A DNA stretch of 64,000 nt from Paracoccus alcaliphilus (lineage in GTDB: Bacteria; Pseudomonadota; Alphaproteobacteria; Rhodobacterales; Rhodobacteraceae): assembly GCF_028553725.1 (NCBI RefSeq), contig NZ_CP067124.1, forward strand, positions 2,056,001-2,120,000, read 5' to 3'. The notes under the pieces are model-generated. The model had not been told where the DNA came from, searched no databases, and saw only the letters and a list, made by a program, of their open reading frames with translations. The position numbers were made by a program, and so were the translations under genes. Below are positions 1 to 64,000 of the stretch, piece by piece. How positions within the stretch are numbered: the stretch's first letter is position 1; each line of letters begins with the position of its first letter.

Positions 1-326
1 GTGCGTGATGCCGCGTCCATTTCCAGCACATCGACATGACGGCCTTCGCTGATCGCGGTGCAATGTTCGCAAGTCCCGCAGGGTTCGGTCGTCGGCCCGC
101 CCGCGCCATCGGGGCCGATGCAGTTCATGCCCTTGGCGATGATCCGGGCGGTGGTGGTTTTGCCGGTGCCGCGAATCCCGGTCATGATGAAGGCCTGCGC
201 GATGCGGTCGGCAGCAAAGGCGTTCTTCAGCGTCCGCACCATCGCATCCTGACCGACCAGATCGGCAAAGGTCTCGGGCCGGTATTTGCGGGCCAGAACC
301 TGATAGGTTTGCTGTGTGTCGGTCAT
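1..326 (-). CDS. dnaX: DNA polymerase III subunit gamma/tau, N-terminal part (runs off window)
   Basis: Only the first 108 codons are inside the window; the gene continues past base 1. DnaX is the clamp-loader ATPase of the replicase. The visible part starts with the family's typical YQVLARKYRPETF segment (residues 8-20). It then has a Walker A loop GIRGTGKT (50-57) and four zinc-binding cysteines (C69, C83, C86, C89), as in bacterial DnaX. The ATG at 324-326 directly precedes this conserved N-terminus. It is divergent from the lipoprotein gene at 499, and the SRP RNA gene lies about 600 bases upstream on the same strand. The identification is firm; the gamma/tau C-terminus cannot be judged. 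Confidence 0.93.
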   Translation of the reverse strand, partial: MTDTQQTYQVLARKYRPETFADLVGQDAMVRTLKNAFAADRIAQAFIMTGIRGTGKTTTARIIAKGMNCIGPDGAGGPTTEPCGTCEHCTAISEGRHVDVLEMDAASR

Positions 327-498
327 CGTACCCTCGGCAGTTGCGTCACATTAACGGTGCCGGGCTCCATCGACAACCTGCGCCTTCATTATCTGTCCGT
401 GAGTTCGTTGGATAAAATTCAACACATTGATTTATATCGTTTTAAGGCGGATCTGGTATCGGTGTGTATGTCTGTTTTCTTTATCCTGCGGAGTTGAA

Positions 499-903
499 AT
501 GACGTTCCCATTTTCCAAGTGGTTGTTGGCCACTTCCATGTTGGGTCTCGCAGCCTGCGCCCAGACATCGATCCAGCCGATGTCCAAGGACACCTTCAAG
601 GTTGCAACCAATGCTGCTCCCGCCTGCGGGCCTGCCGGGGCGCGAAATGTGGCCTTCAAGACGGCGGCAATCGAGGTCATCCGGAAGGGTGGTGATAGAT
701 TCGTGGTTGCTGGCGACCATGCCGACAGCGGTTTGCAAGGAGACTTTTTCTCTGGTTTTCAGCAGAACTATTCGCAGGGAATGGTTATCAGGATGGTCGA
801 GCAGGGATCCAGCGAGGCCGCGAATGCGCTCTCGGCGCGTGAGACATTGGGCAGCAACTGGCAAGAACTTGTCAGAAAGGGCGCGCCCACAACGTGCGGC
901 TGA
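499..903 (+). CDS. Small predicted lipoprotein of unknown function
   Basis: A 134-residue protein with a lipoprotein signal: a short basic start, a hydrophobic segment and the lipobox LAAC with the acylated cysteine at residue 20. After cleavage it would sit on a membrane facing the periplasm. The mature part is small, with two further cysteines (about residues 43 and 133) that could form a disulfide, and no family I recognise. An in-frame start lies upstream at 427, but it would put unrelated residues ahead of the signal sequence; the ATG at 499 places the signal at the N-terminus. It stands alone, divergent from dnaX and followed by the minus-strand SRP RNA. Confidence 0.7.
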   Translation: MTFPFSKWLLATSMLGLAACAQTSIQPMSKDTFKVATNAAPACGPAGARNVAFKTAAIEVIRKGGDRFVVAGDHADSGLQGDFFSGFQQNYSQGMVIRMVEQGSSEAANALSARETLGSNWQELVRKGAPTTCG

Positions 904-932
904 CTAATCCAATGAGTGCGCGGGAAAGGGTG

Positions 933-1024
933 AGAGGCTGGACAACGACCCAAGCGGGGCTCGTTACGGCTGCTTCCTTCCGGACCTGACCGGGTTGGCG
1001 AGGTGCCTGCCCGCGCCAACCTCT
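933..1024 (-). ncRNA. ffs: Signal recognition particle RNA (4.5S-type)
   Basis: Read on the minus strand, bases 991-968 give the near-universal SRP domain IV signature GGTCAGGTCCGGAAGGAAGC, with its GGAA tetraloop and asymmetric loop. The ends pair: AGAGGTTGG (1024-1016) with CCAGCCTCT (941-933). This makes a single long hairpin of about 92 nt, the short form without an Alu domain that is usual in proteobacteria. It binds Ffh and targets nascent membrane proteins. It lies on the same strand as dnaX and about 600 bases upstream of it. The exact 5' and 3' ends are inferred from the terminal helix and could be a few bases longer. Confidence 0.93.
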
Positions 1025-1091
1025 CGAAGGGACAGATAATGCGGGCGGGCAGCGATTGCAACCCCGTCCGCCGACCTTCACCGCGCCGCCG

Positions 1092-2966
1092 TCACAGGAA
1101 CAGCCGCAGACGGGCGAAGCCGTCGTCGCTGAGGCCCAGATATTCGATACTGTCGCGGATTTTCGGATCGGCCCCTTGCAGATGCGGCATCGCATCGGGG
1201 CCGGTCTCGAACAGGGCCGAGGTGCCGGGCATGGCGCGGAAATGCCAGTTGCGGCGGGGCGCGACCTCCAGCCGGCGGCGGCGGCGGATATATTGGCGCA
1301 GCACATCGCGGGTCAGCGCACCGTCACTCAGCGCCACGCCATTCTGCGCCACCAGTGGGCTGTAAAGGCCACATGCCGCCAGACGATAGGAATTCGTCGC
1401 CAGCAGGAAACGCTGATCGGGGTGGACGGGCTGGCCGTGGCGCGACAGGTGTGTGATCCGGTTCGCCTGCGGATTCAGCAGGCGCCCATCGGGGCTGAAA
1501 CGCGGGGGTTGCGACAGATCCACCTGCCATTCCACCCCGTCGATCACGTCAAAGTTATAGCAGGGAAATTCCGGGTCGATCAGCGGCTGATCGGCCTTTC
1601 CGGGGTGGATGGTCCGGAAGATGCTGGCAGAGCGTTCAAGCCATTGCTGCAATTGCGTCCCGGTCAGGTGCACGGCGCAGATGCGGTTGGGAAACAGATA
1701 GAGGTCGGCCAGATTGCGCAGGGTCAGCGCGCCTGCGGCGACATTGGTGTAATGCTGCGGCCCTCCGCGCCCGCCCGCGCGAAAGGGGGCGGCGGCGGAC
1801 AGGACCGGCAATCCGGCCAGATCGCGGCGCAACTGGCGGCGGATATGCCAGCGTTGCGCCATGCTGACCAGCCGCAGGCAGGGATCTTCGCCGATCAGGG
1901 CGAAAAAACTGTGCAGCGGCATACCCACATGACCGATCCGGCGCCGGAAATGCCGCAGGGTCGCGCGATGGGCGGACAGGGCCGGGGTGGCGACATGGGT
2001 GGCTGGCGGGGCCTCGGTGCAGACCTGCTGTGCCTGCACGCAGAAATCCTCGACCTGCATCCGGCCCGTGGCGGTGGCGCGCAGCCGAAGGTCGATCACC
2101 CCCAGATGAGAGCCGCCGAAGCCCGCCATCACCGCAGGCTTGCCCGCCAGCACGCCCCGCTGCGGGTCGATGCCGGGGCCGGGCGGGATATGCGGGCCGG
2201 GAAAGACCTGATGACTATGCCCGGCGATCACGACATCGATACCCTCCAGCGCGGCCAGCGCGGTGGCGGCATGCTCCATCCCCGGGCGGGGGGTCAGCGG
2301 ACCTATGCCGGAATGGGCCAGCGCAATCACCAGTTGAGCGCCCGCCGCCCGCATCCGTGGCAACACGTCCCGCGCCGATTCGATGATGTCGCGGCATTCG
2401 ATATGGGCGGACAGGTCGCGATCCCATTCGACCGTCTGCGGCGGCAGAAAGCCCGTCACCCCGATTCGCAGCTGGACGGGCTGGCCCAGATCATCGGTCA
2501 TCTCGCGTTCCAGAATCACGAAACGCGGCAGATCGCCCCCGCGCAGGCAGCGCAGATTGGCAGAGACGACGGGAAAGCCCGCTTGGGCGATCACGCGACG
2601 CAGGAAGGGCAGGCCGAAATTGAAATCGTGATTGCCAAGCGTGCCCACGTCATAGCGCATGGCATTCATCGCCGCGATGGCGGGGTGGCGCGCGCCGCAA
2701 CTGGCCTTGCCCGCAGCATAATCCCCCAGCGGGTTGCCCTGAAGGAAATCGCCATTGTCCAGCAGCAGGCTGTTCCGCACCTCTTGCTGACGGCGCATTG
2801 CCAGCGAGGCGACCCGCGCCAGCCCGATCCGGTTGCTGGGGCGGTCGCTCAGATAATCATAGGGCAGCACATGCATATGCATGTCGGTGGTCGCAAGGAT
2901 CCTGAGCGACAATCCGCCGGGCGCCTTGCCCTGACTGGTCATGCCAATCGCACTGTGTCGGACCAT
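1092..2966 (-). CDS. cpdB: 2',3'-cyclic-nucleotide 2'-phosphodiesterase / 3'-nucleotidase
   Basis: A 624-residue member of the calcineurin-like 5'-nucleotidase/CpdB family, which hydrolyses 2',3'-cyclic nucleotides and 3'-nucleotides for phosphate and nucleoside salvage. The N-terminal metallophosphatase domain shows the two-metal motifs: TTDMHMH near residue 27, LLDNGDF near 70, GNHDFNFG near 110 and a later AGHSHQ. The C-terminal half is the substrate-binding domain. E. coli CpdB is exported, but no convincing signal peptide is visible here whether translation starts at 2966 or at the internal ATG at 2942. It may be cytoplasmic or exported in another way. It is a single gene, divergent from the SRPBCC gene. 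Confidence 0.88.
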   Translation of the reverse strand: MVRHSAIGMTSQGKAPGGLSLRILATTDMHMHVLPYDYLSDRPSNRIGLARVASLAMRRQQEVRNSLLLDNGDFLQGNPLGDYAAGKASCGARHPAIAAMNAMRYDVGTLGNHDFNFGLPFLRRVIAQAGFPVVSANLRCLRGGDLPRFVILEREMTDDLGQPVQLRIGVTGFLPPQTVEWDRDLSAHIECRDIIESARDVLPRMRAAGAQLVIALAHSGIGPLTPRPGMEHAATALAALEGIDVVIAGHSHQVFPGPHIPPGPGIDPQRGVLAGKPAVMAGFGGSHLGVIDLRLRATATGRMQVEDFCVQAQQVCTEAPPATHVATPALSAHRATLRHFRRRIGHVGMPLHSFFALIGEDPCLRLVSMAQRWHIRRQLRRDLAGLPVLSAAAPFRAGGRGGPQHYTNVAAGALTLRNLADLYLFPNRICAVHLTGTQLQQWLERSASIFRTIHPGKADQPLIDPEFPCYNFDVIDGVEWQVDLSQPPRFSPDGRLLNPQANRITHLSRHGQPVHPDQRFLLATNSYRLAACGLYSPLVAQNGVALSDGALTRDVLRQYIRRRRRLEVAPRRNWHFRAMPGTSALFETGPDAMPHLQGADPKIRDSIEYLGLSDDGFARLRLFL

Positions 2967-3277
2967 TCCGGGCTCACTTGTAACAGCCGCATCGCCAGCC
3001 TGCGGGACACGGCAACCATTGACCTTTCCACCTTAGGACGCGCCGATTCGTTTCACAACCTGAGATTGTTTTGATCTTGCTGGCTGATTGGGCAGGGGTT
3101 TCGGTTCTGCCGCCTTCACCATCAAAAATACGCCCTCGCGCGGGGTTTGTCACACGATTGAGCAAGTTTCCGAGCAAGGCTGGGCATTCGGTTGAACATG
3201 GCCGCGAATATGGACTATCAGCAGGGCGCTGTCGGCTGATTTTCGACACCCCGGAATTGGATGATCAGGTTGCTTGC
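2967..3277. other. Gene-free stretch between divergent cpdB and SRPBCC genes
   Basis: About 310 bases between two divergent starts, noticeably poorer in GC than the flanking genes. It should carry both promoters, but I could not pick out a convincing -35/-10 pair, an operator or a structured RNA. Open frames run through it on both strands, yet their translations are arginine- and proline-rich without a recognisable family, so I do not call a gene here. Confidence 0.4.
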
Positions 3278-3730
3278 ATGAAATTTTCGACCCGATGCGA
3301 CACGGATATCTGCGCGGTTGATCTGTTTGCCCGGATCAGCGATTTCGACCGGATCGAAAGCATCCTTCTGCGCCGGGGCGCCACCGTCCAGCGGATCGAT
3401 CCGGCACAGGAACCCGGCACCGGCATGGGCTGGAATATCGGCTTCGACTGGCGCGGCAAGGCGCGCGACCTGCGGCTGGAGGTGATCCGTTTTGATCGGC
3501 CCGAACGGGTATCGCTGGCCGGGCAGTCCGATTCCTTCACCATCGACACCGACATGAGCGTGGTGGCGCTCAGCCGCACGCGGTCGCGCCTGCTGTTCGA
3601 CACGAATGTCCGCCCCCGCAACATGCGCGCGCGGCTGATGTTGCAGACCGCCAAGCTGGGCCGGGGCCAGCTGGAGCGCAAGTTCGCCGAGCGTATCCAG
3701 CTGTTCGTGTCGGAATTGCAGACGGCCTGA
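3278..3730 (+). CDS. SRPBCC (START-like) family protein
   Basis: A 150-residue protein that looks like the SRPBCC / polyketide-cyclase-like fold found widely in Rhodobacteraceae: a beta-strand start (MKFSTRCDTDI), a DFDRIE segment near residue 25 and a central GMGWNIGFDWRGKAR strand pair. Such proteins bind hydrophobic ligands, but the ligand cannot be told from sequence. The frame stays open to 3071, but that extension is not protein-like, so I take the ATG at 3278. It converges on pheA with about 20 bases between the stops. The family call rests on overall pattern, not on catalytic residues. Confidence 0.62.
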   Translation: MKFSTRCDTDICAVDLFARISDFDRIESILLRRGATVQRIDPAQEPGTGMGWNIGFDWRGKARDLRLEVIRFDRPERVSLAGQSDSFTIDTDMSVVALSRTRSRLLFDTNVRPRNMRARLMLQTAKLGRGQLERKFAERIQLFVSELQTA

Positions 3731-3751
3731 TCGCGGCGCGTCTGCTGTGGT

Positions 3752-4600
3752 TCAGTCGGCCTGCTGGCTGGCGCGCAGCGGATCGGCGGGATAGGTGCCC
3801 AGAATGTTCAGCACCGAGGTGAAATAGCGCAGCTCTTCCAGCGCGCGTTGCAGGGCCGGATCGTCGGGATGGCCTTCCACATCGGCATAGAACTGCGTCG
3901 CGGTGAACACGCCATCCACCATATAGCTTTCCAGCTTGGTCATGTTGACGCCATTGGTCGCGAAACCACCCATCGCCTTGTAAAGCGCGGCGGGAATGTT
4001 GCGTACGCGGAACACGAATGTCGTCATCATCCGTTCGGCCCGGCGGCTGGTGTCGGGTTCGCGCGACATGATCAGGAAGCGGGTGGTGTTGTTCTGCCGG
4101 TCCTCGATCCGGTCGGCCAGCGGGTCCAGGCCATAGATCTCTCCGGCCAGCGGAGAGGCCAGCGCCGCCAGCGACCGATTGCCGCGGGCGGCGACTTCTT
4201 TGGCGGAACCCGCCGTATCGGCGCCGGTGATGCCGTGGATGCCGTGACGGCGCATGAAACCCCGGCACTGGCCCAGCAGGACGGTATGGCTCATCGCTTC
4301 GGTGATCTCGGACAGGGGCGTTCCGGGCACGGCCAGCAGGCTGATATGCACCCGCACGAAGGCTTCGTCGATGATGTGCAGGCCGGATTCGGGCAGCAGG
4401 TGATGGATATCGGCCACCCTGCCATAGGTCGAATTCTCGACCGGCAGCATCGCCAGATCGGCCTGATGGCTGCGCACGGCCTCGATCACGTCCTCGAAGG
4501 TACGGCAGGGCAGCGCCTCCATCGAAGGGCGGGCCTTGCGACAGGCTTCGTGGCTATAGGCGCCGGGTTCGCCCTGAAATGCGATGCGGTTCGTTTTCAC
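3752..4600 (-). CDS. pheA: Prephenate dehydratase
   Basis: A 282-residue monofunctional prephenate dehydratase, which converts prephenate to phenylpyruvate in phenylalanine synthesis. The N-terminal domain begins IAFQGEPGAYSHEA and contains the conserved NNTTRFLI segment that carries the catalytic Thr-Arg-Phe. The C-terminal third is an ACT domain with the feedback-site pattern LYKAMGGFATNGVNMTKLES, so allosteric inhibition by phenylalanine is expected. No chorismate mutase domain is present. The start is a GTG at 4598-4600, the only initiation codon that puts the conserved motif at the N-terminus; the open frame extends to 4795 but reads as non-coding. Divergent from cycM. Confidence 0.92.
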   Translation of the reverse strand: MKTNRIAFQGEPGAYSHEACRKARPSMEALPCRTFEDVIEAVRSHQADLAMLPVENSTYGRVADIHHLLPESGLHIIDEAFVRVHISLLAVPGTPLSEITEAMSHTVLLGQCRGFMRRHGIHGITGADTAGSAKEVAARGNRSLAALASPLAGEIYGLDPLADRIEDRQNNTTRFLIMSREPDTSRRAERMMTTFVFRVRNIPAALYKAMGGFATNGVNMTKLESYMVDGVFTATQFYADVEGHPDDPALQRALEELRYFTSVLNILGTYPADPLRASQQAD

Positions 4601-4721
4601 AGCCCACTCCGAACAACTGAGTTTTTGAATTTTCCAGCGGTAAGTATACCTTGATCCCGGAAAGCGAAAGCGGATAGATACTGCCGGAATTGACGAGCTT
4701 ACCAATCGGGGACCGCACGCG

Positions 4722-5246
4722 ATGTTCAATACCATGACAATCACCAAGGCCGCCGGCGCACTGATTGGTGCCCTGCTGCTGCTTTTGCTGGCCAACTGGG
4801 CCGCCAGCGGGCTGTATCACGTCGGCCCTGCCGGGCATGGTGGCGACGAAGAACATGCGCAGGCCTATTCCATCCCGGTCGAGGAAACCTCGGCCGAACC
4901 CGAAGACGACGCACCCGCGCTTGATGTCGAGGCGCTGATGGCTGTGGCCGATGCCGCCGCAGGCGAACGCGAATGGGGCAAATGCCGCGCCTGCCACAAG
5001 CTGGACGGCACCGACGGCACCGGCCCGCATCTGAATGGCGTCGTTGGTCGCGCCGTGGGATCGGTCGATGGCTTCGGCTATTCCGACGGCATGACCTCGC
5101 ATGGCGGCGAATGGGAGCCCGAGGTGCTGATCCGCTTCCTGACCAACCCGCGCGCCGAAGTGCCGGGCACCAAGATGGCCTTTGCCGGGATCCGCGACCC
5201 GCAGGCGATCGCCCATCTGATCGCCTATCTGGAACAGAATTCCTGA
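4722..5246 (+). CDS. cycM: Membrane-anchored cytochrome c552
   Basis: A 174-residue class I c-type cytochrome. It has an uncleaved N-terminal membrane helix (about residues 8-30), an acidic Pro/Glu/Asp linker (45-70), and a haem domain with CRACH at 88-92 and a probable axial methionine at M152 (GTKMAF). This layout matches Paracoccus CycM, which carries electrons from the bc1 complex to the aa3 oxidase at the inner membrane. The ATG at 4722 follows a GGGGA ribosome site by about 9 bases. A hairpin terminator follows at 5278. Its placement divergent from pheA supports the assignment. Confidence 0.9.
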
Positions 5247-5277
5247 CGGGACGCGATCCTTTGGACGTGTGAATACA

Positions 5278-5310
5278 GGGGTGCAAGCCGCAGGGCCTGC
5301 GCCCCTTTCT
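5278..5310 (+). terminator. Intrinsic terminator after cycM
   Basis: GGGGTGCA (5278-5285) pairs with TGCGCCCC (5298-5305) through one G-U pair, giving an 8-bp stem with a 12-base loop, followed by TTTCT. It lies about 30 bases after the cycM stop and 113 bases before yejA. The short, interrupted T run makes it moderate in strength. Confidence 0.6.
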
Positions 5311-5423
5311 CGTTCCCCGCAGCCCTGCCGCCCTGCAATTCGCCCGGCTCACGAAAACGCGGCTTGATCGCCGCCGCCGCGCTGGCCTAGCGTTGGTTGA
5401 AATGAACGAAGGATGTCCGCCAG

Positions 5424-7328
5424 ATGCGCCGAATGAACCTTGCCGCCCTGACCCTGCTTCTTGCCAGCACCACAGCCGCCATCGCGCAGCAGCCAGAGCA
5501 GACGGGCGACACGGAATCGGCCAATGGCGAACAGGTCATCCGTGCCCACGGCGTCGGCGTCTTTGACGAGCTGAACCTGCCCGCCGATTTCACCCATCTG
5601 CCCTATGTCAATCCCGACGCGCCCAAGGGCGGAGAGATCGCGCAATCGATTCCGAACTCGACCGGCTTTGACAATTACAACCCCTTCACCTTTCGCGGAC
5701 GGGCGGCGGCGCTGTCATCCTTCATGCTGGAATCGATCCTGACCGGCACCGCGGACGAGGTCGGCGCGGCCTATTGCCTGCTGTGCGAAAGCCTCGAATA
5801 TCCCGAAAGCCGCGACTGGGTGATCTTCAATCTGCGCCCCGAGGCTGCCTTCAGCGACGGCACGCCACTGACCGCGCATGACGTGCTGTTCAGCTATGAG
5901 CAGTTGCGCGACAAGGGACTGTCGTCCTTCCGCACGGTGATCGCGCAGCAGGTGGCCGAGGCCGAGGTGCTGGACGATCACCGCATCCGCTTTACCTTCA
6001 CCCCCGATTATCCGCGCCGCGATCTGATTCAGGGCGTCGGCAGCCTGCCGGTTTTCAGCCGCAAGGATTTCGAGGATAACGACCGCGATCTGGAACAGAC
6101 CATGTCGAAGGCGCTGATCGGGTCCGGCCCCTATATGTTCGAGGGCGCGGACATCAATCGCCGCGTGACCTATCGCCGCAATCCCGATTACTGGGGCGCG
6201 GATCTGCCGATCAACCGGGGGCGCTTCAATTTCGACCGCATCCGCTTTGAATATTTCGCCGATTACGATGCCGCGTTCGAAGCCTTCAAGGCAGGGGAAT
6301 ACACCTTCCGCCGAGAGGTCAGTTCCATCCACTGGGCCTCGCGCTATGACTTTCCGGCGCTGAGCCGGGGATGGGTCAAACAGGAAACGCTGCATGACGG
6401 CAATGTCGCCTCGGGTCAGACATGGGTGCTGAATCTGCGCCGCCCGAACTGGCAGGATATCCGCGTACGGCAGGCCATCGGGATGATGTTCAATTTCGAA
6501 TGGTCGAATGACGCGCTGTTCTATGGCCTTTACGACCGGGTGAACAGCATCTGGGAAAACAGCGATCTGGCGGCCAGCGGCACGCCCTCGGATGGGGAAC
6601 TGGAGTTGCTGGAGCCGGTGGCCGCCGATCTGCCCGAAGGCATCCTGACCGATGAGGCGGTGATGGCCCCCGTCAGCGGAGAGCGTCAGCTGGACCGGCG
6701 CAACCTGCGCGCCGCCGCCGCGCTGCTGGACGAGGCCGGGTGGGAGGTTGGTAATGACGGCATGCGCCGCAACCCCGATGGCCGCCCGCTGGTGTTGCAG
6801 ATCCTGAACGACAGCCAGACCTTCGACCGTGTCATCAACCCCTTCATCGAAAACCTGCGCGCACTGGGGGTCGATGCCCGAAATGTCCGCGTGGACAATG
6901 CGGAATATGAGAACCGCAAGCGCAGCCATGATTTCGACATGATCAGCGATCATCTGGGGCAGGGCGAGATCCCCGGATCAGGGTTGCAGCAATATTTCGG
7001 TTCGGCCAATGCGGGCGATGTGTTCAATACGATGGGGCTGGCCAATCCGGCCATCGACCGGCTGATCACCCATGTCGAGGCCGCCGAGACCCGCGACGAG
7101 CTGATCACCGCGGTTCATGCGCTGGACCGGGCGCTGCGCAGTCTCAGCTTCTGGGTGCCGCAATGGTATAACGGCAATCATCTGGTCGCCTATTACGACC
7201 AGTTCGGCCGCCCGGACGAGCTGCCGCCCTATTCCCTGGGTGAGATGGATTTCTGGTGGTATGACGCCGAAAAGGCCGAAGCCCTGCGGGCGGCGGGCGC
7301 GCTTCGGGCGGGACGGGCGCTTGATTAA
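5424..7328 (+). CDS. yejA: Extracellular solute-binding protein of a YejABEF-type peptide importer
   Basis: A 634-residue family 5 (SBP_bac_5) binding protein with a Sec signal peptide ending near residue 21 (AAIAQQ). The YejA subgroup is recognisable from the start of the mature part (HGVGVFDELNLPADFTHLPYVNPDAPKGG). In enterobacteria YejA delivers oligopeptides and microcin C to YejBEF. It acts in the periplasm. yejB, yejE and yejF follow on the same strand. An 87-base gap with several hairpins separates it from yejB, a common arrangement that keeps binding protein in excess over permease. Subfamily certainty is high; the actual peptide ligand is unknown. Confidence 0.88.
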   Translation: MRRMNLAALTLLLASTTAAIAQQPEQTGDTESANGEQVIRAHGVGVFDELNLPADFTHLPYVNPDAPKGGEIAQSIPNSTGFDNYNPFTFRGRAAALSSFMLESILTGTADEVGAAYCLLCESLEYPESRDWVIFNLRPEAAFSDGTPLTAHDVLFSYEQLRDKGLSSFRTVIAQQVAEAEVLDDHRIRFTFTPDYPRRDLIQGVGSLPVFSRKDFEDNDRDLEQTMSKALIGSGPYMFEGADINRRVTYRRNPDYWGADLPINRGRFNFDRIRFEYFADYDAAFEAFKAGEYTFRREVSSIHWASRYDFPALSRGWVKQETLHDGNVASGQTWVLNLRRPNWQDIRVRQAIGMMFNFEWSNDALFYGLYDRVNSIWENSDLAASGTPSDGELELLEPVAADLPEGILTDEAVMAPVSGERQLDRRNLRAAAALLDEAGWEVGNDGMRRNPDGRPLVLQILNDSQTFDRVINPFIENLRALGVDARNVRVDNAEYENRKRSHDFDMISDHLGQGEIPGSGLQQYFGSANAGDVFNTMGLANPAIDRLITHVEAAETRDELITAVHALDRALRSLSFWVPQWYNGNHLVAYYDQFGRPDELPPYSLGEMDFWWYDAEKAEALRAAGALRAGRALD

Positions 7329-7330
7329 TC

Positions 7331-7400
7331 GGGCAGAAATGCCCACAAGGCGGAACAACCGAACAGGGCCGCAAAGGCCCGGAAGGCCCTTCGGGGCGGG
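7331..7400 (+). repeat. Tandem hairpins between yejA and yejB
   Basis: The intercistronic gap contains two perfect 5-bp hairpins: GGGCA-GAAA-TGCCC (7331-7344) and GGGCC-GCAAA-GGCCC (7366-7380). A third, imperfect GC-rich fold lies around 7379-7397. None is followed by a T tract, so they look less like terminators than like mRNA-stabilising or attenuating structures. Such structures often follow binding-protein genes in ABC operons. Confidence 0.5.
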
Positions 7401-7415
7401 CACAGAGGCAGGCTG

Positions 7416-8492
7416 ATGGGCGCCTATATCCTGCGGCGATTGCTGCTGATCATCCCGACATTGATCGGCATCATGCTGGTCAACTTCACCCTGACCCAAT
7501 TCGTGCCGGGCGGGCCGATCGAGCAGATCGCGGCGCAGGTGCAGGGGCAGGGCGACGTTTTCGCCAATATCGCAGGCGCGGGCGGCGAAACCGGGGGCGG
7601 GGCGCAGGAAACCTATCAGGGTGCGCGCGGCCTGCCGCCGGAGTTCATCGAGCAGCTGGAGCGTGAATTCGGTTTCGACAAACCTCCGGTCGAACGGTTC
7701 CTGTCCATGCTGTGGAACTATCTGCGCTTCGATTTCGGCAGCAGCTGGTTCCGCTCGGTCAGCGTCATCGATCTGGTGCTGGAAAAGATGCCGGTCTCGA
7801 TCACGCTGGGGCTGTGGTCCACGCTGCTGGCCTATCTGATCTCGATCCCGCTTGGAATCCGCAAGGCGGTGCGCGACGGGTCGCGGTTCGACACATGGAC
7901 CTCGGGCGTCATCATCATGGCCTATGCGATCCCGGCCTTCCTGTTTGCGGTGCTGCTGATGGTGCTGTTCGCCGGCGGCAGCTACTGGAAGATCTTTCCC
8001 CTGCGCGGGCTGACCAGCGACAATTTCGCCGACCTGTCGCTGCTGGGCAAGATCAAGGATTACGCATGGCACGCCACGCTGCCGGTCGTGGCCTCGACCA
8101 TTTCCAGCTTTGCCACGCTGACGCTGCTGACCAAGAACAGCTTTCTGGACGAGATCAACAAGCAATATGTGATGACCGCCCGCGCCAAGGGGCTGACACA
8201 GGGCCGCGTCCTTTACGGCCATGTGTTCCGCAACGCCATGCTGATCGTGATCGCGGGTTTTCCGGCGATGTTTCTGGGCGTGTTCTTCGGCGCCAGCATC
8301 CTGATCGAGACGATCTTTTCGCTGGACGGCCTTGGGCGGTTGGGCTTCGAGGCTGCGGTGCAACGCGACTATCCGGTGATCTTCGGCACGCTTTACGTCT
8401 TCGGGCTGATGTCGCTGGTCGTCGGCATCCTGTCAGACATGATGTATGTCTTCGTCGATCCGCGCATCGATTTTGAATCGAGGGCGGGCTGA
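7416..8492 (+). CDS. yejB: YejB-type ABC permease
   Basis: A 358-residue inner-membrane permease of the peptide (DppB/OppB-like) family. It starts [19 protein letters not shown], has six predicted membrane helices and a cytoplasmic EAA loop ([20 protein letters not shown], roughly residues 256-275) that contacts the ATPase. The long insertion after the first helix, rich in Gly and Gln (about residues 40-75), is typical of YejB. The gene ends in TGATG, so its stop overlaps the first base of the yejE start and the two subunits are translationally coupled. Confidence 0.9.
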
Positions 8493-9595
8493 TGGCGTTG
8501 TCGGAACTGAACCGCCGCCGCTGGCGCAATTTCCGCCGCAACAAGCGCGCCTTCTGGTCGCTGATCATTTTCGCGGTGCTGTTCGTGACCGCGATGTGTG
8601 CCGAACTGGTGGCCAATGACAAACCGATCCTTGTCAGCTATCGCGGCGAATGGCGCGTCCCGGCCTATAACTTCTATCCCGAGACCGCCTTCGGCGGCGA
8701 TTTCCGCACCGAGGCGATCTATAGCGACGAAGCCGTGCAATGCCTCATCGTCACTGGCGGGCGCGAGGAATGCTGGGACGAACCCGAAGCGCTGATCGAG
8801 GCGGTCGCAAACGGCACCAGCGACATCCCCGCAGAGGAACAGGGCTGGATGATCTGGCCGCCGATCCCCTATCACTATTCGACCGTCAATAACGTGGGCA
8901 CCGCCCCCAGCGCGCCCGACGCCAATCACTGGCTGGGCACCGACAATACCGCGCGCGATGTGACGGCGCGGATCATCTATGGCTTCCGCATCTCGATCCT
9001 GTTCACGCTGATCGTGACCGTGATCGCCTCGACGCTTGGCATCGCGGCGGGGGCGGTGCAGGGCTATTTCGGCGGGCGCACCGACCTGATCTTTCAGCGC
9101 CTGCTGGAGATCTGGTCCTCGACGCCGTCGCTTTACGTCATCATCATCCTGTTCGCGATTCTGGGACGAAGTTTCTGGCTGCTGGTCTTTGTCACCATCC
9201 TGTTCGGCTGGCCCGCCCTGACCGGCGTCGTCCGGGCCGAGTTCCTGCGCGCGCGCAATTTCGAATATGTCCGCGCTGCCCGCGCGCTGGGGGTTTCCGA
9301 CCGCAAGATCATGTTCCGCCACATCCTGCCCAATGCGATGGTGGCGACGCTGACCATGCTGCCCTTCGTCGTTACCGGCACGATCTCGGGCCTCGCCGCG
9401 CTGGATTATCTGGGCTATGGGCTGCCCGCCTCGGCACCCTCGCTGGGGGAACTGGCCTTGCAGGCCAAGCAGAACCTTCAGGCACCGTGGCTGGCCTTCA
9501 GCGCCTTTTTCACCTTCGCGATCATGCTGTCGCTGCTGGTCTTCATCTTTGAAGGCGTGCGCGACGCCTTCGACCCCCGAAAGACCTTCAGATGA
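8492..9595 (+). CDS. yejE: YejE-type ABC permease
   Basis: A 367-residue second permease of the importer. It begins with the conserved NRRRWRNFRRNKRAFWSL cytoplasmic segment and first membrane helix. A large periplasmic stretch (about residues 45-150) that marks the YejE subfamily follows, then a five-helix core with the EAA loop RAARALGVSDRKIMFRHILP near residues 264-283. It pairs with YejB to form the channel. Its start shares one base with the yejB stop, and yejF begins 10 bases after its end. Confidence 0.9.
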   Translation: MALSELNRRRWRNFRRNKRAFWSLIIFAVLFVTAMCAELVANDKPILVSYRGEWRVPAYNFYPETAFGGDFRTEAIYSDEAVQCLIVTGGREECWDEPEALIEAVANGTSDIPAEEQGWMIWPPIPYHYSTVNNVGTAPSAPDANHWLGTDNTARDVTARIIYGFRISILFTLIVTVIASTLGIAAGAVQGYFGGRTDLIFQRLLEIWSSTPSLYVIIILFAILGRSFWLLVFVTILFGWPALTGVVRAEFLRARNFEYVRAARALGVSDRKIMFRHILPNAMVATLTMLPFVVTGTISGLAALDYLGYGLPASAPSLGELALQAKQNLQAPWLAFSAFFTFAIMLSLLVFIFEGVRDAFDPRKTFR

Positions 9596-9605
9596 GCCTT
9601 GGCAG

Positions 9606-11321
9606 ATGAGCGGCAAAGACCTGCGCCCGACCATTCCCGCCGCCGGAGCGGCCGCCGCCGTGACCGAGGAACACGGCGCCTCGATGCCCGGCGAACAACT
9701 GGCCCACGCCGTTCCCTCGCCCGACAGCGATGCGGTTCTGGCGGTCCACGATCTGAAGATCAGCTTTCGGCAAGAGGGGCAGATCGTTCCGGCGGTCAAG
9801 GGCGTCAGCTTTCACATCGGCCGGGGCGAGACCGTTGCGCTGGTGGGCGAATCCGGGTCGGGCAAGTCGATCACGGCGCTGTCCACGGTGCAGCTTCTGG
9901 GCGATGCGGCGGTGGTCGAGGGATCGGTGAAATACGAGGGGCGCGAAATCATCGCCCTGCCGGAACGCGAACTGCGCGCGATCCGGGGCAATGACATCAG
10001 CTTCATCTTTCAGGAGCCGATGACCTCGCTGAACCCGCTGCACACGCTGGAAAAGCAGCTGGCCGAAAGCCTTGCGCTGCATCAGGGCCTGACGGGCGAC
10101 GCCGCGCGGGCGCGGATCGTCCAGTTGCTGACCCGTGTGGGTATCCGCGACCCCGAATCGCGGCTGGCCGATTATCCGCATCAGCTGTCGGGTGGGCAGC
10201 GGCAGCGGGTGATGATCGCCATGGCGCTGGCCAATGGCCCCGACCTGCTGATCGCAGACGAACCCACCACGGCGCTGGACGTGACCATTCAGGCGCAGAT
10301 CCTCGATCTGCTGGCGGTACTGAAGGCCGACGAGGGGCTGTCGATGCTGTTCATCAGCCATGATCTGGGCATCGTGCGCCGCATCGCCGACCGGGTCTGC
10401 GTGATGAAGGACGGCGAGATCGTCGAGCAGGGCCCGGTCGAGCAGGTCTTTGCCGCCCCGCAGCACGACTATACCCGCAAGCTGCTGGCGGCCGAACCCA
10501 CCGGCCTTGCAGACCCGGTCCCCGATGGCGCCGAGGTGATGGTCGAGACCCGCGACCTGAAGGTCTGGTTCCCGATCCAGCGCGGGCTTTTACGCCGCAC
10601 CGTGGGCCATGTGAAGGCCGTCAACGGCGCGACCCTGACCGTGCGCGCGGGCGAGACGCTGGGGATCGTCGGCGAATCCGGTTCGGGCAAGACCACGCTG
10701 GCGCTGGCGATCATGCGGCTGATCGACAGCGACGGGCCGATCCTCTATCTGGGTCAGGATATTTCCGAATGGCGCTCGAAGCGGTTGCGGCATCTGCGCC
10801 GCGACATGCAGATCGTGTTTCAGGACCCGTTCGGCAGCCTGTCCCCGCGCATGACGGTCGAACAGATCATTGCCGAGGGGCTGGGCGTCCACGGTGTCGA
10901 AAAGGGCCGCGACCGGCGTCGGATGGTGGCCGATATCATGGCCGAGGTCGGGCTGGATCCCGCCAGCATGCACCGCTATCCACACGAGTTTTCCGGCGGT
11001 CAGCGCCAGCGCATCGCCATTGCCCGCGCCATGATCCTGCGCCCGAAACTGGTGGTGCTGGACGAACCGACAAGTGCGCTGGACATGACCGTTCAGGTGC
11101 AGATCGTCGAGTTGCTTCGCAGCCTTCAGCGCAAATACGGGCTGGCCTTCCTGTTCATCAGCCATGATCTGCGGGTCGTGCGCGCCATGTCGCATCAGAT
11201 CATGGTCATGCACGCGGGCGAGGTGGTCGAGCATGGCGATGCCACGCAGATTTTCGACGCGCCGCGCGACGAATATACCCGCACATTGCTGGCGGCGGCC
11301 TTTCCGGATCGGGCCGGATGA
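9606..11321 (+). CDS. yejF: YejF-type double ATPase of the peptide importer
   Basis: A 571-residue ABC ATPase with two complete nucleotide-binding domains in one chain, as in YejF. Each half has Walker A (GESGSGKS and GESGSGKT), a signature (LSGGQRQRV and FSGGQRQRI) and Walker B (LLIADEPT and LVVLDEPT). It powers YejBE. The frame is open from 9417 inside yejE, but that part is a shadow of yejE; the ATG at 9606 begins [10 protein letters not shown], just after the yejE stop. About 40 poorly conserved Ala-rich residues precede the first domain, so a slightly later start is possible. Its stop overlaps the next gene by ATGA. Confidence 0.88.
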
Positions 11322-12541
11322 AAATCCTGTTCGTGCACCAGAATTTTCCGGGCCAGTTTCCGCATCTGGCTCCGGCGCTGGTGGCGCGTGGCCATCAGGT
11401 TCTGGCGCTGACGGATGAGAAGAACCAGCGCACCAGCCCCGTGCAGGTGGTGCGCTATCGCGCGCCCGAGCCGGTCAGCACCGATGGCGTTCTGGGCCGG
11501 ACCTATTCCGAACACGCGCAGCGCGGGCTGATGGCGGCGCGTGGCGCGCGGGCATTGCGGGACCGGCACGGCTTTACCCCCGACATCATCATCGGCCATA
11601 CCGGCTGGGGAGAGACGCTGTTTCTGCGCGAAATCTGGCCCGACGCAAAGCTGCTGGTCTATGCCGAACTGATGTATCGCACGCGCGGCCATGATGTCGG
11701 TTTCGACCCCGGGATTTCGCCAGACAGCGATGAGGGGCGGTTCATGACCGTGGCGCGATCCGCCCATCTGATACAGGGCATCGTGCAGGCGGATGCGGCG
11801 CTGGCGCCCACCCGCTATCAGGCCGACAGCTTTCCGGCAGGGCTGCGCGACAGGATCACGGTGATCCATGACGGCATCGACACCACCCGCGTCTGCCCCG
11901 ATCCGCAGGCCAGCCTGACGCTGCCCGATGGCCGCGTGCTGCGTGCGGGCGACGAAGTGCTGTCCTATGTCAGCCGCTCGCTGGAGCCTTATCGCGGTTT
12001 CCATGTATTCATGCGCGCATTGCCCGAGGTGCTGGCGGCGCGGCCTGCTGCGCAGGTGGTGCTGGTGGGGGCCGAGGGCGTCAGCTATGGCGCGGCGCCG
12101 CGTGACGGGCGCAGCTGGAAACAGCTGATGCTTGACGAACTGGGCGACAGGCTGGATCTGTCGCGGGTCCATTTCGTCGGGCGGCAGAGCTATGACGATT
12201 ATCTGGCGCTGATCCGGCTGGCGCGGGTACATTGCTATCTGACCTATCCCTTCGTGCTGTCATGGTCGCTGACCGAGACGATGGCGGCTGGGGGCTATGT
12301 CGTGGCCTCGGATACGGAACCCGTGCGCGAAGTGATCCGCGATGGCGAGAACGGGCGGCTGGTGCCGTTCTTCGACGTGGCCGCCCTGTCGGCGGCGCTG
12401 ATCCGGGGGCTGGATGGCGATCGGGACGCACCACGCCTGCGTCAGGCGGCGCGGCAGACCATTCTGGACGGCTATGATCTGCACCGCCACAGCCTGCCGC
12501 GCCAGATCGAATGGGTGGAAAGCTTTGCGCCGATGCGCTAA
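11318..12541 (+). CDS. Family 4 glycosyltransferase coupled to yejF
   Basis: A 407-residue GT-B fold glycosyltransferase. The N-terminal Rossmann half opens [21 protein letters not shown]. The C-terminal nucleotide-sugar half carries SRSLEPYRGFHVFMRAL (near residue 215) and the ETMAAGG donor-site region near residue 320, typical of GT4 retaining enzymes. Sugar donor and acceptor are not predictable. It starts within the yejF stop (ATGA), so it is translated with the transporter, although such a gene is not a normal part of yejABEF. cysS follows after about 45 bases. Family assignment is good; its role is unknown. Confidence 0.8.
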   Translation: MKILFVHQNFPGQFPHLAPALVARGHQVLALTDEKNQRTSPVQVVRYRAPEPVSTDGVLGRTYSEHAQRGLMAARGARALRDRHGFTPDIIIGHTGWGETLFLREIWPDAKLLVYAELMYRTRGHDVGFDPGISPDSDEGRFMTVARSAHLIQGIVQADAALAPTRYQADSFPAGLRDRITVIHDGIDTTRVCPDPQASLTLPDGRVLRAGDEVLSYVSRSLEPYRGFHVFMRALPEVLAARPAAQVVLVGAEGVSYGAAPRDGRSWKQLMLDELGDRLDLSRVHFVGRQSYDDYLALIRLARVHCYLTYPFVLSWSLTETMAAGGYVVASDTEPVREVIRDGENGRLVPFFDVAALSAALIRGLDGDRDAPRLRQAARQTILDGYDLHRHSLPRQIEWVESFAPMR

Positions 12542-12585
12542 GCCCCCCGTGATTTTCAGACGTGACTTTCACGCAGAGGCATATC

Positions 12586-13986
12586 ATGGTCGAGATCCGG
12601 CTAACGAATACCCGTACAAGGAAAAAAGAGGTTTTTCAGCCTCTGGATGCAGGCAATGTTCGGCTGTATCTGTGCGGGCCGACCGTCTATGACCGCGCCC
12701 ATCTGGGCAATGCGCGCCCCGTGCTGGTCTTTGACGTGCTGGTCCGGCTGCTGCATCATGTTTACGGTCGCGACCACGTGACCTATGTGCGCAATTTCAC
12801 CGATGTCGATGACAAGATCAACGCGCGGGCGGCCGAGACAGGCCGCTCGATCCGTGAGATCACCGAGGAAACGATTGGCTGGTATCACGACGACATGGAC
12901 GCGCTGGGGGCGCAGCGCCCCGATCACGAGCCCCGCGCGACGGATTACATCACGCAGATGGTCGCCATGATCGAGCGGCTGATCGAATCGAACCATGCCT
13001 ATGCCGCCGAGGGGCATGTGCTGTTCGACGTGCGCTCATTCCCCGATTACGGCAGTCTGTCGGGGCGTTCGGTGGATGACATGATCGCGGGCGCGCGGGT
13101 CGAAGTGGCGCCCTTCAAGCGTGAGCCGATGGATTTCGTGCTGTGGAAGCCCTCGACCGGCGATCTGCCCGGTTGGGACAGCCCCTGGGGGCGGGGACGT
13201 CCGGGCTGGCATATCGAATGCTCGGCCATGTCCGAGGCGCTGCTGGGGCCGTCATTCGACATCCATGGCGGCGGCATCGACCTGCAATTCCCGCATCATG
13301 AAAACGAGATTGCGCAAAGCTGCTGCGCCCATCCGCAGGCGGATTTCGCCCGGGTCTGGCTGCATAACGAGATGCTGCAGGTCGAGGGGAAGAAGATGTC
13401 CAAGTCCTTGGGCAATTTCTTTACCGTGCGCGATCTGCTGGATCGCCCAATGGAAGAAGGTGGGGGCGTGCCGGGCGAGGTGATCCGCTTCGTCATGCTG
13501 TCCACCCATTACCGCAAGCCGATGGACTGGACCGAAGCGAAGGCGCAGGAGGCCGAAGCGGTACTTCGGCGGTGGCGCGGGCTTGCGGCGGGCATCGAGC
13601 CCGCCGCAAGCCCGGCACCCGCGCTGATGACGGCGCTTGCCGATGACCTGAACACTGCGGGTGCGATGGCGGTGTTGCACGATCTGGCGGGCCGTGGTGA
13701 TGCGGCGGGGCTGCTGGCCTCGGCGCGGATGCTGGGGCTGCTGCTGCCCGATATGGGGGCGTGGGCAGAGGCGGGCGATGATACGGCGGCGCTGATCGAA
13801 GGGTTGCTGGCGGCGCGTTCGGATGCCCGCAAGGTGCGTGACTTTGCCCGCGCCGATGCGATCCGCGATGGATTTGCCGGTGCCGGGGTCGAGGTCAAGG
13901 ATACGCCCGCCGGTGCGGAATGGTCGCTGGCGCCGGGCTTCGATGCCGCCCGACTGGCGGAACTGGCGCGGGCGTTGGGGTCGTGA
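12586..13986 (+). CDS. cysS: Cysteinyl-tRNA synthetase
   Basis: A 466-residue class Ia synthetase that charges tRNA-Cys in the cytoplasm. It shows the zinc/substrate cysteine C30 in YLCGPTVYD, the HIGH-like HLGN at 39-42, the internal WHIECSAM segment with further zinc ligands, and KMSKS at 270-274. Length is normal for bacterial CysRS. The ATG at 12586 has AGAGG six bases upstream (12575-12579); an alternative GTG at 12562 lacks this and would add unconserved residues. The TGA overlaps the GTG of the next gene. Confidence 0.96.
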
Positions 13987-14753
13987 CCATCGAGGCCTGC
14001 ACCGAGCTGCTGCGCGAAAAGGACCCGGATCGCTTTGGCGCCGTGCTGGTGGCGAATGCGGCGGATCGACCGGCGCTGGTGACGCTTTATGCGCTGAATC
14101 TGGAGCTGGCGCGGGCGCCGTTTCAGTCGGCGGAACCGATGCTGGCCGAGATGCGGCTGCAATGGTGGATCGACCGGCTGACGGAAATGGGGCGCGGGAC
14201 CGAGCCGCCGCTGCATGACGTGCTGACCCCGTTGTGGTCCGAATGGGGGCAACAGGCGGGCGATCTGGTCGCGCTGGCCGAAGCGCGGCGGCGCGATTGC
14301 GAACGCCAGCCGCTGAACGGGGTCGAGGCCGTGGTGGCCTATGTCGATGCCACGGCGGGCGCGCTGATGTGGCAGGCGGCGCAGCGGCTGGGGGCGCCTG
14401 CGGGCGCGCGCCGGGTCGTGGCCGATCATGCGCTGGGGGCGGGGCTGGCGGCGTGGCTGCGGGCCTTGCCGAAATTGCAACCCCTGCGGCTGGGGCTGGC
14501 CGGGGCGCAGCAGGCCGATGTGCTGCGGCTGGCGGAACTGGCGCGCGAGGCGCTGCGCCGTGCCGCAAGGGGGCGCAGCCTGCTGCCCAAACGCGCAACG
14601 GCCAGCCTCTATCCCGGCCCACGCGTGCCGCGCCTGTTGTCCGAGATCGCCGCGGGCCATATCGACCCTTTCACGGAAACGCCTGAGATCACGCCATTTA
14701 TTCGCCGTGCCTCATTGGCGCGGCTGGTGCTGACCGGGCGCTGGTGGCGCTGA
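13983..14753 (+). CDS. Squalene/phytoene synthase-fold protein, NDUFAF6-like
   Basis: A 256-residue protein of the squalene/phytoene synthase superfamily. It shows the pattern of the NDUFAF6 branch: [32 protein letters not shown] in the first third, then [16 protein letters not shown] and a short C-terminus. I see neither of the paired Asp-rich (DxxxD) motifs needed for prenyl transfer, so it is probably not a prenyl synthase. NDUFAF6 in mitochondria assists complex I assembly; whether the bacterial protein does the same is inference. The GTG start at 13983 overlaps the cysS stop (GTGA), which supports this start and co-translation. Confidence 0.7.
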
Positions 14754-14766
14754 ATTCACGACCATT

Positions 14767-14792
14767 GGCCGGGACAGAAAGCCCTTTTTTTT
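14767..14792 (+). terminator. Weak candidate terminator before potB
   Basis: A short GGC/GCC pairing around GGGACAGAAA is followed directly by eight T residues (14785-14792), just after the NDUFAF6-like gene. The T tract is strong but the stem is only about three base pairs, so this is a tentative call. Confidence 0.3.
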
Positions 14793-14841
14793 GTCGCGAT
14801 CATGTGGAAGGAATTGAGAAGGCGACAAGGGCGGTGGGGCA

Positions 14842-15717
14842 ATGGCAAAGGGCAGGGTGGATGCGCAGGCAAGGCAGGGCTATGCCCTGATCGCGCCGCC
14901 GTTTCTGTACACGCTGCTGGTGCTGGCGGCGCCGCTGCTGACGCTGCTGATCTATTCGTTCTTTTTCTTCAAGGTCGGCTATGGTGATCTGGCCACGGGC
15001 TTTACGCTGGAGAACTATCGCCAGATCTGGGCCGATCCGATCTTTCGCGCCATCATGCAGCGGTCGCTGTGGGTGTCGGGGCTGGTGACGGTGGTGACGG
15101 TGGTTCTGGCCTTTCCCATCGCCTATTACGTCAGCTTTGTCGTCAAGCCCGAGCGCAAGGCGCTGTGGCTGTTTCTGATCACCATCCCGTTCTGGACCAG
15201 CTATCTGATCCGGGTGTTCCTGTGGAAGGTGATTCTGGAGCAGAACGGCGTGGTCAATTCGGTGCTGCTGGGCACGGGCATCACCGATCAGCCGCTGATC
15301 ATGCTGCGCACGGTGGGCGCCATCGTGGCGACGCTGGCCCATGCCTATGCGCCCTTCGCGATCCTGCCGATCTTCGTGGCGCTGGAGCGGATCGACCGCT
15401 CGCTGCTGGAGGCCGGGCGGGACCTGGGTGAATCGCGGCTGATGACCTTCTGGCGGGTGACGCTGCCGCTGGCCATGCCCGGCGTGATCGCGGCGGCGCT
15501 GATCGTGTTCATCCCGACGGTCGGCGATTACGTCACCCCGGAACTGGTGGGCGGAGGGCGCATTCCGATGGTGGCCAACTTCATTCAGGTGCAGATGCTG
15601 GGGCTGGACAACCGCCCGCTGGGATCGGCCATGTCGGTCAGCGCGATGCTGGCGGTGGCGGTGGTTTCGGCGATCTTCCTGCTGTTGAACCGCCGTTTCC
15701 TGAAGGTGCGGACATGA
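14842..15717 (+). CDS. PotB-type ABC permease (spermidine/putrescine family)
   Basis: A 291-residue permease with six membrane helices. It has the PotB-like opening helix (YALIAPPFLYTLLVLAAPLL), a conserved SYLIRVFLWKVILEQNGVVN periplasmic segment and an EAA loop (LEAGRDLGESRLMTFWRVTLPL). It would form half of the channel of a polyamine-type importer in the inner membrane. GGTGGGG lies a few bases ahead of the ATG. The next gene overlaps by ATGA. No periplasmic binding protein gene is nearby, so the substrate (polyamine, betaine or another small cation) is not established. Confidence 0.82.
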   Translation: MAKGRVDAQARQGYALIAPPFLYTLLVLAAPLLTLLIYSFFFFKVGYGDLATGFTLENYRQIWADPIFRAIMQRSLWVSGLVTVVTVVLAFPIAYYVSFVVKPERKALWLFLITIPFWTSYLIRVFLWKVILEQNGVVNSVLLGTGITDQPLIMLRTVGAIVATLAHAYAPFAILPIFVALERIDRSLLEAGRDLGESRLMTFWRVTLPLAMPGVIAAALIVFIPTVGDYVTPELVGGGRIPMVANFIQVQMLGLDNRPLGSAMSVSAMLAVAVVSAIFLLLNRRFLKVRT

Positions 15718-16529
15718 GCCGGCGGAACGGGCGCGCGTTGCAGGGCTATGCGCTGATCTATCTGCTGTTTCTTTATGCGCCGATCATCCTGTTGCCGCTG
15801 TTCGCCTTCAATTCCGGTACCATCATCGCCTTTCCGTTGCAGGGCTTCACCACCGACTGGTTCGCGCAGATGTGGGCCAATACGACGCTGCGCCGGGCGC
15901 TGACCAATTCGCTGACGATTGCGTTCTCGGCCTCGGTCCTGGCGACCTGTTTCGCGATCTTCGCCGCCCGCGCCTCGACCCGTTTCGCCTTTCCGGGCAA
16001 GGGTGGCATCATGGGCTTTATCATGCTGCCGATGGTTCTGCCGGAAATCATCATCGCCATGTCGCTGCTGGTCGTGCTGCTGGGCGCGGGGGTGGAACTG
16101 TCGATCCTGACGGTGATCGTCGGCCATACGCTGATCTGCATGCCTTACGGCATCGCGGTGCTGTCCACTGCCTTTTCCAGTCTGGACCGCTCGCTGGAAG
16201 AGGCCGCCTATGATCTGGGCGAATCGAAATGGGGCGCTTTCCGGCTGGTCACCCTGCCGCTGGTGATGCCGGGGATCGTCAGCTCGCTGCTGATTTCCTT
16301 CACCATCAGTCTGGACGAATTCATCATCGCCTTCTTCCTTGCGGGCAATCAGCCGACGCTGCCCACCTATATCTTCAGCCAGCTTCGTTTCCCCAAGCAG
16401 ATCCCGATGATCATGGCGCTTGGCACGATGCTGGTCGCGCTGTCGATCGTGCTGCTGGCGATCGGTGAACATCTGCGCCGTCGCGGCAATGCCCGGATGG
16501 GCGCCAATCCTTCGGGGGGCCTTCTGTGA
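15714..16529 (+). CDS. PotC-type ABC permease (spermidine/putrescine family)
   Basis: A 271-residue second permease of the same importer. It has six predicted helices, the EAA loop LEEAAYDLGESKWGAFRLVTLP near residues 161-182, and the typical PotC segment SFTISLDEFIIAFFLAG after it. It starts within the stop of the previous permease gene and ends overlapping the ATPase gene by GTGA, so the three subunits form a tightly coupled unit. Confidence 0.85.
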   Translation: MSRRNGRALQGYALIYLLFLYAPIILLPLFAFNSGTIIAFPLQGFTTDWFAQMWANTTLRRALTNSLTIAFSASVLATCFAIFAARASTRFAFPGKGGIMGFIMLPMVLPEIIIAMSLLVVLLGAGVELSILTVIVGHTLICMPYGIAVLSTAFSSLDRSLEEAAYDLGESKWGAFRLVTLPLVMPGIVSSLLISFTISLDEFIIAFFLAGNQPTLPTYIFSQLRFPKQIPMIMALGTMLVALSIVLLAIGEHLRRRGNARMGANPSGGLL

Positions 16530-17647
16530 CCGAAACCGCCAAGCCAATGATCGAATGCCGCGACGTGCAAAAGCATTACGGCGAATATCACGCGCTGCGC
16601 GGCATCGACCTGACCATCCGCGCCGGAGAGTTCTTTTCCCTGCTGGGGCCGTCGGGCTGCGGCAAGACCACGCTGCTGCGCACCATCGCGGGGTTCGAGG
16701 ATATTTCCTCGGGCGTGGTGCTGATCGACGGACAGGACATGGAGGACGTGCCCGCCAACCGCCGCCCGACCAATATGGTGTTCCAGTCCTATGCGATCTT
16801 TCCGCATCTGACGGTGGCGCAGAACGTGGCCTTCGGGCTGCGCCGCGATCCGCGTTCGCGGGCCGAGAAATCGGCGCTGGTCGATGAGGCGCTGGCGATG
16901 GTCGGGCTGAAGGGTTTCGGCAACCGCGCCGCTCATGCCCTGTCGGGCGGTCAGCGGCAGCGGGTGGCGCTGGCCCGGGCGCTGATCCTGAAGCCCAAGG
17001 TGCTGCTGCTGGACGAACCCTTGTCGGCGCTGGACCGCAAGATGCGCGAACAGATGCAGGTCGAGCTGATCAAGCTGCAACGGCAGGTCGGCATCACCTT
17101 CGTCCTTGTCACCCACGATCAGGAAGAGGCGCTGGTCATGTCCGATCGGATCGCGGTGATGTTCGACGGCCAGATCGCCCAGCTTGACGGGCCCGAGGCG
17201 CTCTATGCCCGGCCGGTCACGCGGCGGGTGGCGGATTTCATCGGGGTGATGAACTTTCTGCCCGCACATATCCTGGGCGAGAAGGACGGCGTGACCACGG
17301 TCGAGGTGCCGGGGCTGGGCGTGGTCGAGTTGCCCGCGCATCAGATCAGCCGGGCCGATCCCGAGGACACCGGCCCGATGATCGGTTTTCGTCCCGAAAC
17401 CATGACCCTGGTGGGGCCGGGCCAAAACCATACCCAGCCGCGCGAAAGCCGGGCCATCATCGACGAGGTCGTCTATTACGGTGACATGACCTATTACGAT
17501 CTGCGGCTGGATGGCGCGGCCGCGATGAATGGCAAGGCGCAGCCGGTCAGGATCTCGATGCGCAACGTCTTTGGCCGCGACGTGCAAGAGGTCGGCACCC
17601 GTACCAGACTGGCATGGTCGCCCGGCTCACTGGTGCTGTTTCGCTGA
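16526..17647 (+). CDS. PotA-type ABC transporter ATPase
   Basis: A 373-residue ATPase with Walker A GPSGCGKTT (41-49), Q-loop FQSYAIFPHLT, signature [15 protein letters not shown], Walker B LLLDEPLSALD and a C-terminal TOBE regulatory domain (from about residue 285). It energises the two upstream permeases. The start is a GTG that overlaps the permease stop. The operon ends here, facing a small minus-strand gene 33 bases on. The PotA assignment is by family; substrate unknown. Confidence 0.85.
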   Translation: MTETAKPMIECRDVQKHYGEYHALRGIDLTIRAGEFFSLLGPSGCGKTTLLRTIAGFEDISSGVVLIDGQDMEDVPANRRPTNMVFQSYAIFPHLTVAQNVAFGLRRDPRSRAEKSALVDEALAMVGLKGFGNRAAHALSGGQRQRVALARALILKPKVLLLDEPLSALDRKMREQMQVELIKLQRQVGITFVLVTHDQEEALVMSDRIAVMFDGQIAQLDGPEALYARPVTRRVADFIGVMNFLPAHILGEKDGVTTVEVPGLGVVELPAHQISRADPEDTGPMIGFRPETMTLVGPGQNHTQPRESRAIIDEVVYYGDMTYYDLRLDGAAAMNGKAQPVRISMRNVFGRDVQEVGTRTRLAWSPGSLVLFR

Positions 17648-17680
17648 ACTTGCCGGTGGGACTGCGGCGGAACCGCCCCG

Positions 17681-17926
17681 TCAGGCCGGGGCCATCATCC
17701 CCAGAACCGCACCAAGCACGGCGAACATCAGGCCGAAGATGACCGCGTTCTGACCAAAGCTTTTATGCGGGCCGATCGGGGATTTGTCGGGATCGGGGCC
17801 TTCACCGGCCAGAAACTTCTGCTTGCGCTTTTCATACCCGCGCCTGTTTGTCGCATTGGTGAATACCCACGCCATTCCCGGTCCGCCAATAACCGCCATG
17901 AGAACTGCCATAATGATCGGGGCCAT
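17681..17926 (-). CDS. Small two-helix membrane protein of unknown function
   Basis: An 81-residue protein with two hydrophobic segments (about residues 3-24 and 60-78) flanking a charged loop rich in Lys, Arg and Asp (NRRGYEKRKQKFLAGEGPDP). This predicts a hairpin membrane protein. No enzyme motif or named family is recognised. The gene converges on the potA-type gene. Coding potential is supported by the clean helix-loop-helix pattern, by third-position GC, and by the lack of a better frame. Confidence 0.6.
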   Translation of the reverse strand: MAPIIMAVLMAVIGGPGMAWVFTNATNRRGYEKRKQKFLAGEGPDPDKSPIGPHKSFGQNAVIFGLMFAVLGAVLGMMAPA

Positions 17927-18353
17927 GATTCAAATCTCTTGATGTTTCCTATGGCGGTCATTCTGCCGGGTTTTCCCGCCTGTTCAAGCCGCAGGCCGCG
18001 CATGGGCGGGAAGCTGCAAGCGGGCAGCACCGCCCGGGAAGCGTAAACAGACCTGACGGTTCAGCTTCTCTTGAGGGCGGTTAATCGTTATGATCGCGGT
18101 GGGACTCGGGGGCGACCTGTCCAAAGTGTCAGCTTTCATTGGGGCGGAATGCGTTTTACTCGTTATGTCTGCGGTTGTTTGGGTACGCGGTGATTGTCAT
18201 GTGTAGGGCGGATTGCCGAAATCTGCCGAAAATCAAGGAAGTTTCGCCCGATTCAATGGGTGGATTTTTCGCCCTCGTCCCAGATATTGACGCAGCGCGG
18301 CAACGATTCGGCGTCGCGGCATTACGCGATGTGTTTTCGGGGGATATTGGTTA
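17927..18353. promoter_or_regulatory. Gene-free leader ahead of the polyketide synthase cluster
   Basis: About 430 bases with no convincing gene, and visibly poorer in GC than its surroundings, especially from 18050 on. It must contain the promoter of the minus-strand small membrane gene and that of the long plus-strand cluster. GGGGGA near 18338 is a plausible ribosome site for the synthase ATG at 18354. I could not fix a -35/-10 pair or a clear operator. Confidence 0.4.
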
Positions 18354-21300
18354 ATGGCGCGTGATGATTTCGAGGGAACCCTGCCCGAAAACGCCATTGC
18401 GATCACCGGCATGGCGGCGCATCTGCCCGGCGCGCCGGATGTGGCGACATTCTGGACCAATCTGCGCGATGGCATCGAATCGATCCGGCATCTGACGGTC
18501 GAGGAACTGCTGGCCAATGGCGAAAGCCCCGCCCGGATGCGCCAGCCGAATTTCGTGCCCGCCGCCTCGGTCCTCGACGGGTTCGAGCGGTTCGACCCCG
18601 AGTTCTTCGGTCTCTCGCTGAAAGAGGCCGCGATCATGGACCCCCAGCACCGCCAGTTTCTGGAATGTGCATGGGAGGCGTTGGAAAATGCCGGGCATAT
18701 GCCGGAAAATTTCGGCGGTCCCATTGGCGTTTTCGCCGGCTGCGGGATGGGCAGCTATTTCTATTTCAACATCTGCTCGAACCCGGATCTGGTGCGGAAT
18801 ACCGGGATGTTCCTGTTGCGCCATACCGGCAATGACAAGGATTTCCTGTCCACCCGCGTCAGCCATATTTTTGATCTGAAAGGCCCCAGCCTCTCGATCC
18901 AGACCGCGTGTTCGACCTCGCTGGTGGCGGTGCATCAGGCCAGCCAGTCGCTGCTGAACGGCGAATGCGACATGGCCCTTGCCGGTGGCGTGACGTTGGA
19001 GCTGCCGCACGGCCGGGGCTATCTGTTCGAGGAGGGCGAGATCCTGTCGCCCGACGGCCATTGCCACGCTTTCGACCATCGCGCGCAGGGCACGGTTTTC
19101 GGCTCGGGCGCGGGCTGCGTGGTGCTGCGACGGCTGGAGGATGCGATTGCCGACGGCGATCACATCTGGGCGGTGGTGCGCGGCACGGCGGTCAACAATG
19201 ACGGCGCGGCCAAGGCGGGTTATCTGGCTCCTTCCGTCGAGGGGCAGGCCCGCGCCGTGGCCGAGGCGCATGGCGTCGCGGGTGTCTCTGCCGACACCAT
19301 CGGTTATGTCGAATGTCACGGCACCGGCACCTATCTGGGCGACCCGATCGAGGTCGCCGCGCTGACGCAGGCCTTCCAGGAGACGACGCAAGACAGCGGC
19401 TTTTGCGGCATCGGCAGCGTCAAGACCAATATCGGCCATACCGATACGGCGGCGGGCGTGGCCAGCCTGATCAAGGTCAGCCTTGCGCTGCATCACGGCC
19501 AGATCCCGCCCTCATTGGGATATGAGGCGCCGAACCCCGCGATTGATTTCGACGGCTCGCCCTTCCGGGTGACCGACCGGCTGAGCGATTTTCCCCGCCT
19601 GAAGGGGGCGCCGCGCCGGGGCGGGGTCAACAGCCTGGGCGTCGGCGGCACCAATGCCCATGCCGTGGTCGAGGAAGCGCCCAAGCGCGCCGCGTCGGGG
19701 ATCAGCGACTGGCCGTTCCAGATTCTGGTCCTGTCGGCGCGTAACAAACCGGCGCTGGATGATGCCAGCCGCAACCTGGCGGCCCATCTGCGCGCCCATC
19801 CCGAACAGGATCTGGCCGATGTGGCCTGGACGCTGAAACAGGGCCGCCGCGCCTTTGAACATCGCCGGGTGCTGGTGGCGACCAGCCACGAGGACGCCGC
19901 CGCGAAACTGGAGGCGGGCGACCGATTCAGCATCTTCACCCATCAGGCCTTGCCCGAGCGCCCGGAACTGGTCTTCATGTTCCCCGGTGGCGGCGCGCAA
20001 TATGCGGGCATGGCACGCGATCTTTATGAGACCGAGCCGGTTTTTCGCGAATGGATGGACAAGGGGCTGGACCATCTGGCGCCCCAACTGGATTACGACC
20101 TGCGTGCGCTGTGGCTGCCCGAACCCGGCGCGGAACCCGATGCCGTCGAACGGTTGAAGCGCCCCTCGGTGCAACTGCCGCTGATCATGATTACCGAATA
20201 TGCGCTGGCGCAGTTGTGGATCAGCTGGGGGGTGCAGCCTGCCGCGCTGATCGGGCATTCGATGGGCGAGAACGCCGCCGCCTGCGTCGCGGGCGTCATG
20301 TCCTTCGAGGATTGCATCGGGTTGGTGCATCTGCGCGGGCAGTTGTTCGACACCATCGCGCCGGGGGGAATGCTGTCGGTGCCGCTGTCGGCGGATGCGT
20401 TGCAGGCCTATTGGGCCGATGATCTGGACATGGCCTCGGTCAATGCGCCGGACCTTTGTGTCGTATCCGGCCCGCAGGCGGCGCTGGACGCGCTGGAGGC
20501 GCGGCTGGCGGCGGATGAGATCGAGGCGCAGCGCATCCAGATCGACATCGCCGCCCACAGCCGCATGCTGGAGCCGATCCTGACCCGTTTCGGCGACTAT
20601 CTGCGCGGGATCACGCTGTCGCCGCCGCGCCTGCCGGTGATCTCGAACCGCACCGGCCAGCCGCTGACGGCGGATCAGGCGACCAGCCCCGATTACTGGG
20701 TCACCCATCTGCGCAATTCGGTGCTGTTCGCGGATGGCATCGCCCATCTTGCCCAGCACAAATGCCGGGTCTATCTGGAGGTCGGGCCGGGCCGGGCGCT
20801 GGCCTCTCTGGCGCAGGCGAACGGGGTGCCGGGCAATCAGGTGCTGTCATCGCTGCGCCATCCCGACCACGGGGTGCCCGACGACGAATGGTTCATCGCC
20901 ACGCTGGGGCGGCTGTGGTCGCTTGGCGTCGATGTGGACTGGACCCCGATCTGGGGCGAGGCACGGCGCAACCGCGTGCCGCTGCCGACCTATCCCTTCC
21001 AGCGCGGCAGCTATTTCATCCAGCCGGGCCGCGCCACTGCACAGCCCGAGGAAGAGCTGATCGAGCGGGTCGAGGGCGTCGAGAACTGGGGCTGGCAGCC
21101 GCATTGGCGCCCCCGCGCCGCCGATACCGATGTCGAGGCCGATGAATTGGACCGGGCCGAGCCGCGCACATGGCTGGTCTTTGCCGACGAGGCCGGGCTG
21201 GCCGCGCGCACCATCACCCGGCTGCGGGGTGCGGGCCATCGCGTGATCGAGGTCCGGGCGGGCGATCTTTATGCGCAGACTTCTGCGGACAGTTTCACGA

Positions 21301-24300
21301 TCTCGCCCGAGCGGGGGCGCGAGGATTACGACCGGCTGATCCACGACCTTGTCGCCACCGGTCTGGCGCCGCAGCGGATCGCGCATTTCTGGCTGATCAC
21401 GGCGGGCGAGACCTTCCGCCCCGGTTCCAGCTTTTTTCACCGTAATCAGGAACAGGGCTTCTATAGCCTGATGTTCCTTGCGCAGGCCATGGCCGAGGAG
21501 AACCTGCCGCGTCCGATCCATCTGCTGGCGGTCTCAAACGGCGCGGTGCAGGTGCGGGATGAGGCGCTGCCCTATCCCGACAAGGCGACGGCCGTCGGGC
21601 CGCTGCGGGTGATGCCGCGCGAATTGCCGGGCGTGAGCTGTTCGGCGCTGGATGTGACCCTGCCCGAAGGCCGCCGCAATGACGCGGCATGGCAGGCGCT
21701 GGCCGATCGCGTGATCGAGGAAATGCTGGCCGAACCAGCCAACCTTTCCGCCGCTTTGCGCGGGGATCGCCGCTATCAGCTGGGCTGGCGGAAATTGCCG
21801 CTGAGCGATGCGTCGGGGGCGCTGCCGCAAGGTGCGGTCTGCCTGCTGACCGGCGGTTTCGGTGGAATCGGGCTGACCGTTGGCGAGCGCCTGGCCCGCG
21901 ATCTGGGCGCGAAACTGGTGCTGATCGGCCGCCGCCCGCTGCCTGACCGGGCACAATGGGACACGCTGCTGCGCAATGCCGCGCCGAATGATGTGACCGC
22001 CGCCCGCATCCGCGGTGTGCAGCGGCTGGAGGCGGCGGGGGCCGAGGTTCTGTGCCTGACCGCCGATGTCTGCAACCTTCAGGACATGGCCGCCGCCCGC
22101 GATCGGGCCGTCAGCCGCTTTGGCCGCATCGACATGGTGATCCATGCGGCGGGCGTGGTCGATGATGCGCCGATCCTGACCAAGACCCTTGCCAGCGTCG
22201 AAAACGTCTTTGCCGCCAAGGTCCACGGCACCGAAGTTCTGGGCGAGGTTTTCCCCGACGGCTCGGTCGGGCGGATGGTGGTGTTCAGCTCGACCTCGAC
22301 CGCGATCGCGCCCGCCGGGCAGGTGGATTACGTCGCCGCCAATGAATTCCTGAACGCATGGGCCAGATCGCGCGCGGGTGGGAAAACGCAGGTGACGGCG
22401 GTGAACTGGGGCATCTGGGCCGAGGTCGGTATGGCCGCCGAAGCCTTCGCCCGACCCGAACCCGCGCCCGTCACCGATGTCGATGCCCCCATGCTGGACA
22501 AGGCGACATTCGATGCCGAGGGCAACCGCGTCTTTACCACCGGCCTGACGACACGGCGCTGGATTCTGGATGGCCACCGCACGAAGGACGGGCAGGCGCT
22601 GATCCCCGGCACCGGCTATCTGGATCTGATCGCACAGGGTCTGCGGGCGCATGGCGAAAGCGGTCCGTTCGAGATCCGCGACCTCTATTTCTTCCGTCCG
22701 CTGGCCGTCGATGACGATACCCCGCGAGAAATGCGCCTGACGCTGAGCCGCAACGATGAAGGCTACAGCGTCCAGATCCGCAGCGATGTGATCACAGACG
22801 GCCGCAAGGGATACGAGTTGAACGCGCAGGGGCAGGTCGGTTTTGATGCTCCCGCATCTTCGGCGATTGATATTGACGCGATTTCAGATCGTTGCGGCGA
22901 TAGTATCGAAAGCGACCCGCGCGGGTTGCGCAGCCCGCAAGAGGAGCATCTGAATTTCGGACCGCGCTGGCGGGTCCTGCGCCGTCGCGCCTATGGGGCG
23001 GGCGAAGGGCTGGCCGAACTGGCGCTGCCCGACACATTTCGCGCGGAACCTGCGCAGGGCTGGCCCATTCACCCGGCGCTGATGGATCTGGCGACGGGCT
23101 GGGCGATGGGGCTGATCGAGGGCTATGCGCCAGATCATCTCTGGGTGCCGGTCAGCTATGGCTCGGTTTTGGTCCATGCACCGCTGACCGCCGAAATCCG
23201 TAGTTGGGTGCGCAATGCGGGCGAGAACCGGGCCGATGATCCTTCGGCGCGTTTCGATGTGACACTGACCGATCCCGAGGGTCGCGTGCTGATCGAAATT
23301 TCTGGCTTTACCATTCATCGCCTTGATGGTGCGCTTGATTTTGCCGCTTCCTCGGTCCAGCGCGACGTGATTTTTCCCGACTCGAAGTCGGAAAACCGCC
23401 AATTGTCCCCGGCCGAGGAACGGCTTCAGCACAACCTGTCCCAGGGCATCCGTCCCGAGGAAGGCGCCGAGGGCTTTCTGCGCGCGCTTGCCACCGGCAG
23501 GCCGCAGGTGGCGGTCAGTTCCATGCCGCTTCTGACGCTGATCGAGCAGGCCGGGCAGGGTGTTGATAATATCGAAGAGCGTCAGGGCTTCGAGCGCCCG
23601 CAACTGGACAGCGACTATGTCGAGCCCCGCAACGGGGTCGAGCGCACGCTGGTCGGGTTCTGGCAGGAATTGCTGGGCGTGGGGCAGGTCGGCGTCGAGG
23701 ACAGCTTCTTCGATCTGGGCGGCCATTCGCTGATCGCCGTACGGCTGTTCGCGATGATCCGCAAGACCTGGGCGGTGGACTTCCCGATCTCGATCCTGTT
23801 CGAGGCGCCGACCATCGCCGCCTGCGCCGCGCTGATCGAGGACCGCATCGGCCCGCAGGATGGTGATCTGTCCGAGGTCCCGAAGCCGAAAGCGCCCGCC
23901 CGCCGCTTCACCCATCTGGTGCCCATGCATCAGGGCGAGGGCGGACCGCGCCGCCCCTTCTTCCTTGTCGCGGGGATGTTCGGAAATGTGCTGAACCTGC
24001 GCCATCTTGCGCAGCTGCTGGGCGGCGACCGTCCCTTCTATGGATTGCAGGCACGCGGGCTGTTCGGAGAAGATCAGCCGCACGATAATTTCCCTGATAC
24101 CGCAAGAGATTACATCGCAGAATTGAAGCAGGTTCAACCACATGGACCCTATCTTCTGGGCGGGTTTTCGGGTGGCGGGCTGATCGCTTGGGAAATGGCC
24201 CGGCAGCTGGAATCCGAGGGCGAGGAGGTCGCGCTGACCGTGCTGCTGGACACGCCGCTGCCGATGCGCCCGGCGCTGACGCGGCAGGATAAGGCGCTGA

Positions 24301-24755
24301 TCAAGCTGGCCGAGTTGCGTCGCAAGGGGCCGGGTTATCTGCGCGAATGGATGCAGGCGCGCGCCGATTGGAAGCGCCAGCAGCGCGAACGTGCCGATGC
24401 CGCGCCCGAGGCCGCGGGCCAGTTCCACAATACCGCCATCGAGGCCGCATTCCGCGCCGCGCTGCCGGGTTACGATATGCTGAAACGCGACGGCCGGGTG
24501 GTGCTGGTGCGGCCGCCTCTGGACCGGCACTGGCAGGTTTCTGGCGGGCGCTGGGTCAGCGCGGCCAAGGAATATGTCTTTGCCGACAATGACCTGACCC
24601 GTTTCGCGCCCGCGCTGGAGGTGATCGAGGTGCCGGGGGATCACGACAGTATGGTGCTGGAACCCAATGTGCGGGTGATGGCGGCGCGGCTGCGCGAGGT
24701 CATCGCAGAGACCGAGGCGGGGATCGGCACCCCCTTGGCGCAGGCGGCGGAGTAG
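18354..24755 (+). CDS. Type I polyketide synthase, KS-AT-KR-DH-ACP-TE
   Basis: A 2133-residue single-module modular PKS. KS (about 15-440) has the full triad: C186 in TACSTS, H322 in ECHGTGT and H362 in NIGHTDTA. AT (about 535-830) has S636 in GHSMGE and the AAHS segment usual in malonyl-loading ATs. KR (structural part from about 900, catalytic part 1160-1345) has TGGFGGIG, S1313, Y1326 and N1330. DH (about 1385-1650) has H1408 and D1578, though the H-to-G spacing is one residue longer than HxxxG. ACP has S1792 in GGHSL. TE has S1939 in GFSGGG. All active sites look intact. KR before DH is not the usual order. The ATG at 18354 follows GGGGGA. GT2 and NRPS-like genes follow directly. Confidence 0.92.
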   Translation: MARDDFEGTLPENAIAITGMAAHLPGAPDVATFWTNLRDGIESIRHLTVEELLANGESPARMRQPNFVPAASVLDGFERFDPEFFGLSLKEAAIMDPQHRQFLECAWEALENAGHMPENFGGPIGVFAGCGMGSYFYFNICSNPDLVRNTGMFLLRHTGNDKDFLSTRVSHIFDLKGPSLSIQTACSTSLVAVHQASQSLLNGECDMALAGGVTLELPHGRGYLFEEGEILSPDGHCHAFDHRAQGTVFGSGAGCVVLRRLEDAIADGDHIWAVVRGTAVNNDGAAKAGYLAPSVEGQARAVAEAHGVAGVSADTIGYVECHGTGTYLGDPIEVAALTQAFQETTQDSGFCGIGSVKTNIGHTDTAAGVASLIKVSLALHHGQIPPSLGYEAPNPAIDFDGSPFRVTDRLSDFPRLKGAPRRGGVNSLGVGGTNAHAVVEEAPKRAASGISDWPFQILVLSARNKPALDDASRNLAAHLRAHPEQDLADVAWTLKQGRRAFEHRRVLVATSHEDAAAKLEAGDRFSIFTHQALPERPELVFMFPGGGAQYAGMARDLYETEPVFREWMDKGLDHLAPQLDYDLRALWLPEPGAEPDAVERLKRPSVQLPLIMITEYALAQLWISWGVQPAALIGHSMGENAAACVAGVMSFEDCIGLVHLRGQLFDTIAPGGMLSVPLSADALQAYWADDLDMASVNAPDLCVVSGPQAALDALEARLAADEIEAQRIQIDIAAHSRMLEPILTRFGDYLRGITLSPPRLPVISNRTGQPLTADQATSPDYWVTHLRNSVLFADGIAHLAQHKCRVYLEVGPGRALASLAQANGVPGNQVLSSLRHPDHGVPDDEWFIATLGRLWSLGVDVDWTPIWGEARRNRVPLPTYPFQRGSYFIQPGRATAQPEEELIERVEGVENWGWQPHWRPRAADTDVEADELDRAEPRTWLVFADEAGLAARTITRLRGAGHRVIEVRAGDLYAQTSADSFTISPERGREDYDRLIHDLVATGLAPQRIAHFWLITAGETFRPGSSFFHRNQEQGFYSLMFLAQAMAEENLPRPIHLLAVSNGAVQVRDEALPYPDKATAVGPLRVMPRELPGVSCSALDVTLPEGRRNDAAWQALADRVIEEMLAEPANLSAALRGDRRYQLGWRKLPLSDASGALPQGAVCLLTGGFGGIGLTVGERLARDLGAKLVLIGRRPLPDRAQWDTLLRNAAPNDVTAARIRGVQRLEAAGAEVLCLTADVCNLQDMAAARDRAVSRFGRIDMVIHAAGVVDDAPILTKTLASVENVFAAKVHGTEVLGEVFPDGSVGRMVVFSSTSTAIAPAGQVDYVAANEFLNAWARSRAGGKTQVTAVNWGIWAEVGMAAEAFARPEPAPVTDVDAPMLDKATFDAEGNRVFTTGLTTRRWILDGHRTKDGQALIPGTGYLDLIAQGLRAHGESGPFEIRDLYFFRPLAVDDDTPREMRLTLSRNDEGYSVQIRSDVITDGRKGYELNAQGQVGFDAPASSAIDIDAISDRCGDSIESDPRGLRSPQEEHLNFGPRWRVLRRRAYGAGEGLAELALPDTFRAEPAQGWPIHPALMDLATGWAMGLIEGYAPDHLWVPVSYGSVLVHAPLTAEIRSWVRNAGENRADDPSARFDVTLTDPEGRVLIEISGFTIHRLDGALDFAASSVQRDVIFPDSKSENRQLSPAEERLQHNLSQGIRPEEGAEGFLRALATGRPQVAVSSMPLLTLIEQAGQGVDNIEERQGFERPQLDSDYVEPRNGVERTLVGFWQELLGVGQVGVEDSFFDLGGHSLIAVRLFAMIRKTWAVDFPISILFEAPTIAACAALIEDRIGPQDGDLSEVPKPKAPARRFTHLVPMHQGEGGPRRPFFLVAGMFGNVLNLRHLAQLLGGDRPFYGLQARGLFGEDQPHDNFPDTARDYIAELKQVQPHGPYLLGGFSGGGLIAWEMARQLESEGEEVALTVLLDTPLPMRPALTRQDKALIKLAELRRKGPGYLREWMQARADWKRQQRERADAAPEAAGQFHNTAIEAAFRAALPGYDMLKRDGRVVLVRPPLDRHWQVSGGRWVSAAKEYVFADNDLTRFAPALEVIEVPGDHDSMVLEPNVRVMAARLREVIAETEAGIGTPLAQAAE

Positions 24756-24757
24756 TT

Positions 24758-25756
24758 ATGGCAACGGTTCTGACGGTCATCCTGAACTGGCGCACGCCGG
24801 AAATGACCCTGCGCTCGGCCGAGGCGGCGCTGACCGCCATGCAGGGGATCGAGGGTGCGATTACCATCGTCGATAACGACAGCGGCGACGGCTCCGAGGA
24901 AATGCTGCGGGCGGAAGTGGCTGCGCGCGGCTGGGATCGGGTGCGGGTGATCCAGTCGGGGCATAATGGCGGCTTCGGCGCGGGCAACAATGTCGGTATC
25001 CGCGCGGGCCTGCCAGATGGCGGGCGGCCCGATTTCGTCTATCTGCTGAACTCGGACGCCTTTCCCGCCTCCGACGCGATCCGCATCCTGCGCGATTATC
25101 TTGAGGCCGATCCGGGTCTGGGCATGGCGGGCAGCTTTATCCACGGCGAGGACGGCGACCCGCATGTGACCTGCTTCCGCTTTCCGTCCGTCGCCTCGGA
25201 ATTCGAGGGCGGCGCCCAGACCGGTCCGATCACGCGGCTGTTACGGCGCCATGTCGTCCCGCAGGTGATCCCTTCGCAGCCTGCCGCGATGGATTGGGTC
25301 GCCGGGGCCAGCCTGATGATGCGGCAGGATATGCTGGACCGGATCGGGTTGTTCGACGAAGGCTATTTTCTTTATTTCGAGGAAACCGATCTGTGCCTGC
25401 GCGCCGCGCGCGGCGGCTGGCGGGTGCTGTATATCCCGCAAAGCCGGGTCGCGCATATCGGTTCGGTCTCGACCGGCATGAAGGGCTGGGGGCGGACTCC
25501 GACATATTGGTTCGATAGCCGCTGGCGTTATTTCCGCAAGAATTACGGGGTGTTGACCGCCTGTCTTGCGACATTGGCGGTGCTGGCGGGACTGTCCGTC
25601 AACCGCTTGCGCGCCGCCATCGGCAATGCCCCCCGCAACGGCGGGCCGCATCACCTGCGCGATCTGATCCGCCATGATCTCCGCGCCCTGTTGCGCGGCA
25701 TCGACACCCGACATCAGCCCATAGCCTCCCCCTCTGTCAGCCCGAGGACGACATGA
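24758..25756 (+). CDS. Family 2 glycosyltransferase in the PKS/NRPS cluster
   Basis: A 332-residue GT-A fold enzyme. It shows the nucleotide-sugar motifs VDNDSGDGSEE (near residue 38), NGGFGAGNN (near 69), LLNSDA (near 93, in the DxD position) and the late FEETDLCLRA acceptor/catalytic segment (near 208), as in rhamnosyltransferase-like GT2 proteins. A hydrophobic stretch near 268-285 may touch the membrane. It starts two bases after the PKS stop and overlaps the NRPS-like gene by ATGA, so it is made together with both synthases. That suggests it glycosylates their product or a carrier; this is inference. Confidence 0.83.
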   Translation: MATVLTVILNWRTPEMTLRSAEAALTAMQGIEGAITIVDNDSGDGSEEMLRAEVAARGWDRVRVIQSGHNGGFGAGNNVGIRAGLPDGGRPDFVYLLNSDAFPASDAIRILRDYLEADPGLGMAGSFIHGEDGDPHVTCFRFPSVASEFEGGAQTGPITRLLRRHVVPQVIPSQPAAMDWVAGASLMMRQDMLDRIGLFDEGYFLYFEETDLCLRAARGGWRVLYIPQSRVAHIGSVSTGMKGWGRTPTYWFDSRWRYFRKNYGVLTACLATLAVLAGLSVNRLRAAIGNAPRNGGPHHLRDLIRHDLRALLRGIDTRHQPIASPSVSPRTT

Positions 25757-28700
25757 CCATTTCCGCCCTGTTCATCGGTAACGAATCCCTGCTGATCCAA
25801 TGTGCCGGACAATGGCGCGACCGGGGTCATCGCATCAGCGCCGTCGTGACTCGCGATTCCGATATCCGGATCTGGGCCGAGGGGCAGGGCATTCCCGTGC
25901 ATGCGCAATCGGACCTGCGCGAACCGGGCGATCTGGCCTATGACTGGCTGTTCAGCGTCGCGAACCTGTCGCTGGTGCCCGATGCGTTGCTGAAGCAGGC
26001 GGCGATGGGCGCGATCAACTTCCATGATGGTCCGCTGCCGCGCCGGGCGGGGCTGAACAGCCCGGCCTGGGCGATCCTGCAAGGGGACAGCAGCCACGGC
26101 ATCACCTGGCACCTGATCGAGGGCGGCTTGGACGAGGGCGACATTCTGGAACAGCGCCTGTTCGATCTGTCCCCCGATGAGACCACGCTGACCCTGAATA
26201 CCCGCTGTTTCGAGGCCGCCATCGACAGTTTCGCCGCCGTGATCGCGCAGGTCGAGACCGGGCTGGACCGCAAGCCGCAGGACCTTTCCCAGCGTGGCTA
26301 TCACGCCCGCGCCGACCGGCCCGATGATGCCGGGGTGCTGGACGTGACCGGGTCGCGCGATGCCGCGCTGAGGCTGATCCGGGGGCTGGATCACGGCGAT
26401 TATGCCAACCCGCTGGCCTTGCCAAAATTCCAATGCGATGGCCGTGTCTTTGCCCTGCGCGGCGCCCAGCCTGCCGATGGTCATGGTGTCCCCGGCACGG
26501 TTCTGGACGCCTGCGCGGAAGGCGCGACGGTGCTGTTTGCCGATGGCGCGCTGCGGTTGACGGGGATCGAGCCTCTGGATGGCGGCGAATATGATCCGGC
26601 GGCGCTTCGGGACCGGGTGCTGGAGACGCCCGACAGGCAGGCGCTGACGCAGGCGATCGCGGCAGTCGTCGCGGGTGAGGGTTACTGGCGCAAGGCGCTG
26701 AAAACATTTGCCGCCGCCAGCCTGCCGCTGGCGAACCATGCCGAGGGCAAGGGCGACTGGCAGTCCCTGTCGGTGCCGGGTCAGGCGGGTGATCTGCTGG
26801 CGGCGGCGGGTCTGCTGGCCACTGCGCTGGCGGGCGAATCCGTTGTCGATCTGGCCTTGCACGATCCGGCGGGTCCTGTTGCTGCGGGCTATCTGTCCGA
26901 TTGGGTGCCGTTACGGGCCGAGGTCGATCCCGCATCGCCAGCCGCCGCGCTGCGCGAGGCGATGCAGGCGCGGCTGGCCCGGGCCCGGCAATATCCGGCC
27001 TTCGTGCTGGACCTGCCGCTGCGCGACCCCGCCATCCAGCGCCCCGGCCTGCCGCAGATCGGGATCGCGGCGGCAGGCGACGCCCCGCTGGCCGGAACCG
27101 TGATCACGCTGGCGCTGGAAAGCGGGCGGCTGCATTACGATGCCTCGCGCCTCGATGCCGCGCCCGCCGGGTTGCTGGCGGCGCGGTTGGCGCATCTGGC
27201 AGCCGCGGTGGCAGCGGGCGGTCCGGTCGGGGATATCCCGCCCATGCCGCAGGCCGAGCGTGACCTGACCGTCAAGGACTGGAACCGGACGCAGACCGAT
27301 TTTCCCGATCTTTGCGTGCATCAGGCTTTCGAGGCGCAGGTGGCCCGGACCCCCGATGCCATCGCGCTGACGGTCGAGGACCGGCATCTGAGCTATGCCG
27401 AACTGAACCGCTGCGCCAATCGCGCCGCGCATGTGCTGCGGCAGATGGGGGTGGCACCCGGCACGCTGGTCGGCATCCACACCACCCGCAGCGAGCATCT
27501 GCTGATCGGCACGCTGGCGATCATGAAGGCGGGCGGCGCCTATGTGCCGCTGGACCCGGCCTATCCCGCCGACCGCATCGCGCTGTATATCGAGGACAGC
27601 GCCTGCCCGGTCATCGTCACCGAAAGCGCGCTGTCGCAGGGCCTGCCCGCACATGGCGCGCAGCTGCTGGTGCTGGATCAGGATACGCGGCTGGCTGACG
27701 CACCCGGGGACGATCCCGACAGCGGCGTGACGCCTGCCGATCTGGCCTATCTGATCTATACCTCGGGTTCGACCGGGCGTCCCAAGGGCGTGATGCTGGA
27801 ACATCGCAACGTCGCCAATTTCTTTACCGGCATGGACGACCGCATCCAGCATGATCCGGCCGGGGTGTGGCTGGCGGTGACCTCTCTGTCCTTTGACATC
27901 TCGGTGCTGGAACTGTTCTATACGCTGGCGCGGGGTTTCCGCATCGTGCTGATGGGGGACGAGGAACGGGCGCTGGTATCCGGCGGCGGGGCGGTCAGCG
28001 ACAAGCCGATGGATTTCAGCCTGTTCTATTGGGGCAATGATGACGGCGTCGGGCGCGAGAAATACCATCTGTTGCTGGAAGGCGCGAAATTCGCCGACGA
28101 GCACGGATTCTGCGCCGTCTGGACGCCGGAACGCCATTTCCACGCCTTTGGCGGCCCTTATCCCAACCCCTCGGTGACAGGCGCGGCGGTCGCGGCGGTG
28201 ACGCGCAATCTGGAGGTGCGGGCGGGGTCCTGCGTGGCGCCGTTGCATCACCCGATCCGCATCGCCGAGGAATGGGCGGTGATCGACAACCTGACCAATG
28301 GGCGCACCGGGCTGGCCATCGCCTCGGGCTGGCATCCCGAGGATTTTGTGCTGAAGCCGGAAAACTCGCCCCCCGAGAACAAGCCCGCGATGTATAAAAC
28401 CATCGACATTCTGCGCCGCTTGTGGCGGGGCGAGAAGGTGGCCTTCCCGATGGCCGGCGGCAAGATGGTCGATGTGCTGACCCAGCCGCGCCCGGTCTCG
28501 GACGAGATCAATATCTGGGTGACGACGGCGGGCAACCCCGCCACTTGGCGCGAGGCGGGGGAAATGGGCGCCCATGTGCTGACCCACCTGCTGGGCCAGA
28601 CCATCGACGAGGTGGCCGAGAAGATCGGCATCTATCACAAGGCGTTGCGCGATTCCGGTCGCGATCCGGCGAAATATCGCGTCACGCTGATGCTGCATTC

Positions 28701-30306
28701 CTATCTGGCGGCGGATCGGGAAACGGCGCGCGAGGTCGCCCGGCAGCCGATGAAGGATTACCTGGCCGCCGCCACGGCGCTGGTCAAGCAATATGCCTGG
28801 GCCTTCCCGGCCTTCAAGAAGCCGCAGGGCGTCAACAACCCGATGGAGATCGACCTTGGCACCCTGTCGGACGAGGAAAACGACGCCATCCTCGAATTCG
28901 CCTTCAACCGCTATTTCGAGGATTCGGGCCTGTTCGGCACGGTCGAGGAAATGCTGCCCCGGATCGAGCGGCTGAAACAGATCGGCGTGACCGAGGTGGC
29001 GGCGCTGATCGACTATGGCATTGCGCGCGAACAGGTGCTGGAGGGGCTGCGCCCGCTGGCCGAGCTGCTGGCCCGCGCCAATGCCGGGACCGCGCCCGCG
29101 CCGGATGATTTCTCGATTGCGGCGCAGATCCGGCGTCATGGGGTGACGCATCTGCAATGCACGCCCTCGATGGCGCGGATGATTGCGATGAATGACGATG
29201 CGTATGCGGCCCTGTCGCAGGTCCGGCATCTGATGATCGGCGGCGAGGCCCTGTCGGGATCGCTGGTGGCCGATCTGAACAAGGCCAGCCCCGCGGCGCG
29301 GATCGAGAACATGTATGGTCCGACCGAGACGACGATCTGGTCCACCACCGCCACGGCAGACGCGCTTGAGCCCATCGCCAGCATCGGCACGCCCATCGCC
29401 AATACGCAGGTCTATGTGCTGGACGATCAGTTGCGTCCGATGCCCGTTGGCGCGCCCGGAGAGTTGTGGATCGGCGGCGATGGTGTCGCGCGCGGCTATT
29501 GGCAGCGCGAGGATCTGACCGGCGAACGCTTCCGCCCCAACCCCTTCCATCCGGGGCGGATGTATCAAACCGGTGATCTGGTCCGCTGGCGCTCTGACGG
29601 GCGGCTGGAATTTCTTGGCCGCGCCGATCATCAGGTGAAGATGCGCGGCTATCGGATCGAACTGGGCGAGATCGAGGCCGTGGCCGAGGGCTTTGCCGGT
29701 GTCCGTCAGGCGGTGGTGATGGCGCGCGAGGACCGGCCTGGCGACATGCGGCTGGTGGGTTATGTCACCGGCGACAGCTGGCTGGCGGAGGAGGCACTGA
29801 AGGATCATCTGGCGACGGTGCTGCCTGCGCATATGGTGCCCTCGCATATCGTCAAGCTGGCGGAATTTCCGTTGACGCCGAACCGCAAGGTGGATCGCAA
29901 GGCGCTGCCCGCGCCCTCGGACGGGGCGGAACAGCGCCCCGAGACCTATGTCGCGCCGGCGGGCGGGGTGCAGGCCACCATCGCGGGCGTCTGGTCGCGG
30001 ATCCTGAACCGCGCCCAGATCGGCGCGAAGGACAATTTCTTCGCACTGGGGGGGCATTCGTTGCTGGCGGTGCAGGCCCATCGCGAAATCCGGCAGGCGC
30101 TTGGCGGTATCCGGCTGTCGATCACCGATATCTTCCAGTATCCGACGCTGGAAGGGCTGGCCGGGCATCTGGACGCCGCATCCGGGACCAATGGCGCCGG
30201 TCAGGCCCCGACCGATCCGGTGGCGGCGACCCCGGACCGGGCGGTTGCGCGGGCCGAAGCGATGTCGAAGCGCCGCGCCCTCCGGGCCGGGCGGGCGCAG
30301 GGTTAA
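25753..30306 (+). CDS. NRPS-like enzyme: formyltransferase, adenylation interrupted by luciferase-like monooxygenase, carrier
   Basis: 1517 residues. Residues 1-300 are a formyltransferase with N89, H91 and D127, the spacing of Fmt N106/H108/D144. Residues 320-500 resemble the C-terminal half of a condensation domain without HHxxxDG. The adenylation domain starts near 520 with LIYTSGSTGRPKG (667-679) and FDIS (D715, amino-acid anchor). It is split by a luciferase-like flavin monooxygenase (about 753-1105, MupA/Atu3671 type), then resumes with MYGPTETT (1187) and ends near 1385. The carrier has S1436 in GGHSL. There is no thioesterase. The pocket read by eye (D-I-L-Q-M-G-M-I-W) resembles the glycine code. 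The ATG overlaps the GT2 stop. Confidence 0.9.
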   Translation: MTISALFIGNESLLIQCAGQWRDRGHRISAVVTRDSDIRIWAEGQGIPVHAQSDLREPGDLAYDWLFSVANLSLVPDALLKQAAMGAINFHDGPLPRRAGLNSPAWAILQGDSSHGITWHLIEGGLDEGDILEQRLFDLSPDETTLTLNTRCFEAAIDSFAAVIAQVETGLDRKPQDLSQRGYHARADRPDDAGVLDVTGSRDAALRLIRGLDHGDYANPLALPKFQCDGRVFALRGAQPADGHGVPGTVLDACAEGATVLFADGALRLTGIEPLDGGEYDPAALRDRVLETPDRQALTQAIAAVVAGEGYWRKALKTFAAASLPLANHAEGKGDWQSLSVPGQAGDLLAAAGLLATALAGESVVDLALHDPAGPVAAGYLSDWVPLRAEVDPASPAAALREAMQARLARARQYPAFVLDLPLRDPAIQRPGLPQIGIAAAGDAPLAGTVITLALESGRLHYDASRLDAAPAGLLAARLAHLAAAVAAGGPVGDIPPMPQAERDLTVKDWNRTQTDFPDLCVHQAFEAQVARTPDAIALTVEDRHLSYAELNRCANRAAHVLRQMGVAPGTLVGIHTTRSEHLLIGTLAIMKAGGAYVPLDPAYPADRIALYIEDSACPVIVTESALSQGLPAHGAQLLVLDQDTRLADAPGDDPDSGVTPADLAYLIYTSGSTGRPKGVMLEHRNVANFFTGMDDRIQHDPAGVWLAVTSLSFDISVLELFYTLARGFRIVLMGDEERALVSGGGAVSDKPMDFSLFYWGNDDGVGREKYHLLLEGAKFADEHGFCAVWTPERHFHAFGGPYPNPSVTGAAVAAVTRNLEVRAGSCVAPLHHPIRIAEEWAVIDNLTNGRTGLAIASGWHPEDFVLKPENSPPENKPAMYKTIDILRRLWRGEKVAFPMAGGKMVDVLTQPRPVSDEINIWVTTAGNPATWREAGEMGAHVLTHLLGQTIDEVAEKIGIYHKALRDSGRDPAKYRVTLMLHSYLAADRETAREVARQPMKDYLAAATALVKQYAWAFPAFKKPQGVNNPMEIDLGTLSDEENDAILEFAFNRYFEDSGLFGTVEEMLPRIERLKQIGVTEVAALIDYGIAREQVLEGLRPLAELLARANAGTAPAPDDFSIAAQIRRHGVTHLQCTPSMARMIAMNDDAYAALSQVRHLMIGGEALSGSLVADLNKASPAARIENMYGPTETTIWSTTATADALEPIASIGTPIANTQVYVLDDQLRPMPVGAPGELWIGGDGVARGYWQREDLTGERFRPNPFHPGRMYQTGDLVRWRSDGRLEFLGRADHQVKMRGYRIELGEIEAVAEGFAGVRQAVVMAREDRPGDMRLVGYVTGDSWLAEEALKDHLATVLPAHMVPSHIVKLAEFPLTPNRKVDRKALPAPSDGAEQRPETYVAPAGGVQATIAGVWSRILNRAQIGAKDNFFALGGHSLLAVQAHREIRQALGGIRLSITDIFQYPTLEGLAGHLDAASGTNGAGQAPTDPVAATPDRAVARAEAMSKRRALRAGRAQG

Positions 30307-30348
30307 GGCCGGTTTCGGTCTGCAAGTGAACGAGTGGGGAATGTCTGG

Positions 30349-31320
30349 ATGAATCGCAGGATGGCCGTTTTGTCTGGTGCGGGTTTCGCCGGGCTGCTGG
30401 GACTGGGGGCAGGGGCGCTGTTATGGCGCCGCCGTCGCGCCGCCCGTGGCCCCGCGCCGCTGGCGCAACTGTCGCTGGCCGAATTCACCGATGCGCATCC
30501 GCCGCTGACCCCGCCCGAGGGTCCGCTGCATGTCTATCACCTGGGGCACAGTCTGGTCGGGCCGCATATGCCCGCCATGCTGAAGCAACTGGTCGCGGGG
30601 CATCGCTATGGCGCGCAGATCGGCTGGGGCACGACGCTGCGCGCACATTGGGAAGAACGCACCAGTCTGCCGGGCTATGAGAGCGTCCATACCCAGCCCG
30701 AATTCGCCGACGCGACCGGGGCCATCGCCAGCGGTCAGTATGATGCCGTGGTACTGACCGAGATGGTCGAGTTGAAGGACGCGATCAAATGGCATTCCAG
30801 CAGCCATTACCTTGCGAAATGGGCGCGGCATGCCCGGCAGGCGCGGCCCGATCTGCGGCTGTATCTCTATGAGACATGGCATTCGCTGGACGATCCGGCG
30901 GGCTGGCTGGAACGGATCGACAGCGATTCCGATACCCTGTGGCGCGATGAAATCATCCGCCGCGCCATGAACGACCCCGAGGCCGGGGCGATCTATCGCA
31001 TTCCGGGCGGGCCGGTTATGGCCGCCGTCGCCCGCGCCGCCGAGGCGGGTACGCTACCCGACCTGACCCGGCGTGAACAGCTGTTTGCCCGCAACGAGGA
31101 AGGGACGCAGGACAATATCCATCTCAGCGATCTGGGCACCTATGTCATCGCACTGACGCATTACGCGGTGCTGTATCAGCAAAGCCCCGAAGGGTTGCCG
31201 CATCGGTTGGCCTTGGCCGATGGGCAGCCGGCCGATGCCCTGTCGGATGAGGCCGCCGCCATCGTGCAGCGCATCGTCTGGCAGGTCGTGCGTGATGATC
31301 CGCTGTCCGGTGTGGCGTGA
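30349..31320 (+). CDS. Membrane-anchored SGNH-hydrolase-like protein
   Basis: A 323-residue protein with an N-terminal hydrophobic segment (about residues 5-25) flanked by basic residues. The soluble domain opens HVYHLGHSLVGPHM and ends near DNIHLSDLGTYVIALTHYA. The serine in GHSL and the DxxH pair (D..IH) match the nucleophile and Asp-His of SGNH/GDSL esterases, but the oxyanion Gly and Asn blocks are not obvious, so enzyme activity is inferred. The start at 30349 has GTGGGGA about eight bases upstream; an in-frame GTG at 30334 is part of that ribosome site. It lies 42 bases after the NRPS-like gene and may trim or release the product. Confidence 0.6.
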   Translation: MNRRMAVLSGAGFAGLLGLGAGALLWRRRRAARGPAPLAQLSLAEFTDAHPPLTPPEGPLHVYHLGHSLVGPHMPAMLKQLVAGHRYGAQIGWGTTLRAHWEERTSLPGYESVHTQPEFADATGAIASGQYDAVVLTEMVELKDAIKWHSSSHYLAKWARHARQARPDLRLYLYETWHSLDDPAGWLERIDSDSDTLWRDEIIRRAMNDPEAGAIYRIPGGPVMAAVARAAEAGTLPDLTRREQLFARNEEGTQDNIHLSDLGTYVIALTHYAVLYQQSPEGLPHRLALADGQPADALSDEAAAIVQRIVWQVVRDDPLSGVA

Positions 31321-31385
31321 ACGCGCATCATGGGTTTCCGTCCAGGCAGTCGCCACGCGGAATGTCGGAAAGTGAAAGGGGCATC

Positions 31386-32594
31386 ATGCGGATCGGCTAT
31401 CTTCTGAACACCTATCCGCAGCCGAGCGTGACCTTCATCCGGCGCGAAATCCACGCGCTGGAGCGTCAGGGCCTGCATATCCATCGCTTTGCCATGCGCA
31501 GCGACCGTTCGGTGCTGGTCGATGCCGGGGATCTGGCCGAATACGATCAGACCGAACTGGTGCTGAAGGCAGGCGGTCTGCGTCTGCTGCGCGATCTGGC
31601 GCATCTGACCCTGCGCCGCCCTTCGGCTGTGGCGCGGGCCCTGCGTCTGGCGTGGCGCCTTGGCGGCAGGCAGCCGGGGATGCGGCTGAAGCACCTGATC
31701 TATCTGGCCGAGGCGGCTTATGTCGCGCGCCGGGCCGACGCGCTGGCTCTGGACCATATCCACGCGCATTTCGGCACCAATCCCGCAGCCGTCGCGATGC
31801 TGGTGCGGGTGCTTGGCGGGCCGGGCTTCAGCTTTACCGTCCACGGCCCCGAAGAGTTCGACCAGCCTAAGGCGCTGGCTCTGGGCGAAAAGATTGCCGC
31901 CAGTCGCTTTGCCGTGGCGATTTCGTCTCATGGTCGCAGCCAGTTGTCGCGTTGGGCGGATGGCGCGGACTGGCCGCGATTGCAGGTGGTGCATTGCGGC
32001 ATCGATCCTTTGCGGTTCGCGGAGCCGGCCCCGATGCCCGACGGGCCCCTGCATCTGGTCAATATCGGCCGCTTCGTCGAGCAGAAGGGTCAGCTGCTTT
32101 TGCCGCAGGCGGTGGCGATGGCTCGTGCCGGGGGGGCGGACCTGCACCTGACGCTGGTCGGCGATGGCCCCATGCGCGCCGCGATCGAGGCAGCCATTCG
32201 CGACCACGACGTGGCCGATCACGTCACCCTGACCGGCTGGCAGGACGAGGCCGGAGTGCGCGCCATCCTCGATACGGCCCACGGGTTGGTCCTGCCCAGC
32301 TTTGCCGAGGGACTGCCGATGGTCGCTATGGAGGCGATGGCCGCCGGGCGCATCGTGCTGGGAACATGGATCGCGGGCAATCCCGAGTTGATCCTGCCCG
32401 GCCAGACCGGGTGGCTGGTGCCCGCGGGCGATGCCGCCGCGCTGGCCCGCGCCATGCAGGACATCGCCGCCACGCCAGCGCCGCGTCTGCGCGAGATGGG
32501 CCAGGCAGCGCGCACCCGCGTGTTGCAGCGCCACGACATCAACCAGCAGGCAGCAAGGCTTGCCACCCTGTTCGAAGGCGCGATCAACCGATGA
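31386..32594 (+). CDS. Family 4 glycosyltransferase at the end of the PKS/NRPS cluster
   Basis: A 402-residue GT-B glycosyltransferase. The N-terminus is MRIGYLLNTYPQPSVTFIRREI. The linker to the donor domain contains VVHCGIDPLRF, and the C-terminal half shows VNIGRFVEQKGQ and PSFAEGLPMVAMEAMAAG with the paired Glu of retaining GT4 enzymes. It resembles exopolysaccharide-type transferases. The ATG at 31386 has GAAAGGGG just upstream; a GTG overlapping the previous stop at 31317 would add 23 unconserved residues. Its stop overlaps the ATG of the next small reading frame. Sugar and acceptor are unknown. Confidence 0.8.
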   Translation: MRIGYLLNTYPQPSVTFIRREIHALERQGLHIHRFAMRSDRSVLVDAGDLAEYDQTELVLKAGGLRLLRDLAHLTLRRPSAVARALRLAWRLGGRQPGMRLKHLIYLAEAAYVARRADALALDHIHAHFGTNPAAVAMLVRVLGGPGFSFTVHGPEEFDQPKALALGEKIAASRFAVAISSHGRSQLSRWADGADWPRLQVVHCGIDPLRFAEPAPMPDGPLHLVNIGRFVEQKGQLLLPQAVAMARAGGADLHLTLVGDGPMRAAIEAAIRDHDVADHVTLTGWQDEAGVRAILDTAHGLVLPSFAEGLPMVAMEAMAAGRIVLGTWIAGNPELILPGQTGWLVPAGDAAALARAMQDIAATPAPRLREMGQAARTRVLQRHDINQQAARLATLFEGAINR

Positions 32595-32880
32595 GGGCAT
32601 TTTTCGCCTTTGGCACAAGCATAGGCGCCACCTGGCGGGCGTGTCAGGTGCGATCATCGGGCAGGCGCTGGTCGGCTGGGTGATGCATCTGGCGGTGACC
32701 GGGCTGACCCGGAAACATCGCATGTGGAATCCGCTGCATGATCTGGTCTTTGCCGCCCTTGGGGTGCTGGCCAGCGGGCTTGTGCTTTACATCCATCCGC
32801 CCTCGCAGGCGGGCGGCAGGGTTTTGCCGACAAATCTTTCTTTGCAGGCGGTGGTTGTGTCTGTTCCGCGCCCGGTCTAG
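32591..32880 (+). CDS. Small two-helix membrane protein with an apparent one-base frameshift
   Basis: An ATG at 32591 overlaps the preceding stop (ATGA), but its frame closes at 32683. The neighbouring frame carries a convincing membrane protein up to 32880: WHKHRRHLAGVSGAIIGQ, a second hydrophobic helix near LHDLVFAALGVLASGLVLYIH, and a Ser/Val-rich tail. Adding one T to the run of five at 32600-32604 joins the two into a 96-residue protein beginning MRAFFRLWHKHRRH. So this is a recent frameshift, a sequencing error, or a shorter protein starting at the GTG at 32641. No function is recognised. Confidence 0.45.
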
Positions 32881-32965
32881 CGTCGGTCGGAATTCGGGTG
32901 GGCCGGTTCGGGACAGGTCCATCTGCCATAGGAATATCAACGACTTGCTATCCGAGGGCATTTCC

Positions 32966-34222
32966 ATGCTGACTCGTCTTTTCTTGATTGCGGGAACGAT
33001 CTGCGCGCTGGCATCGCCCTCGGCCCTGCTGGCGCAAGAGGCACCGGGCGGCGGGGACGCGCCGCCGACGCCGGTCACCGTGGTGACATTGCGGGCGACT
33101 GACGTGACGCTGACCACCAGCCTTCCGGGGCGGGTGCTTGCCTCGGCGCAGGCGGAACTGCGCCCGCAGGTGAATGGCATCATCGTCCAGCGCCTGTTCG
33201 AGGAAGGCTCGCAGGTGGCCGAGGATGATCCGCTCTATCGGATTGATCCGCGCAGCTATGAGGCCGCCGTGGCGCAGGCCGAGGCCACGCTGACGCAGGC
33301 GCAGGCGCAGGCCGATGCCGCCCGCCGCGATGCCGAGCGGATCGACGCCTTGCGCGACCGTCGTGTGGCGTCGGAACAATCGCAGGATACTGCCATCGCC
33401 GCCCGCGACGCCGCCGAGGCCGCCGTCAGGGTCGCCGAGGCGCAGCTGCTGTCGGCGCGGATCGATCTGGACCGCACGACCGTCCGCGCCCCCATCGCCG
33501 GGGTCATCGGTCTGGCGCAAAGCTCTCAGGGGGCGCTGGCGACGGCCAGTCAGGCCGATCCGCTGGCAGTGATCCGCAGCATCGATCCTGTCCATGTGGA
33601 TGTGACCCAGTCCGCCGCCGATATCGTGCGCTGGCGCCGCCTTGGACCCGAGGCCGCGCTGCCGCCCGATATGGACCGCACCGTTTCCCTGCGGCTGGCT
33701 GATGGCAGCATCTATGAACATACCGGATCGCTGACCGCTGCCGAGCCGCATGTGGATGAGATGACCGGCGTCGTCACCCTGCGCATGGCCTTCGACAATC
33801 CCGACGGTTTCCTGCTGCCGGGGATGTATGTGCAGGCGGATATTCCGCAGGCGCATATCCGCAACGCCGTGCTGGCCCCGCAGGAAGGCGTCACCCGCGA
33901 CCGTCGTGGCCGCCCCGTCGCGCTGGTCGTCAACGATGACAATATCGTCGAGGAACGGCTGCTGGATATCCAGCAGGATCACGGCAATCAATGGGTGGTC
34001 AGCGAGGGGCTGGCCGATGGCGACCGGATCATCGTCGAGGGCGTTCAGCGGATCGGGCCGGGCATGACCGTGGCCCCCGAAGAGCGCGCCGCCCGGCAGG
34101 ACGCCGCCGGTGCCGGGGCCGCGGATGACACAGCAGAACAGCCCGCCGAGAACCCTGCGGAAGACCCGGCAGAGGACGCCACCGGGCAGCCCGACCCCGC
34201 CACAGACCCAGCCGCCGACTGA
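32966..34222 (+). CDS. RND efflux periplasmic adaptor subunit
   Basis: A 418-residue membrane-fusion protein of the AcrA/MexA family. It has a signal peptide (about residues 1-23, ending ALLAQE), a biotinyl-lipoyl-like half (LRPQVNGIIVQRLFEEGSQV), a long Ala-rich coiled-coil hairpin (about 85-150), the second lipoyl half (RAPIAGVIGLAQSSQGALA), a beta-barrel, and a low-complexity acidic tail of Glu-Asp-Pro-Ala repeats from about 380. It links the inner-membrane pump to an outer-membrane channel. The ATG at 32966 has GAGGG seven bases upstream; the longer open frame from 32738 is not signal-peptide-like. The pump gene follows after 44 bases; no TolC-type gene is present. Confidence 0.9.
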   Translation: MLTRLFLIAGTICALASPSALLAQEAPGGGDAPPTPVTVVTLRATDVTLTTSLPGRVLASAQAELRPQVNGIIVQRLFEEGSQVAEDDPLYRIDPRSYEAAVAQAEATLTQAQAQADAARRDAERIDALRDRRVASEQSQDTAIAARDAAEAAVRVAEAQLLSARIDLDRTTVRAPIAGVIGLAQSSQGALATASQADPLAVIRSIDPVHVDVTQSAADIVRWRRLGPEAALPPDMDRTVSLRLADGSIYEHTGSLTAAEPHVDEMTGVVTLRMAFDNPDGFLLPGMYVQADIPQAHIRNAVLAPQEGVTRDRRGRPVALVVNDDNIVEERLLDIQQDHGNQWVVSEGLADGDRIIVEGVQRIGPGMTVAPEERAARQDAAGAGAADDTAEQPAENPAEDPAEDATGQPDPATDPAAD

Positions 34223-34266
34223 CACCCGGCCAAGTCCCAACGTCACGGATCAGGAACCGATCGATC

Positions 34267-37200
34267 ATGGCCCGTTTCTTCATCGACCGTCCGGTATTCG
34301 CCTGGGTGATCTCGATCATCATCATGGGGATCGGGGTGCTGGCGATCCAGTCGCTGCCGGTGGCACAATATCCGCAGATCGCGCCGCCGACGGTGACGGT
34401 TCAGGCCGAATATCCCGGCGCCTCGGCGGAAACCGTGACCAATACGGTCACCCAGATCATCGAACAGCAGATGACCGGGCTGGACGGGTTGCGATACATC
34501 TCGTCCAGCACCAGCGCCTCGGGTTCGTCCAGCACCTCGCTGACCTTCGCGACCGGCACCGATCCCGACATCGCGCAGGTGCAGGTGCAGAACAAGCTGT
34601 CGCAGGCGCTGCCCCTGCTGCCCGAAGCCGTGCAGCGTCAGGGCGTCACCGTCGAGAAATCGGCGGCGGGCTTCCTGATGGTCGTCGGCCTGATCGGGAA
34701 CGAGGATTACGACCAGACCGACCTGTCGGACTATATGACCACCAACCTGCTGGACGATCTCAGCCGGATCGAGGGCGTCGGCAGCGTCGAGGTGTTCGGC
34801 GCCAAATACGCCATGCGGATCTGGCTGGACCCGTCGAAACTGGCCGCATACGAGTTGACGCCGGGCGATGTGGTCTCGGCGGTCTCGGCGCAGAACACCC
34901 AGATTTCCGCCGGGGCCTTCGGGGCGCAGCCCGCCGTTGATGGCCAGCAACTGAACGCCACCGTCACCGCGCAATCGCTGCTGTCCTCGCCCGAGGATTT
35001 CCGCCAGATCGTGCTGCGCGCCGATGAGGGCGGCGGGCTGGTGCTGTTGCAGGACGTGGCGCGGGTCGAGATCGGCTCGGAAAGCTATTTCGCCGAGGGG
35101 ACCTATAACGGCCAGCCCGCGTCGGGCATGGCGATCAGCGTCGCGCCGGGCGCCAACGCGCTGGACACCGCCACCCGCGTCAAGGAGCGGATGGAGGAAT
35201 TCGCGCAGTTCTTCCCCGAAGGCGTGACCTATGTGATCCCCTTTGACACCACCCCCTTTGTCGAGATTTCGATCAAGGAGGTGGTCAAGACGCTGATCGA
35301 GGCGATCGTTCTGGTCTTTGCCGTGATGTTCCTGTTCCTGCAGAACTGGCGGGCGACGCTGATCCCGACGCTGGCGGTGCCGATCGTGCTGCTGGGCACC
35401 TTCGGGATCATGGCGGCCTTCGGTTTCACCATCAACACGCTGACCATGCTGGCGATGGTGCTGGCCATCGGGTTGCTGGTCGATGACGCCATCGTCGTCG
35501 TCGAAAACGTCGAACGGATCATGGAAGAGGACGGACTGTCACCGCGTGAGGCGACGCGCAAATCCATGGGCCAGATCACCGGTGCGCTGATCGGCATCGC
35601 GCTGGTGCTGTCGGCGGTCTTTGTGCCGATGGCGTTTTTCGGCGGCTCGACCGGGGTGATCTATCAGCAATTCGCGATCACCATCGTCTCGGCCATGGGG
35701 CTGTCGGTGGTGGTGGCGCTGACGCTGACGCCCGCGCTTTGCGCCTCGATGCTGAAGCCCAAGCATCACGCCATCCGGCGCGGTCCGCTTGGCTGGTTCA
35801 ACGCGGGTTTCGACGGCACCACGCGGGGTTATACCGGCGCGGTCGGCTGGATCGTGCGCCGTCCGCTGCGGATGCTGCTGATCTATGCGCTGCTGGGGGC
35901 GGTGATGGTGACGCTGTTTCTGCGCACGCCCGAGGGCTTTTTGCCCGACGAGGATCAGGGCATCATGTTCGTGTTGATCCAGGGTCCGACCGGCGCCACG
36001 ACCGAACGCACCAATCAGGTGATCGAACAGGTCCGCGACTATTTCCTGGAAGAGGAAAGCGACTCGGTCGATTCGGTCTTTGCCGTGGCCGGATTCAGCT
36101 TTGGCGGCTCGGGGCAGAATACCGGCATGGCCTTCGTGCGGCTGAAGGACTGGGCCGAGCGTCCCGACCCGTCGCAATCGGTGCAGGCCATCGCCGGCCG
36201 GGCCTTCCCGGCGCTGGGGCAGATCCGTGATGCGATGGTCTTTCCCATCGTGCCGCCCTCGGTGATCGAGCTTGGCAACGTCTCGGGCTTCGACTTCTAT
36301 CTTCAGGCGCGCGGCGGGCAAAGCCACGAGCAGTTGACCGAGGCACGCGACCAGTTGCTGGGCATGGCGATGGAAAGCCCGCTGATCGAACAGGCCCGGC
36401 CTTCGGGGCTGGAGGATGCGGCGCAGTTCAATCTGGACATCGACTGGCGCAAGGCGGGCGCGATGGGGGTCACGGCGACCGATGTCGCGACCATGTTGCA
36501 GATCGCCTGGACCGGTTCCTATGTGAACGACTTCGTGGACCGGGGCCGGATCAAGCGCGTCTATGTGCAGGGCGAGGCCGATTCGCGGTCGGGCCCCAGC
36601 GATCTGGAGAAATGGCGGGTGCGCAATGCCTCGGGTGGGCTGGTGCCCTTCTCGAATTTCGCGACCGGCGACTGGAGCTATGGCGCGCAGGGGATGAAGC
36701 GTTACAACGGCGTGCCCTCGATGCAGATACAAGGCAACCCGGTGCCCGGTGTCAGCAGCGGCGAAGGCATGGCCGAGATGGAGCGTCTGGCGGGCCAGCT
36801 GCCGCCCGGCTTTGCCATCGCATGGACCGGGCTGTCGCTGGAGGAACAGGAATCCGGCGCCCAGACCATGCTGCTTTATGCGTTGTCGCTGGCGGCGGTG
36901 TTTTTGTGTCTGGCGGCGCTTTATGAAAGCTGGTCGATCCCGCTGGCGGTCATTCTGGTCATGCCCATCGGTATTCTGGGCGCTCTGGTCGGCGCTTGGG
37001 CGGGGCAGTTCGACAATGGCGTGTTCTTTCAGGTCGGGCTGCTGACGGTGATCGGGCTGACCGGCAAGAACGCCATCCTGATCGTGGAATTCGCCCGCGA
37101 ACAATCGCAGGCCGGGGTGCCGCTGTTCACCGCCGTGGTCGAGGCCGCTCGCCAGCGTTTCCGTCCGATCGTGATGACCTCGATCGCCTTTTCGCTGGGG

Positions 37201-37380
37201 GTGCTGCCGCTGGTGCTGTCCAGCGGGGCGGGGGCCAATGGCCGCAATGCCATTGGTGCGACGGTGATGGGCGGCACCATCGCCTCGACCGCCTTCGGCA
37301 TCCTGTTCGCGCCGCTGTTCTATGTGCTGATGCGCAGGCTTCTGGGCCGCAAGGACCAGATGGAGGAACAACCGGCCTGA
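34267..37380 (+). CDS. RND efflux pump, AcrB/MexB (HAE1) type
   Basis: A 1037-residue proton-driven exporter, the normal length for this family. It opens MARFFIDRPVFAWVISIIIM, has twelve expected membrane helices with two large periplasmic loops, and keeps the paired aspartates of the proton relay in IGLLVDDAIVVVENVERI (near residue 405) and the late lysine helix (GLTGKNAILIVEFA). It exports hydrophobic or amphiphilic compounds through a tripartite system. It lies just behind the adaptor gene and downstream of the PKS/NRPS cluster on the same strand, which makes export of the cluster product possible but not proven. Confidence 0.93.
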   Translation: MARFFIDRPVFAWVISIIIMGIGVLAIQSLPVAQYPQIAPPTVTVQAEYPGASAETVTNTVTQIIEQQMTGLDGLRYISSSTSASGSSSTSLTFATGTDPDIAQVQVQNKLSQALPLLPEAVQRQGVTVEKSAAGFLMVVGLIGNEDYDQTDLSDYMTTNLLDDLSRIEGVGSVEVFGAKYAMRIWLDPSKLAAYELTPGDVVSAVSAQNTQISAGAFGAQPAVDGQQLNATVTAQSLLSSPEDFRQIVLRADEGGGLVLLQDVARVEIGSESYFAEGTYNGQPASGMAISVAPGANALDTATRVKERMEEFAQFFPEGVTYVIPFDTTPFVEISIKEVVKTLIEAIVLVFAVMFLFLQNWRATLIPTLAVPIVLLGTFGIMAAFGFTINTLTMLAMVLAIGLLVDDAIVVVENVERIMEEDGLSPREATRKSMGQITGALIGIALVLSAVFVPMAFFGGSTGVIYQQFAITIVSAMGLSVVVALTLTPALCASMLKPKHHAIRRGPLGWFNAGFDGTTRGYTGAVGWIVRRPLRMLLIYALLGAVMVTLFLRTPEGFLPDEDQGIMFVLIQGPTGATTERTNQVIEQVRDYFLEEESDSVDSVFAVAGFSFGGSGQNTGMAFVRLKDWAERPDPSQSVQAIAGRAFPALGQIRDAMVFPIVPPSVIELGNVSGFDFYLQARGGQSHEQLTEARDQLLGMAMESPLIEQARPSGLEDAAQFNLDIDWRKAGAMGVTATDVATMLQIAWTGSYVNDFVDRGRIKRVYVQGEADSRSGPSDLEKWRVRNASGGLVPFSNFATGDWSYGAQGMKRYNGVPSMQIQGNPVPGVSSGEGMAEMERLAGQLPPGFAIAWTGLSLEEQESGAQTMLLYALSLAAVFLCLAALYESWSIPLAVILVMPIGILGALVGAWAGQFDNGVFFQVGLLTVIGLTGKNAILIVEFAREQSQAGVPLFTAVVEAARQRFRPIVMTSIAFSLGVLPLVLSSGAGANGRNAIGATVMGGTIASTAFGILFAPLFYVLMRRLLGRKDQMEEQPA

Positions 37381-37395
37381 CCGGAGGGAAATACT

Positions 37396-38280
37396 GTGCT
37401 GGACAAGCTTGAAATGTTTCTGGCCGTCGCGAAAGAGGGCCATTTCGGGCGCGCGGCCAACAGTCTTGGCATCGCCCAGCCGACGCTTTCGGCGGGCATC
37501 AAGCAGCTTGAGGAACAGCTGGGCGTGCTGCTGATCTTTCGTGGCTCGCGCTATGGCGGGCTGACGCCGGAGGGGCAGCGGGCGCTGGAATGGGCGCGAC
37601 GCATCGTCGGTGACACCCGGCAGTTGCGCGACGAGATGCGGGCCACGCGCGAAGGGCTGTCGGGGCGGCTGCGCATGGCGGTCATTCCCACGGCGCTGAC
37701 ATGGGCGGCCAAGATCAGCGCCCGTTTCGGTGCGCTGCATCCCAATGTGTCCTTCACCATCCTGTCGCGCACCTCGATCGAGATCCTGCAGATGATCGAC
37801 GATCTGGAGGTCGATGCCGGGATCTCCTATCTGGACAACGAACCGCTGGGGAAGGTCAGCACGGTTCCGCTTTATGATGAAAGGTTCATGCTGGTCTGCC
37901 GCGCCGACAACGATCTGGCCGGGCGCGACAGCGTGGCGTGGCATGACCTGTCGGGGCGCAGGCTGTGCCTGCTGACCTCGGACATGCAGAACCGGCGGAT
38001 CATCAACCGCAATCTCAGCGTGGCGGGGATCGCGCCGCAGGCGACGGTCGAATCCAATTCGACCGTGGTGTTGGCGGCGCATATTCTGGCGGGCGACTGG
38101 CTGACCATCCTGCCCGAGGATATCGCCGCCTTTCTGGCCGATGGCAAACCGATCCGCATCATCCCTCTGGACGGCAACGAGCCCAGCCATGTCGTGGGGC
38201 TGGTCGCGCCTTACCGTGAACCGCATACCCCGGTGCTGGAGGCGCTGCTGACCGAGGCGCGGCGCATGGTTAACGATTAG
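37396..38280 (+). CDS. fdsR: LysR-type regulator next to the formate dehydrogenase operon
   Basis: A 294-residue LysR-family regulator. The N-terminal winged helix reads LEMFLAVAKEGHFGRAANSLGIAQPTLSAGIKQLEEQLG, and the effector domain starts near residue 90. It resembles the LysR proteins that accompany NAD-dependent formate dehydrogenases (FdsR), and it ends only 86 bases before fdsG. The start is GTG at 37396, with GGAGGG 8-14 bases upstream. An inverted repeat with LysR-box geometry lies between it and fdsG. It also sits 15 bases after the efflux pump gene, so a role in pump control cannot be excluded. Confidence 0.78.
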   Translation: MLDKLEMFLAVAKEGHFGRAANSLGIAQPTLSAGIKQLEEQLGVLLIFRGSRYGGLTPEGQRALEWARRIVGDTRQLRDEMRATREGLSGRLRMAVIPTALTWAAKISARFGALHPNVSFTILSRTSIEILQMIDDLEVDAGISYLDNEPLGKVSTVPLYDERFMLVCRADNDLAGRDSVAWHDLSGRRLCLLTSDMQNRRIINRNLSVAGIAPQATVESNSTVVLAAHILAGDWLTILPEDIAAFLADGKPIRIIPLDGNEPSHVVGLVAPYREPHTPVLEALLTEARRMVND

Positions 38281-38287
38281 GTATTTC

Positions 38288-38310
38288 TATCGAATGACGG
38301 AAATTCGATA
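38288..38310 (+). promoter_or_regulatory. Candidate LysR operator upstream of fdsG
   Basis: TATCGAA (38288-38294), nine bases, then TTCGATA (38304-38310): a perfect 7-bp inverted repeat that contains the T-N11-A spacing of LysR recognition boxes. It lies about 57 bases before the fdsG ATG, directly downstream of the LysR gene, in an A/T-rich patch. A TTGATT at about 38311 could be the -35 of the fds promoter. Confidence 0.6.
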
Positions 38311-38366
38311 TTGATTTCCCATCATGGAAGCTGTCTTCTGTCTGCGAGGAAGACGAAAGGCCAGCC

Positions 38367-38843
38367 ATGCTTACCAACATGCCAGCCCCGTCCGAGGAGG
38401 AGATTCGCGAGATCGTCGCCGGATTTACCGCGCTCGAGGGGCCGCTTTTGCCCATGCTGCACGCGTTGCAGGACAGTTATGGGCATATTCCAGCCGCCGC
38501 CGTTCCGGTTCTTGCAGAATTGCTGAACCTGTCGCGGGCGGAAATTCACGGAGTTGTCAGCTTCTATCACGATTTCCGTGACCATTCCGCAGGGCGCCAT
38601 GTCCTGAAGATCTGCCGGGCCGAGGCCTGTCAGTCGATGGGGGCGAATGCGCTGGCCGCCGAGACCCTGCGCAAGCTGGGCATCAACTGGCATGGCACCA
38701 CGCCCGACGGGCGCGTTACGGTGGAACCCGTCTATTGTCTGGGCATGTGCGCCTGCGCACCTGCCGCGATGCTGGATGACAAGGTCGTCGGCCGCGTCGA
38801 TGACGCGCGCATGGACCGCCTGCTGCAAGAGGTGGGCGCATGA
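38367..38843 (+). CDS. fdsG: NAD-dependent formate dehydrogenase gamma subunit
   Basis: A 158-residue NuoE-like thioredoxin-fold subunit that carries a [2Fe-2S] cluster. The ligands are C83 and C88 (CRAEAC) and C124 and C128 (CLGMC), the spacing of NuoE/FdsG. It passes electrons between the FMN site of FdsB and the rest of the complex in the cytoplasm. It is the first gene of the fdsGBACD operon and overlaps fdsB by ATGA. Gene order and length match Rhodobacter and Cupriavidus formate dehydrogenases. Confidence 0.92.
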   Translation: MLTNMPAPSEEEIREIVAGFTALEGPLLPMLHALQDSYGHIPAAAVPVLAELLNLSRAEIHGVVSFYHDFRDHSAGRHVLKICRAEACQSMGANALAAETLRKLGINWHGTTPDGRVTVEPVYCLGMCACAPAAMLDDKVVGRVDDARMDRLLQEVGA

Positions 38844-40369
38844 GCGATACACTGAAAATCTGGGTCCCGATGGACAGCGCCGCAAAGGCGCTTGGCGCCG
38901 ACGAGGTGGCCGATGCCGTCACCCGCGAGGCCGCGGCGCGTGGCATAGCGGTCGATCTGATCCGCAACGGCACCCGCGGCATGGTCTGGCTGGAACCGCT
39001 GGTCGAGATCGAGCAGGACGGGCGGCGCATCGGGTATGGCCCGGTCTCGGCGGATGACGTTCCGGCGCTGCTGGATGGCAAGCTGGACAGCCTCGGCCCG
39101 GTCGAGGAGATCCCGTATTTCGCCCGCCAGACGCGGCTGACCTTTGCCCGCTGCGGCATCATCGACCCGCTGGATCTGGACGATTATCAGGCGCATGGCG
39201 GGCTGGCCGGTCTGCGCCGCGCCATCGGCATGACCCCGCCAGAGATCGTGGCCGAGGTCACCGCCTCGGGGCTGCGCGGACGCGGCGGCGCGGGTTTTCC
39301 CACAGGAATCAAGTGGAAGACGGTGATGGAGGCCGAGGCGCCGCAGAAATACATCGTCTGCAACGCCGATGAGGGCGACAGCGGCACATTCGCCGACCGC
39401 ATGATCATGGAGGGCGATCCCTTCACGCTGATCGAGGGCATGGCGATCGCCGGTCTGGGTGTCGGCGCGACGCGCGGTTATGTCTATCTGCGGTCGGAAT
39501 ATCCCGATGCGATCCGGGTGCTGAAGGCCGCGATCCTCATTGCCCGCGAACGCGGCGTGCTGGGGCCGGATGTGCTGGGATCGGGCCGCGCCTATGACAT
39601 GGAGGTCCGGACCGGTGCCGGGGCCTATGTCTGCGGCGAGGAAACCAGCCTGCTGAACAGCCTTGAAGGCAAGCGCGGCGTGGTCCGGGCCAAGCCGCCT
39701 CTGCCCGCGCTGGAGGGTTTTCTGGGCCGTCCGACCGTGGTCAACAACGTGATTTCGCTGGCCACCGTGCCGGTGATCTTCGAGAAGGGCGCGCAGCATT
39801 ACGCCGATTTCGGTGTCGGCCGGTCGCGTGGCACGGCAACCTTGCAGATTGCCGGTAATGTGAAACGGGGCGGGCTGTTCGAGACCGCCTTCGGCATGAC
39901 GCTGGGAGAGGTCGTGAACGATGTCGGCGGCGGCACCGCCTCGGGCCGTCCGGTCAAGGCGGTGCAGGTGGGTGGCCCCCTGGGCGCCTATATGCCGGTC
40001 AGCAAGTTCGACACGCCCGTGGGATACGAGGAATTCGACCAGAATGGCGGGCTGATCGGCCATGCCGGGCTTGTCGTCTTTGACGACAGTACCGATATGT
40101 TGCAGATGGCCCGTTTTGCGATGGAGTTCTGCGCCGTCGAGAGCTGCGGCAAATGTACGCCCTGCCGGATCGGTGCCGTGCGCGGGGTCGAAACCATCGA
40201 CCGTATCGCCCAGGGCGACAGCGGCGCGACCGAGTTGCTGACCGACCTGTGCGAGACGATGAAGGATGGCTCGCTTTGCGCGCTTGGCGGCTTCACGCCG
40301 TTTCCGGTCATGTCCGCACTGACCCATTTCCCTGACGATTTCGCCACCTATCGGGAGGCAGCCGAATGA
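38840..40369 (+). CDS. fdsB: NAD-dependent formate dehydrogenase beta subunit
   Basis: A 509-residue NuoF-like subunit. After an N-terminal thioredoxin-like extension (about residues 1-100) it has the FMN/NADH site GLRGRGGAGFPTG (near 143) and the YVCGEETSLLNSLEGKRG segment. C-terminally it carries the [4Fe-4S] ligands ESCGKCTPCRIG (about 435-446). It transfers electrons from formate oxidation to NAD+. Overlaps fdsG and fdsA by four bases each, so the three redox subunits are co-translated. Confidence 0.94.
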   Translation: MSDTLKIWVPMDSAAKALGADEVADAVTREAAARGIAVDLIRNGTRGMVWLEPLVEIEQDGRRIGYGPVSADDVPALLDGKLDSLGPVEEIPYFARQTRLTFARCGIIDPLDLDDYQAHGGLAGLRRAIGMTPPEIVAEVTASGLRGRGGAGFPTGIKWKTVMEAEAPQKYIVCNADEGDSGTFADRMIMEGDPFTLIEGMAIAGLGVGATRGYVYLRSEYPDAIRVLKAAILIARERGVLGPDVLGSGRAYDMEVRTGAGAYVCGEETSLLNSLEGKRGVVRAKPPLPALEGFLGRPTVVNNVISLATVPVIFEKGAQHYADFGVGRSRGTATLQIAGNVKRGGLFETAFGMTLGEVVNDVGGGTASGRPVKAVQVGGPLGAYMPVSKFDTPVGYEEFDQNGGLIGHAGLVVFDDSTDMLQMARFAMEFCAVESCGKCTPCRIGAVRGVETIDRIAQGDSGATELLTDLCETMKDGSLCALGGFTPFPVMSALTHFPDDFATYREAAE

Positions 40370-43284
40370 AAGACTTCATCATCCCCCAATTCCCGCCCAG
40401 TGTTGACTGGCGCGACGAACGCGACATGGGCACCCCCGCCCGCATGGGCGCGCCGGTCACCATGACCGTGGACGGGTTCGAGATCACCGTGCCCGAGGGC
40501 ACATCCGTCATGCGCGCCGCCGCCGAGGCCGGGATCATGGTCCCGAAACTCTGCGCCAGCGACAATATGGAGGCGTTCGGTTCCTGCCGCCTGTGCGTGG
40601 TGGAAATCGAGGGCCGTCGCGGCACGCCGGCCTCGTGCACGACGCCGGTGGCCGAGGGCATGGTCGTCCACACCCAGTCCGACAAGCTGCGCCGGATGCG
40701 CAAGGGCGTGATGGAGCTGTATATCAGCGACCACCCGCTGGACTGCCTGACCTGCGCCGCCAATGGCGATTGCGAATTGCAGGACATGGCGGGCGCGGTG
40801 GGTCTGCGCGATGTGCGCTACAAGGCGCCCGAAGGCGGGGCGCTGGCAAACCACTTTGCCACCCGCGAGGGCGCCGATATCAATGCGCTCTATGTCCCCA
40901 AGGACGAAAGCAACCCCTATTTCACCTATGACCCGGCGAAATGTATCGTCTGTTCGCGCTGCGTGCGCGCTTGCGAAGAGGTTCAGGGCACCTTCGCGCT
41001 GACCATCGAGGGCCGCGGTTTCGACAGCCGCGTCAGCGCCGGTGCGGCGGGCGATGACTTCCTGACCTCGGATTGCGTCAGCTGCGGCGCCTGCGTGCAG
41101 GCCTGTCCGACCGCGACCTTGCAGGAAAAATCGGTGATCGAACTGGGCACGCCGGAACGCTCGATCATCACGACATGCGCCTATTGCGGCGTGGGTTGCA
41201 GCTTCAAGGCCGAGCTGAACGGCGACGAACTGGTGCGCATGGTGCCTTACAAGCACGGCAAGGCGAACCGGGGCCACAGCTGCATCAAGGGCCGTTTTGC
41301 CTATGGCTATGCCAGCCACAAGGAACGCATCCTGAAGCCGATGATCCGCGAGAGCATCGACCAGCCGTGGCGCGAGGTCGAGTGGGACGAGGCGCTGGCC
41401 TTCACCGCCGACAGGCTACGCGGCATCCAGCAGAAATATGGCCGCAACTCGGTCGGTGTCATCACCTCGTCGCGCTGCACCAATGAGGAATCCTATCTGG
41501 TGCAGAAGCTGACGCGGGCGGTGTTCATGAACAACAACACCGATACCTGCGCACGGGTCTGCCATTCGCCCACGGGTTACGGGCTGGGTCAGGCCTTCGG
41601 CACCTCGGCCGGGACGCAGGATTTCGACAGCGTCGCGCAGGCCGATGTCATCATGATCATCGGCGCGAACCCGACCGACGCGCATCCGGTCTTTGCCAGC
41701 CACATGAAAAAGCGGGTGCGGCAGGGGGCCAAGGTGATCGTGGTCGATCCGCGCCGCATCGACATGGTGCGCTCGGCCCATATCGAGGCCGCCCATCACC
41801 TGCCGCTGAAACCCGGCACCAACGTTGCGGTGGTCACCGCCATGGCACATGTGATCGTGACCGAAGGGCTGGTGGACGAGGCGTTCATCCGCGAACGCTG
41901 CGACTGGGACGAATATCTGCACTATGCCGAATTCGCCAGCCAGCCGCGCCACAGCCCCGAAGCGACCGAGATGCTGACCGGCATTCCCGCCGCCGATCTG
42001 CGCGCTGCCGCGCGGCTCTATGCGACGGGCGGCAATGGCGCGATCTATTACGGGCTGGGCGTGACCGAACACAGTCAGGGTTCGACCACCGTGATGGGGA
42101 TCGCGAACCTTGCGATGCTGACCGGCAATATCGGGCGCGAGGGCGTGGGCGTGAACCCGCTGCGCGGCCAGAACAACGTGCAGGGTTCCTGCGACATGGG
42201 GTCCTTCCCGCATGAACTGCCGGGTTACCGCCATGTGAAACTGCCCGAAGTACGCGAGATCTATGAGAAGGCATGGGGCGTCGAGATCGACCCCGAACCG
42301 GGCCTGCGCATCCCCAATATGCTGGATGCGGCGGTCGCGGGCACCTTCAAGGGTCTGTACTGTCAGGGCGAGGATATCCTGCAATCGGATCCCGACACCC
42401 ATCACGTCGCGGCCGGTCTGGCGGCAATGGAATGCGTCATCGTCCATGACCTGTTCCTGAACGAGACGGCGAACTATGCCCATGTATTCCTGCCGGGCTC
42501 CAGCTTCCTTGAAAAGGACGGCACCTTCACCAATGCCGAGCGCCGCATCAACCGCGTGCGCAAGGTGATGGCGCCGAAGAACGGCTATGAGGACTGGGAA
42601 GTGACCCAGCTTCTGGCCAATGCGTTGGGGGCGAACTGGACCTATACCCATCCCCAGCAGATCATGGAGGAAATCGCCGCGACCACGCCCAGCTTCGCCG
42701 GTGTCAGCTATGAGGTGCTGGAAGAGGTCGGCTCGGTCCAGTGGCCCTGCAACGAGGACGCGCCCGAGGGCACGCCGACGATGCATGTGGATCATTTCGT
42801 GTCGGGCAAGGGGCGGCTGATCGTCACCGAATATGTCGCCACCGACGAACGGTCCGGCCCGCGCTTCCCGCTGCTGCTGACCACCGGGCGGATCCTGTCG
42901 CAATACAACGTCGGCGCGCAGACCCGGCGCACCGCGAACAGCATGTGGCATGAAGAGGACGTGCTGGAGATCCATCCCCACGACGCCGAGGTTCGCGGCA
43001 TCAATGATGGCGACTGGGTGCGGCTGGCCTCTCGTGCAGGGGACACCACGCTGCGGGCGAAACTGACCGACCGGGTCTCGACCGGGGTGGTCTATACGAC
43101 CTTCCACCACCCGACGACTCAGGCTAATGTCGTCACCACCGATTTCTCGGACTGGGCGACGAACTGCCCTGAATTCAAGGTGACGGCGGTGCAGGTCAGC
43201 CCCTCGAACGGGCCTTCCGAATGGCAGGAGCGTTACAGCGAACATGCCGAAAGGTCCCGCCGGATCCTGCCAGCAGCGGAGTGA
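40366..43284 (+). CDS. fdsA: NAD-dependent formate dehydrogenase alpha (molybdenum) subunit
   Basis: A 972-residue catalytic subunit that oxidises formate to CO2. N-terminal NuoG-like part: a [2Fe-2S] ferredoxin domain (KLCASDNMEAFGSCRLC), a His/Cys-ligated [4Fe-4S] site (HPLDCLTCAANGDC) and two ferredoxin-type clusters (CIVCSRCVRAC and CVSCGACVQAC). Then comes a Mo-bisMGD domain with its own [4Fe-4S] motif (CAYCGVGC). The molybdenum ligand is cysteine, C399 in CARVCHSPT, in the position where E. coli FdhF has selenocysteine. The enzyme needs molybdate, bis-MGD and FdsC. Third gene of the operon. Confidence 0.95.
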   Translation: MKDFIIPQFPPSVDWRDERDMGTPARMGAPVTMTVDGFEITVPEGTSVMRAAAEAGIMVPKLCASDNMEAFGSCRLCVVEIEGRRGTPASCTTPVAEGMVVHTQSDKLRRMRKGVMELYISDHPLDCLTCAANGDCELQDMAGAVGLRDVRYKAPEGGALANHFATREGADINALYVPKDESNPYFTYDPAKCIVCSRCVRACEEVQGTFALTIEGRGFDSRVSAGAAGDDFLTSDCVSCGACVQACPTATLQEKSVIELGTPERSIITTCAYCGVGCSFKAELNGDELVRMVPYKHGKANRGHSCIKGRFAYGYASHKERILKPMIRESIDQPWREVEWDEALAFTADRLRGIQQKYGRNSVGVITSSRCTNEESYLVQKLTRAVFMNNNTDTCARVCHSPTGYGLGQAFGTSAGTQDFDSVAQADVIMIIGANPTDAHPVFASHMKKRVRQGAKVIVVDPRRIDMVRSAHIEAAHHLPLKPGTNVAVVTAMAHVIVTEGLVDEAFIRERCDWDEYLHYAEFASQPRHSPEATEMLTGIPAADLRAAARLYATGGNGAIYYGLGVTEHSQGSTTVMGIANLAMLTGNIGREGVGVNPLRGQNNVQGSCDMGSFPHELPGYRHVKLPEVREIYEKAWGVEIDPEPGLRIPNMLDAAVAGTFKGLYCQGEDILQSDPDTHHVAAGLAAMECVIVHDLFLNETANYAHVFLPGSSFLEKDGTFTNAERRINRVRKVMAPKNGYEDWEVTQLLANALGANWTYTHPQQIMEEIAATTPSFAGVSYEVLEEVGSVQWPCNEDAPEGTPTMHVDHFVSGKGRLIVTEYVATDERSGPRFPLLLTTGRILSQYNVGAQTRRTANSMWHEEDVLEIHPHDAEVRGINDGDWVRLASRAGDTTLRAKLTDRVSTGVVYTTFHHPTTQANVVTTDFSDWATNCPEFKVTAVQVSPSNGPSEWQERYSEHAERSRRILPAAE

Positions 43285-43287
43285 TCC

Positions 43288-44112
43288 TTGACCCTGCCGA
43301 CGCCGACCCAGACTGCTGACGCGCTGTCCGTCCGAACGGGCAGTCGCGTTCAGGTGACCCGCTCGCTGCCTGAGGAAACGCCGGTGGCGATGGTCTATGA
43401 CGGCACCACCCATGCGGTGATGATGGCCAGCCCCAGCGATATCGAGGATTTCGCGCTGGGGTTTTCCCTGACCGAGGGCATCGTCACCGATCCGGCCCAG
43501 ATCGCCGAGATCGAGGTCGTGGCCCATGACAAGGGCGTCGAGGCCCGCATGTGGCTGGCCGAGGACCGGGGCGAGGCTTTGGCCGCGCGTCGCCGGACGC
43601 TGGCCGGGCCGGTGGGGTGCGGGTTGTGCGGCATCGACAGTCTGGATCAGGCCATCCGCGTGCTGCCCGACCTGACCGGCATCGGTCCCATCCTGTCCGA
43701 AGCGCAGGTCATGTCCGCGACCGAGGATCTGCGCGGCTGGCAGCCGATGCATGATCTGACGCGGGCCGTCCATGCCACGGGTTTCATGCTGCCCGGTCAG
43801 GGCATCGTTCTGACGCGCGAGGATGTCGGGCGCCACAATGCACTGGACAAGCTGATCGGGGCGATGAACCGTCAGGGCATCGATGCCGCCCGCGGCGCCT
43901 TCGTGCTGACCAGCCGCGTCTCGGTCGAGATGGTGCAGAAATGCGCCATGGCCGGCGCCGGTATCATCATCGCCGTATCGGCCCCCACCGCCCATGCGCT
44001 GCGTCTGGCGCAGGGTGCAGGGCTGACTTTGGCCGCTTTTGCGCGGGGGCAGGGCTTTGATCTGTTCTCTCATCCCCAACGCCTGAAACATGAGGTAAGT
44101 GATGTCGCCTGA
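43288..44112 (+). CDS. fdsC: Formate dehydrogenase accessory sulfurtransferase (FdhD family)
   Basis: A 274-residue FdhD-family protein (FdsC in Rhodobacter). It binds bis-MGD and hands it, sulfurated, to FdsA. The reactive cysteine pair is C111 and C114 in CGLCG, and the C-terminal LTREDVGRHNALDKLIG and SRVSVEMVQK segments are typical. The start is a TTG at 43288, three bases after the fdsA stop, with GGAG eight bases upstream; an ATG at residue 35 would cut off conserved sequence. Its end overlaps the fdsD start region. Confidence 0.9.
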   Translation: MTLPTPTQTADALSVRTGSRVQVTRSLPEETPVAMVYDGTTHAVMMASPSDIEDFALGFSLTEGIVTDPAQIAEIEVVAHDKGVEARMWLAEDRGEALAARRRTLAGPVGCGLCGIDSLDQAIRVLPDLTGIGPILSEAQVMSATEDLRGWQPMHDLTRAVHATGFMLPGQGIVLTREDVGRHNALDKLIGAMNRQGIDAARGAFVLTSRVSVEMVQKCAMAGAGIIIAVSAPTAHALRLAQGAGLTLAAFARGQGFDLFSHPQRLKHEVSDVA

Positions 44113-44305
44113 GAAAATGGTGATGATGGCGAACCAGATCGCCACATTCTTCAACACCCAGCCCGGCGATCAGGCCACCGAACGGGTGGCGGGTCATCTG
44201 CGCGATTTCTGGGCGCCGGCGATGCGCGACCAGCTCAAGGACTATGTCGCGGCAGGCGGCGAGGGGCTGAACCCCACCGTCACCGCCGCCGCCGCGCAGC
44301 TGTAA
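44102..44305 (+). CDS. fdsD: Formate dehydrogenase delta subunit
   Basis: A 67-residue FdsD-family protein, the small subunit that closes fds operons and helps stabilise or mature the enzyme. It begins MSPEKMVMMANQIATFF and has the conserved ATERVAGHLRDFWAPAMRDQL segment. The ATG at 44102 has TGAGGT about five bases upstream; a GTG directly before it is also possible. It overlaps the end of fdsC, so it is coupled to the operon. No terminator was recognised after it. Confidence 0.88.
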   Translation: MSPEKMVMMANQIATFFNTQPGDQATERVAGHLRDFWAPAMRDQLKDYVAAGGEGLNPTVTAAAAQL

Positions 44306-44364
44306 CAATATCCGCAGCAAAGGGCGGGGCGGCGGAAACCTTGTCTGCCCCCTGCGGGTTGTCC

Positions 44365-44378
44365 TGACCGGACGGTCA
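44365..44378. promoter_or_regulatory. Candidate palindromic operator before the lipid-kinase-like gene
   Basis: TGACCG-GA-CGGTCA is a perfect 6-bp inverted repeat with a two-base centre, placed 39 bases before the ATG at 44417. This shape is typical of operators bound by TetR-family dimers. No TetR gene lies in the window, so the binding protein would be encoded elsewhere. Could be chance. Confidence 0.35.
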
Positions 44379-44416
44379 AACATGCAAGCCGTCGCACATG
44401 ATCGGGACAGGACAAC

Positions 44417-45367
44417 ATGCAGCAGGACAAGCCCTTCGACCTTTCGCGGACCCGTGCCTGCGTCATCTTCAACCACAGCTCGGGCAGCAAGGACGACGCG
44501 GTCTTTCGCCAGACGGTGACCGACGCCCTCAGCCCGCATCTGGCCGGGCTGGAATGGCGGGTGACGGAAAACGGCGGGGATCTGGCCGGGCTGGCGCGCA
44601 GCGCGGTCAGCGACGGTTTCGATCTGGTGATCGCGGCGGGCGGGGACGGCACACAATCGGCGGTGGCGGGCGCGCTGGCCGGGACGGATGCAGTCATGGC
44701 GGTGCTGCCGGGCGGGACCTTCAACTATTTCGCCCGTGATCTGGGTGTGGGCGAAACGCTGGAGGACGCGCTGGACACGATCCGCGACAGCGTGGCGCGG
44801 CCTGTCGATCTGGGCTGGATCAACGATCTGATCTTCCTCAACAATGTCAGTTTCGGCGCCTATCCCCACATTCTGAAGACCCGGGAGGGCATCTATCGCC
44901 GCTGGGGCCGGTCGCGGATCGCGGCCTATTGGTCGGTGCTGGTCGCCCTGCGTCGCTTGCGCCGCCCAATGCAGATCACCGCCCGCGTCGATGGAGAAGA
45001 ACAGCATTTCAGCACCGCGCTGATCTTTGTGGCCAAAAGCGCCTATCAGCTGGATGTGTTCGGGCTGGACGGGGCAGATGCCATTCGCGGCGGCCGGTTC
45101 GCGGTGCTGATCGCCAAGGCGAAACGGCCGATGCCGCTGATGCGCTCGGCCTTGCGGCTGGCGGTAGGGCGCAGCGCGAAGGACAGCGATTTCGACCTGA
45201 TCGTCACCGATGAGCTGACCATAGACACCAGAAAGCGCACGCAACTGGTTGCCCATGATGGCGAAAAGACCCGGATGCAGGCGCCTTTCCGGCTGAAGGT
45301 GCTGCATGACGCGCTGCGCGTGCTGCTGCCCGCCGACGGGCAAAGCAAGACCGAAGGTGCCGAATGA
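44417..45367 (+). CDS. Diacylglycerol/lipid kinase family protein
   Basis: A 316-residue protein of the DAGK catalytic-domain (YegS/DgkB-like) family. It has the nucleotide-binding GGDGT at 75-79, an N-terminal VIFNHSSGSK loop and the LPGGTFNYFARDLG segment near 100-113. It probably phosphorylates a lipid such as diacylglycerol at the membrane face, but the substrate is not set by sequence. It overlaps the following metallophosphoesterase gene by ATGA, and the two are likely partners in lipid or nucleotide turnover. Confidence 0.82.
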   Translation: MQQDKPFDLSRTRACVIFNHSSGSKDDAVFRQTVTDALSPHLAGLEWRVTENGGDLAGLARSAVSDGFDLVIAAGGDGTQSAVAGALAGTDAVMAVLPGGTFNYFARDLGVGETLEDALDTIRDSVARPVDLGWINDLIFLNNVSFGAYPHILKTREGIYRRWGRSRIAAYWSVLVALRRLRRPMQITARVDGEEQHFSTALIFVAKSAYQLDVFGLDGADAIRGGRFAVLIAKAKRPMPLMRSALRLAVGRSAKDSDFDLIVTDELTIDTRKRTQLVAHDGEKTRMQAPFRLKVLHDALRVLLPADGQSKTEGAE

Positions 45368-46239
45368 CCCGCATCCTGCACCTCTCGGACCTGCATTTTG
45401 GCTTTCACCGTCGCGCCCTGACCGACGACTTGCTGCATCGCGTCAATGATGTCCGCGCCGATCTGGTGGTGGTCACCGGCGATGTGACCCATCGCGCCAA
45501 GCCCGCGCAATATGCCCGCGCGGCGCAGTTCCTGAAGGGGATAGAGACCGACTGGATCGCCATGCCGGGCAACCATGATGTGCCGCTGTTCAATCCGCTG
45601 CTGCGGCTGCTGCGGCCCTGGGCGCGGTTCCGGCAGACGATCTCGGACCAGCTTGCGCCTTCGTGGCGGTCGGGAAATGTGCAGGTGCTGGCGCTGAACA
45701 GCGCCGATCCCTTCGCCATCCAGCGCGGTGTGTTGCGGCGGGGGCAGGTGGCGGCGGCGATGGCGCGGATCAACCCCGATCTGACGAATATCGTCGCGCT
45801 GCATCACCCCTTGCAGCACCGCCCCGGCGTGGACAAGAACCTTGCACGGCGGGCGGCGCTGACGCTGGAGATGCTGGAATCAGTCGGGGCGCAGATCGTT
45901 CTCAGCGGCCATCTGCATGTCTGGTCGGCGGGGGCCTTGCTGGACCCGGTGGCGGGCGGGCGCGTCTTGCAAATACAGGCGGGCACCGCGCTGTGCGCCC
46001 GGCCCGGCGACATGCGCAACGAATTCTGCGTGCTGGACATTCGCGGCCCGGAACTGACCATCGAGCGTCATGTGGCGCCGATGGACCATCCCGGCTTTCT
46101 GCCGCCCGAATATCTGCATTTCTCGCGCGTTTCGGGGCGCTGGCATCCGGGGGGCCACGATCCCGATCAGGAAACCGAACCCTTGCCGACCGAACCGGGC
46201 GCGACCGACACCGCCTTGAGCACCGCAAAGACCGGCTGA
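45364..46239 (+). CDS. Metallophosphoesterase
   Basis: A 291-residue calcineurin-like phosphoesterase. The metal-site motifs are in order: D9 and H11 (LSDLHF), D40 (VTGDVTH), N70-H71 (PGNHD), HHP near residue 147 and GHLHVW near 181. This is the class III cyclic-nucleotide/UDP-diacylglucosamine hydrolase-like group, but the substrate is open. It starts within the stop of the lipid-kinase-like gene. Its last 73 bases overlap the end of modC on the other strand, so the C-terminal 24 residues are encoded opposite another gene. Confidence 0.82.
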   Translation: MTRILHLSDLHFGFHRRALTDDLLHRVNDVRADLVVVTGDVTHRAKPAQYARAAQFLKGIETDWIAMPGNHDVPLFNPLLRLLRPWARFRQTISDQLAPSWRSGNVQVLALNSADPFAIQRGVLRRGQVAAAMARINPDLTNIVALHHPLQHRPGVDKNLARRAALTLEMLESVGAQIVLSGHLHVWSAGALLDPVAGGRVLQIQAGTALCARPGDMRNEFCVLDIRGPELTIERHVAPMDHPGFLPPEYLHFSRVSGRWHPGGHDPDQETEPLPTEPGATDTALSTAKTG

Positions 46240-47270
46240 CCCGGCTGCAAGTCAAGTCCCTGAACCGAGCGGCGGGTGATCCGGGCCAGCAGCGCCTCGG
46301 CCCCCGCATCCAGCCGCACCAGCATGCCGCTGTCGCCATCGGGGGCCATGTCACGCACCGTCACCGGCAGGATGTTCAGCGCCGAGACCTGTTCGGGCCG
46401 GTGCCGCGCCAGCATCACGTCCCGCGCCAGAATCCGCAGCCGCAGGGACGTGCCCGGCACCAGCCCCTCTTGCGCGGACAGCCAGACCGGCCCGGCGGCG
46501 CAGGTCAGCCGCATCAGCCCGTCGGGCTCCAGCGCCTCGACACGGGCGGGCAGGATCGCCCCGGCCTCGGCCACGCCAAGCGCCGGGGCGGTGGCAGGAT
46601 CGGACAGGATCCGGGCTGCGGGTCCGGCCGCGACCACCCGTCCGTCGCCGATCAGAACGATAGTCGTGGCCAGCCGCGCGACCTCGGGCGCGGAATGGCT
46701 GACATAGAGGATCGGCAGCCCGGCCTCGTCGCGCAGGCGTTCCAGATAGGGCAGGATCTCGGCCTTGCGGGAATCGTCCAGCGCCGCCAGCGGCTCGTCC
46801 ATCAGCAGAAAGCGCGGGTTCGACAGGATCGCGCGACCGATGGCGACGCGCTGACGCTCGCCCCCGGACAGGGCGGCGGGGCGGCGTTTCAGCAGATGGC
46901 CGATGCCCAGCAGATCGACGATGCGCGACAGATCAGCCCCGTCGCGCCCCGAAAACCAGCGCCCATACAGCAGGTTCTGCCGCACCGTCAGATGCGGAAA
47001 CAGCCGTGCCTCCTGAAAGACATAGCCGACGCCGCGCCGATGCGGCGGCAGGAACCGCCCGCTGCGGCTGTCGGACAGGATCAGCCCGTCGGCCTCGATC
47101 CGGCCCTGCTGCGGGCGCATCAGCCCGGCGACGGCATTGACGATGGTGGTCTTGCCCGAACCCGACTGCCCAAACAGCGCGGTCAGGCCCGCAGGTGCGT
47201 CAAAGGCGGCATCCAGCGTAAAGCCGGGGAACTGGTGGCGGATGGCGACCGACAATTTCGCAGGCATCAT
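46167..47270 (-). CDS. modC: Molybdate ABC transporter ATPase
   Basis: A 367-residue ATPase with Walker A GQSGSGKTT (34-42), signature LSGGERQRVAIGRAI, Walker B FLLMDEPLAALD and a C-terminal MOP/TOBE region (about 290 onward) that senses molybdate. It powers ModB. Two adjacent ATGs (47270 and 47267) are possible; the first makes the usual ATGA overlap with the modB stop. The C-terminus runs 73 bases into the convergent metallophosphoesterase gene. Imported molybdenum would supply the nearby formate dehydrogenase. Confidence 0.9.
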   Translation of the reverse strand: MMPAKLSVAIRHQFPGFTLDAAFDAPAGLTALFGQSGSGKTTIVNAVAGLMRPQQGRIEADGLILSDSRSGRFLPPHRRGVGYVFQEARLFPHLTVRQNLLYGRWFSGRDGADLSRIVDLLGIGHLLKRRPAALSGGERQRVAIGRAILSNPRFLLMDEPLAALDDSRKAEILPYLERLRDEAGLPILYVSHSAPEVARLATTIVLIGDGRVVAAGPAARILSDPATAPALGVAEAGAILPARVEALEPDGLMRLTCAAGPVWLSAQEGLVPGTSLRLRILARDVMLARHRPEQVSALNILPVTVRDMAPDGDSGMLVRLDAGAEALLARITRRSVQGLDLQPGQPVFAVLKAVSVAPGSVGKGSVS

Positions 47271-47965
47271 TCGCCCCTGATCCGTCGGGCGATGACGCGC
47301 GACACCCATTCCGACAGGAACAGCGCGCTCATGGCGATGATGATCGCGATCACGACCAGCCGCGCGGCGGGGCCTTCGCCACCCGGCACCTGAAGGAAAG
47401 CATAGATGGCCGAGGGCAGGGTCTGCGTCTGGCCGGGAATGTTCGATACGAAGGTGATGGTGGCGCCGAATTCGCCGATGGCCTTGGCGAAGGCCAGGAT
47501 AGCGCCGGCGATGATGCCGGGCAGGATCAGCGGCAGGGTCACGGTCAGGAACACCCAGATGCGCGATGCGCCAAGGGTCGAGGCCGCCTGTTCAAGCTTC
47601 GGGTCCACCGCCTCTATCGCCAGCCGGATGGCGCGGACCATCAGCGGGAAGGCCATGATTGCGGCAGCCAGCGCCGCGCCGGTCCAGCGAAAGGCAAAGA
47701 CGATGCCGAACCACTGGTCAAGGAACTGCCCCACCGTGCCGCGCCGCCCGAAGGTCAGCAGCAGCAGATAGCCGGTGACGACCGGCGGCAGCACCAGCGG
47801 CAGATGCACCAGCCCGTTCAGCAGCCCGTGCCCCGGAAACCGCCAGCGCGCCAGCGCATAGGCGATGAGGATACCCAATGGCAGGCTGGCTGCCACCGCC
47901 CAGAGCGAAACCCTGAGCGACAACCGCACCGCCTGCCACGCCTCGGGGGTCAGCCAGTCCGTCAA
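47267..47965 (-). CDS. modB: Molybdate ABC transporter permease
   Basis: A 232-residue permease with five hydrophobic helices, the ModB hallmarks HLPLVLPPVVTGYLLL and the EAA loop LEQAASTLGASRIWVFLTVTLP, then AFAKAIGEFGATITFVSN. The open frame begins at a TTG (47963-47965), 16 bases after the modA stop; there is no ATG before the first conserved helix, so this rare start is the best choice. It overlaps modC by four bases. Confidence 0.9.
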   Translation of the reverse strand: MTDWLTPEAWQAVRLSLRVSLWAVAASLPLGILIAYALARWRFPGHGLLNGLVHLPLVLPPVVTGYLLLLTFGRRGTVGQFLDQWFGIVFAFRWTGAALAAAIMAFPLMVRAIRLAIEAVDPKLEQAASTLGASRIWVFLTVTLPLILPGIIAGAILAFAKAIGEFGATITFVSNIPGQTQTLPSAIYAFLQVPGGEGPAARLVVIAIIIAMSALFLSEWVSRVIARRIRGE

Positions 47966-47981
47966 ATCCAGCCCGTCAAGA

Positions 47982-48731
47982 TCAATCCGTCACCGAGAAT
48001 CCATGCCGGGCAAAGATCTCATCCGCGGCCTCGCCCGACAAGGCGTCATAGAAGGCGCGGTCGGCCTCGTCCTCGGCATTGGTCAGCAGCGCGGCGGGAT
48101 AGATGATCTCGGGATAGCTGTCGGCGGGAAATTCACCGACGATGGTGACGTTGTCCTCGGCGGCGGCATCGGTGGCATAGACGATGCCGAAGGGCGCCTC
48201 TCCGGTTGCGACCAGCGCCAGCGCGGCGCGGACATTGTCGGATTGCGCGACATCGGCCTGAACGCTGTCCCACAGGCCGAGGTTTTCCAGCGCGGCCTTG
48301 CCATATTGACCGGCAGGCACGGAATCGATCAGCGCCATTGCCAGCTTTTCCCCGCCCAGCAGATCGGCCAGCGGGGTCTCGGCGGACAGCGCGACCGGCT
48401 CGGCCCCCTGACCGTGACCGATCAGCACCAGCTTGTTGCCCAGCAGATCGTTGCGAACGTCAACCAGACCGGCGGTTTCGACCTCGTCCACCCATTCGAC
48501 ATTGGCCGAGATGAAGATGTCGGCGGGCGCGCCCTCGACGATCTGCTTGGCCAGCGCGTTCGATCCGGCATAGGAAATCGTCACCTCATGCCCGGTTTCC
48601 CCGGAGAAATCGGCGGCGAATTCATCCAGCGCGTTCTTCAGCGAGGCGGCGGCGAACACGGTCACATTGTCAGCCAGCGCGGGCAGGGCGGTCAGCGACA
48701 GCGCAACGGCGCAAAGGGCAGGGCGAAGCAT
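47982..48731 (-). CDS. modA: Periplasmic molybdate-binding protein
   Basis: A 249-residue binding protein with a Sec signal ending ALA at about residue 20. The mature part opens DNVTVFAAASLKNALDE, the ModA signature with the oxyanion-binding serine, and later has YAGSNALAKQIVEGAPADIFISAN. It captures molybdate or tungstate for ModBC. The ATG at 48731 has GAGGAA just upstream; the frame is open to 48851 but that part is not signal-like. First gene of modABC. Confidence 0.93.
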   Translation of the reverse strand: MLRPALCAVALSLTALPALADNVTVFAAASLKNALDEFAADFSGETGHEVTISYAGSNALAKQIVEGAPADIFISANVEWVDEVETAGLVDVRNDLLGNKLVLIGHGQGAEPVALSAETPLADLLGGEKLAMALIDSVPAGQYGKAALENLGLWDSVQADVAQSDNVRAALALVATGEAPFGIVYATDAAAEDNVTIVGEFPADSYPEIIYPAALLTNAEDEADRAFYDALSGEAADEIFARHGFSVTD

Positions 48732-48812
48732 GGGTTCCTCATCACTTGGACGTGCCCGCTTTGGGCGATGTTTCCTGTCGAACCTATCGCGGCGGCGCCT
48801 TTCCGCGCAAGC

Positions 48813-48834
48813 GATATTTCCGGCTGGGGATATC
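48813..48834. promoter_or_regulatory. Inverted repeat upstream of modA, possible ModE-type site
   Basis: GATATTTCC and GGGGATATC form 9-bp arms (two T/G mismatches) around a four-base centre, 82 bases upstream of the modA start. Molybdate-responsive ModE operators are A/T-rich palindromes upstream of modABC, so the position and symmetry fit, but the sequence is not a clear match to the ModE consensus and no modE gene is present here. Confidence 0.25.
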
Positions 48835-48855
48835 CCTGTGCTGTGCAACAAACGG

Positions 48856-48884
48856 TTGATTGTCGGGCGGCAAGGGGCTATATG
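48856..48884 (+). promoter_or_regulatory. Candidate sigma-70 promoter of rpsA
   Basis: TTGATT (48856-48861), a 17-base spacer and TATATG (48879-48884) make a good housekeeping promoter for this GC-rich genome. It would start transcription near 48891 and give an rpsA leader of about 150 bases, consistent with the long leaders by which S1 controls its own translation. Confidence 0.5.
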
Positions 48885-49038
48885 GCGGCCAGTCTTTGGG
48901 CGATATGGTCATAACAGACCGCTTGCATACGGGTCGGGCGTCACGCCGCGACCCTTTGTCGTTGCCGAAAGACAGCATAAAGACCGGCGGAGCCAACCGC
49001 ATGGCCAGACAAATCGTTGAAAAGGAAACCGATACCGT

Positions 49039-50718
49039 ATGTGCGCTAAAGCGACGATGGAGGAATTCGAAGCCCTCCTGAACGAAAGCTTCGAAATCGA
49101 CACCCCCGATGAGGGCAGCGTTGTCAAAGGCCGGGTCATCGCCATCGAGGCGGGACAGGCCATCATCGACGTCGGCTACAAGATGGAAGGCCGCGTCGAT
49201 CTGAAGGAATTCGCTAATCCCGGCGAAGAAGCCCAGCTGGCCGTCGGCGATGAGGTCGAGGTCTATCTGGACCGCGTCGAGAACGCCCGTGGCGAAGCCT
49301 CGATCTCGCGCGAGAAAGCCCGCCGCGAAGAGGCCTGGGACCGTCTGGAAAAAGCCTATGCCGATGAAGACCGCGTCGAAGGCGCCATCTTCGGTCGCGT
49401 CAAGGGTGGCTTCACCGTTGATCTGGGCGGCGCCGTCGCCTTCCTGCCCGGTAGCCAGGTCGATGTCCGTCCCGTGCGTGATGCCGGCCCGCTGATGGGT
49501 CTGAAGCAGCCCTTCCAGATCCTGAAAATGGATCGCCGCCGCGGCAATATCGTCGTGTCGCGCCGCGCCATTCTGGAAGAAAGCCGCGCCGAACAGCGCG
49601 CCGAGGTCATCGCCAACCTGACCGAAGGCCAGACCGTGGACGGCGTCGTCAAGAACATCACCGAATACGGCGCCTTCGTCGATCTGGGTGGTGTTGACGG
49701 GTTGCTGCACGTCACCGACATGGCATGGCGCCGCGTCAACCACCCGTCGGAAATCCTGTCGATCGGCGAGACCGTCAAGGTTCAGGTCATCAAGATCAAC
49801 AAGGACAGCCACCGCATCAGCCTGGGCATGAAGCAGCTTCAGGCCGATCCGTGGGATACCGTGTCCGACAAGTTCCCGATCAGCTCGGTCCATCAGGGCC
49901 GCGTGACCAACATCACCGATTACGGCGCCTTCGTCGAGCTGGAAGCCGGTGTCGAGGGTCTGGTCCACGTTTCGGAAATGAGCTGGACCAAGAAGAACGT
50001 CCATCCGGGCAAGATCGTCTCGACCTCGCAAGAGGTTGAGGTGATGGTGCTGGAAATCGACGAAGCCAAGCGCCGCGTGTCGCTGGGTCTGAAACAGACC
50101 ATGCGCAACCCGTGGGAAGTCTTTGCCGAAACCCATCCGAGCGGCACCGTCATCGAGGGCGAGGTCAAGAACATCACCGAATTCGGTCTGTTCATCGGTC
50201 TGGACGGCGATATCGACGGCATGGTTCACCTGTCGGACATCAGCTGGGATGCGCGTGGCGAAGACGCCATTCAGGACTTCCGCAAGGGCGATGTCGTCAA
50301 GGCGGTCGTGCAGGATGTCGATATCGAGAAAGAACGCATCAGCCTGTCGATCAAGGCCCTGGAAAACGAGCATATGGCCGAGGCCGTTGACGGCGTGAAG
50401 CGCGGCTCGATCGTCACCGTCGAGGTGACCGCGATCGAGGATGGCGGCGTCGAGGTGGAATATAACGGCGTCAAGTCGTTCATCCGCCGCAGCGATCTGG
50501 CCCGTGACCGTCAGGACCAGCGCCCCGAGCGTTTCCAGGTCGGCGACAAGGTCGATGCCCGCGTCACCAATATCGACACCAAGACCCGCCGTCTGGGTCT
50601 GTCGATCAAGGCACGCGAGATTGCCGAGGAAAAAGAAGCCATTGACCAGTATGGCAGCTCGGATTCGGGTGCCTCGCTGGGTGACATCCTTGGCGCTGCG
50701 CTGAACCGCAACAGCTGA
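49039..50718 (+). CDS. rpsA: 30S ribosomal protein S1
   Basis: A 559-residue protein of six consecutive S1 (OB-fold) RNA-binding repeats, recognisable by repeated G-x-V-x-x-I-T-E-Y/F-G-A/L-F-V blocks near residues 210, 297 and 382. It binds mRNA leaders on the small ribosomal subunit. The start MCAKATMEEFEALLNESFEID is the form seen in Rhodobacteraceae. A strong terminator follows. Next comes ihfB, the same order as in many proteobacteria. Confidence 0.96.
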   Translation: MCAKATMEEFEALLNESFEIDTPDEGSVVKGRVIAIEAGQAIIDVGYKMEGRVDLKEFANPGEEAQLAVGDEVEVYLDRVENARGEASISREKARREEAWDRLEKAYADEDRVEGAIFGRVKGGFTVDLGGAVAFLPGSQVDVRPVRDAGPLMGLKQPFQILKMDRRRGNIVVSRRAILEESRAEQRAEVIANLTEGQTVDGVVKNITEYGAFVDLGGVDGLLHVTDMAWRRVNHPSEILSIGETVKVQVIKINKDSHRISLGMKQLQADPWDTVSDKFPISSVHQGRVTNITDYGAFVELEAGVEGLVHVSEMSWTKKNVHPGKIVSTSQEVEVMVLEIDEAKRRVSLGLKQTMRNPWEVFAETHPSGTVIEGEVKNITEFGLFIGLDGDIDGMVHLSDISWDARGEDAIQDFRKGDVVKAVVQDVDIEKERISLSIKALENEHMAEAVDGVKRGSIVTVEVTAIEDGGVEVEYNGVKSFIRRSDLARDRQDQRPERFQVGDKVDARVTNIDTKTRRLGLSIKAREIAEEKEAIDQYGSSDSGASLGDILGAALNRNS

Positions 50719-50739
50719 TCTGCGGGTTCGCTGAACATG

Positions 50740-50774
50740 CCCCGTCTCTGGCCCATGCCCGAGGCGGGGTTTTT
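50740..50774 (+). terminator. Intrinsic terminator after rpsA
   Basis: CCCCGTCTC (50740-50748) pairs with GAGGCGGGG (50761-50769) over nine base pairs with one G-U, followed at once by TTTTT. This is a textbook Rho-independent terminator 22 bases after the rpsA stop, so ihfB needs its own promoter in the 175 bases that follow. Confidence 0.88.
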
Positions 50775-50949
50775 CATGGCCGGACCCCGCCGGTCCCGTC
50801 ATCATCCCTTGCGTGGTCGTGGCAAAGCTGGCATCGCTATGAAACCAAAACGTTGTTTCGGCGTTTGGCCTTGACGACTCGGGGAAAGACGGTGCCACAT
50901 GGCGCGCCATTCACCGGGCATTCAACGATCGCAGCATAAGGGGAATGCG

Positions 50950-51234
50950 ATGATCCGTTCAGAACTGATCCAGAAGATCAGCGAGGAAAACCCGCATCTG
51001 TTCCGCCGAGACATCGAGCGGATCGTGAACACCGTTTTCGAGGAAATCATTGATGCGATGGCCCGGGGCGACCGGGTCGAACTGCGCGGCTTCGGGGCCT
51101 TTTCGGTTAAGAAGCGCGACGCTCGCACCGGACGCAATCCCCGGACCGGCGAATCCGTCGAGGTCGAGGAAAAGCATGTGCCCTTCTTCAAGACCGGCAA
51201 ATTGCTGCGAGACCGGTTGAACGGCGAGGCCTGA
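50950..51234 (+). CDS. ihfB: Integration host factor beta subunit
   Basis: A 94-residue HU/IHF-family DNA-bending protein. It opens [17 protein letters not shown] and has the beta-arm [25 protein letters not shown], with the proline that intercalates at the DNA kink. With IhfA it bends DNA at promoters and recombination sites. The beta assignment comes from the N-terminus and from the rpsA-ihfB order. The ATG at 50950 is chosen over an in-frame upstream start at 50899, which adds an unconserved tail. Confidence 0.93.
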
Positions 51235-51301
51235 CCGCGCTAGATGTGGCCAGCCTGTGTCGGCCACATCGGCCCGCCGCGAATATCCTGAGGGGTCCCC
51301 C

Positions 51302-51694
51302 ATGCGCCTGATCCGCCTGTCTTTCGTCGTCCTGCTGGCCATCATCCTGATCGCCGTCGCGCTGGCGAATCGCGATATCGTCACGCTGAACGCCTTTCCG
51401 GCGAATCTCGGGCAATATCTTGGCGGGCAATGGGCGATTTCTCTGCCGCTGTTTCTGGTCATCTTTCTGGCCTTCGCGCTGGGGATGCTGGCGGGCCTGA
51501 TCTGGGAATATCTGCGCGAGGCCCATATCCGCCGCGAGGCGCGCCGCCGCTCGGGCGAGGTGCAGCGGCTGGAGCAGGAGGTCAACCATCTGCGCGACCG
51601 CCATGCCAATCCGCGCGATGAGGTTCTGGCGATCCTCGATCAGCCGAAAACCGCCCGCGACAGCGGGGCGCCCTCGCTGCCCGCGCCGCGCTAG
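51302..51694 (+). CDS. LapA-family inner-membrane protein
   Basis: A 130-residue protein with two membrane helices (about residues 5-22 and 45-66) joined by a short periplasmic loop, then a charged coiled-coil-like tail (EYLREAHIRREARRRSGEVQRLEQEV). This is the LapA (YciS) layout; in E. coli LapA works with LapB to control LPS synthesis. No lapB is adjacent here. It lies between ihfB and trpF as in other Rhodobacteraceae. The ATG at 51302 begins at the first helix. Confidence 0.8.
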   Translation: MRLIRLSFVVLLAIILIAVALANRDIVTLNAFPANLGQYLGGQWAISLPLFLVIFLAFALGMLAGLIWEYLREAHIRREARRRSGEVQRLEQEVNHLRDRHANPRDEVLAILDQPKTARDSGAPSLPAPR

Positions 51695-51697
51695 GTC

Positions 51698-52330
51698 ATG
51701 GCGCAGGTCAAGATCTGCGGCTTGCGATCCGCGCAGCATGTGGCGGCAGCCGTGGGCGCCGGCGCGCGCTATGTCGGCTTTGTCTTCTTTCCGAAATCGC
51801 CCCGCGCCGTCAGCCCGGCCGAGGCCGCCGCATTGGGGGCCGAGGTTCCGGTGGGCGTCGCCCGCGTGGGCCTGTTTGTCGATCCCGTTGATGCGCTGCT
51901 GGAGGCCACACTGGCCGAGGCGCCGCTGGACGTGATCCAGTTGCACGGTCAGGAAAGCCCCGATCGCGTGGCCGAGGTCAAGGCGCGTTTCGGCCTGCCG
52001 GTGATGAAGGCCGTCGGCATCGCCAGTGCCGGGGATCTGCCCGCGCTGACCGATTACGGGCTGGTCGCCGACATGCTGCTGGTCGATGCGAAGGCGCCCA
52101 AGGATGCCGTGCTGCCGGGCGGCAACGGGCTGGCCTTCGACTGGCGGCTGCTGGTCGGGCGCAAATGGCTGCGGCCCTGGCTGCTGGCCGGAGGGCTGAC
52201 CCCGGACAACGTGGCCGAGGCGATCCGCCTGACCGGCGCGCCCGGCGTCGATGTCAGTTCAGGCGTGGAATCCGCGCCGGGCGTCAAGGATGCGGATCTG
52301 ATCCGCGCTTTCGTCGCCGGGGCCTCGTGA
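51698..52330 (+). CDS. trpF: Phosphoribosylanthranilate isomerase
   Basis: A 210-residue TIM-barrel enzyme of tryptophan synthesis, converting phosphoribosylanthranilate to CdRP. It begins VKICGLRSAQHV with the catalytic cysteine near residue 7, then FVFFPKSPRAV, QLHGQE, a DA segment near 128 (LLVDAKAP) with the acid, and the phosphate-binding LAGGLTPDNVAEAI and GVDVSSGVESAPGVKD at the end. Starts four bases after the lapA-like gene and is followed one base later by a GNAT gene; trpB comes next. Confidence 0.93.
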   Translation: MAQVKICGLRSAQHVAAAVGAGARYVGFVFFPKSPRAVSPAEAAALGAEVPVGVARVGLFVDPVDALLEATLAEAPLDVIQLHGQESPDRVAEVKARFGLPVMKAVGIASAGDLPALTDYGLVADMLLVDAKAPKDAVLPGGNGLAFDWRLLVGRKWLRPWLLAGGLTPDNVAEAIRLTGAPGVDVSSGVESAPGVKDADLIRAFVAGAS

Positions 52331-52331
52331 C

Positions 52332-52778
52332 ATGGCGGTCAGTTTCCGCGACGCCACCCGGGCCGATGTGCCCTTCGTCGTTGCGATGCTGGCCGATGAC
52401 ATGCTGGGCCGCCAGCGCGAGGCGGCGGCGATGGAAAGCTATCTGGCGGCCTTCGACGCCATGCAGGCCGAGAACGGCAACCTGCTGATCGTCGGGCAGG
52501 ACCGGGGGCAGGTCGTTGCCTGTTATCAGTTGACCGTCATTTCCGGCCTGTCGCTCTCGGCCACCCGGCGCGCGCTGATCGAGGGCATTCGCGTCGCCGA
52601 CAGCCATCGCGGGCAGGGTATCGGGCGGGCGCTGATGGCCGATGCCGAAGCCCGCGCAAGGGCTGCGGGTTGCAGGCTGTTGCAGTTCACCACCAACAAG
52701 GCGCGCAAGGATGCGCATCGCTTCTATGACCGGGCTGGCTTTACCGCCTCGCATATCGGCTATAAGAAGCCCCTGTAG
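52332..52778 (+). CDS. GNAT-family acetyltransferase between trpF and trpB
   Basis: A 148-residue GCN5-related N-acetyltransferase. The acetyl-CoA-binding motif A reads [28 protein letters not shown] (about residues 84-111), and a late [16 protein letters not shown] motif B follows. Its substrate is unknown. It is packed between trpF (one-base gap) and trpB (about 40 bases), so it is expressed with tryptophan genes, although no link to that pathway is evident. Confidence 0.87.
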
Positions 52779-52819
52779 GCAATTCCGCCCCGACCCAAGG
52801 CAAAGCGAAGGCGCATTTC

Positions 52820-54046
<1,227 letters not shown>

Positions 54047-54061
54047 TCCCTGACCCGCGCC

Positions 54062-54670
54062 TCAGCGGGTCAGCACCAGCAGATCGGTTTCCGATTCCAG
54101 ATGCGGGCGGGGAAATAGGATCCGCCCGGCGCGGGGCGATGTCATCTCGACCAGCCCCACCTCGGGCATGAATTGCGGGGTGGATTGCGGATCGGTCTCG
54201 GGCGGCAGATCGGCATAATCGGCCGGCACCTCACCCGCGACAAAGCCGGTGCCAAGATAGATCAACTGCCCGTCATATTCATGGACCTCGCCCTTGGTCC
54301 GCTGCGATCCGGTCAGTTTTTCAAAGGCTGACCCGTCGGCGCGGCACCGGAATTCGGGATAGGCGACGATGGGCAGGCTGCGGCCCAGTTTGATGACGCG
54401 GCAATTCCAGTCGCCCGCCAGCGCGGCCTGCGCCTCGTCCAGCGGCAGGGCCGTGCCGCGCAGCGCATCCGCCAGCACCGCCAGTTCGCCCTTCTCACCG
54501 CCCGCAAAGGCCTGCCGCAGCGCCTGCCCAAGGCTTTCGTTCAATACGTCCAGCCGCGCCGCATCATCGTCGCGGATCGGCGGAGGGGTGCTTTGCGCAA
54601 TGGCGGGGGTCAGCGTCAGGGCCAGCGCGAGGATCGCAACCAAAATCTCAGGTTTTCTGGTCAATGGCAT
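54062..54670 (-). CDS. DUF4893 family exported protein
   Basis: A 202-residue protein with a Sec signal (about residues 1-25, ending PAIAQS). The mature part has the DUF4893 pattern: AALAGDWNCRVIKLGRSLPIVAYPEFRC with two cysteines, then GEVHEYDGQLIYLGTGFV. Function unknown; a periplasmic protein is expected. It overlaps the end of the upstream DUF2237 gene by 23 bases on the same strand and converges on trpB. Confidence 0.72.
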   Translation of the reverse strand: MPLTRKPEILVAILALALTLTPAIAQSTPPPIRDDDAARLDVLNESLGQALRQAFAGGEKGELAVLADALRGTALPLDEAQAALAGDWNCRVIKLGRSLPIVAYPEFRCRADGSAFEKLTGSQRTKGEVHEYDGQLIYLGTGFVAGEVPADYADLPPETDPQSTPQFMPEVGLVEMTSPRAGRILFPRPHLESETDLLVLTR

Positions 54671-55022
54671 GATTTATAAGCAGTTCCATCGGTATGACAT
54701 CAAGCGCCCGGATATGGGTGGAATCCAGCACCACCTGCGGCGCGGCATATTCCTGCGCGGCCTGAAGAAACCGCGCGGCGCAAAGGCACCAGCGGTCGCC
54801 CGGTTGCAGCCCCGCGAAGTGATATTCGGGACGCGGCGTTGACAGGTCGTTGCCCAGATATTTCGACATGGCCAGAAACTCGGCCGTGACGATGACGCAG
54901 ACGGTATGGCTGCCCTGATCCTCGGGGCCGGTATCGCAGCAGCCGTTGCGATAGAACCCGGTCAGCGGCGCATTCGAGCAGGGCTGCAACGGCCCGCCCA
55001 GAACGTTCAGAGATGGCTCCAT
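54648..55022 (-). CDS. DUF2237 family protein
   Basis: A 124-residue protein matching the DUF2237 pattern: NVLGGPLQPCSNAPLTGFYRNGCCDTGPED, then HTVCVIVTAEFLAMSKYLGNDLSTP and GDRWCLCAARFLQA, with several conserved cysteines. Function unknown. The ATG at 55022 begins MEPSLNVLGG; a longer frame to 55070 adds unconserved residues. Its last 23 bases overlap the start of the DUF4893 gene, suggesting coupled translation. Confidence 0.8.
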   Translation of the reverse strand: MEPSLNVLGGPLQPCSNAPLTGFYRNGCCDTGPEDQGSHTVCVIVTAEFLAMSKYLGNDLSTPRPEYHFAGLQPGDRWCLCAARFLQAAQEYAAPQVVLDSTHIRALDVIPMELLINHAIDQKT

Positions 55023-55108
55023 CCATGCCCTCCTTTCCTTCAGGCTAGCCCGACCCCGCCGTTCCGCCAACCCCTCGCGGCCACGGATACCGCAATTGCA
55101 CGGTTGTC

Positions 55109-55813
55109 CTAGCGGAAACGCTGGCTGAGCGCGCGCAACCGGTCGGCCAGCGTCTGCGGGGCGTCTGCTGCGTTTTCGGGTGCGGCTTTTGGCGCCGGTG
55201 CGGGGCTTTTGGGCTTGGCTGTGGGTGCGGTGCCGCTGTTGCGGGCGGGCGCGGTGCGGGTGGCGACGGCATTGAGGAAACGCGCGCTGTCGCCATCCGC
55301 CAGCATCGGCGCGCCTTCGGCGATGCCACGCAGCAGGTCGTCCAGCCCCTCCTGTTCGGCCTTGGCGAAATCGGACAGCACATAAGGCGCGACCCGGTCC
55401 TTGTGGCCGGGATGACCGATCCCCAGCCGCACTCGGCCATATTCCGCCCCGATATGTTGGTGGATCGAGCGCAGCCCGTTATGGCCCGCATGCCCGCCGC
55501 CCAGTTTGGCGCGCACCTTGCCGGGGGCAAGGTCCAGCTCGTCATGCAGCACGATCACATCGGCAGGGGTCAGCTTGAGGTATCGCATCGCCTCGCCCAC
55601 GGATTGCCCCGACAGGTTCATGAAGGTCTGCGGTTTCAGCAAGGTGACGCGGGTGCCACCCAGCCTCCCCTCGGCCACCAGCCCCTGAAACCGCGCCTTC
55701 CACGGTCCCAGCCCGTGATCCGCGGCGATCCGGTCCAGCGCCATGAAGCCGATATTATGCCGATTCCCTTCGTATTTCGCGCCCGGATTGCCCAGCCCGA
55801 CGATCAGTTTCAC
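55109..55813 (-). CDS. pth: Peptidyl-tRNA hydrolase
   Basis: A 234-residue Pth that recycles peptidyl-tRNA. It has the N-terminal GLGNPGAKYEGNRHNIGF with the catalytic histidine near residue 20, KPQTFMNLSG with the conserved Asn, HDELDLAPG, and GGGHAGHNGLRS. It carries a Pro/Ala-rich tail (about residues 190-225) beyond the usual 190-residue enzyme, as in relatives. The start is GTG (55811-55813) with AGGAG seven bases upstream. Divergent from clpP. Confidence 0.93.
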   Translation of the reverse strand: MKLIVGLGNPGAKYEGNRHNIGFMALDRIAADHGLGPWKARFQGLVAEGRLGGTRVTLLKPQTFMNLSGQSVGEAMRYLKLTPADVIVLHDELDLAPGKVRAKLGGGHAGHNGLRSIHQHIGAEYGRVRLGIGHPGHKDRVAPYVLSDFAKAEQEGLDDLLRGIAEGAPMLADGDSARFLNAVATRTAPARNSGTAPTAKPKSPAPAPKAAPENAADAPQTLADRLRALSQRFR

Positions 55814-55976
55814 CGCGTTCTCCTGCCTTTTGCCGATGCGATGACCGGCTGAATTGCGTTCCATCCCTTGCGGCGGACCTTGCCGGTTACTAAGACTCTG
55901 TCAACCTTTCGCGGCTAAGACAGGGGTCAAACCCGGACGAATCGCGGGCATGACGACGAACAGGCAAGGACAGACG

Positions 55977-56609
55977 ATGAGCGATCCGGCAGAATTCTAC
56001 ATGAATACCCTTGTTCCGATGGTGGTCGAACAGACCTCGCGCGGGGAACGGGCCTATGACATCTTCTCGCGCCTGCTGAAGGAACGGATCATTTTCGTGT
56101 CCGGCCCGGTCCATGACGGCATGTCCACGCTGATCTGCGCGCAGCTGCTGTTCCTCGAGGCCGAGAATCCGAACAAGGATATCAGCATGTATATCAACAG
56201 CCCCGGTGGTGTGGTGACCTCGGGCCTGTCGATCTATGACACGATGCAGTATATCCGTCCGCGCGTCTCGACGCTGGTGGTCGGGCAGGCGGCGTCGATG
56301 GGCTCGTTGCTGTTGGCGGCGGGCGAACCCGGCCTGCGCTATTCGCTGCCCAACAGCCGGGTGATGGTGCACCAGCCCTCGGGCGGGTATCAGGGGCAGG
56401 CGACGGATATCCTGATTCATGCGCGCGAGACCGAGAAACTGAAGCGCCGGCTGAATGAAATCTATGTGAAGCATACCGGCCGGACGCTGGAAGAAGTGGA
56501 GCAGGCGCTGGAGCGTGACCGCTTCATGGCACCGGACGAGGCGAAGGAATGGGGTCTGATCGACGAGGTTCTGGAACCCCGGGGCAAGGCAGACCCTGAA
56601 AAGAAATAG
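55977..56609 (+). CDS. clpP: ATP-dependent Clp protease proteolytic subunit
   Basis: A 210-residue serine peptidase that forms the ClpP barrel. The catalytic triad is S107 (ASMGS), H132 (VMVHQPSGG) and D181 (ERDRF), with the same spacing as E. coli S97/H122/D171. The ATG at 55977 has AAGGA ten bases upstream; an ATG at 55950 would add nine residues. clpX follows after 167 bases on the same strand. Confidence 0.95.
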
Positions 56610-56776
56610 GCCCTTTGGGGATTGTGACGGCAGCACGTCATCCCTAACATATGGCCAGACGCTTTCCGTATTCCGTCCCTTGCCGGGCGGGGCGGATGAT
56701 CGAAGTTGCGGCACCGGCCCTGATCCGCGTGTCGCCCGTGACGCCCGACGCGTTGCGGCAGTGAAGGAAGTGGACG

Positions 56777-58042
<1,266 letters not shown>

Positions 58043-58062
58043 TGCTGTTGTGCGCGGTTGCA

Positions 58063-58130
58063 GGGGGCTGTTTGCCCCCCACGCGCTGACGCGCGTTCCC
58101 CCCGAGGATATTTTTACACCAAAGATGGGC
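58063..58130 (+). repeat. Intergenic hairpin-plus-motif repeat, copy 1
   Basis: After clpX: a hairpin GGGGGC-TGTTT-GCCCCC (58063-58079), a second ACGCGC-TGAC-GCGCGT (58081-58096), then a C-run and the motif GAGGATATTTTT, A, CACCAAAGATGGG (to 58130). Copy 2 at 63144-63227 has the same three parts in the same order. It lies in the 200-base gap between clpX and the NDUFA12-like gene and may act as a transcript-end or stability element. Confidence 0.7.
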
Positions 58131-58244
58131 CGGTTTTGTCCGGCCTTTTCCTTGGGATTGTGGGGGCGGCGGGTTGCGCGCTCTGGACCTTGGGGCGGGA
58201 TTGCGCCATATCTCGGCTTGGACAAGAAGGATGAGGCCCGGCAC

Positions 58245-58619
58245 ATGAATACCCTGCTTCGCGCCCTGACCTGGTGGAACAGTCAGACCATCAACACCCA
58301 GTTCTGGACCTGGCGCAACGGCACCAGGGTTGGTGAGGATGGCGAGGGCAACGTCTTTTATCAAAGTAAGGATGGCAAGCGCCGCTGGGTGATCTTCAAC
58401 GGCGAATCCGAGGCCAGCCGCGTCAGCCCCGAATGGCATGGCTGGCTGCACCATACATGGGCGGAGCCGCCGACCGAGGCGCCGTTGCCGCATAAACCCT
58501 GGGAAGAGCCGCATAAGGCCAACCAGACCGGCAGCCTGGGGGCCTATTTCCCGGAAGGGTCGCTTTATCATGCGCAGCCAGCGCAGCGGCGCGATTACGA
58601 AGCCTGGCAACCGGAATAG
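58245..58619 (+). CDS. NDUFA12-like complex I subunit
   Basis: A 124-residue protein of the NDUFA12 (B17.2) family: [32 protein letters not shown], then [27 protein letters not shown], and a Pro/Gly-rich tail ending in [16 protein letters not shown]. In alphaproteobacteria and mitochondria this is an accessory subunit of NADH:quinone oxidoreductase. The ATG at 58245 starts the conserved part; the frame is open back to 58011 but overlaps clpX. mlaD starts at the next base after its stop. Confidence 0.9.
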
Positions 58620-59084
58620 ATGACGGCCGCGGCGCATCGCACCGAGACGATCACCGGCGCTGTCGTTCTGGCGGTGGCTGCCGGTTTTCTGGCATGGGCA
58701 GGGGGGGGCGAGTTGTTCCCGCGCGGTGGCTATGAGGTGACCGCCTCGTTTCCCGATGTCGATGGGGTCGAGATCGGCACCGAAGTCCGGCTGGCGGGGG
58801 TGAGGATTGGCCGTGTCAGCGCATTGAGCCTGAACCCCGAGACCTATATGGCCGATGCGCGGCTGACGATCCCCGAGGGGATCGTGCTGCCTGCCGACAG
58901 TGCCGCGCTGATCCAGTCCGACGGGTTGTTGGGCGGTGCCTATATCCAGATCCAGCCGGGTGGAAGTCCCGATAATCTGGCGGCCGGGGATGAGATCGAG
59001 GATGTTCAGGGGGCTGTCAGCCTGCTGCATCTGATGATGAAATTCGTCGATAGTCAGGCGAGCGCCGGGGATGCGGCGCAATGA
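58620..59084 (+). CDS. mlaD: MlaD-family phospholipid transport protein
   Basis: A 154-residue MCE-domain protein: one N-terminal membrane helix (about 10-28), then VTASFPDVDGVEIGTEVRLAGVRIGRVSAL and ALIQSDGLLGGAYIQIQPGG, the MlaD pattern. It sits in the inner membrane and passes phospholipids between the membranes with MlaFEB, which are not in the window. It begins immediately after the NDUFA12 stop and overlaps the DUF2155 gene by ATGA. Confidence 0.88.
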   Translation: MTAAAHRTETITGAVVLAVAAGFLAWAGGGELFPRGGYEVTASFPDVDGVEIGTEVRLAGVRIGRVSALSLNPETYMADARLTIPEGIVLPADSAALIQSDGLLGGAYIQIQPGGSPDNLAAGDEIEDVQGAVSLLHLMMKFVDSQASAGDAAQ

Positions 59085-59440
59085 TGGTCCGGCTGGCGAT
59101 CTGCGCGGCGTTTCTGGGGCTGGCGGTTCCGGCGGATGCGCAAGAGGTGGCGCAGGGGCGTGGTGCCTTGCTGCGCGGGCTGGACAAGGTGTCGGGACGC
59201 ACCACCGATCTGGAACTGGCCGTGGGCGAGGCGCAGCGCTACGGCAGGCTGGAGGTTCGTCTTGGGGAATGCCGCTATCCGGCGGGCGATCCCAGTTCTG
59301 ACGCTTTTGCGCAGCTGACCGTCTCGGACAGGTCGCGCAATGTCACGCTGTTCAGCGGCTGGATGATCGCGTCCTCGCCCGCGCTTTCGGCGCTGGACGA
59401 TGCGCGCTACGATATCTGGGTGATTTCCTGCCAGAGCTGA
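59081..59440 (+). CDS. DUF2155 family exported protein
   Basis: A 119-residue protein with a signal peptide ending near residue 20 (VPADAQE), followed by the DUF2155 core: LDKVSGRTTDLELAVGEAQRYGRLEVRLGECRYP and LFSGWMIASSPALSALDDARYDIWVISC, with two cysteines. Found beside ndufa12 and mlaD in relatives; function unknown, likely periplasmic. Its last 34 bases overlap the end of aat on the opposite strand. Confidence 0.85.
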   Translation: MMVRLAICAAFLGLAVPADAQEVAQGRGALLRGLDKVSGRTTDLELAVGEAQRYGRLEVRLGECRYPAGDPSSDAFAQLTVSDRSRNVTLFSGWMIASSPALSALDDARYDIWVISCQS

Positions 59441-60036
59441 TCTGCCGCGAGCGGTTGGACGGCGCCAAAATCTGCCTGACCGCGCAGGGCGGTCTGCAAT
59501 TGCTGGCGATAGATGCGGCGCGGGATCTCGATCCCGCCCATGCGTTTCAGATGCGGGGTCAGGAATTGCGTGTCGAACAGGGTAAAGCCCGCGCGCGACA
59601 ACTGGCTGGCGGTCCAGAGCAGCGCCATTTTCGAGCCGTTGCTGCGGGCTGAAACCATCGATTCCCCGAAGAACGCCCGACCTAGCGTTACGCCGAAAAT
59701 ACCGCCCGCGAATGCGCCGTCGCGGCGGATCTCCAGCGCATGGGCCTGACCTGACCGGTGCAGATCGTGGTAAAGCTGGCGCAGCTGGTCATTGATCCAT
59801 GTGACCTCGCGATCCGCGCAGCGCCGGACGATCATGTCGAAATCACCGTCGATATGCGCCGACCACCCGCCGCGCCTCAGGTCCCGCCGCAAAGAGCGCG
59901 AGGCATGCAGCCCGTCGATCGGCAGCACCCCCCGCAGCGGTGGATCGAACCAGTAGAGACGCGGATCATCCGCGCTTTCCGCCATCGGAAAGACGCCTCG
60001 CGCATAGCCGGAGAGCAATTGCGCGGGGGTCAGCAT
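59407..60036 (-). CDS. aat: Leucyl/phenylalanyl-tRNA-protein transferase
   Basis: A 209-residue Aat of the N-end rule pathway, which adds Leu or Phe to N-terminal Arg or Lys and so marks proteins for ClpAP. It has LLSGYARGVFPMAE, RLYWFDPPLRGVLP, the catalytic-region GGIFGVTLGRAFFGESMVS and FDTQFLTPHLKRMGGIEIPR. Located nine bases downstream of accC on the same strand, so it is probably the last gene of the accB-accC operon. It overlaps DUF2155 at its 3' end. Confidence 0.93.
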   Translation of the reverse strand: MLTPAQLLSGYARGVFPMAESADDPRLYWFDPPLRGVLPIDGLHASRSLRRDLRRGGWSAHIDGDFDMIVRRCADREVTWINDQLRQLYHDLHRSGQAHALEIRRDGAFAGGIFGVTLGRAFFGESMVSARSNGSKMALLWTASQLSRAGFTLFDTQFLTPHLKRMGGIEIPRRIYRQQLQTALRGQADFGAVQPLAADQLWQEITQIS

Positions 60037-60045
60037 CGCGGCCGG

Positions 60046-61392
60046 TCAGCCGAATTTCTGATCCAGCCAGCGCTCCAGCCAGTGGATCGAGTAATTCCCG
60101 GTCTGGATGTCCGGTTCCTGCAGCAGGGCGGTGAACAGCGGCACGGTCGTATCGACACCATCGACGATCAGTTCCCCCAAGGCGCGGTCCAGCCGGGCCA
60201 GCGCCTCGTCGCGGTTGCGACCGTGGACGATCAGCTTGCCGATCAGGCTGTCGTAATAGGGCGGGATCGCATAGCCGTCGTAAAGCGCCGAATCGATCCG
60301 CACGCCAAGACCGCCCGGCGCGTGATACTGGGTGATGCGGCCGGGGCAGGGGGTAAAGCCCGGCACCTTTTCGGCATTGATCCGCACCTCTATGGCGTGG
60401 CCGCGGATCGACAGATCCTCTTGCCGGAACTCCATGTCCTGACCTGCGGCAACAAGGATTTGCTGGCGGACCAGATCGACATCGAAGATCGCTTCGGTCA
60501 CCGGATGTTCGACCTGCAAGCGGGTGTTCATCTCGATGAAATAGAATTCGCCATCCTCATAGAGGAATTCGATCGTGCCAGCCCCGGCATAGCCGATCCG
60601 GGCCACGGCATCGGCGCAGATCCTGCCGATGCGGTCGCGTTCCTCGGGCGTGATCGAGGGGCCGGGGGCCTCTTCCAGCACCTTCTGGTGGCGGCGTTGC
60701 AGCGAACAGTCGCGTTCGCCCAGATGGACGGCGCGGCCCTTGCCGTCGCCGAAGATCTGGATCTCGATATGGCGCGGCTTTTGCAGGTATTTCTCGATAT
60801 AGACATCGGGATTGCCGAACGCCGCCTTGGCCTCGGCGCGGGCGGTGCGGAAGGCGACCTCCAGCCCGGCCTCGTCCGCAGCCACCTTCATGCCGCGACC
60901 GCCACCGCCGGCCGTGGCCTTGATGATGACCGGATAGCCGATGTCCAGGGCGACCTGCTTGGCCGTTTCTACATCATCGACGCCGCCATCGCTGCCGGGA
61001 ACGCACGGCACCCCCAGCGCCTTCATCGTGTCCTTGGCGGTGATCTTGTCGCCCATGATGCGGATATGTTCCGCGCGCGGGCCGATGAAGGTGATGTCGT
61101 GATCTTCCAGCATCTGCACGAAGGCGGCGTTTTCCGACAGGAAACCATAGCCGGGATGGATCGCCTGCGCGCCGGTGATCTCGCAGGCCGAGATCAGGCC
61201 GGGCATCGACAGATAGGAGCTGGTCGAGGGCGGCGGGCCGATGCAGACCGATTCGTCGGCCATGCGCACATGCATGGCATCGGCATCGGCGGTGGAATGG
61301 ACCGCGACCGAGGCGATGCCCATTTCGCGGCAGGCGCGGATGACGCGCAGCGCGATCTCGCCACGGTTGGCGATCAGGATTTTTTCGAACAT
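60046..61392 (-). CDS. accC: Acetyl-CoA carboxylase, biotin carboxylase subunit
   Basis: A 448-residue ATP-grasp enzyme that carboxylates biotin on AccB at the first step of fatty-acid synthesis. It opens [20 protein letters not shown], has the glycine-rich ATP lid [12 protein letters not shown] (about 159-170), and the active-site [14 protein letters not shown] (about 288-301). Length is normal. It follows accB by seven bases. Confidence 0.96.
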
Positions 61393-61399
61393 GGCGCCC

Positions 61400-61903
61400 T
61401 CACTCGACGACCATCAGAGGGGCGCCGAATTCGACCGGCGTTCCGTCATCGACCAGAACGCGCTTGACCGTGCCCGCACGGGGCGAGGGGATGTGGTTCA
61501 TGGTCTTCATCGCCTCGACGATCAGCAGCGTGTCGCCTTCGGCCACGGTCTGGCCGATGGTGACGAAGGGCGTGGCGCCGGGTTCGGGTGCCAGATAGAT
61601 CGTGCCGACCATCGGCGAGGTGACGGCGCCGGGCAGAGAGGCGGGGTCCTCGTTGGTGACGGCGGCAGGCGCATTGCTGGCGGGGGTGGCGGCAGGCGCG
61701 GGCGCCGGGACCGGGGCGGGGGCTGCGGCAACGGTGGTGACCTTGCCCTGTTTGGACAGGCTGACCGTCAGCCGGTCATGTTCGCCATACTCGCGCTTGA
61801 CCGAGATCTGGGCGAGGTTGCTGGCGTTCAGCAGCTCCGCAAGGGACTGGATGAAGGCGACATCGCCCTCGTGAAACTTGCCATTGTCGGATTCGTTGCT
61901 CAT
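61400..61903 (-). CDS. accB: Acetyl-CoA carboxylase biotin carrier protein
   Basis: A 167-residue BCCP. It has an N-terminal helical part, a Pro/Ala-rich linker (about 58-82) and a C-terminal biotinyl domain with the biotinylated K133 in EAMKTMN. It shuttles CO2 between AccC and the carboxyltransferase. The ATG at 61903 has AGAGG six bases upstream; an in-frame ATG at 61927 is possible but lacks this. First gene of accB-accC-aat. Confidence 0.93.
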
Positions 61904-62035
61904 GCTGACCTCTGCCGTATTCGCCATGTTCTTGATGCGCCGTCACCTGCTGCGGCGCGGATTCAGGCGCTTATAACCGCTTGCGGGGGGCAAGGAAAAG
62001 GGTTCGCGTCGCTTTGCGCTTTTTAAGCGCACGGC

Positions 62036-62350
62036 TCAGTCGTCACGCGAGGCTTTCTCGGCGATGCCCGAGACCCCTTCACGCCGGGTCAGTTCCCGTT
62101 CGACATCGGCCAGCGTCAGATCCCGGGCCGCCAGCATCACCAGAAGATGGAAAAGTGTGTCGGCGGCCTCGGAGATCAGTCGCTCGCGGTCGCCCTTCAC
62201 CGCCTCGATGATCGCCTCGATGGCTTCCTCGCCGAATTTCTCGGCGCATTTCTCGGGGCCTTTCGCCAGCAGTTTCGCGGTCCAGCTGATATCGGGATCG
62301 GCGGTCCTGCGGGCCTCGATCGTGGCGGCAAGGCGTTCGAGCGCGGTCAT
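62036..62350 (-). CDS. hisE: Phosphoribosyl-ATP pyrophosphatase
   Basis: A 104-residue MazG-like enzyme of histidine synthesis (second step). It has [30 protein letters not shown], the metal-binding glutamates of [10 protein letters not shown], and [20 protein letters not shown]. It is separate from hisI, as usual in alphaproteobacteria. The ATG at 62350 overlaps the hisF stop (ATGA). Last gene of the visible hisA-hisF-hisE run. Confidence 0.93.
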
Positions 62351-63108
62351 GTCAACCTCATGGGGATGCCTGCAGCGGCCATATGGGCTTTGGCCTCGGC
62401 GATGGTGAAGGTGCCGAAATGGAAGATCGAGGCGGCAAGGACGGCGCTGGCATGGCCTTCGGTCACGCCCTCGACCAGATGATCCAGCGTGCCGACGCCG
62501 CCCGAGGCGATGACAGGGATGCCCACTGCGTCGGCGATGGCGCGGGTCAGCGGAATATTGAAGCCCGCGCGGGTGCCATCGCGATCCATCGAGGTCAGCA
62601 GGATTTCGCCCGCGCCCTTGCCTTCGATCAGCCGGGCGAATTCGACTGCGTCCATGCCGGTGGGTTTGCGCCCGCCATGGGTGAAGATTTCCCATTTTCC
62701 GGGCGCGACGGTCTTGGCGTCGATGGCGCAGACGATGCATTGGCTGCCGAAGCGGTCAGCGGCCTCTGCCACGACATCGGGATTGGCGACGGCGGCGGAG
62801 TTGAAGCTGACCTTGTCGGCCCCGGCCAGCAGCAGGTCGCGCACATCCCGATGGCTGCGCACCCCGCCGCCCACGGTCAGCGGCACGAAGCACTGTTCCG
62901 CCGTACGGGTGACCAGATCATGCAGGGTGCCGCGGTTTTCATGCGTGGCGTGGATGTCCAGAAAGCAGATCTCATCCGCGCCGGCGGCATCATAGGCGCG
63001 GGCGGCCTCGACCGGGTCGCCGGCATCGATGAGATCTACGAAATTGACGCCCTTGACCACACGCCCATCGGCGACATCAAGGCAGGGGATGATGCGAGTT
63101 TTCAACAT
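62347..63108 (-). CDS. hisF: Imidazole glycerol phosphate synthase cyclase subunit
   Basis: A 253-residue TIM barrel that, with HisH, makes imidazole glycerol phosphate and AICAR. The catalytic aspartates are D11 ([16 protein letters not shown]) and one near residue 130 ([10 protein letters not shown]); phosphate sites [14 protein letters not shown] and [12 protein letters not shown] are present. The ATG at 63108 begins the conserved N-terminus; the open frame to 63219 runs through an intergenic repeat. hisH is not in the window. Confidence 0.95.
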
Positions 63109-63143
63109 GATGGCCTTGTAGCGCGGCATTGGCGGGCGGGGAA

Positions 63144-63227
63144 GGGGGCTCTGCCCCCGCGAAAGCCGACCCCCTCGATGGGGGTCGGCTTTCGCACCCC
63201 CGGGATATTTTTGCACCAAAGATGGGG
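63144..63227 (+). repeat. Intergenic hairpin-plus-motif repeat, copy 2
   Basis: Between hisA and hisF: hairpin GGGGGC-TCT-GCCCCC (63144-63158), then a perfect 15-bp hairpin with a 5-base loop (arms 63160-63174 and 63180-63194), then CCCCC and the motif GGGATATTTTT, G, CACCAAAGATGGGG (63197-63227). The part order matches copy 1, but the orientation relative to the flanking genes is reversed, as this copy lies in a minus-strand operon. The second hairpin differs in sequence between copies while its pairing is kept. Confidence 0.72.
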
Positions 63228-63228
63228 A

Positions 63229-63945
63229 TCAGCGCAGGATGGCGAGGGCCTCGGTCAGGTTCAGCGCGCCATCATAGAGTGCGCGGCCGGAAATGGCACC
63301 GGCGATGATGCCGGTTTGATGAAGTGCCTGAAGGTCGGCCATCGAGGAGACCCCGCCCGAGGCGATCACCGGGATCGAGACGGCGCAGGCCAGCGCCTCG
63401 GTCGCGGCGACATTCGGGCCGCCCATCGCGCCGTCGCGGTCGATATCGGTATAGATGATGGCGGCGACCCCCGCGTCTTCGAAGCGGCGGGCAAGGTCGG
63501 TGGCGTCGATATCGGTTTCGGTGGCCCAGCCGCGGGTGGCGACGCGGCCCCCCCGGGCGTCGATGCCGACGGCAATACGGCCGGGAAACGCCTTGGCGGC
63601 CTCATGCACCAGATCGGGATTCTCGACTGCCACGGTGCCCAGAATCACCCGGGCGAGGCCGCGATCAAGCCAGCTGCCGATCGTCTGCATGTCGCGGATA
63701 CCGCCGCCGAGCTGTGCAGGGATGGTGATGGTGGCAAGGATCGCCTCGACCGCATCTGCATTGACGGGATGGCCCGCGAAAGCCCCGTTGAGGTCCACCA
63801 GATGCAGCCATTCGGCCCCGGCATCCTGAAAGGCGCGGGCCTGGGCGGCGGGATCGGTGCCGAAGACGGTGGCCGCCTCCATTTCGCCGCGCAGAAGGCG
63901 CACGCAATTGCCGTCCTTGAGGTCGATGGCGGGGTAGAGGATCAT
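63229..63945 (-). CDS. hisA: Phosphoribosylformimino-5-aminoimidazole carboxamide ribotide isomerase
   Basis: A 238-residue TIM barrel of histidine synthesis. The catalytic acid D8 is in [16 protein letters not shown], the second aspartate near residue 128 in AVGIDARGG, with the [11 protein letters not shown] and [13 protein letters not shown] phosphate loops. The ATG at 63945 starts four codons after another possible ATG (63957). Followed by the repeat element and hisF. Confidence 0.95.
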
Positions 63946-63961
63946 GGCTGCTCTCATCTGG

Positions 63962-64000
63962 TCAGGCTTGGGCTTCCTTTGCCATGCCGGGCCGGAAAGG
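63962..64000 (-). CDS. C-terminal end of an unidentified gene (runs off window)
   Basis: Only the last 12 codons and a TGA (63962-63964) of a minus-strand frame are visible, ending [11 protein letters not shown]. It lies just upstream of hisA, where histidine genes such as hisH are expected in this operon, but these residues do not look like the usual HisH C-terminus, so I assign no product. The call rests only on an open frame to the edge and the operon spacing. Confidence 0.35.

Follow-up and report, generated by a model that had tools for sequence, protein, structure and literature searches.

A hybrid NRPS–PKS operon in Paracoccus alcaliphilus and its exopolysaccharide context in relatives

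The 64-kb stretch of Paracoccus alcaliphilus DNA analysed here (the window) carries a five-gene operon that appears, with good support, to encode a hybrid assembly line. We propose, with confidence evenly balanced, that this two-protein assembly line, which in relatives is usually part of a Wzx/Wzy-type exopolysaccharide locus, makes an acid that decorates an extracellular polysaccharide. More tentatively, we picture a Rhodobacteraceae exopolysaccharide with a polyketide group made from glycine, such as 4-oximino- or 4-formamido-but-2-enoyl, that would come from a dedicated NRPS–PKS and be placed with the help of TE, GT2 and SGNH proteins. The analysis establishes the domains, the integrity of the residues, the gene order, the surroundings in relatives and the selection; the substrate, the order of steps, the product and its attachment to polysaccharide are what we infer from the genes, and gene neighbourhood falls short of proving a shared product. 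The new point is the exopolysaccharide context: because one PKS (Inhi_1972) and several NRPSs, Inhi_1974 among them, already appear in the genome paper of Phaeobacter inhibens (PMC4062626, available part), PKS/NRPS genes in this bacterial group are not new as such, and we found no publication linking the PKS/NRPS cassette to a polysaccharide. The proposal gives the PKS/NRPS pair a testable role, in which its product is to be sought both in the polysaccharide and in culture extract. If true, modular assembly lines also build surface-polymer decorations, beyond free small molecules, with a bearing on the biofilms and surface life of these bacteria.

The operon and its assembly-line proteins

The five plus-strand genes are real and intact, with all frames open, and open reading frames and Pfam/NCBIfam domains bear out their original description:

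18354..24755, +, type I PKS (2133 aa), single module with terminal thioesterase (TE), KR before DH; Pfam/NCBIfam, catalytic residues
24758..25756, +, GT2 glycosyltransferase (GT2a; 332 aa), a single hydrophobic helix at the C terminus; flanked by the PKS and NRPS genes in 79/80 relatives
25753..30306, +, NRPS-like loading protein (1517 aa): formyltransferase, condensation C-lobe, adenylation domain split by a monooxygenase, carrier, basic tail; Pfam/NCBIfam
30334..31320, +, SGNH-fold protein (328 aa), predicted N-terminal membrane helix; Ser73, Asp260, His263; predicted fold
31317..32594, +, GT4 glycosyltransferase (425 aa); Pfam/NCBIfam, nearest NCBIfam EpsE, below cut-off (210 of 400 bits)

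That they form one operon, as the original prediction held, is well supported, because spacing is tight and PKS, GT2a and NRPS genes follow one another on the same strand in 79 of the 80 closest relatives. The gaps of 42 and 65 bases given earlier correspond to ATG starts at 30349 and 31386; with the longest open reading frames, which begin at GTG, they become 27 and −4. A scan of 24600–38600 placed no terminator-like site between any two of the five genes (11 sites over the whole range versus 6.9 ± 2.7 in shuffles), and no sigma-70-type promoter site was found at 17600–18400. The PKS domain order, from Pfam/NCBIfam families and catalytic residues, is KS, AT, KR, DH, ACP, TE:

18390..19523, +, KS, residues 13–390; Cys186, His322, His362
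19971..20792, +, AT, residues 540–813; Ser636, His735
21837..22424, +, KR, residues 1162–1357; Ser1313, Tyr1326, Asn1330
22488..23327, +, DH, residues 1379–1658; His1408, Asp1578
23646..23837, +, ACP, residues 1765–1828; Ser1792
23961..24731 (3′ end approximate), +, thioesterase, from residue 1870; Ser1939, His2097

The AT motif, AAHS, is not diagnostic for extender choice, and the KR has Asp at the LDD position in 50/76 rows, from which we claim no stereochemistry. The NRPS-like protein matches Formyl_trans_N, AMP-binding in two pieces around Bac_luciferase/TIGR04020, and PP-binding:

25753..26652, +, formyltransferase domain, about residues 1–300; Asn89, His91, Asp127; Pfam/NCBIfam, catalytic residues
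26674..27267, +, lone C-terminal lobe of a condensation domain, residues 308–505; hhalign
27307..27969, +, N-terminal part of the adenylation domain, running past the FDISVLE motif; Pfam/NCBIfam, PDB comparison
28015..29067, +, luciferase-like monooxygenase (LLM) inserted in the adenylation domain, residues 755–1105; TIGR04020
29098..29907, +, adenylation domain, C-terminal part, YGPTE motif; Pfam/NCBIfam, PDB comparison
29977..30171, +, peptidyl carrier domain (PCP), Ser1436; Pfam/NCBIfam, catalytic residue
30241..30303, +, basic tail at the C terminus (RAEAMSKRRALRAGR); candidate helix for docking with the PKS

The condensation lobe (hhalign probability 95–97%) had been overlooked in the earlier domain list. 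The formyltransferase model (pLDDT 94.2) matches Fmt/ArnA folds; Foldseek on a model of formyltransferase plus lobe returned a list filled by formyltransferases, uninformative on the lobe. The LLM scores 467.3 bits, above the curated TIGR04020 cut-off of 244.45, and its nearest solved structure is PuwE (6ket, 342 bits). All 81 NRPS rows have the adenylation pocket D-I-L-Q-[M/L]-G-M-[I/V]-W-K, as do six distant relatives with M, L, Y or F in fifth place. This pocket would read as a glycine code, with glycine the predicted substrate. The NRPS-like protein of the 12 sequences compared has a comparable basic tail.

The hybrid NRPS–PKS parts A, PCP, KS, AT and ACP are all present with their catalytic residues, and every catalytic residue checked is intact, as originally read, and conserved in the aligned relatives. 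Alignments drawn from the 80 relatives comprised 80 NRPS, 75 PKS, 79 GT2a, 49 SGNH, 75 phosphopantetheinyl transferase (PPTase) and 55 GT4 sequences; relatives were left out where the gene was absent, cut or interrupted. The fourth protein matches no Pfam/NCBIfam family, and its predicted structure (pLDDT 90.6) has an SGNH fold with Ser and Asp-x-x-His. Ser73, Asp260 and His263 are invariant in 50 rows and a hydrophobic stretch lies near residue 10; fold and residues support the SGNH-like label given before.

Predicted chemistry and known systems

The NRPS-like protein lacks a TE and a full condensation domain, and the TE sits on the PKS. Together with two relatives, these features support the direction from NRPS to PKS: in the distant G607 the PKS homologue runs on into C-A-PCP-TE, from which we take the order, and in G319 the NRPS gene precedes the PKS gene on one strand. 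From this order we expect, as the probable product, a small 2-enoyl acid derived from glycine. Glycine would be loaded on the carrier of the NRPS-like protein and oxidized by the inserted FMN monooxygenase, either at nitrogen (giving a hydroxylamine or oxime) or by alpha-hydroxylation; capping of the nitrogen may be the task of the formyltransferase. The NRPS carrier would then dock on the PKS, where the KS would add one C2 unit, KR and DH would give a 2-enoyl thioester and the TE would release a small acid of the but-2-enoate type with an oximino or formamido group at position 4. Its attachment to a sugar, or the building of that sugar, would fall to GT2a, the SGNH protein and GT4. We identified no membrane carrier for the acid.

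The oxidation step has a variant that is compatible with every reading of the operon. In MtaG/MelG, an LLM reportedly hydroxylates the alpha carbon, and the insertion between FDxS and YGPTE and the glycine-like pocket resemble the arrangement in those proteins. The LLM would accordingly give a hydroxyglycyl or glyoxylyl primer and not an oxime, a possibility that we take seriously while thinking it the lesser one. The nearest solved LLM also points this way, since the available part of PMC4219810 predicts alpha-hydroxylation for PuwE (linked to 6ket by name). It places that LLM between PKS/aminotransferase and an NRPS module; ours lies within the adenylation domain. The necroxime model argues for the oxime: there, oxygenase and DH domains act on a glycine primer to give the oxime (PMC7318616, available part). 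Both lines have a glycine primer altered by an oxygenase domain and then PKS modules with DH; the present one differs in its lone cis-AT PKS module, which carries a TE of its own, its added formyltransferase and condensation lobe, its sugar-polymer context in relatives, and its lack of a methyltransferase and further modules.

The best PDB matches to the adenylation domain are chains of LgrA, the linear gramicidin synthase, whose formylating initiation module likewise has an N-terminal formyltransferase (Asn-His-Asp here) followed by adenylation and carrier domains. Here, by contrast, half a condensation domain stands between formyltransferase and adenylation domain, the LLM splits the latter, and the partner is a PKS. 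Lobatamide is reportedly comparable to the necroxime-type assembly line. The LLM resembles the MupA/Atu3671 family (TIGR04020) in scoring over its cut-off and differs in being inserted in an adenylation domain. An A-ox-P NRPS is listed in the solanimycin paper, the available text of which yielded no glycine or formyl term (PMC9765074). The related bacterium P. inhibens likewise has a PKS, Inhi_1972, and an NRPS, Inhi_1974, whose gene numbers are neighbouring; they may be the same genes as this cluster. For them, the available text of PMC4062626 yielded neither a domain layout nor a product nor a link to polysaccharide. The original prediction knew of no named product for this combination, and the follow-up found none either.

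Sugar-polymer genes around the cassette

The PKS/NRPS pair is widespread among roseobacters and Paracoccus. A PPTase directly follows the NRPS gene in 76/80 relatives; the original prediction was correct that the Paracoccus copy has none, and its reading of a hybrid operon stands, the relatives' PPTase and exopolysaccharide context not having been visible to it. Five core exopolysaccharide genes (Wzx, Wzy, Wzz, WecG and the ParA/kinase-like c11) were sought in the flanks. At least one lies in the examined flank of 69/80 loci and at least three in 51/80; among the 55 loci with full flanks, the counts are 50 and 38, and 19 have all five. Some flanks being incomplete, Wzx stands beside the genes in 51/80 loci, Wzy in 40/80 and Wzz in 50/80. 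The relatives' loci resemble Wzx/Wzy-dependent loci in carrying Wzx-, Wzy-, Wzz- and WecG-type genes and glycosyltransferases, and differ in the added PKS–GT2–NRPS–PPTase cassette. Against the proposal, no core gene was found in the examined flank of 11 relatives, four with incomplete flanks (L023, L046, L048, L058) and seven despite 10 kb downstream (L015, L034, L038, L041, L042, L044, L061). Sugar-polymer genes also adjoin the pair in two relatives that belong to other alphaproteobacterial families (GT4 and WecG in G457; Wzx, WecG, SGNH, GT4 and PPTase in G567), several of the matches at just 26–33% identity. Counting against the proposal, the PKS and NRPS genes of G457 and G567 are divergent, and GT2a is not between them in G319, G457 or G567.

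HlyD, RND and LysR genes lie directly 3′ of the operon in the window, and the TE can simply hydrolyse; the operon might hence yield a free, perhaps glycosylated small molecule (a signal, antibiotic or metal ligand) that leaves through the neighbouring HlyD–RND pump, with the relatives' sugar-polymer genes as mere neighbours. The G607 pair, which has an extra NRPS module and no sugar-polymer marker match within 40 kb, would fit. We consider this unlikely, however: HlyD–RND occurs in the examined flank of just 1/80 relatives (L006), so that we rejected the pump as a general part of the system, and in G003 the same HlyD–RND–LysR run stands beside WecG with no PKS/NRPS match in the 40 kb examined. 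Moreover, the sugar-polymer genes stay with the triad throughout the 31 gene orders of the 55 full-flank loci.

The rearranged locus in Paracoccus alcaliphilus

This Paracoccus has the locus in separate parts. The operon has neither a PPTase nor WecG beside it, and Wzx, Wzy and Wzz have no match in the window at E 1e-8. The Paracoccus copy, unlike Wzx/Wzy loci, lacks adjoining core genes, which counts against the proposal. A WecG–GT2b–c11–Wzz run lies about 146 kb from the operon (C1:2234459–2238490), a Wzy homologue at C1:1026755 and GT2c on C3; the genome search found no GH part and no Wzx of the relatives' family. The flippase search covered the PF13440 family, with one weak match (28 bits, C1:1955309). 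The genome has only two ACPS-family genes. An Sfp-type PPTase exists on C3, which we set aside as the relocated dedicated enzyme: among the matches seen it shares only 32–40% identity with PPTases of the clusters, and it is probably not the ortholog. A single simple inversion does not fit the G003 order, hence just 'rearranged'. Because the locus is broken up, the operon would need PPTase and polymer machinery encoded elsewhere.

This copy could alternatively be a relic that makes nothing and is heading for loss. The missing PPTase, GH part and Wzx, the scattered remainder and an NRPS homologue in separate pieces in two same-genus genomes (G001, G031) would suit such decay. We hold it improbable, given five open frames, intact checked residues, the Sfp-type PPTase, a retained upstream element (below) and purifying selection, with dN/dS versus P. 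siganidrum of 0.13 (PKS), 0.20 (GT2a), 0.20 (NRPS) and 0.32 (SGNH); GT4 and HlyD, with just 56 and 51 aligned codons, were disregarded.

The upstream element is a candidate operator:

18116..18135, +, element CCTGTCCAAAGTGTCAGCTT, 238 bp 5′ of the PKS start

Its counterpart in Paracoccus relatives is the inverted repeat AACCTGTCCAAAGCGGCAGGTT, found about 240–280 bp 5′ of the PKS gene in 6/80 relatives (L003–L007 and L016, all Paracoccus) and in G023, and not found in the remaining 74 at up to three mismatches; the P. alcaliphilus copy is retained with one mismatch. As a genome-wide regulon the element is unconvincing: at up to two mismatches, sites versus a reversed control numbered 10 versus 2 (G000), 4 versus 4 (G023) and 2 versus 0 (G002). 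In L004 and L005, the start of WecG has a repeat resembling it.

Domain content and predicted chemistry of the operon

All five plus-strand genes of the original prediction were recovered at the coordinates and on the strand proposed, and its domain calls were borne out by Pfam and NCBIfam: the PKS reads KS-AT-KR-DH-ACP-TE, the second gene encodes a GT2 enzyme (GT2a) and the fifth a GT4. The same databases resolve the NRPS-like protein as FT-A-LLM-A-PCP and returned no family match for the fourth (SGNH) protein. The predicted intergenic gaps fit ATG starts, although the longest ORFs of genes 4 and 5 begin with GTG, and a scan of these gaps found no terminator-like sites. In the PKS module the KR is placed ahead of the DH, an unusual arrangement for cis-AT modules, and the LLM is inserted in the A domain, with an FDISVLE motif on one side and YGPTE on the other. 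Two very long antisense ORFs are probably an effect of high GC:
26911-30168, minus strand: 1085 aa, opposite the NRPS gene
22884-24644, minus strand: 586 aa, opposite the PKS gene

A match to the C-terminal lobe of condensation domains covers residues ~308-505 of the NRPS-like protein (probability 95-97%; E-values of 2e-8, local, and 2e-10, global), as judged by comparing a profile built from the window protein and 80 relatives with a small target set, namely the condensation domain of the distant relative G607 and N-terminal stretches of the G633 and G595 synthetases. The formyltransferase occupies the place where the N-terminal lobe of a condensation domain would be, and an AlphaFold model of residues 1-520 (pLDDT 94.2) matches the formyltransferases Fmt, ArnA and WbkC.

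Across 81 aligned NRPS rows, the formyltransferase Asn/His/Asp are invariant, 80 rows have the carrier Ser (the remaining row has a gap) and eight of the ten adenylation-pocket places do not vary; in GrsA numbering, place 299 holds M in 59 rows and L in 22, and place 330 holds I in 80 and V in one. We take the pocket, D-I-L-Q-M-G-M-I-W-K, to resemble the glycine code. Among 76 PKS rows, the KS Cys/His/His are constant in 75 (one row has a gap), and the AT Ser/His, KR Ser/Tyr/Asn, DH His/Asp, ACP Ser and TE Ser/His are unvarying, as are Ser73, Asp260 and His263 in 50 SGNH rows. Assembly would run through loading, oxidation, possible formylation, one extension, reduction, dehydration and release, an order proposed because the domain content and G607 support it. 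The LLM may oxidise either N or C: the necroxime model, in which glycine becomes an oxime, favours N (PMC7318616), and PuwE favours alpha-hydroxylation (PMC4219810).

Exopolysaccharide genes beside the triad in relatives

From the 275 relatives returned by a single scan of genome contigs, the best 80 were searched by tblastn (E 1e-8) with markers identified through Pfam (PPTase, Polysacc_synt_3 flippase, WecG, GT2s and the ParA-like ATPase c11); the Wzz marker rests on a weak Pfam match and Wzy on one member's Wzy_C match below cut-off. In these best 80 of 275 loci, PKS, GT2a and NRPS were each detected in 80, PPTase in 76, GT4 in 57, GT2c in 56, SGNH in 51, GH in 50 and GT2b in 47; the core exopolysaccharide genes Wzx, c11, Wzz, WecG and Wzy were found in 51, 50, 50, 46 and 40, respectively. 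The PKS-GT2a-NRPS triad is consecutive on a single strand in 79/80, with PPTase next after NRPS in 76/80. At least one core gene accompanies it in 69/80 and at least three in 51/80. Among the 55 loci with full flanks (>4 kb upstream and >9 kb downstream), which show 31 architectures, at least one core gene is present in 50, at least three in 38 and all five in 19.

Eleven of the 80 loci have no core gene in the flank searched; four of these have truncated flanks (L023, L046, L048 and L058), and all seven with 10 kb downstream carry SGNH (L015, L034, L038, L041, L042, L044 and L061), with a GT2 or GT4 marker also in L015, L034, L038, L041 and L061. From the gene neighbourhood we infer that the operon's predicted acid product would be attached to the polymer. 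Relatives also carry a cassette-linked 844-aa protein without a Pfam match (the GH marker; L054 18466-21000), SGNH-like in its N-terminal half and, by eye, glycosidase-like in its C-terminal half. One record titled Nocardioides marinus, an actinobacterium, holds a typical Rhodobacteraceae locus (L065 1-24539) and is probably mislabelled or contaminated.

Five of 289 class genomes and 16 of 398 phylum genomes gave a match with E <1e-150, the strain's own genome being counted each time. Six of these distant relatives were inspected. In G457 and G567, which belong to alphaproteobacterial families other than that of the window, FT-A(LLM)-PCP and PKS genes are divergent and lie among sugar genes; in G319, NRPS precedes PKS on the same strand, and GT4 and epimerase genes are nearby. 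The G607 PKS extends into C-A-PCP-TE; no sugar-polymer marker matched within 40 kb, and five annotated proteins on its upstream side are not sugar genes. The FT residues are missing from both G633 and G595, and the latter gave no PKS match. A midpoint-rooted tree places G319+G607 in one clade and G457+G567 in another, both outside the Rhodobacterales rows. A PKS and NRPSs whose gene numbers lie close together have been listed for P. inhibens (PMC4062626). Our search of open-licence literature found no paper on a PKS/NRPS-polysaccharide link.

The locus in the window strain and in Paracoccus

Among named organisms, Paracoccus species hold the nearest relatives of the NRPS-like protein, with P. 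siganidrum first. The protein is matched over most of its length in 16 of 37 genus-sample genomes, own included, and by partial or weaker matches only in the remainder; in two of the 16 the gene lies in separate pieces, perhaps through decay (G001 C96:3795-8347 and G031 C1:3089846-3094317). Related genes are scattered in the window strain's genome (4.77 Mb, 5 contigs):
C1:2056001-2120000: the window
C1:2234459-2238490: WecG, GT2b, c11 and Wzz, ~146 kb from the operon
C1:1026755: Wzy homologue
C3:157996: GT2c, beside UDP-glucose-dehydrogenase-type and GT2 genes

Matches to the GH protein are limited to SGNH-like halves, and a search of this genome for the relatives' Wzx family found none, with one weak PF13440 match. 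In the window, HlyD-RND-LysR adjoins PKS, GT2a, NRPS, SGNH and GT4; in P. siganidrum (L006), PPTase, GH, GT2c and Wzx sit between NRPS and HlyD-RND, and in G003 HlyD-RND-LysR adjoins WecG. Given the scattered core genes and these two gene orders, the exopolysaccharide locus is rearranged and in part lost in the window strain. A second NRPS locus in this genome (G000:C4:103084-136605) holds an open frame of 8296 aa.

The remaining operon genes are under purifying selection, with dN/dS against P. siganidrum of 0.13 for PKS, 0.20 for GT2a, 0.20 for NRPS and 0.32 for SGNH, and of 0.27-0.35 for GT4 against G023, L003 and L007. A stretch ~175-250 bp upstream of PKS is common to the window, four relatives' loci (L003, L004, L006 and L007) and G023:
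window 18105-18175: conserved stretch with inverted repeat, AACCTGTCCAAAGCGGCAGGTT in Paracoccus relatives

The repeat also occurs in L005 and L016 and was not found, at up to 3 mismatches, in the other 74 relatives; it is therefore a Paracoccus feature. L004 and L005 have a similar repeat where WecG begins.
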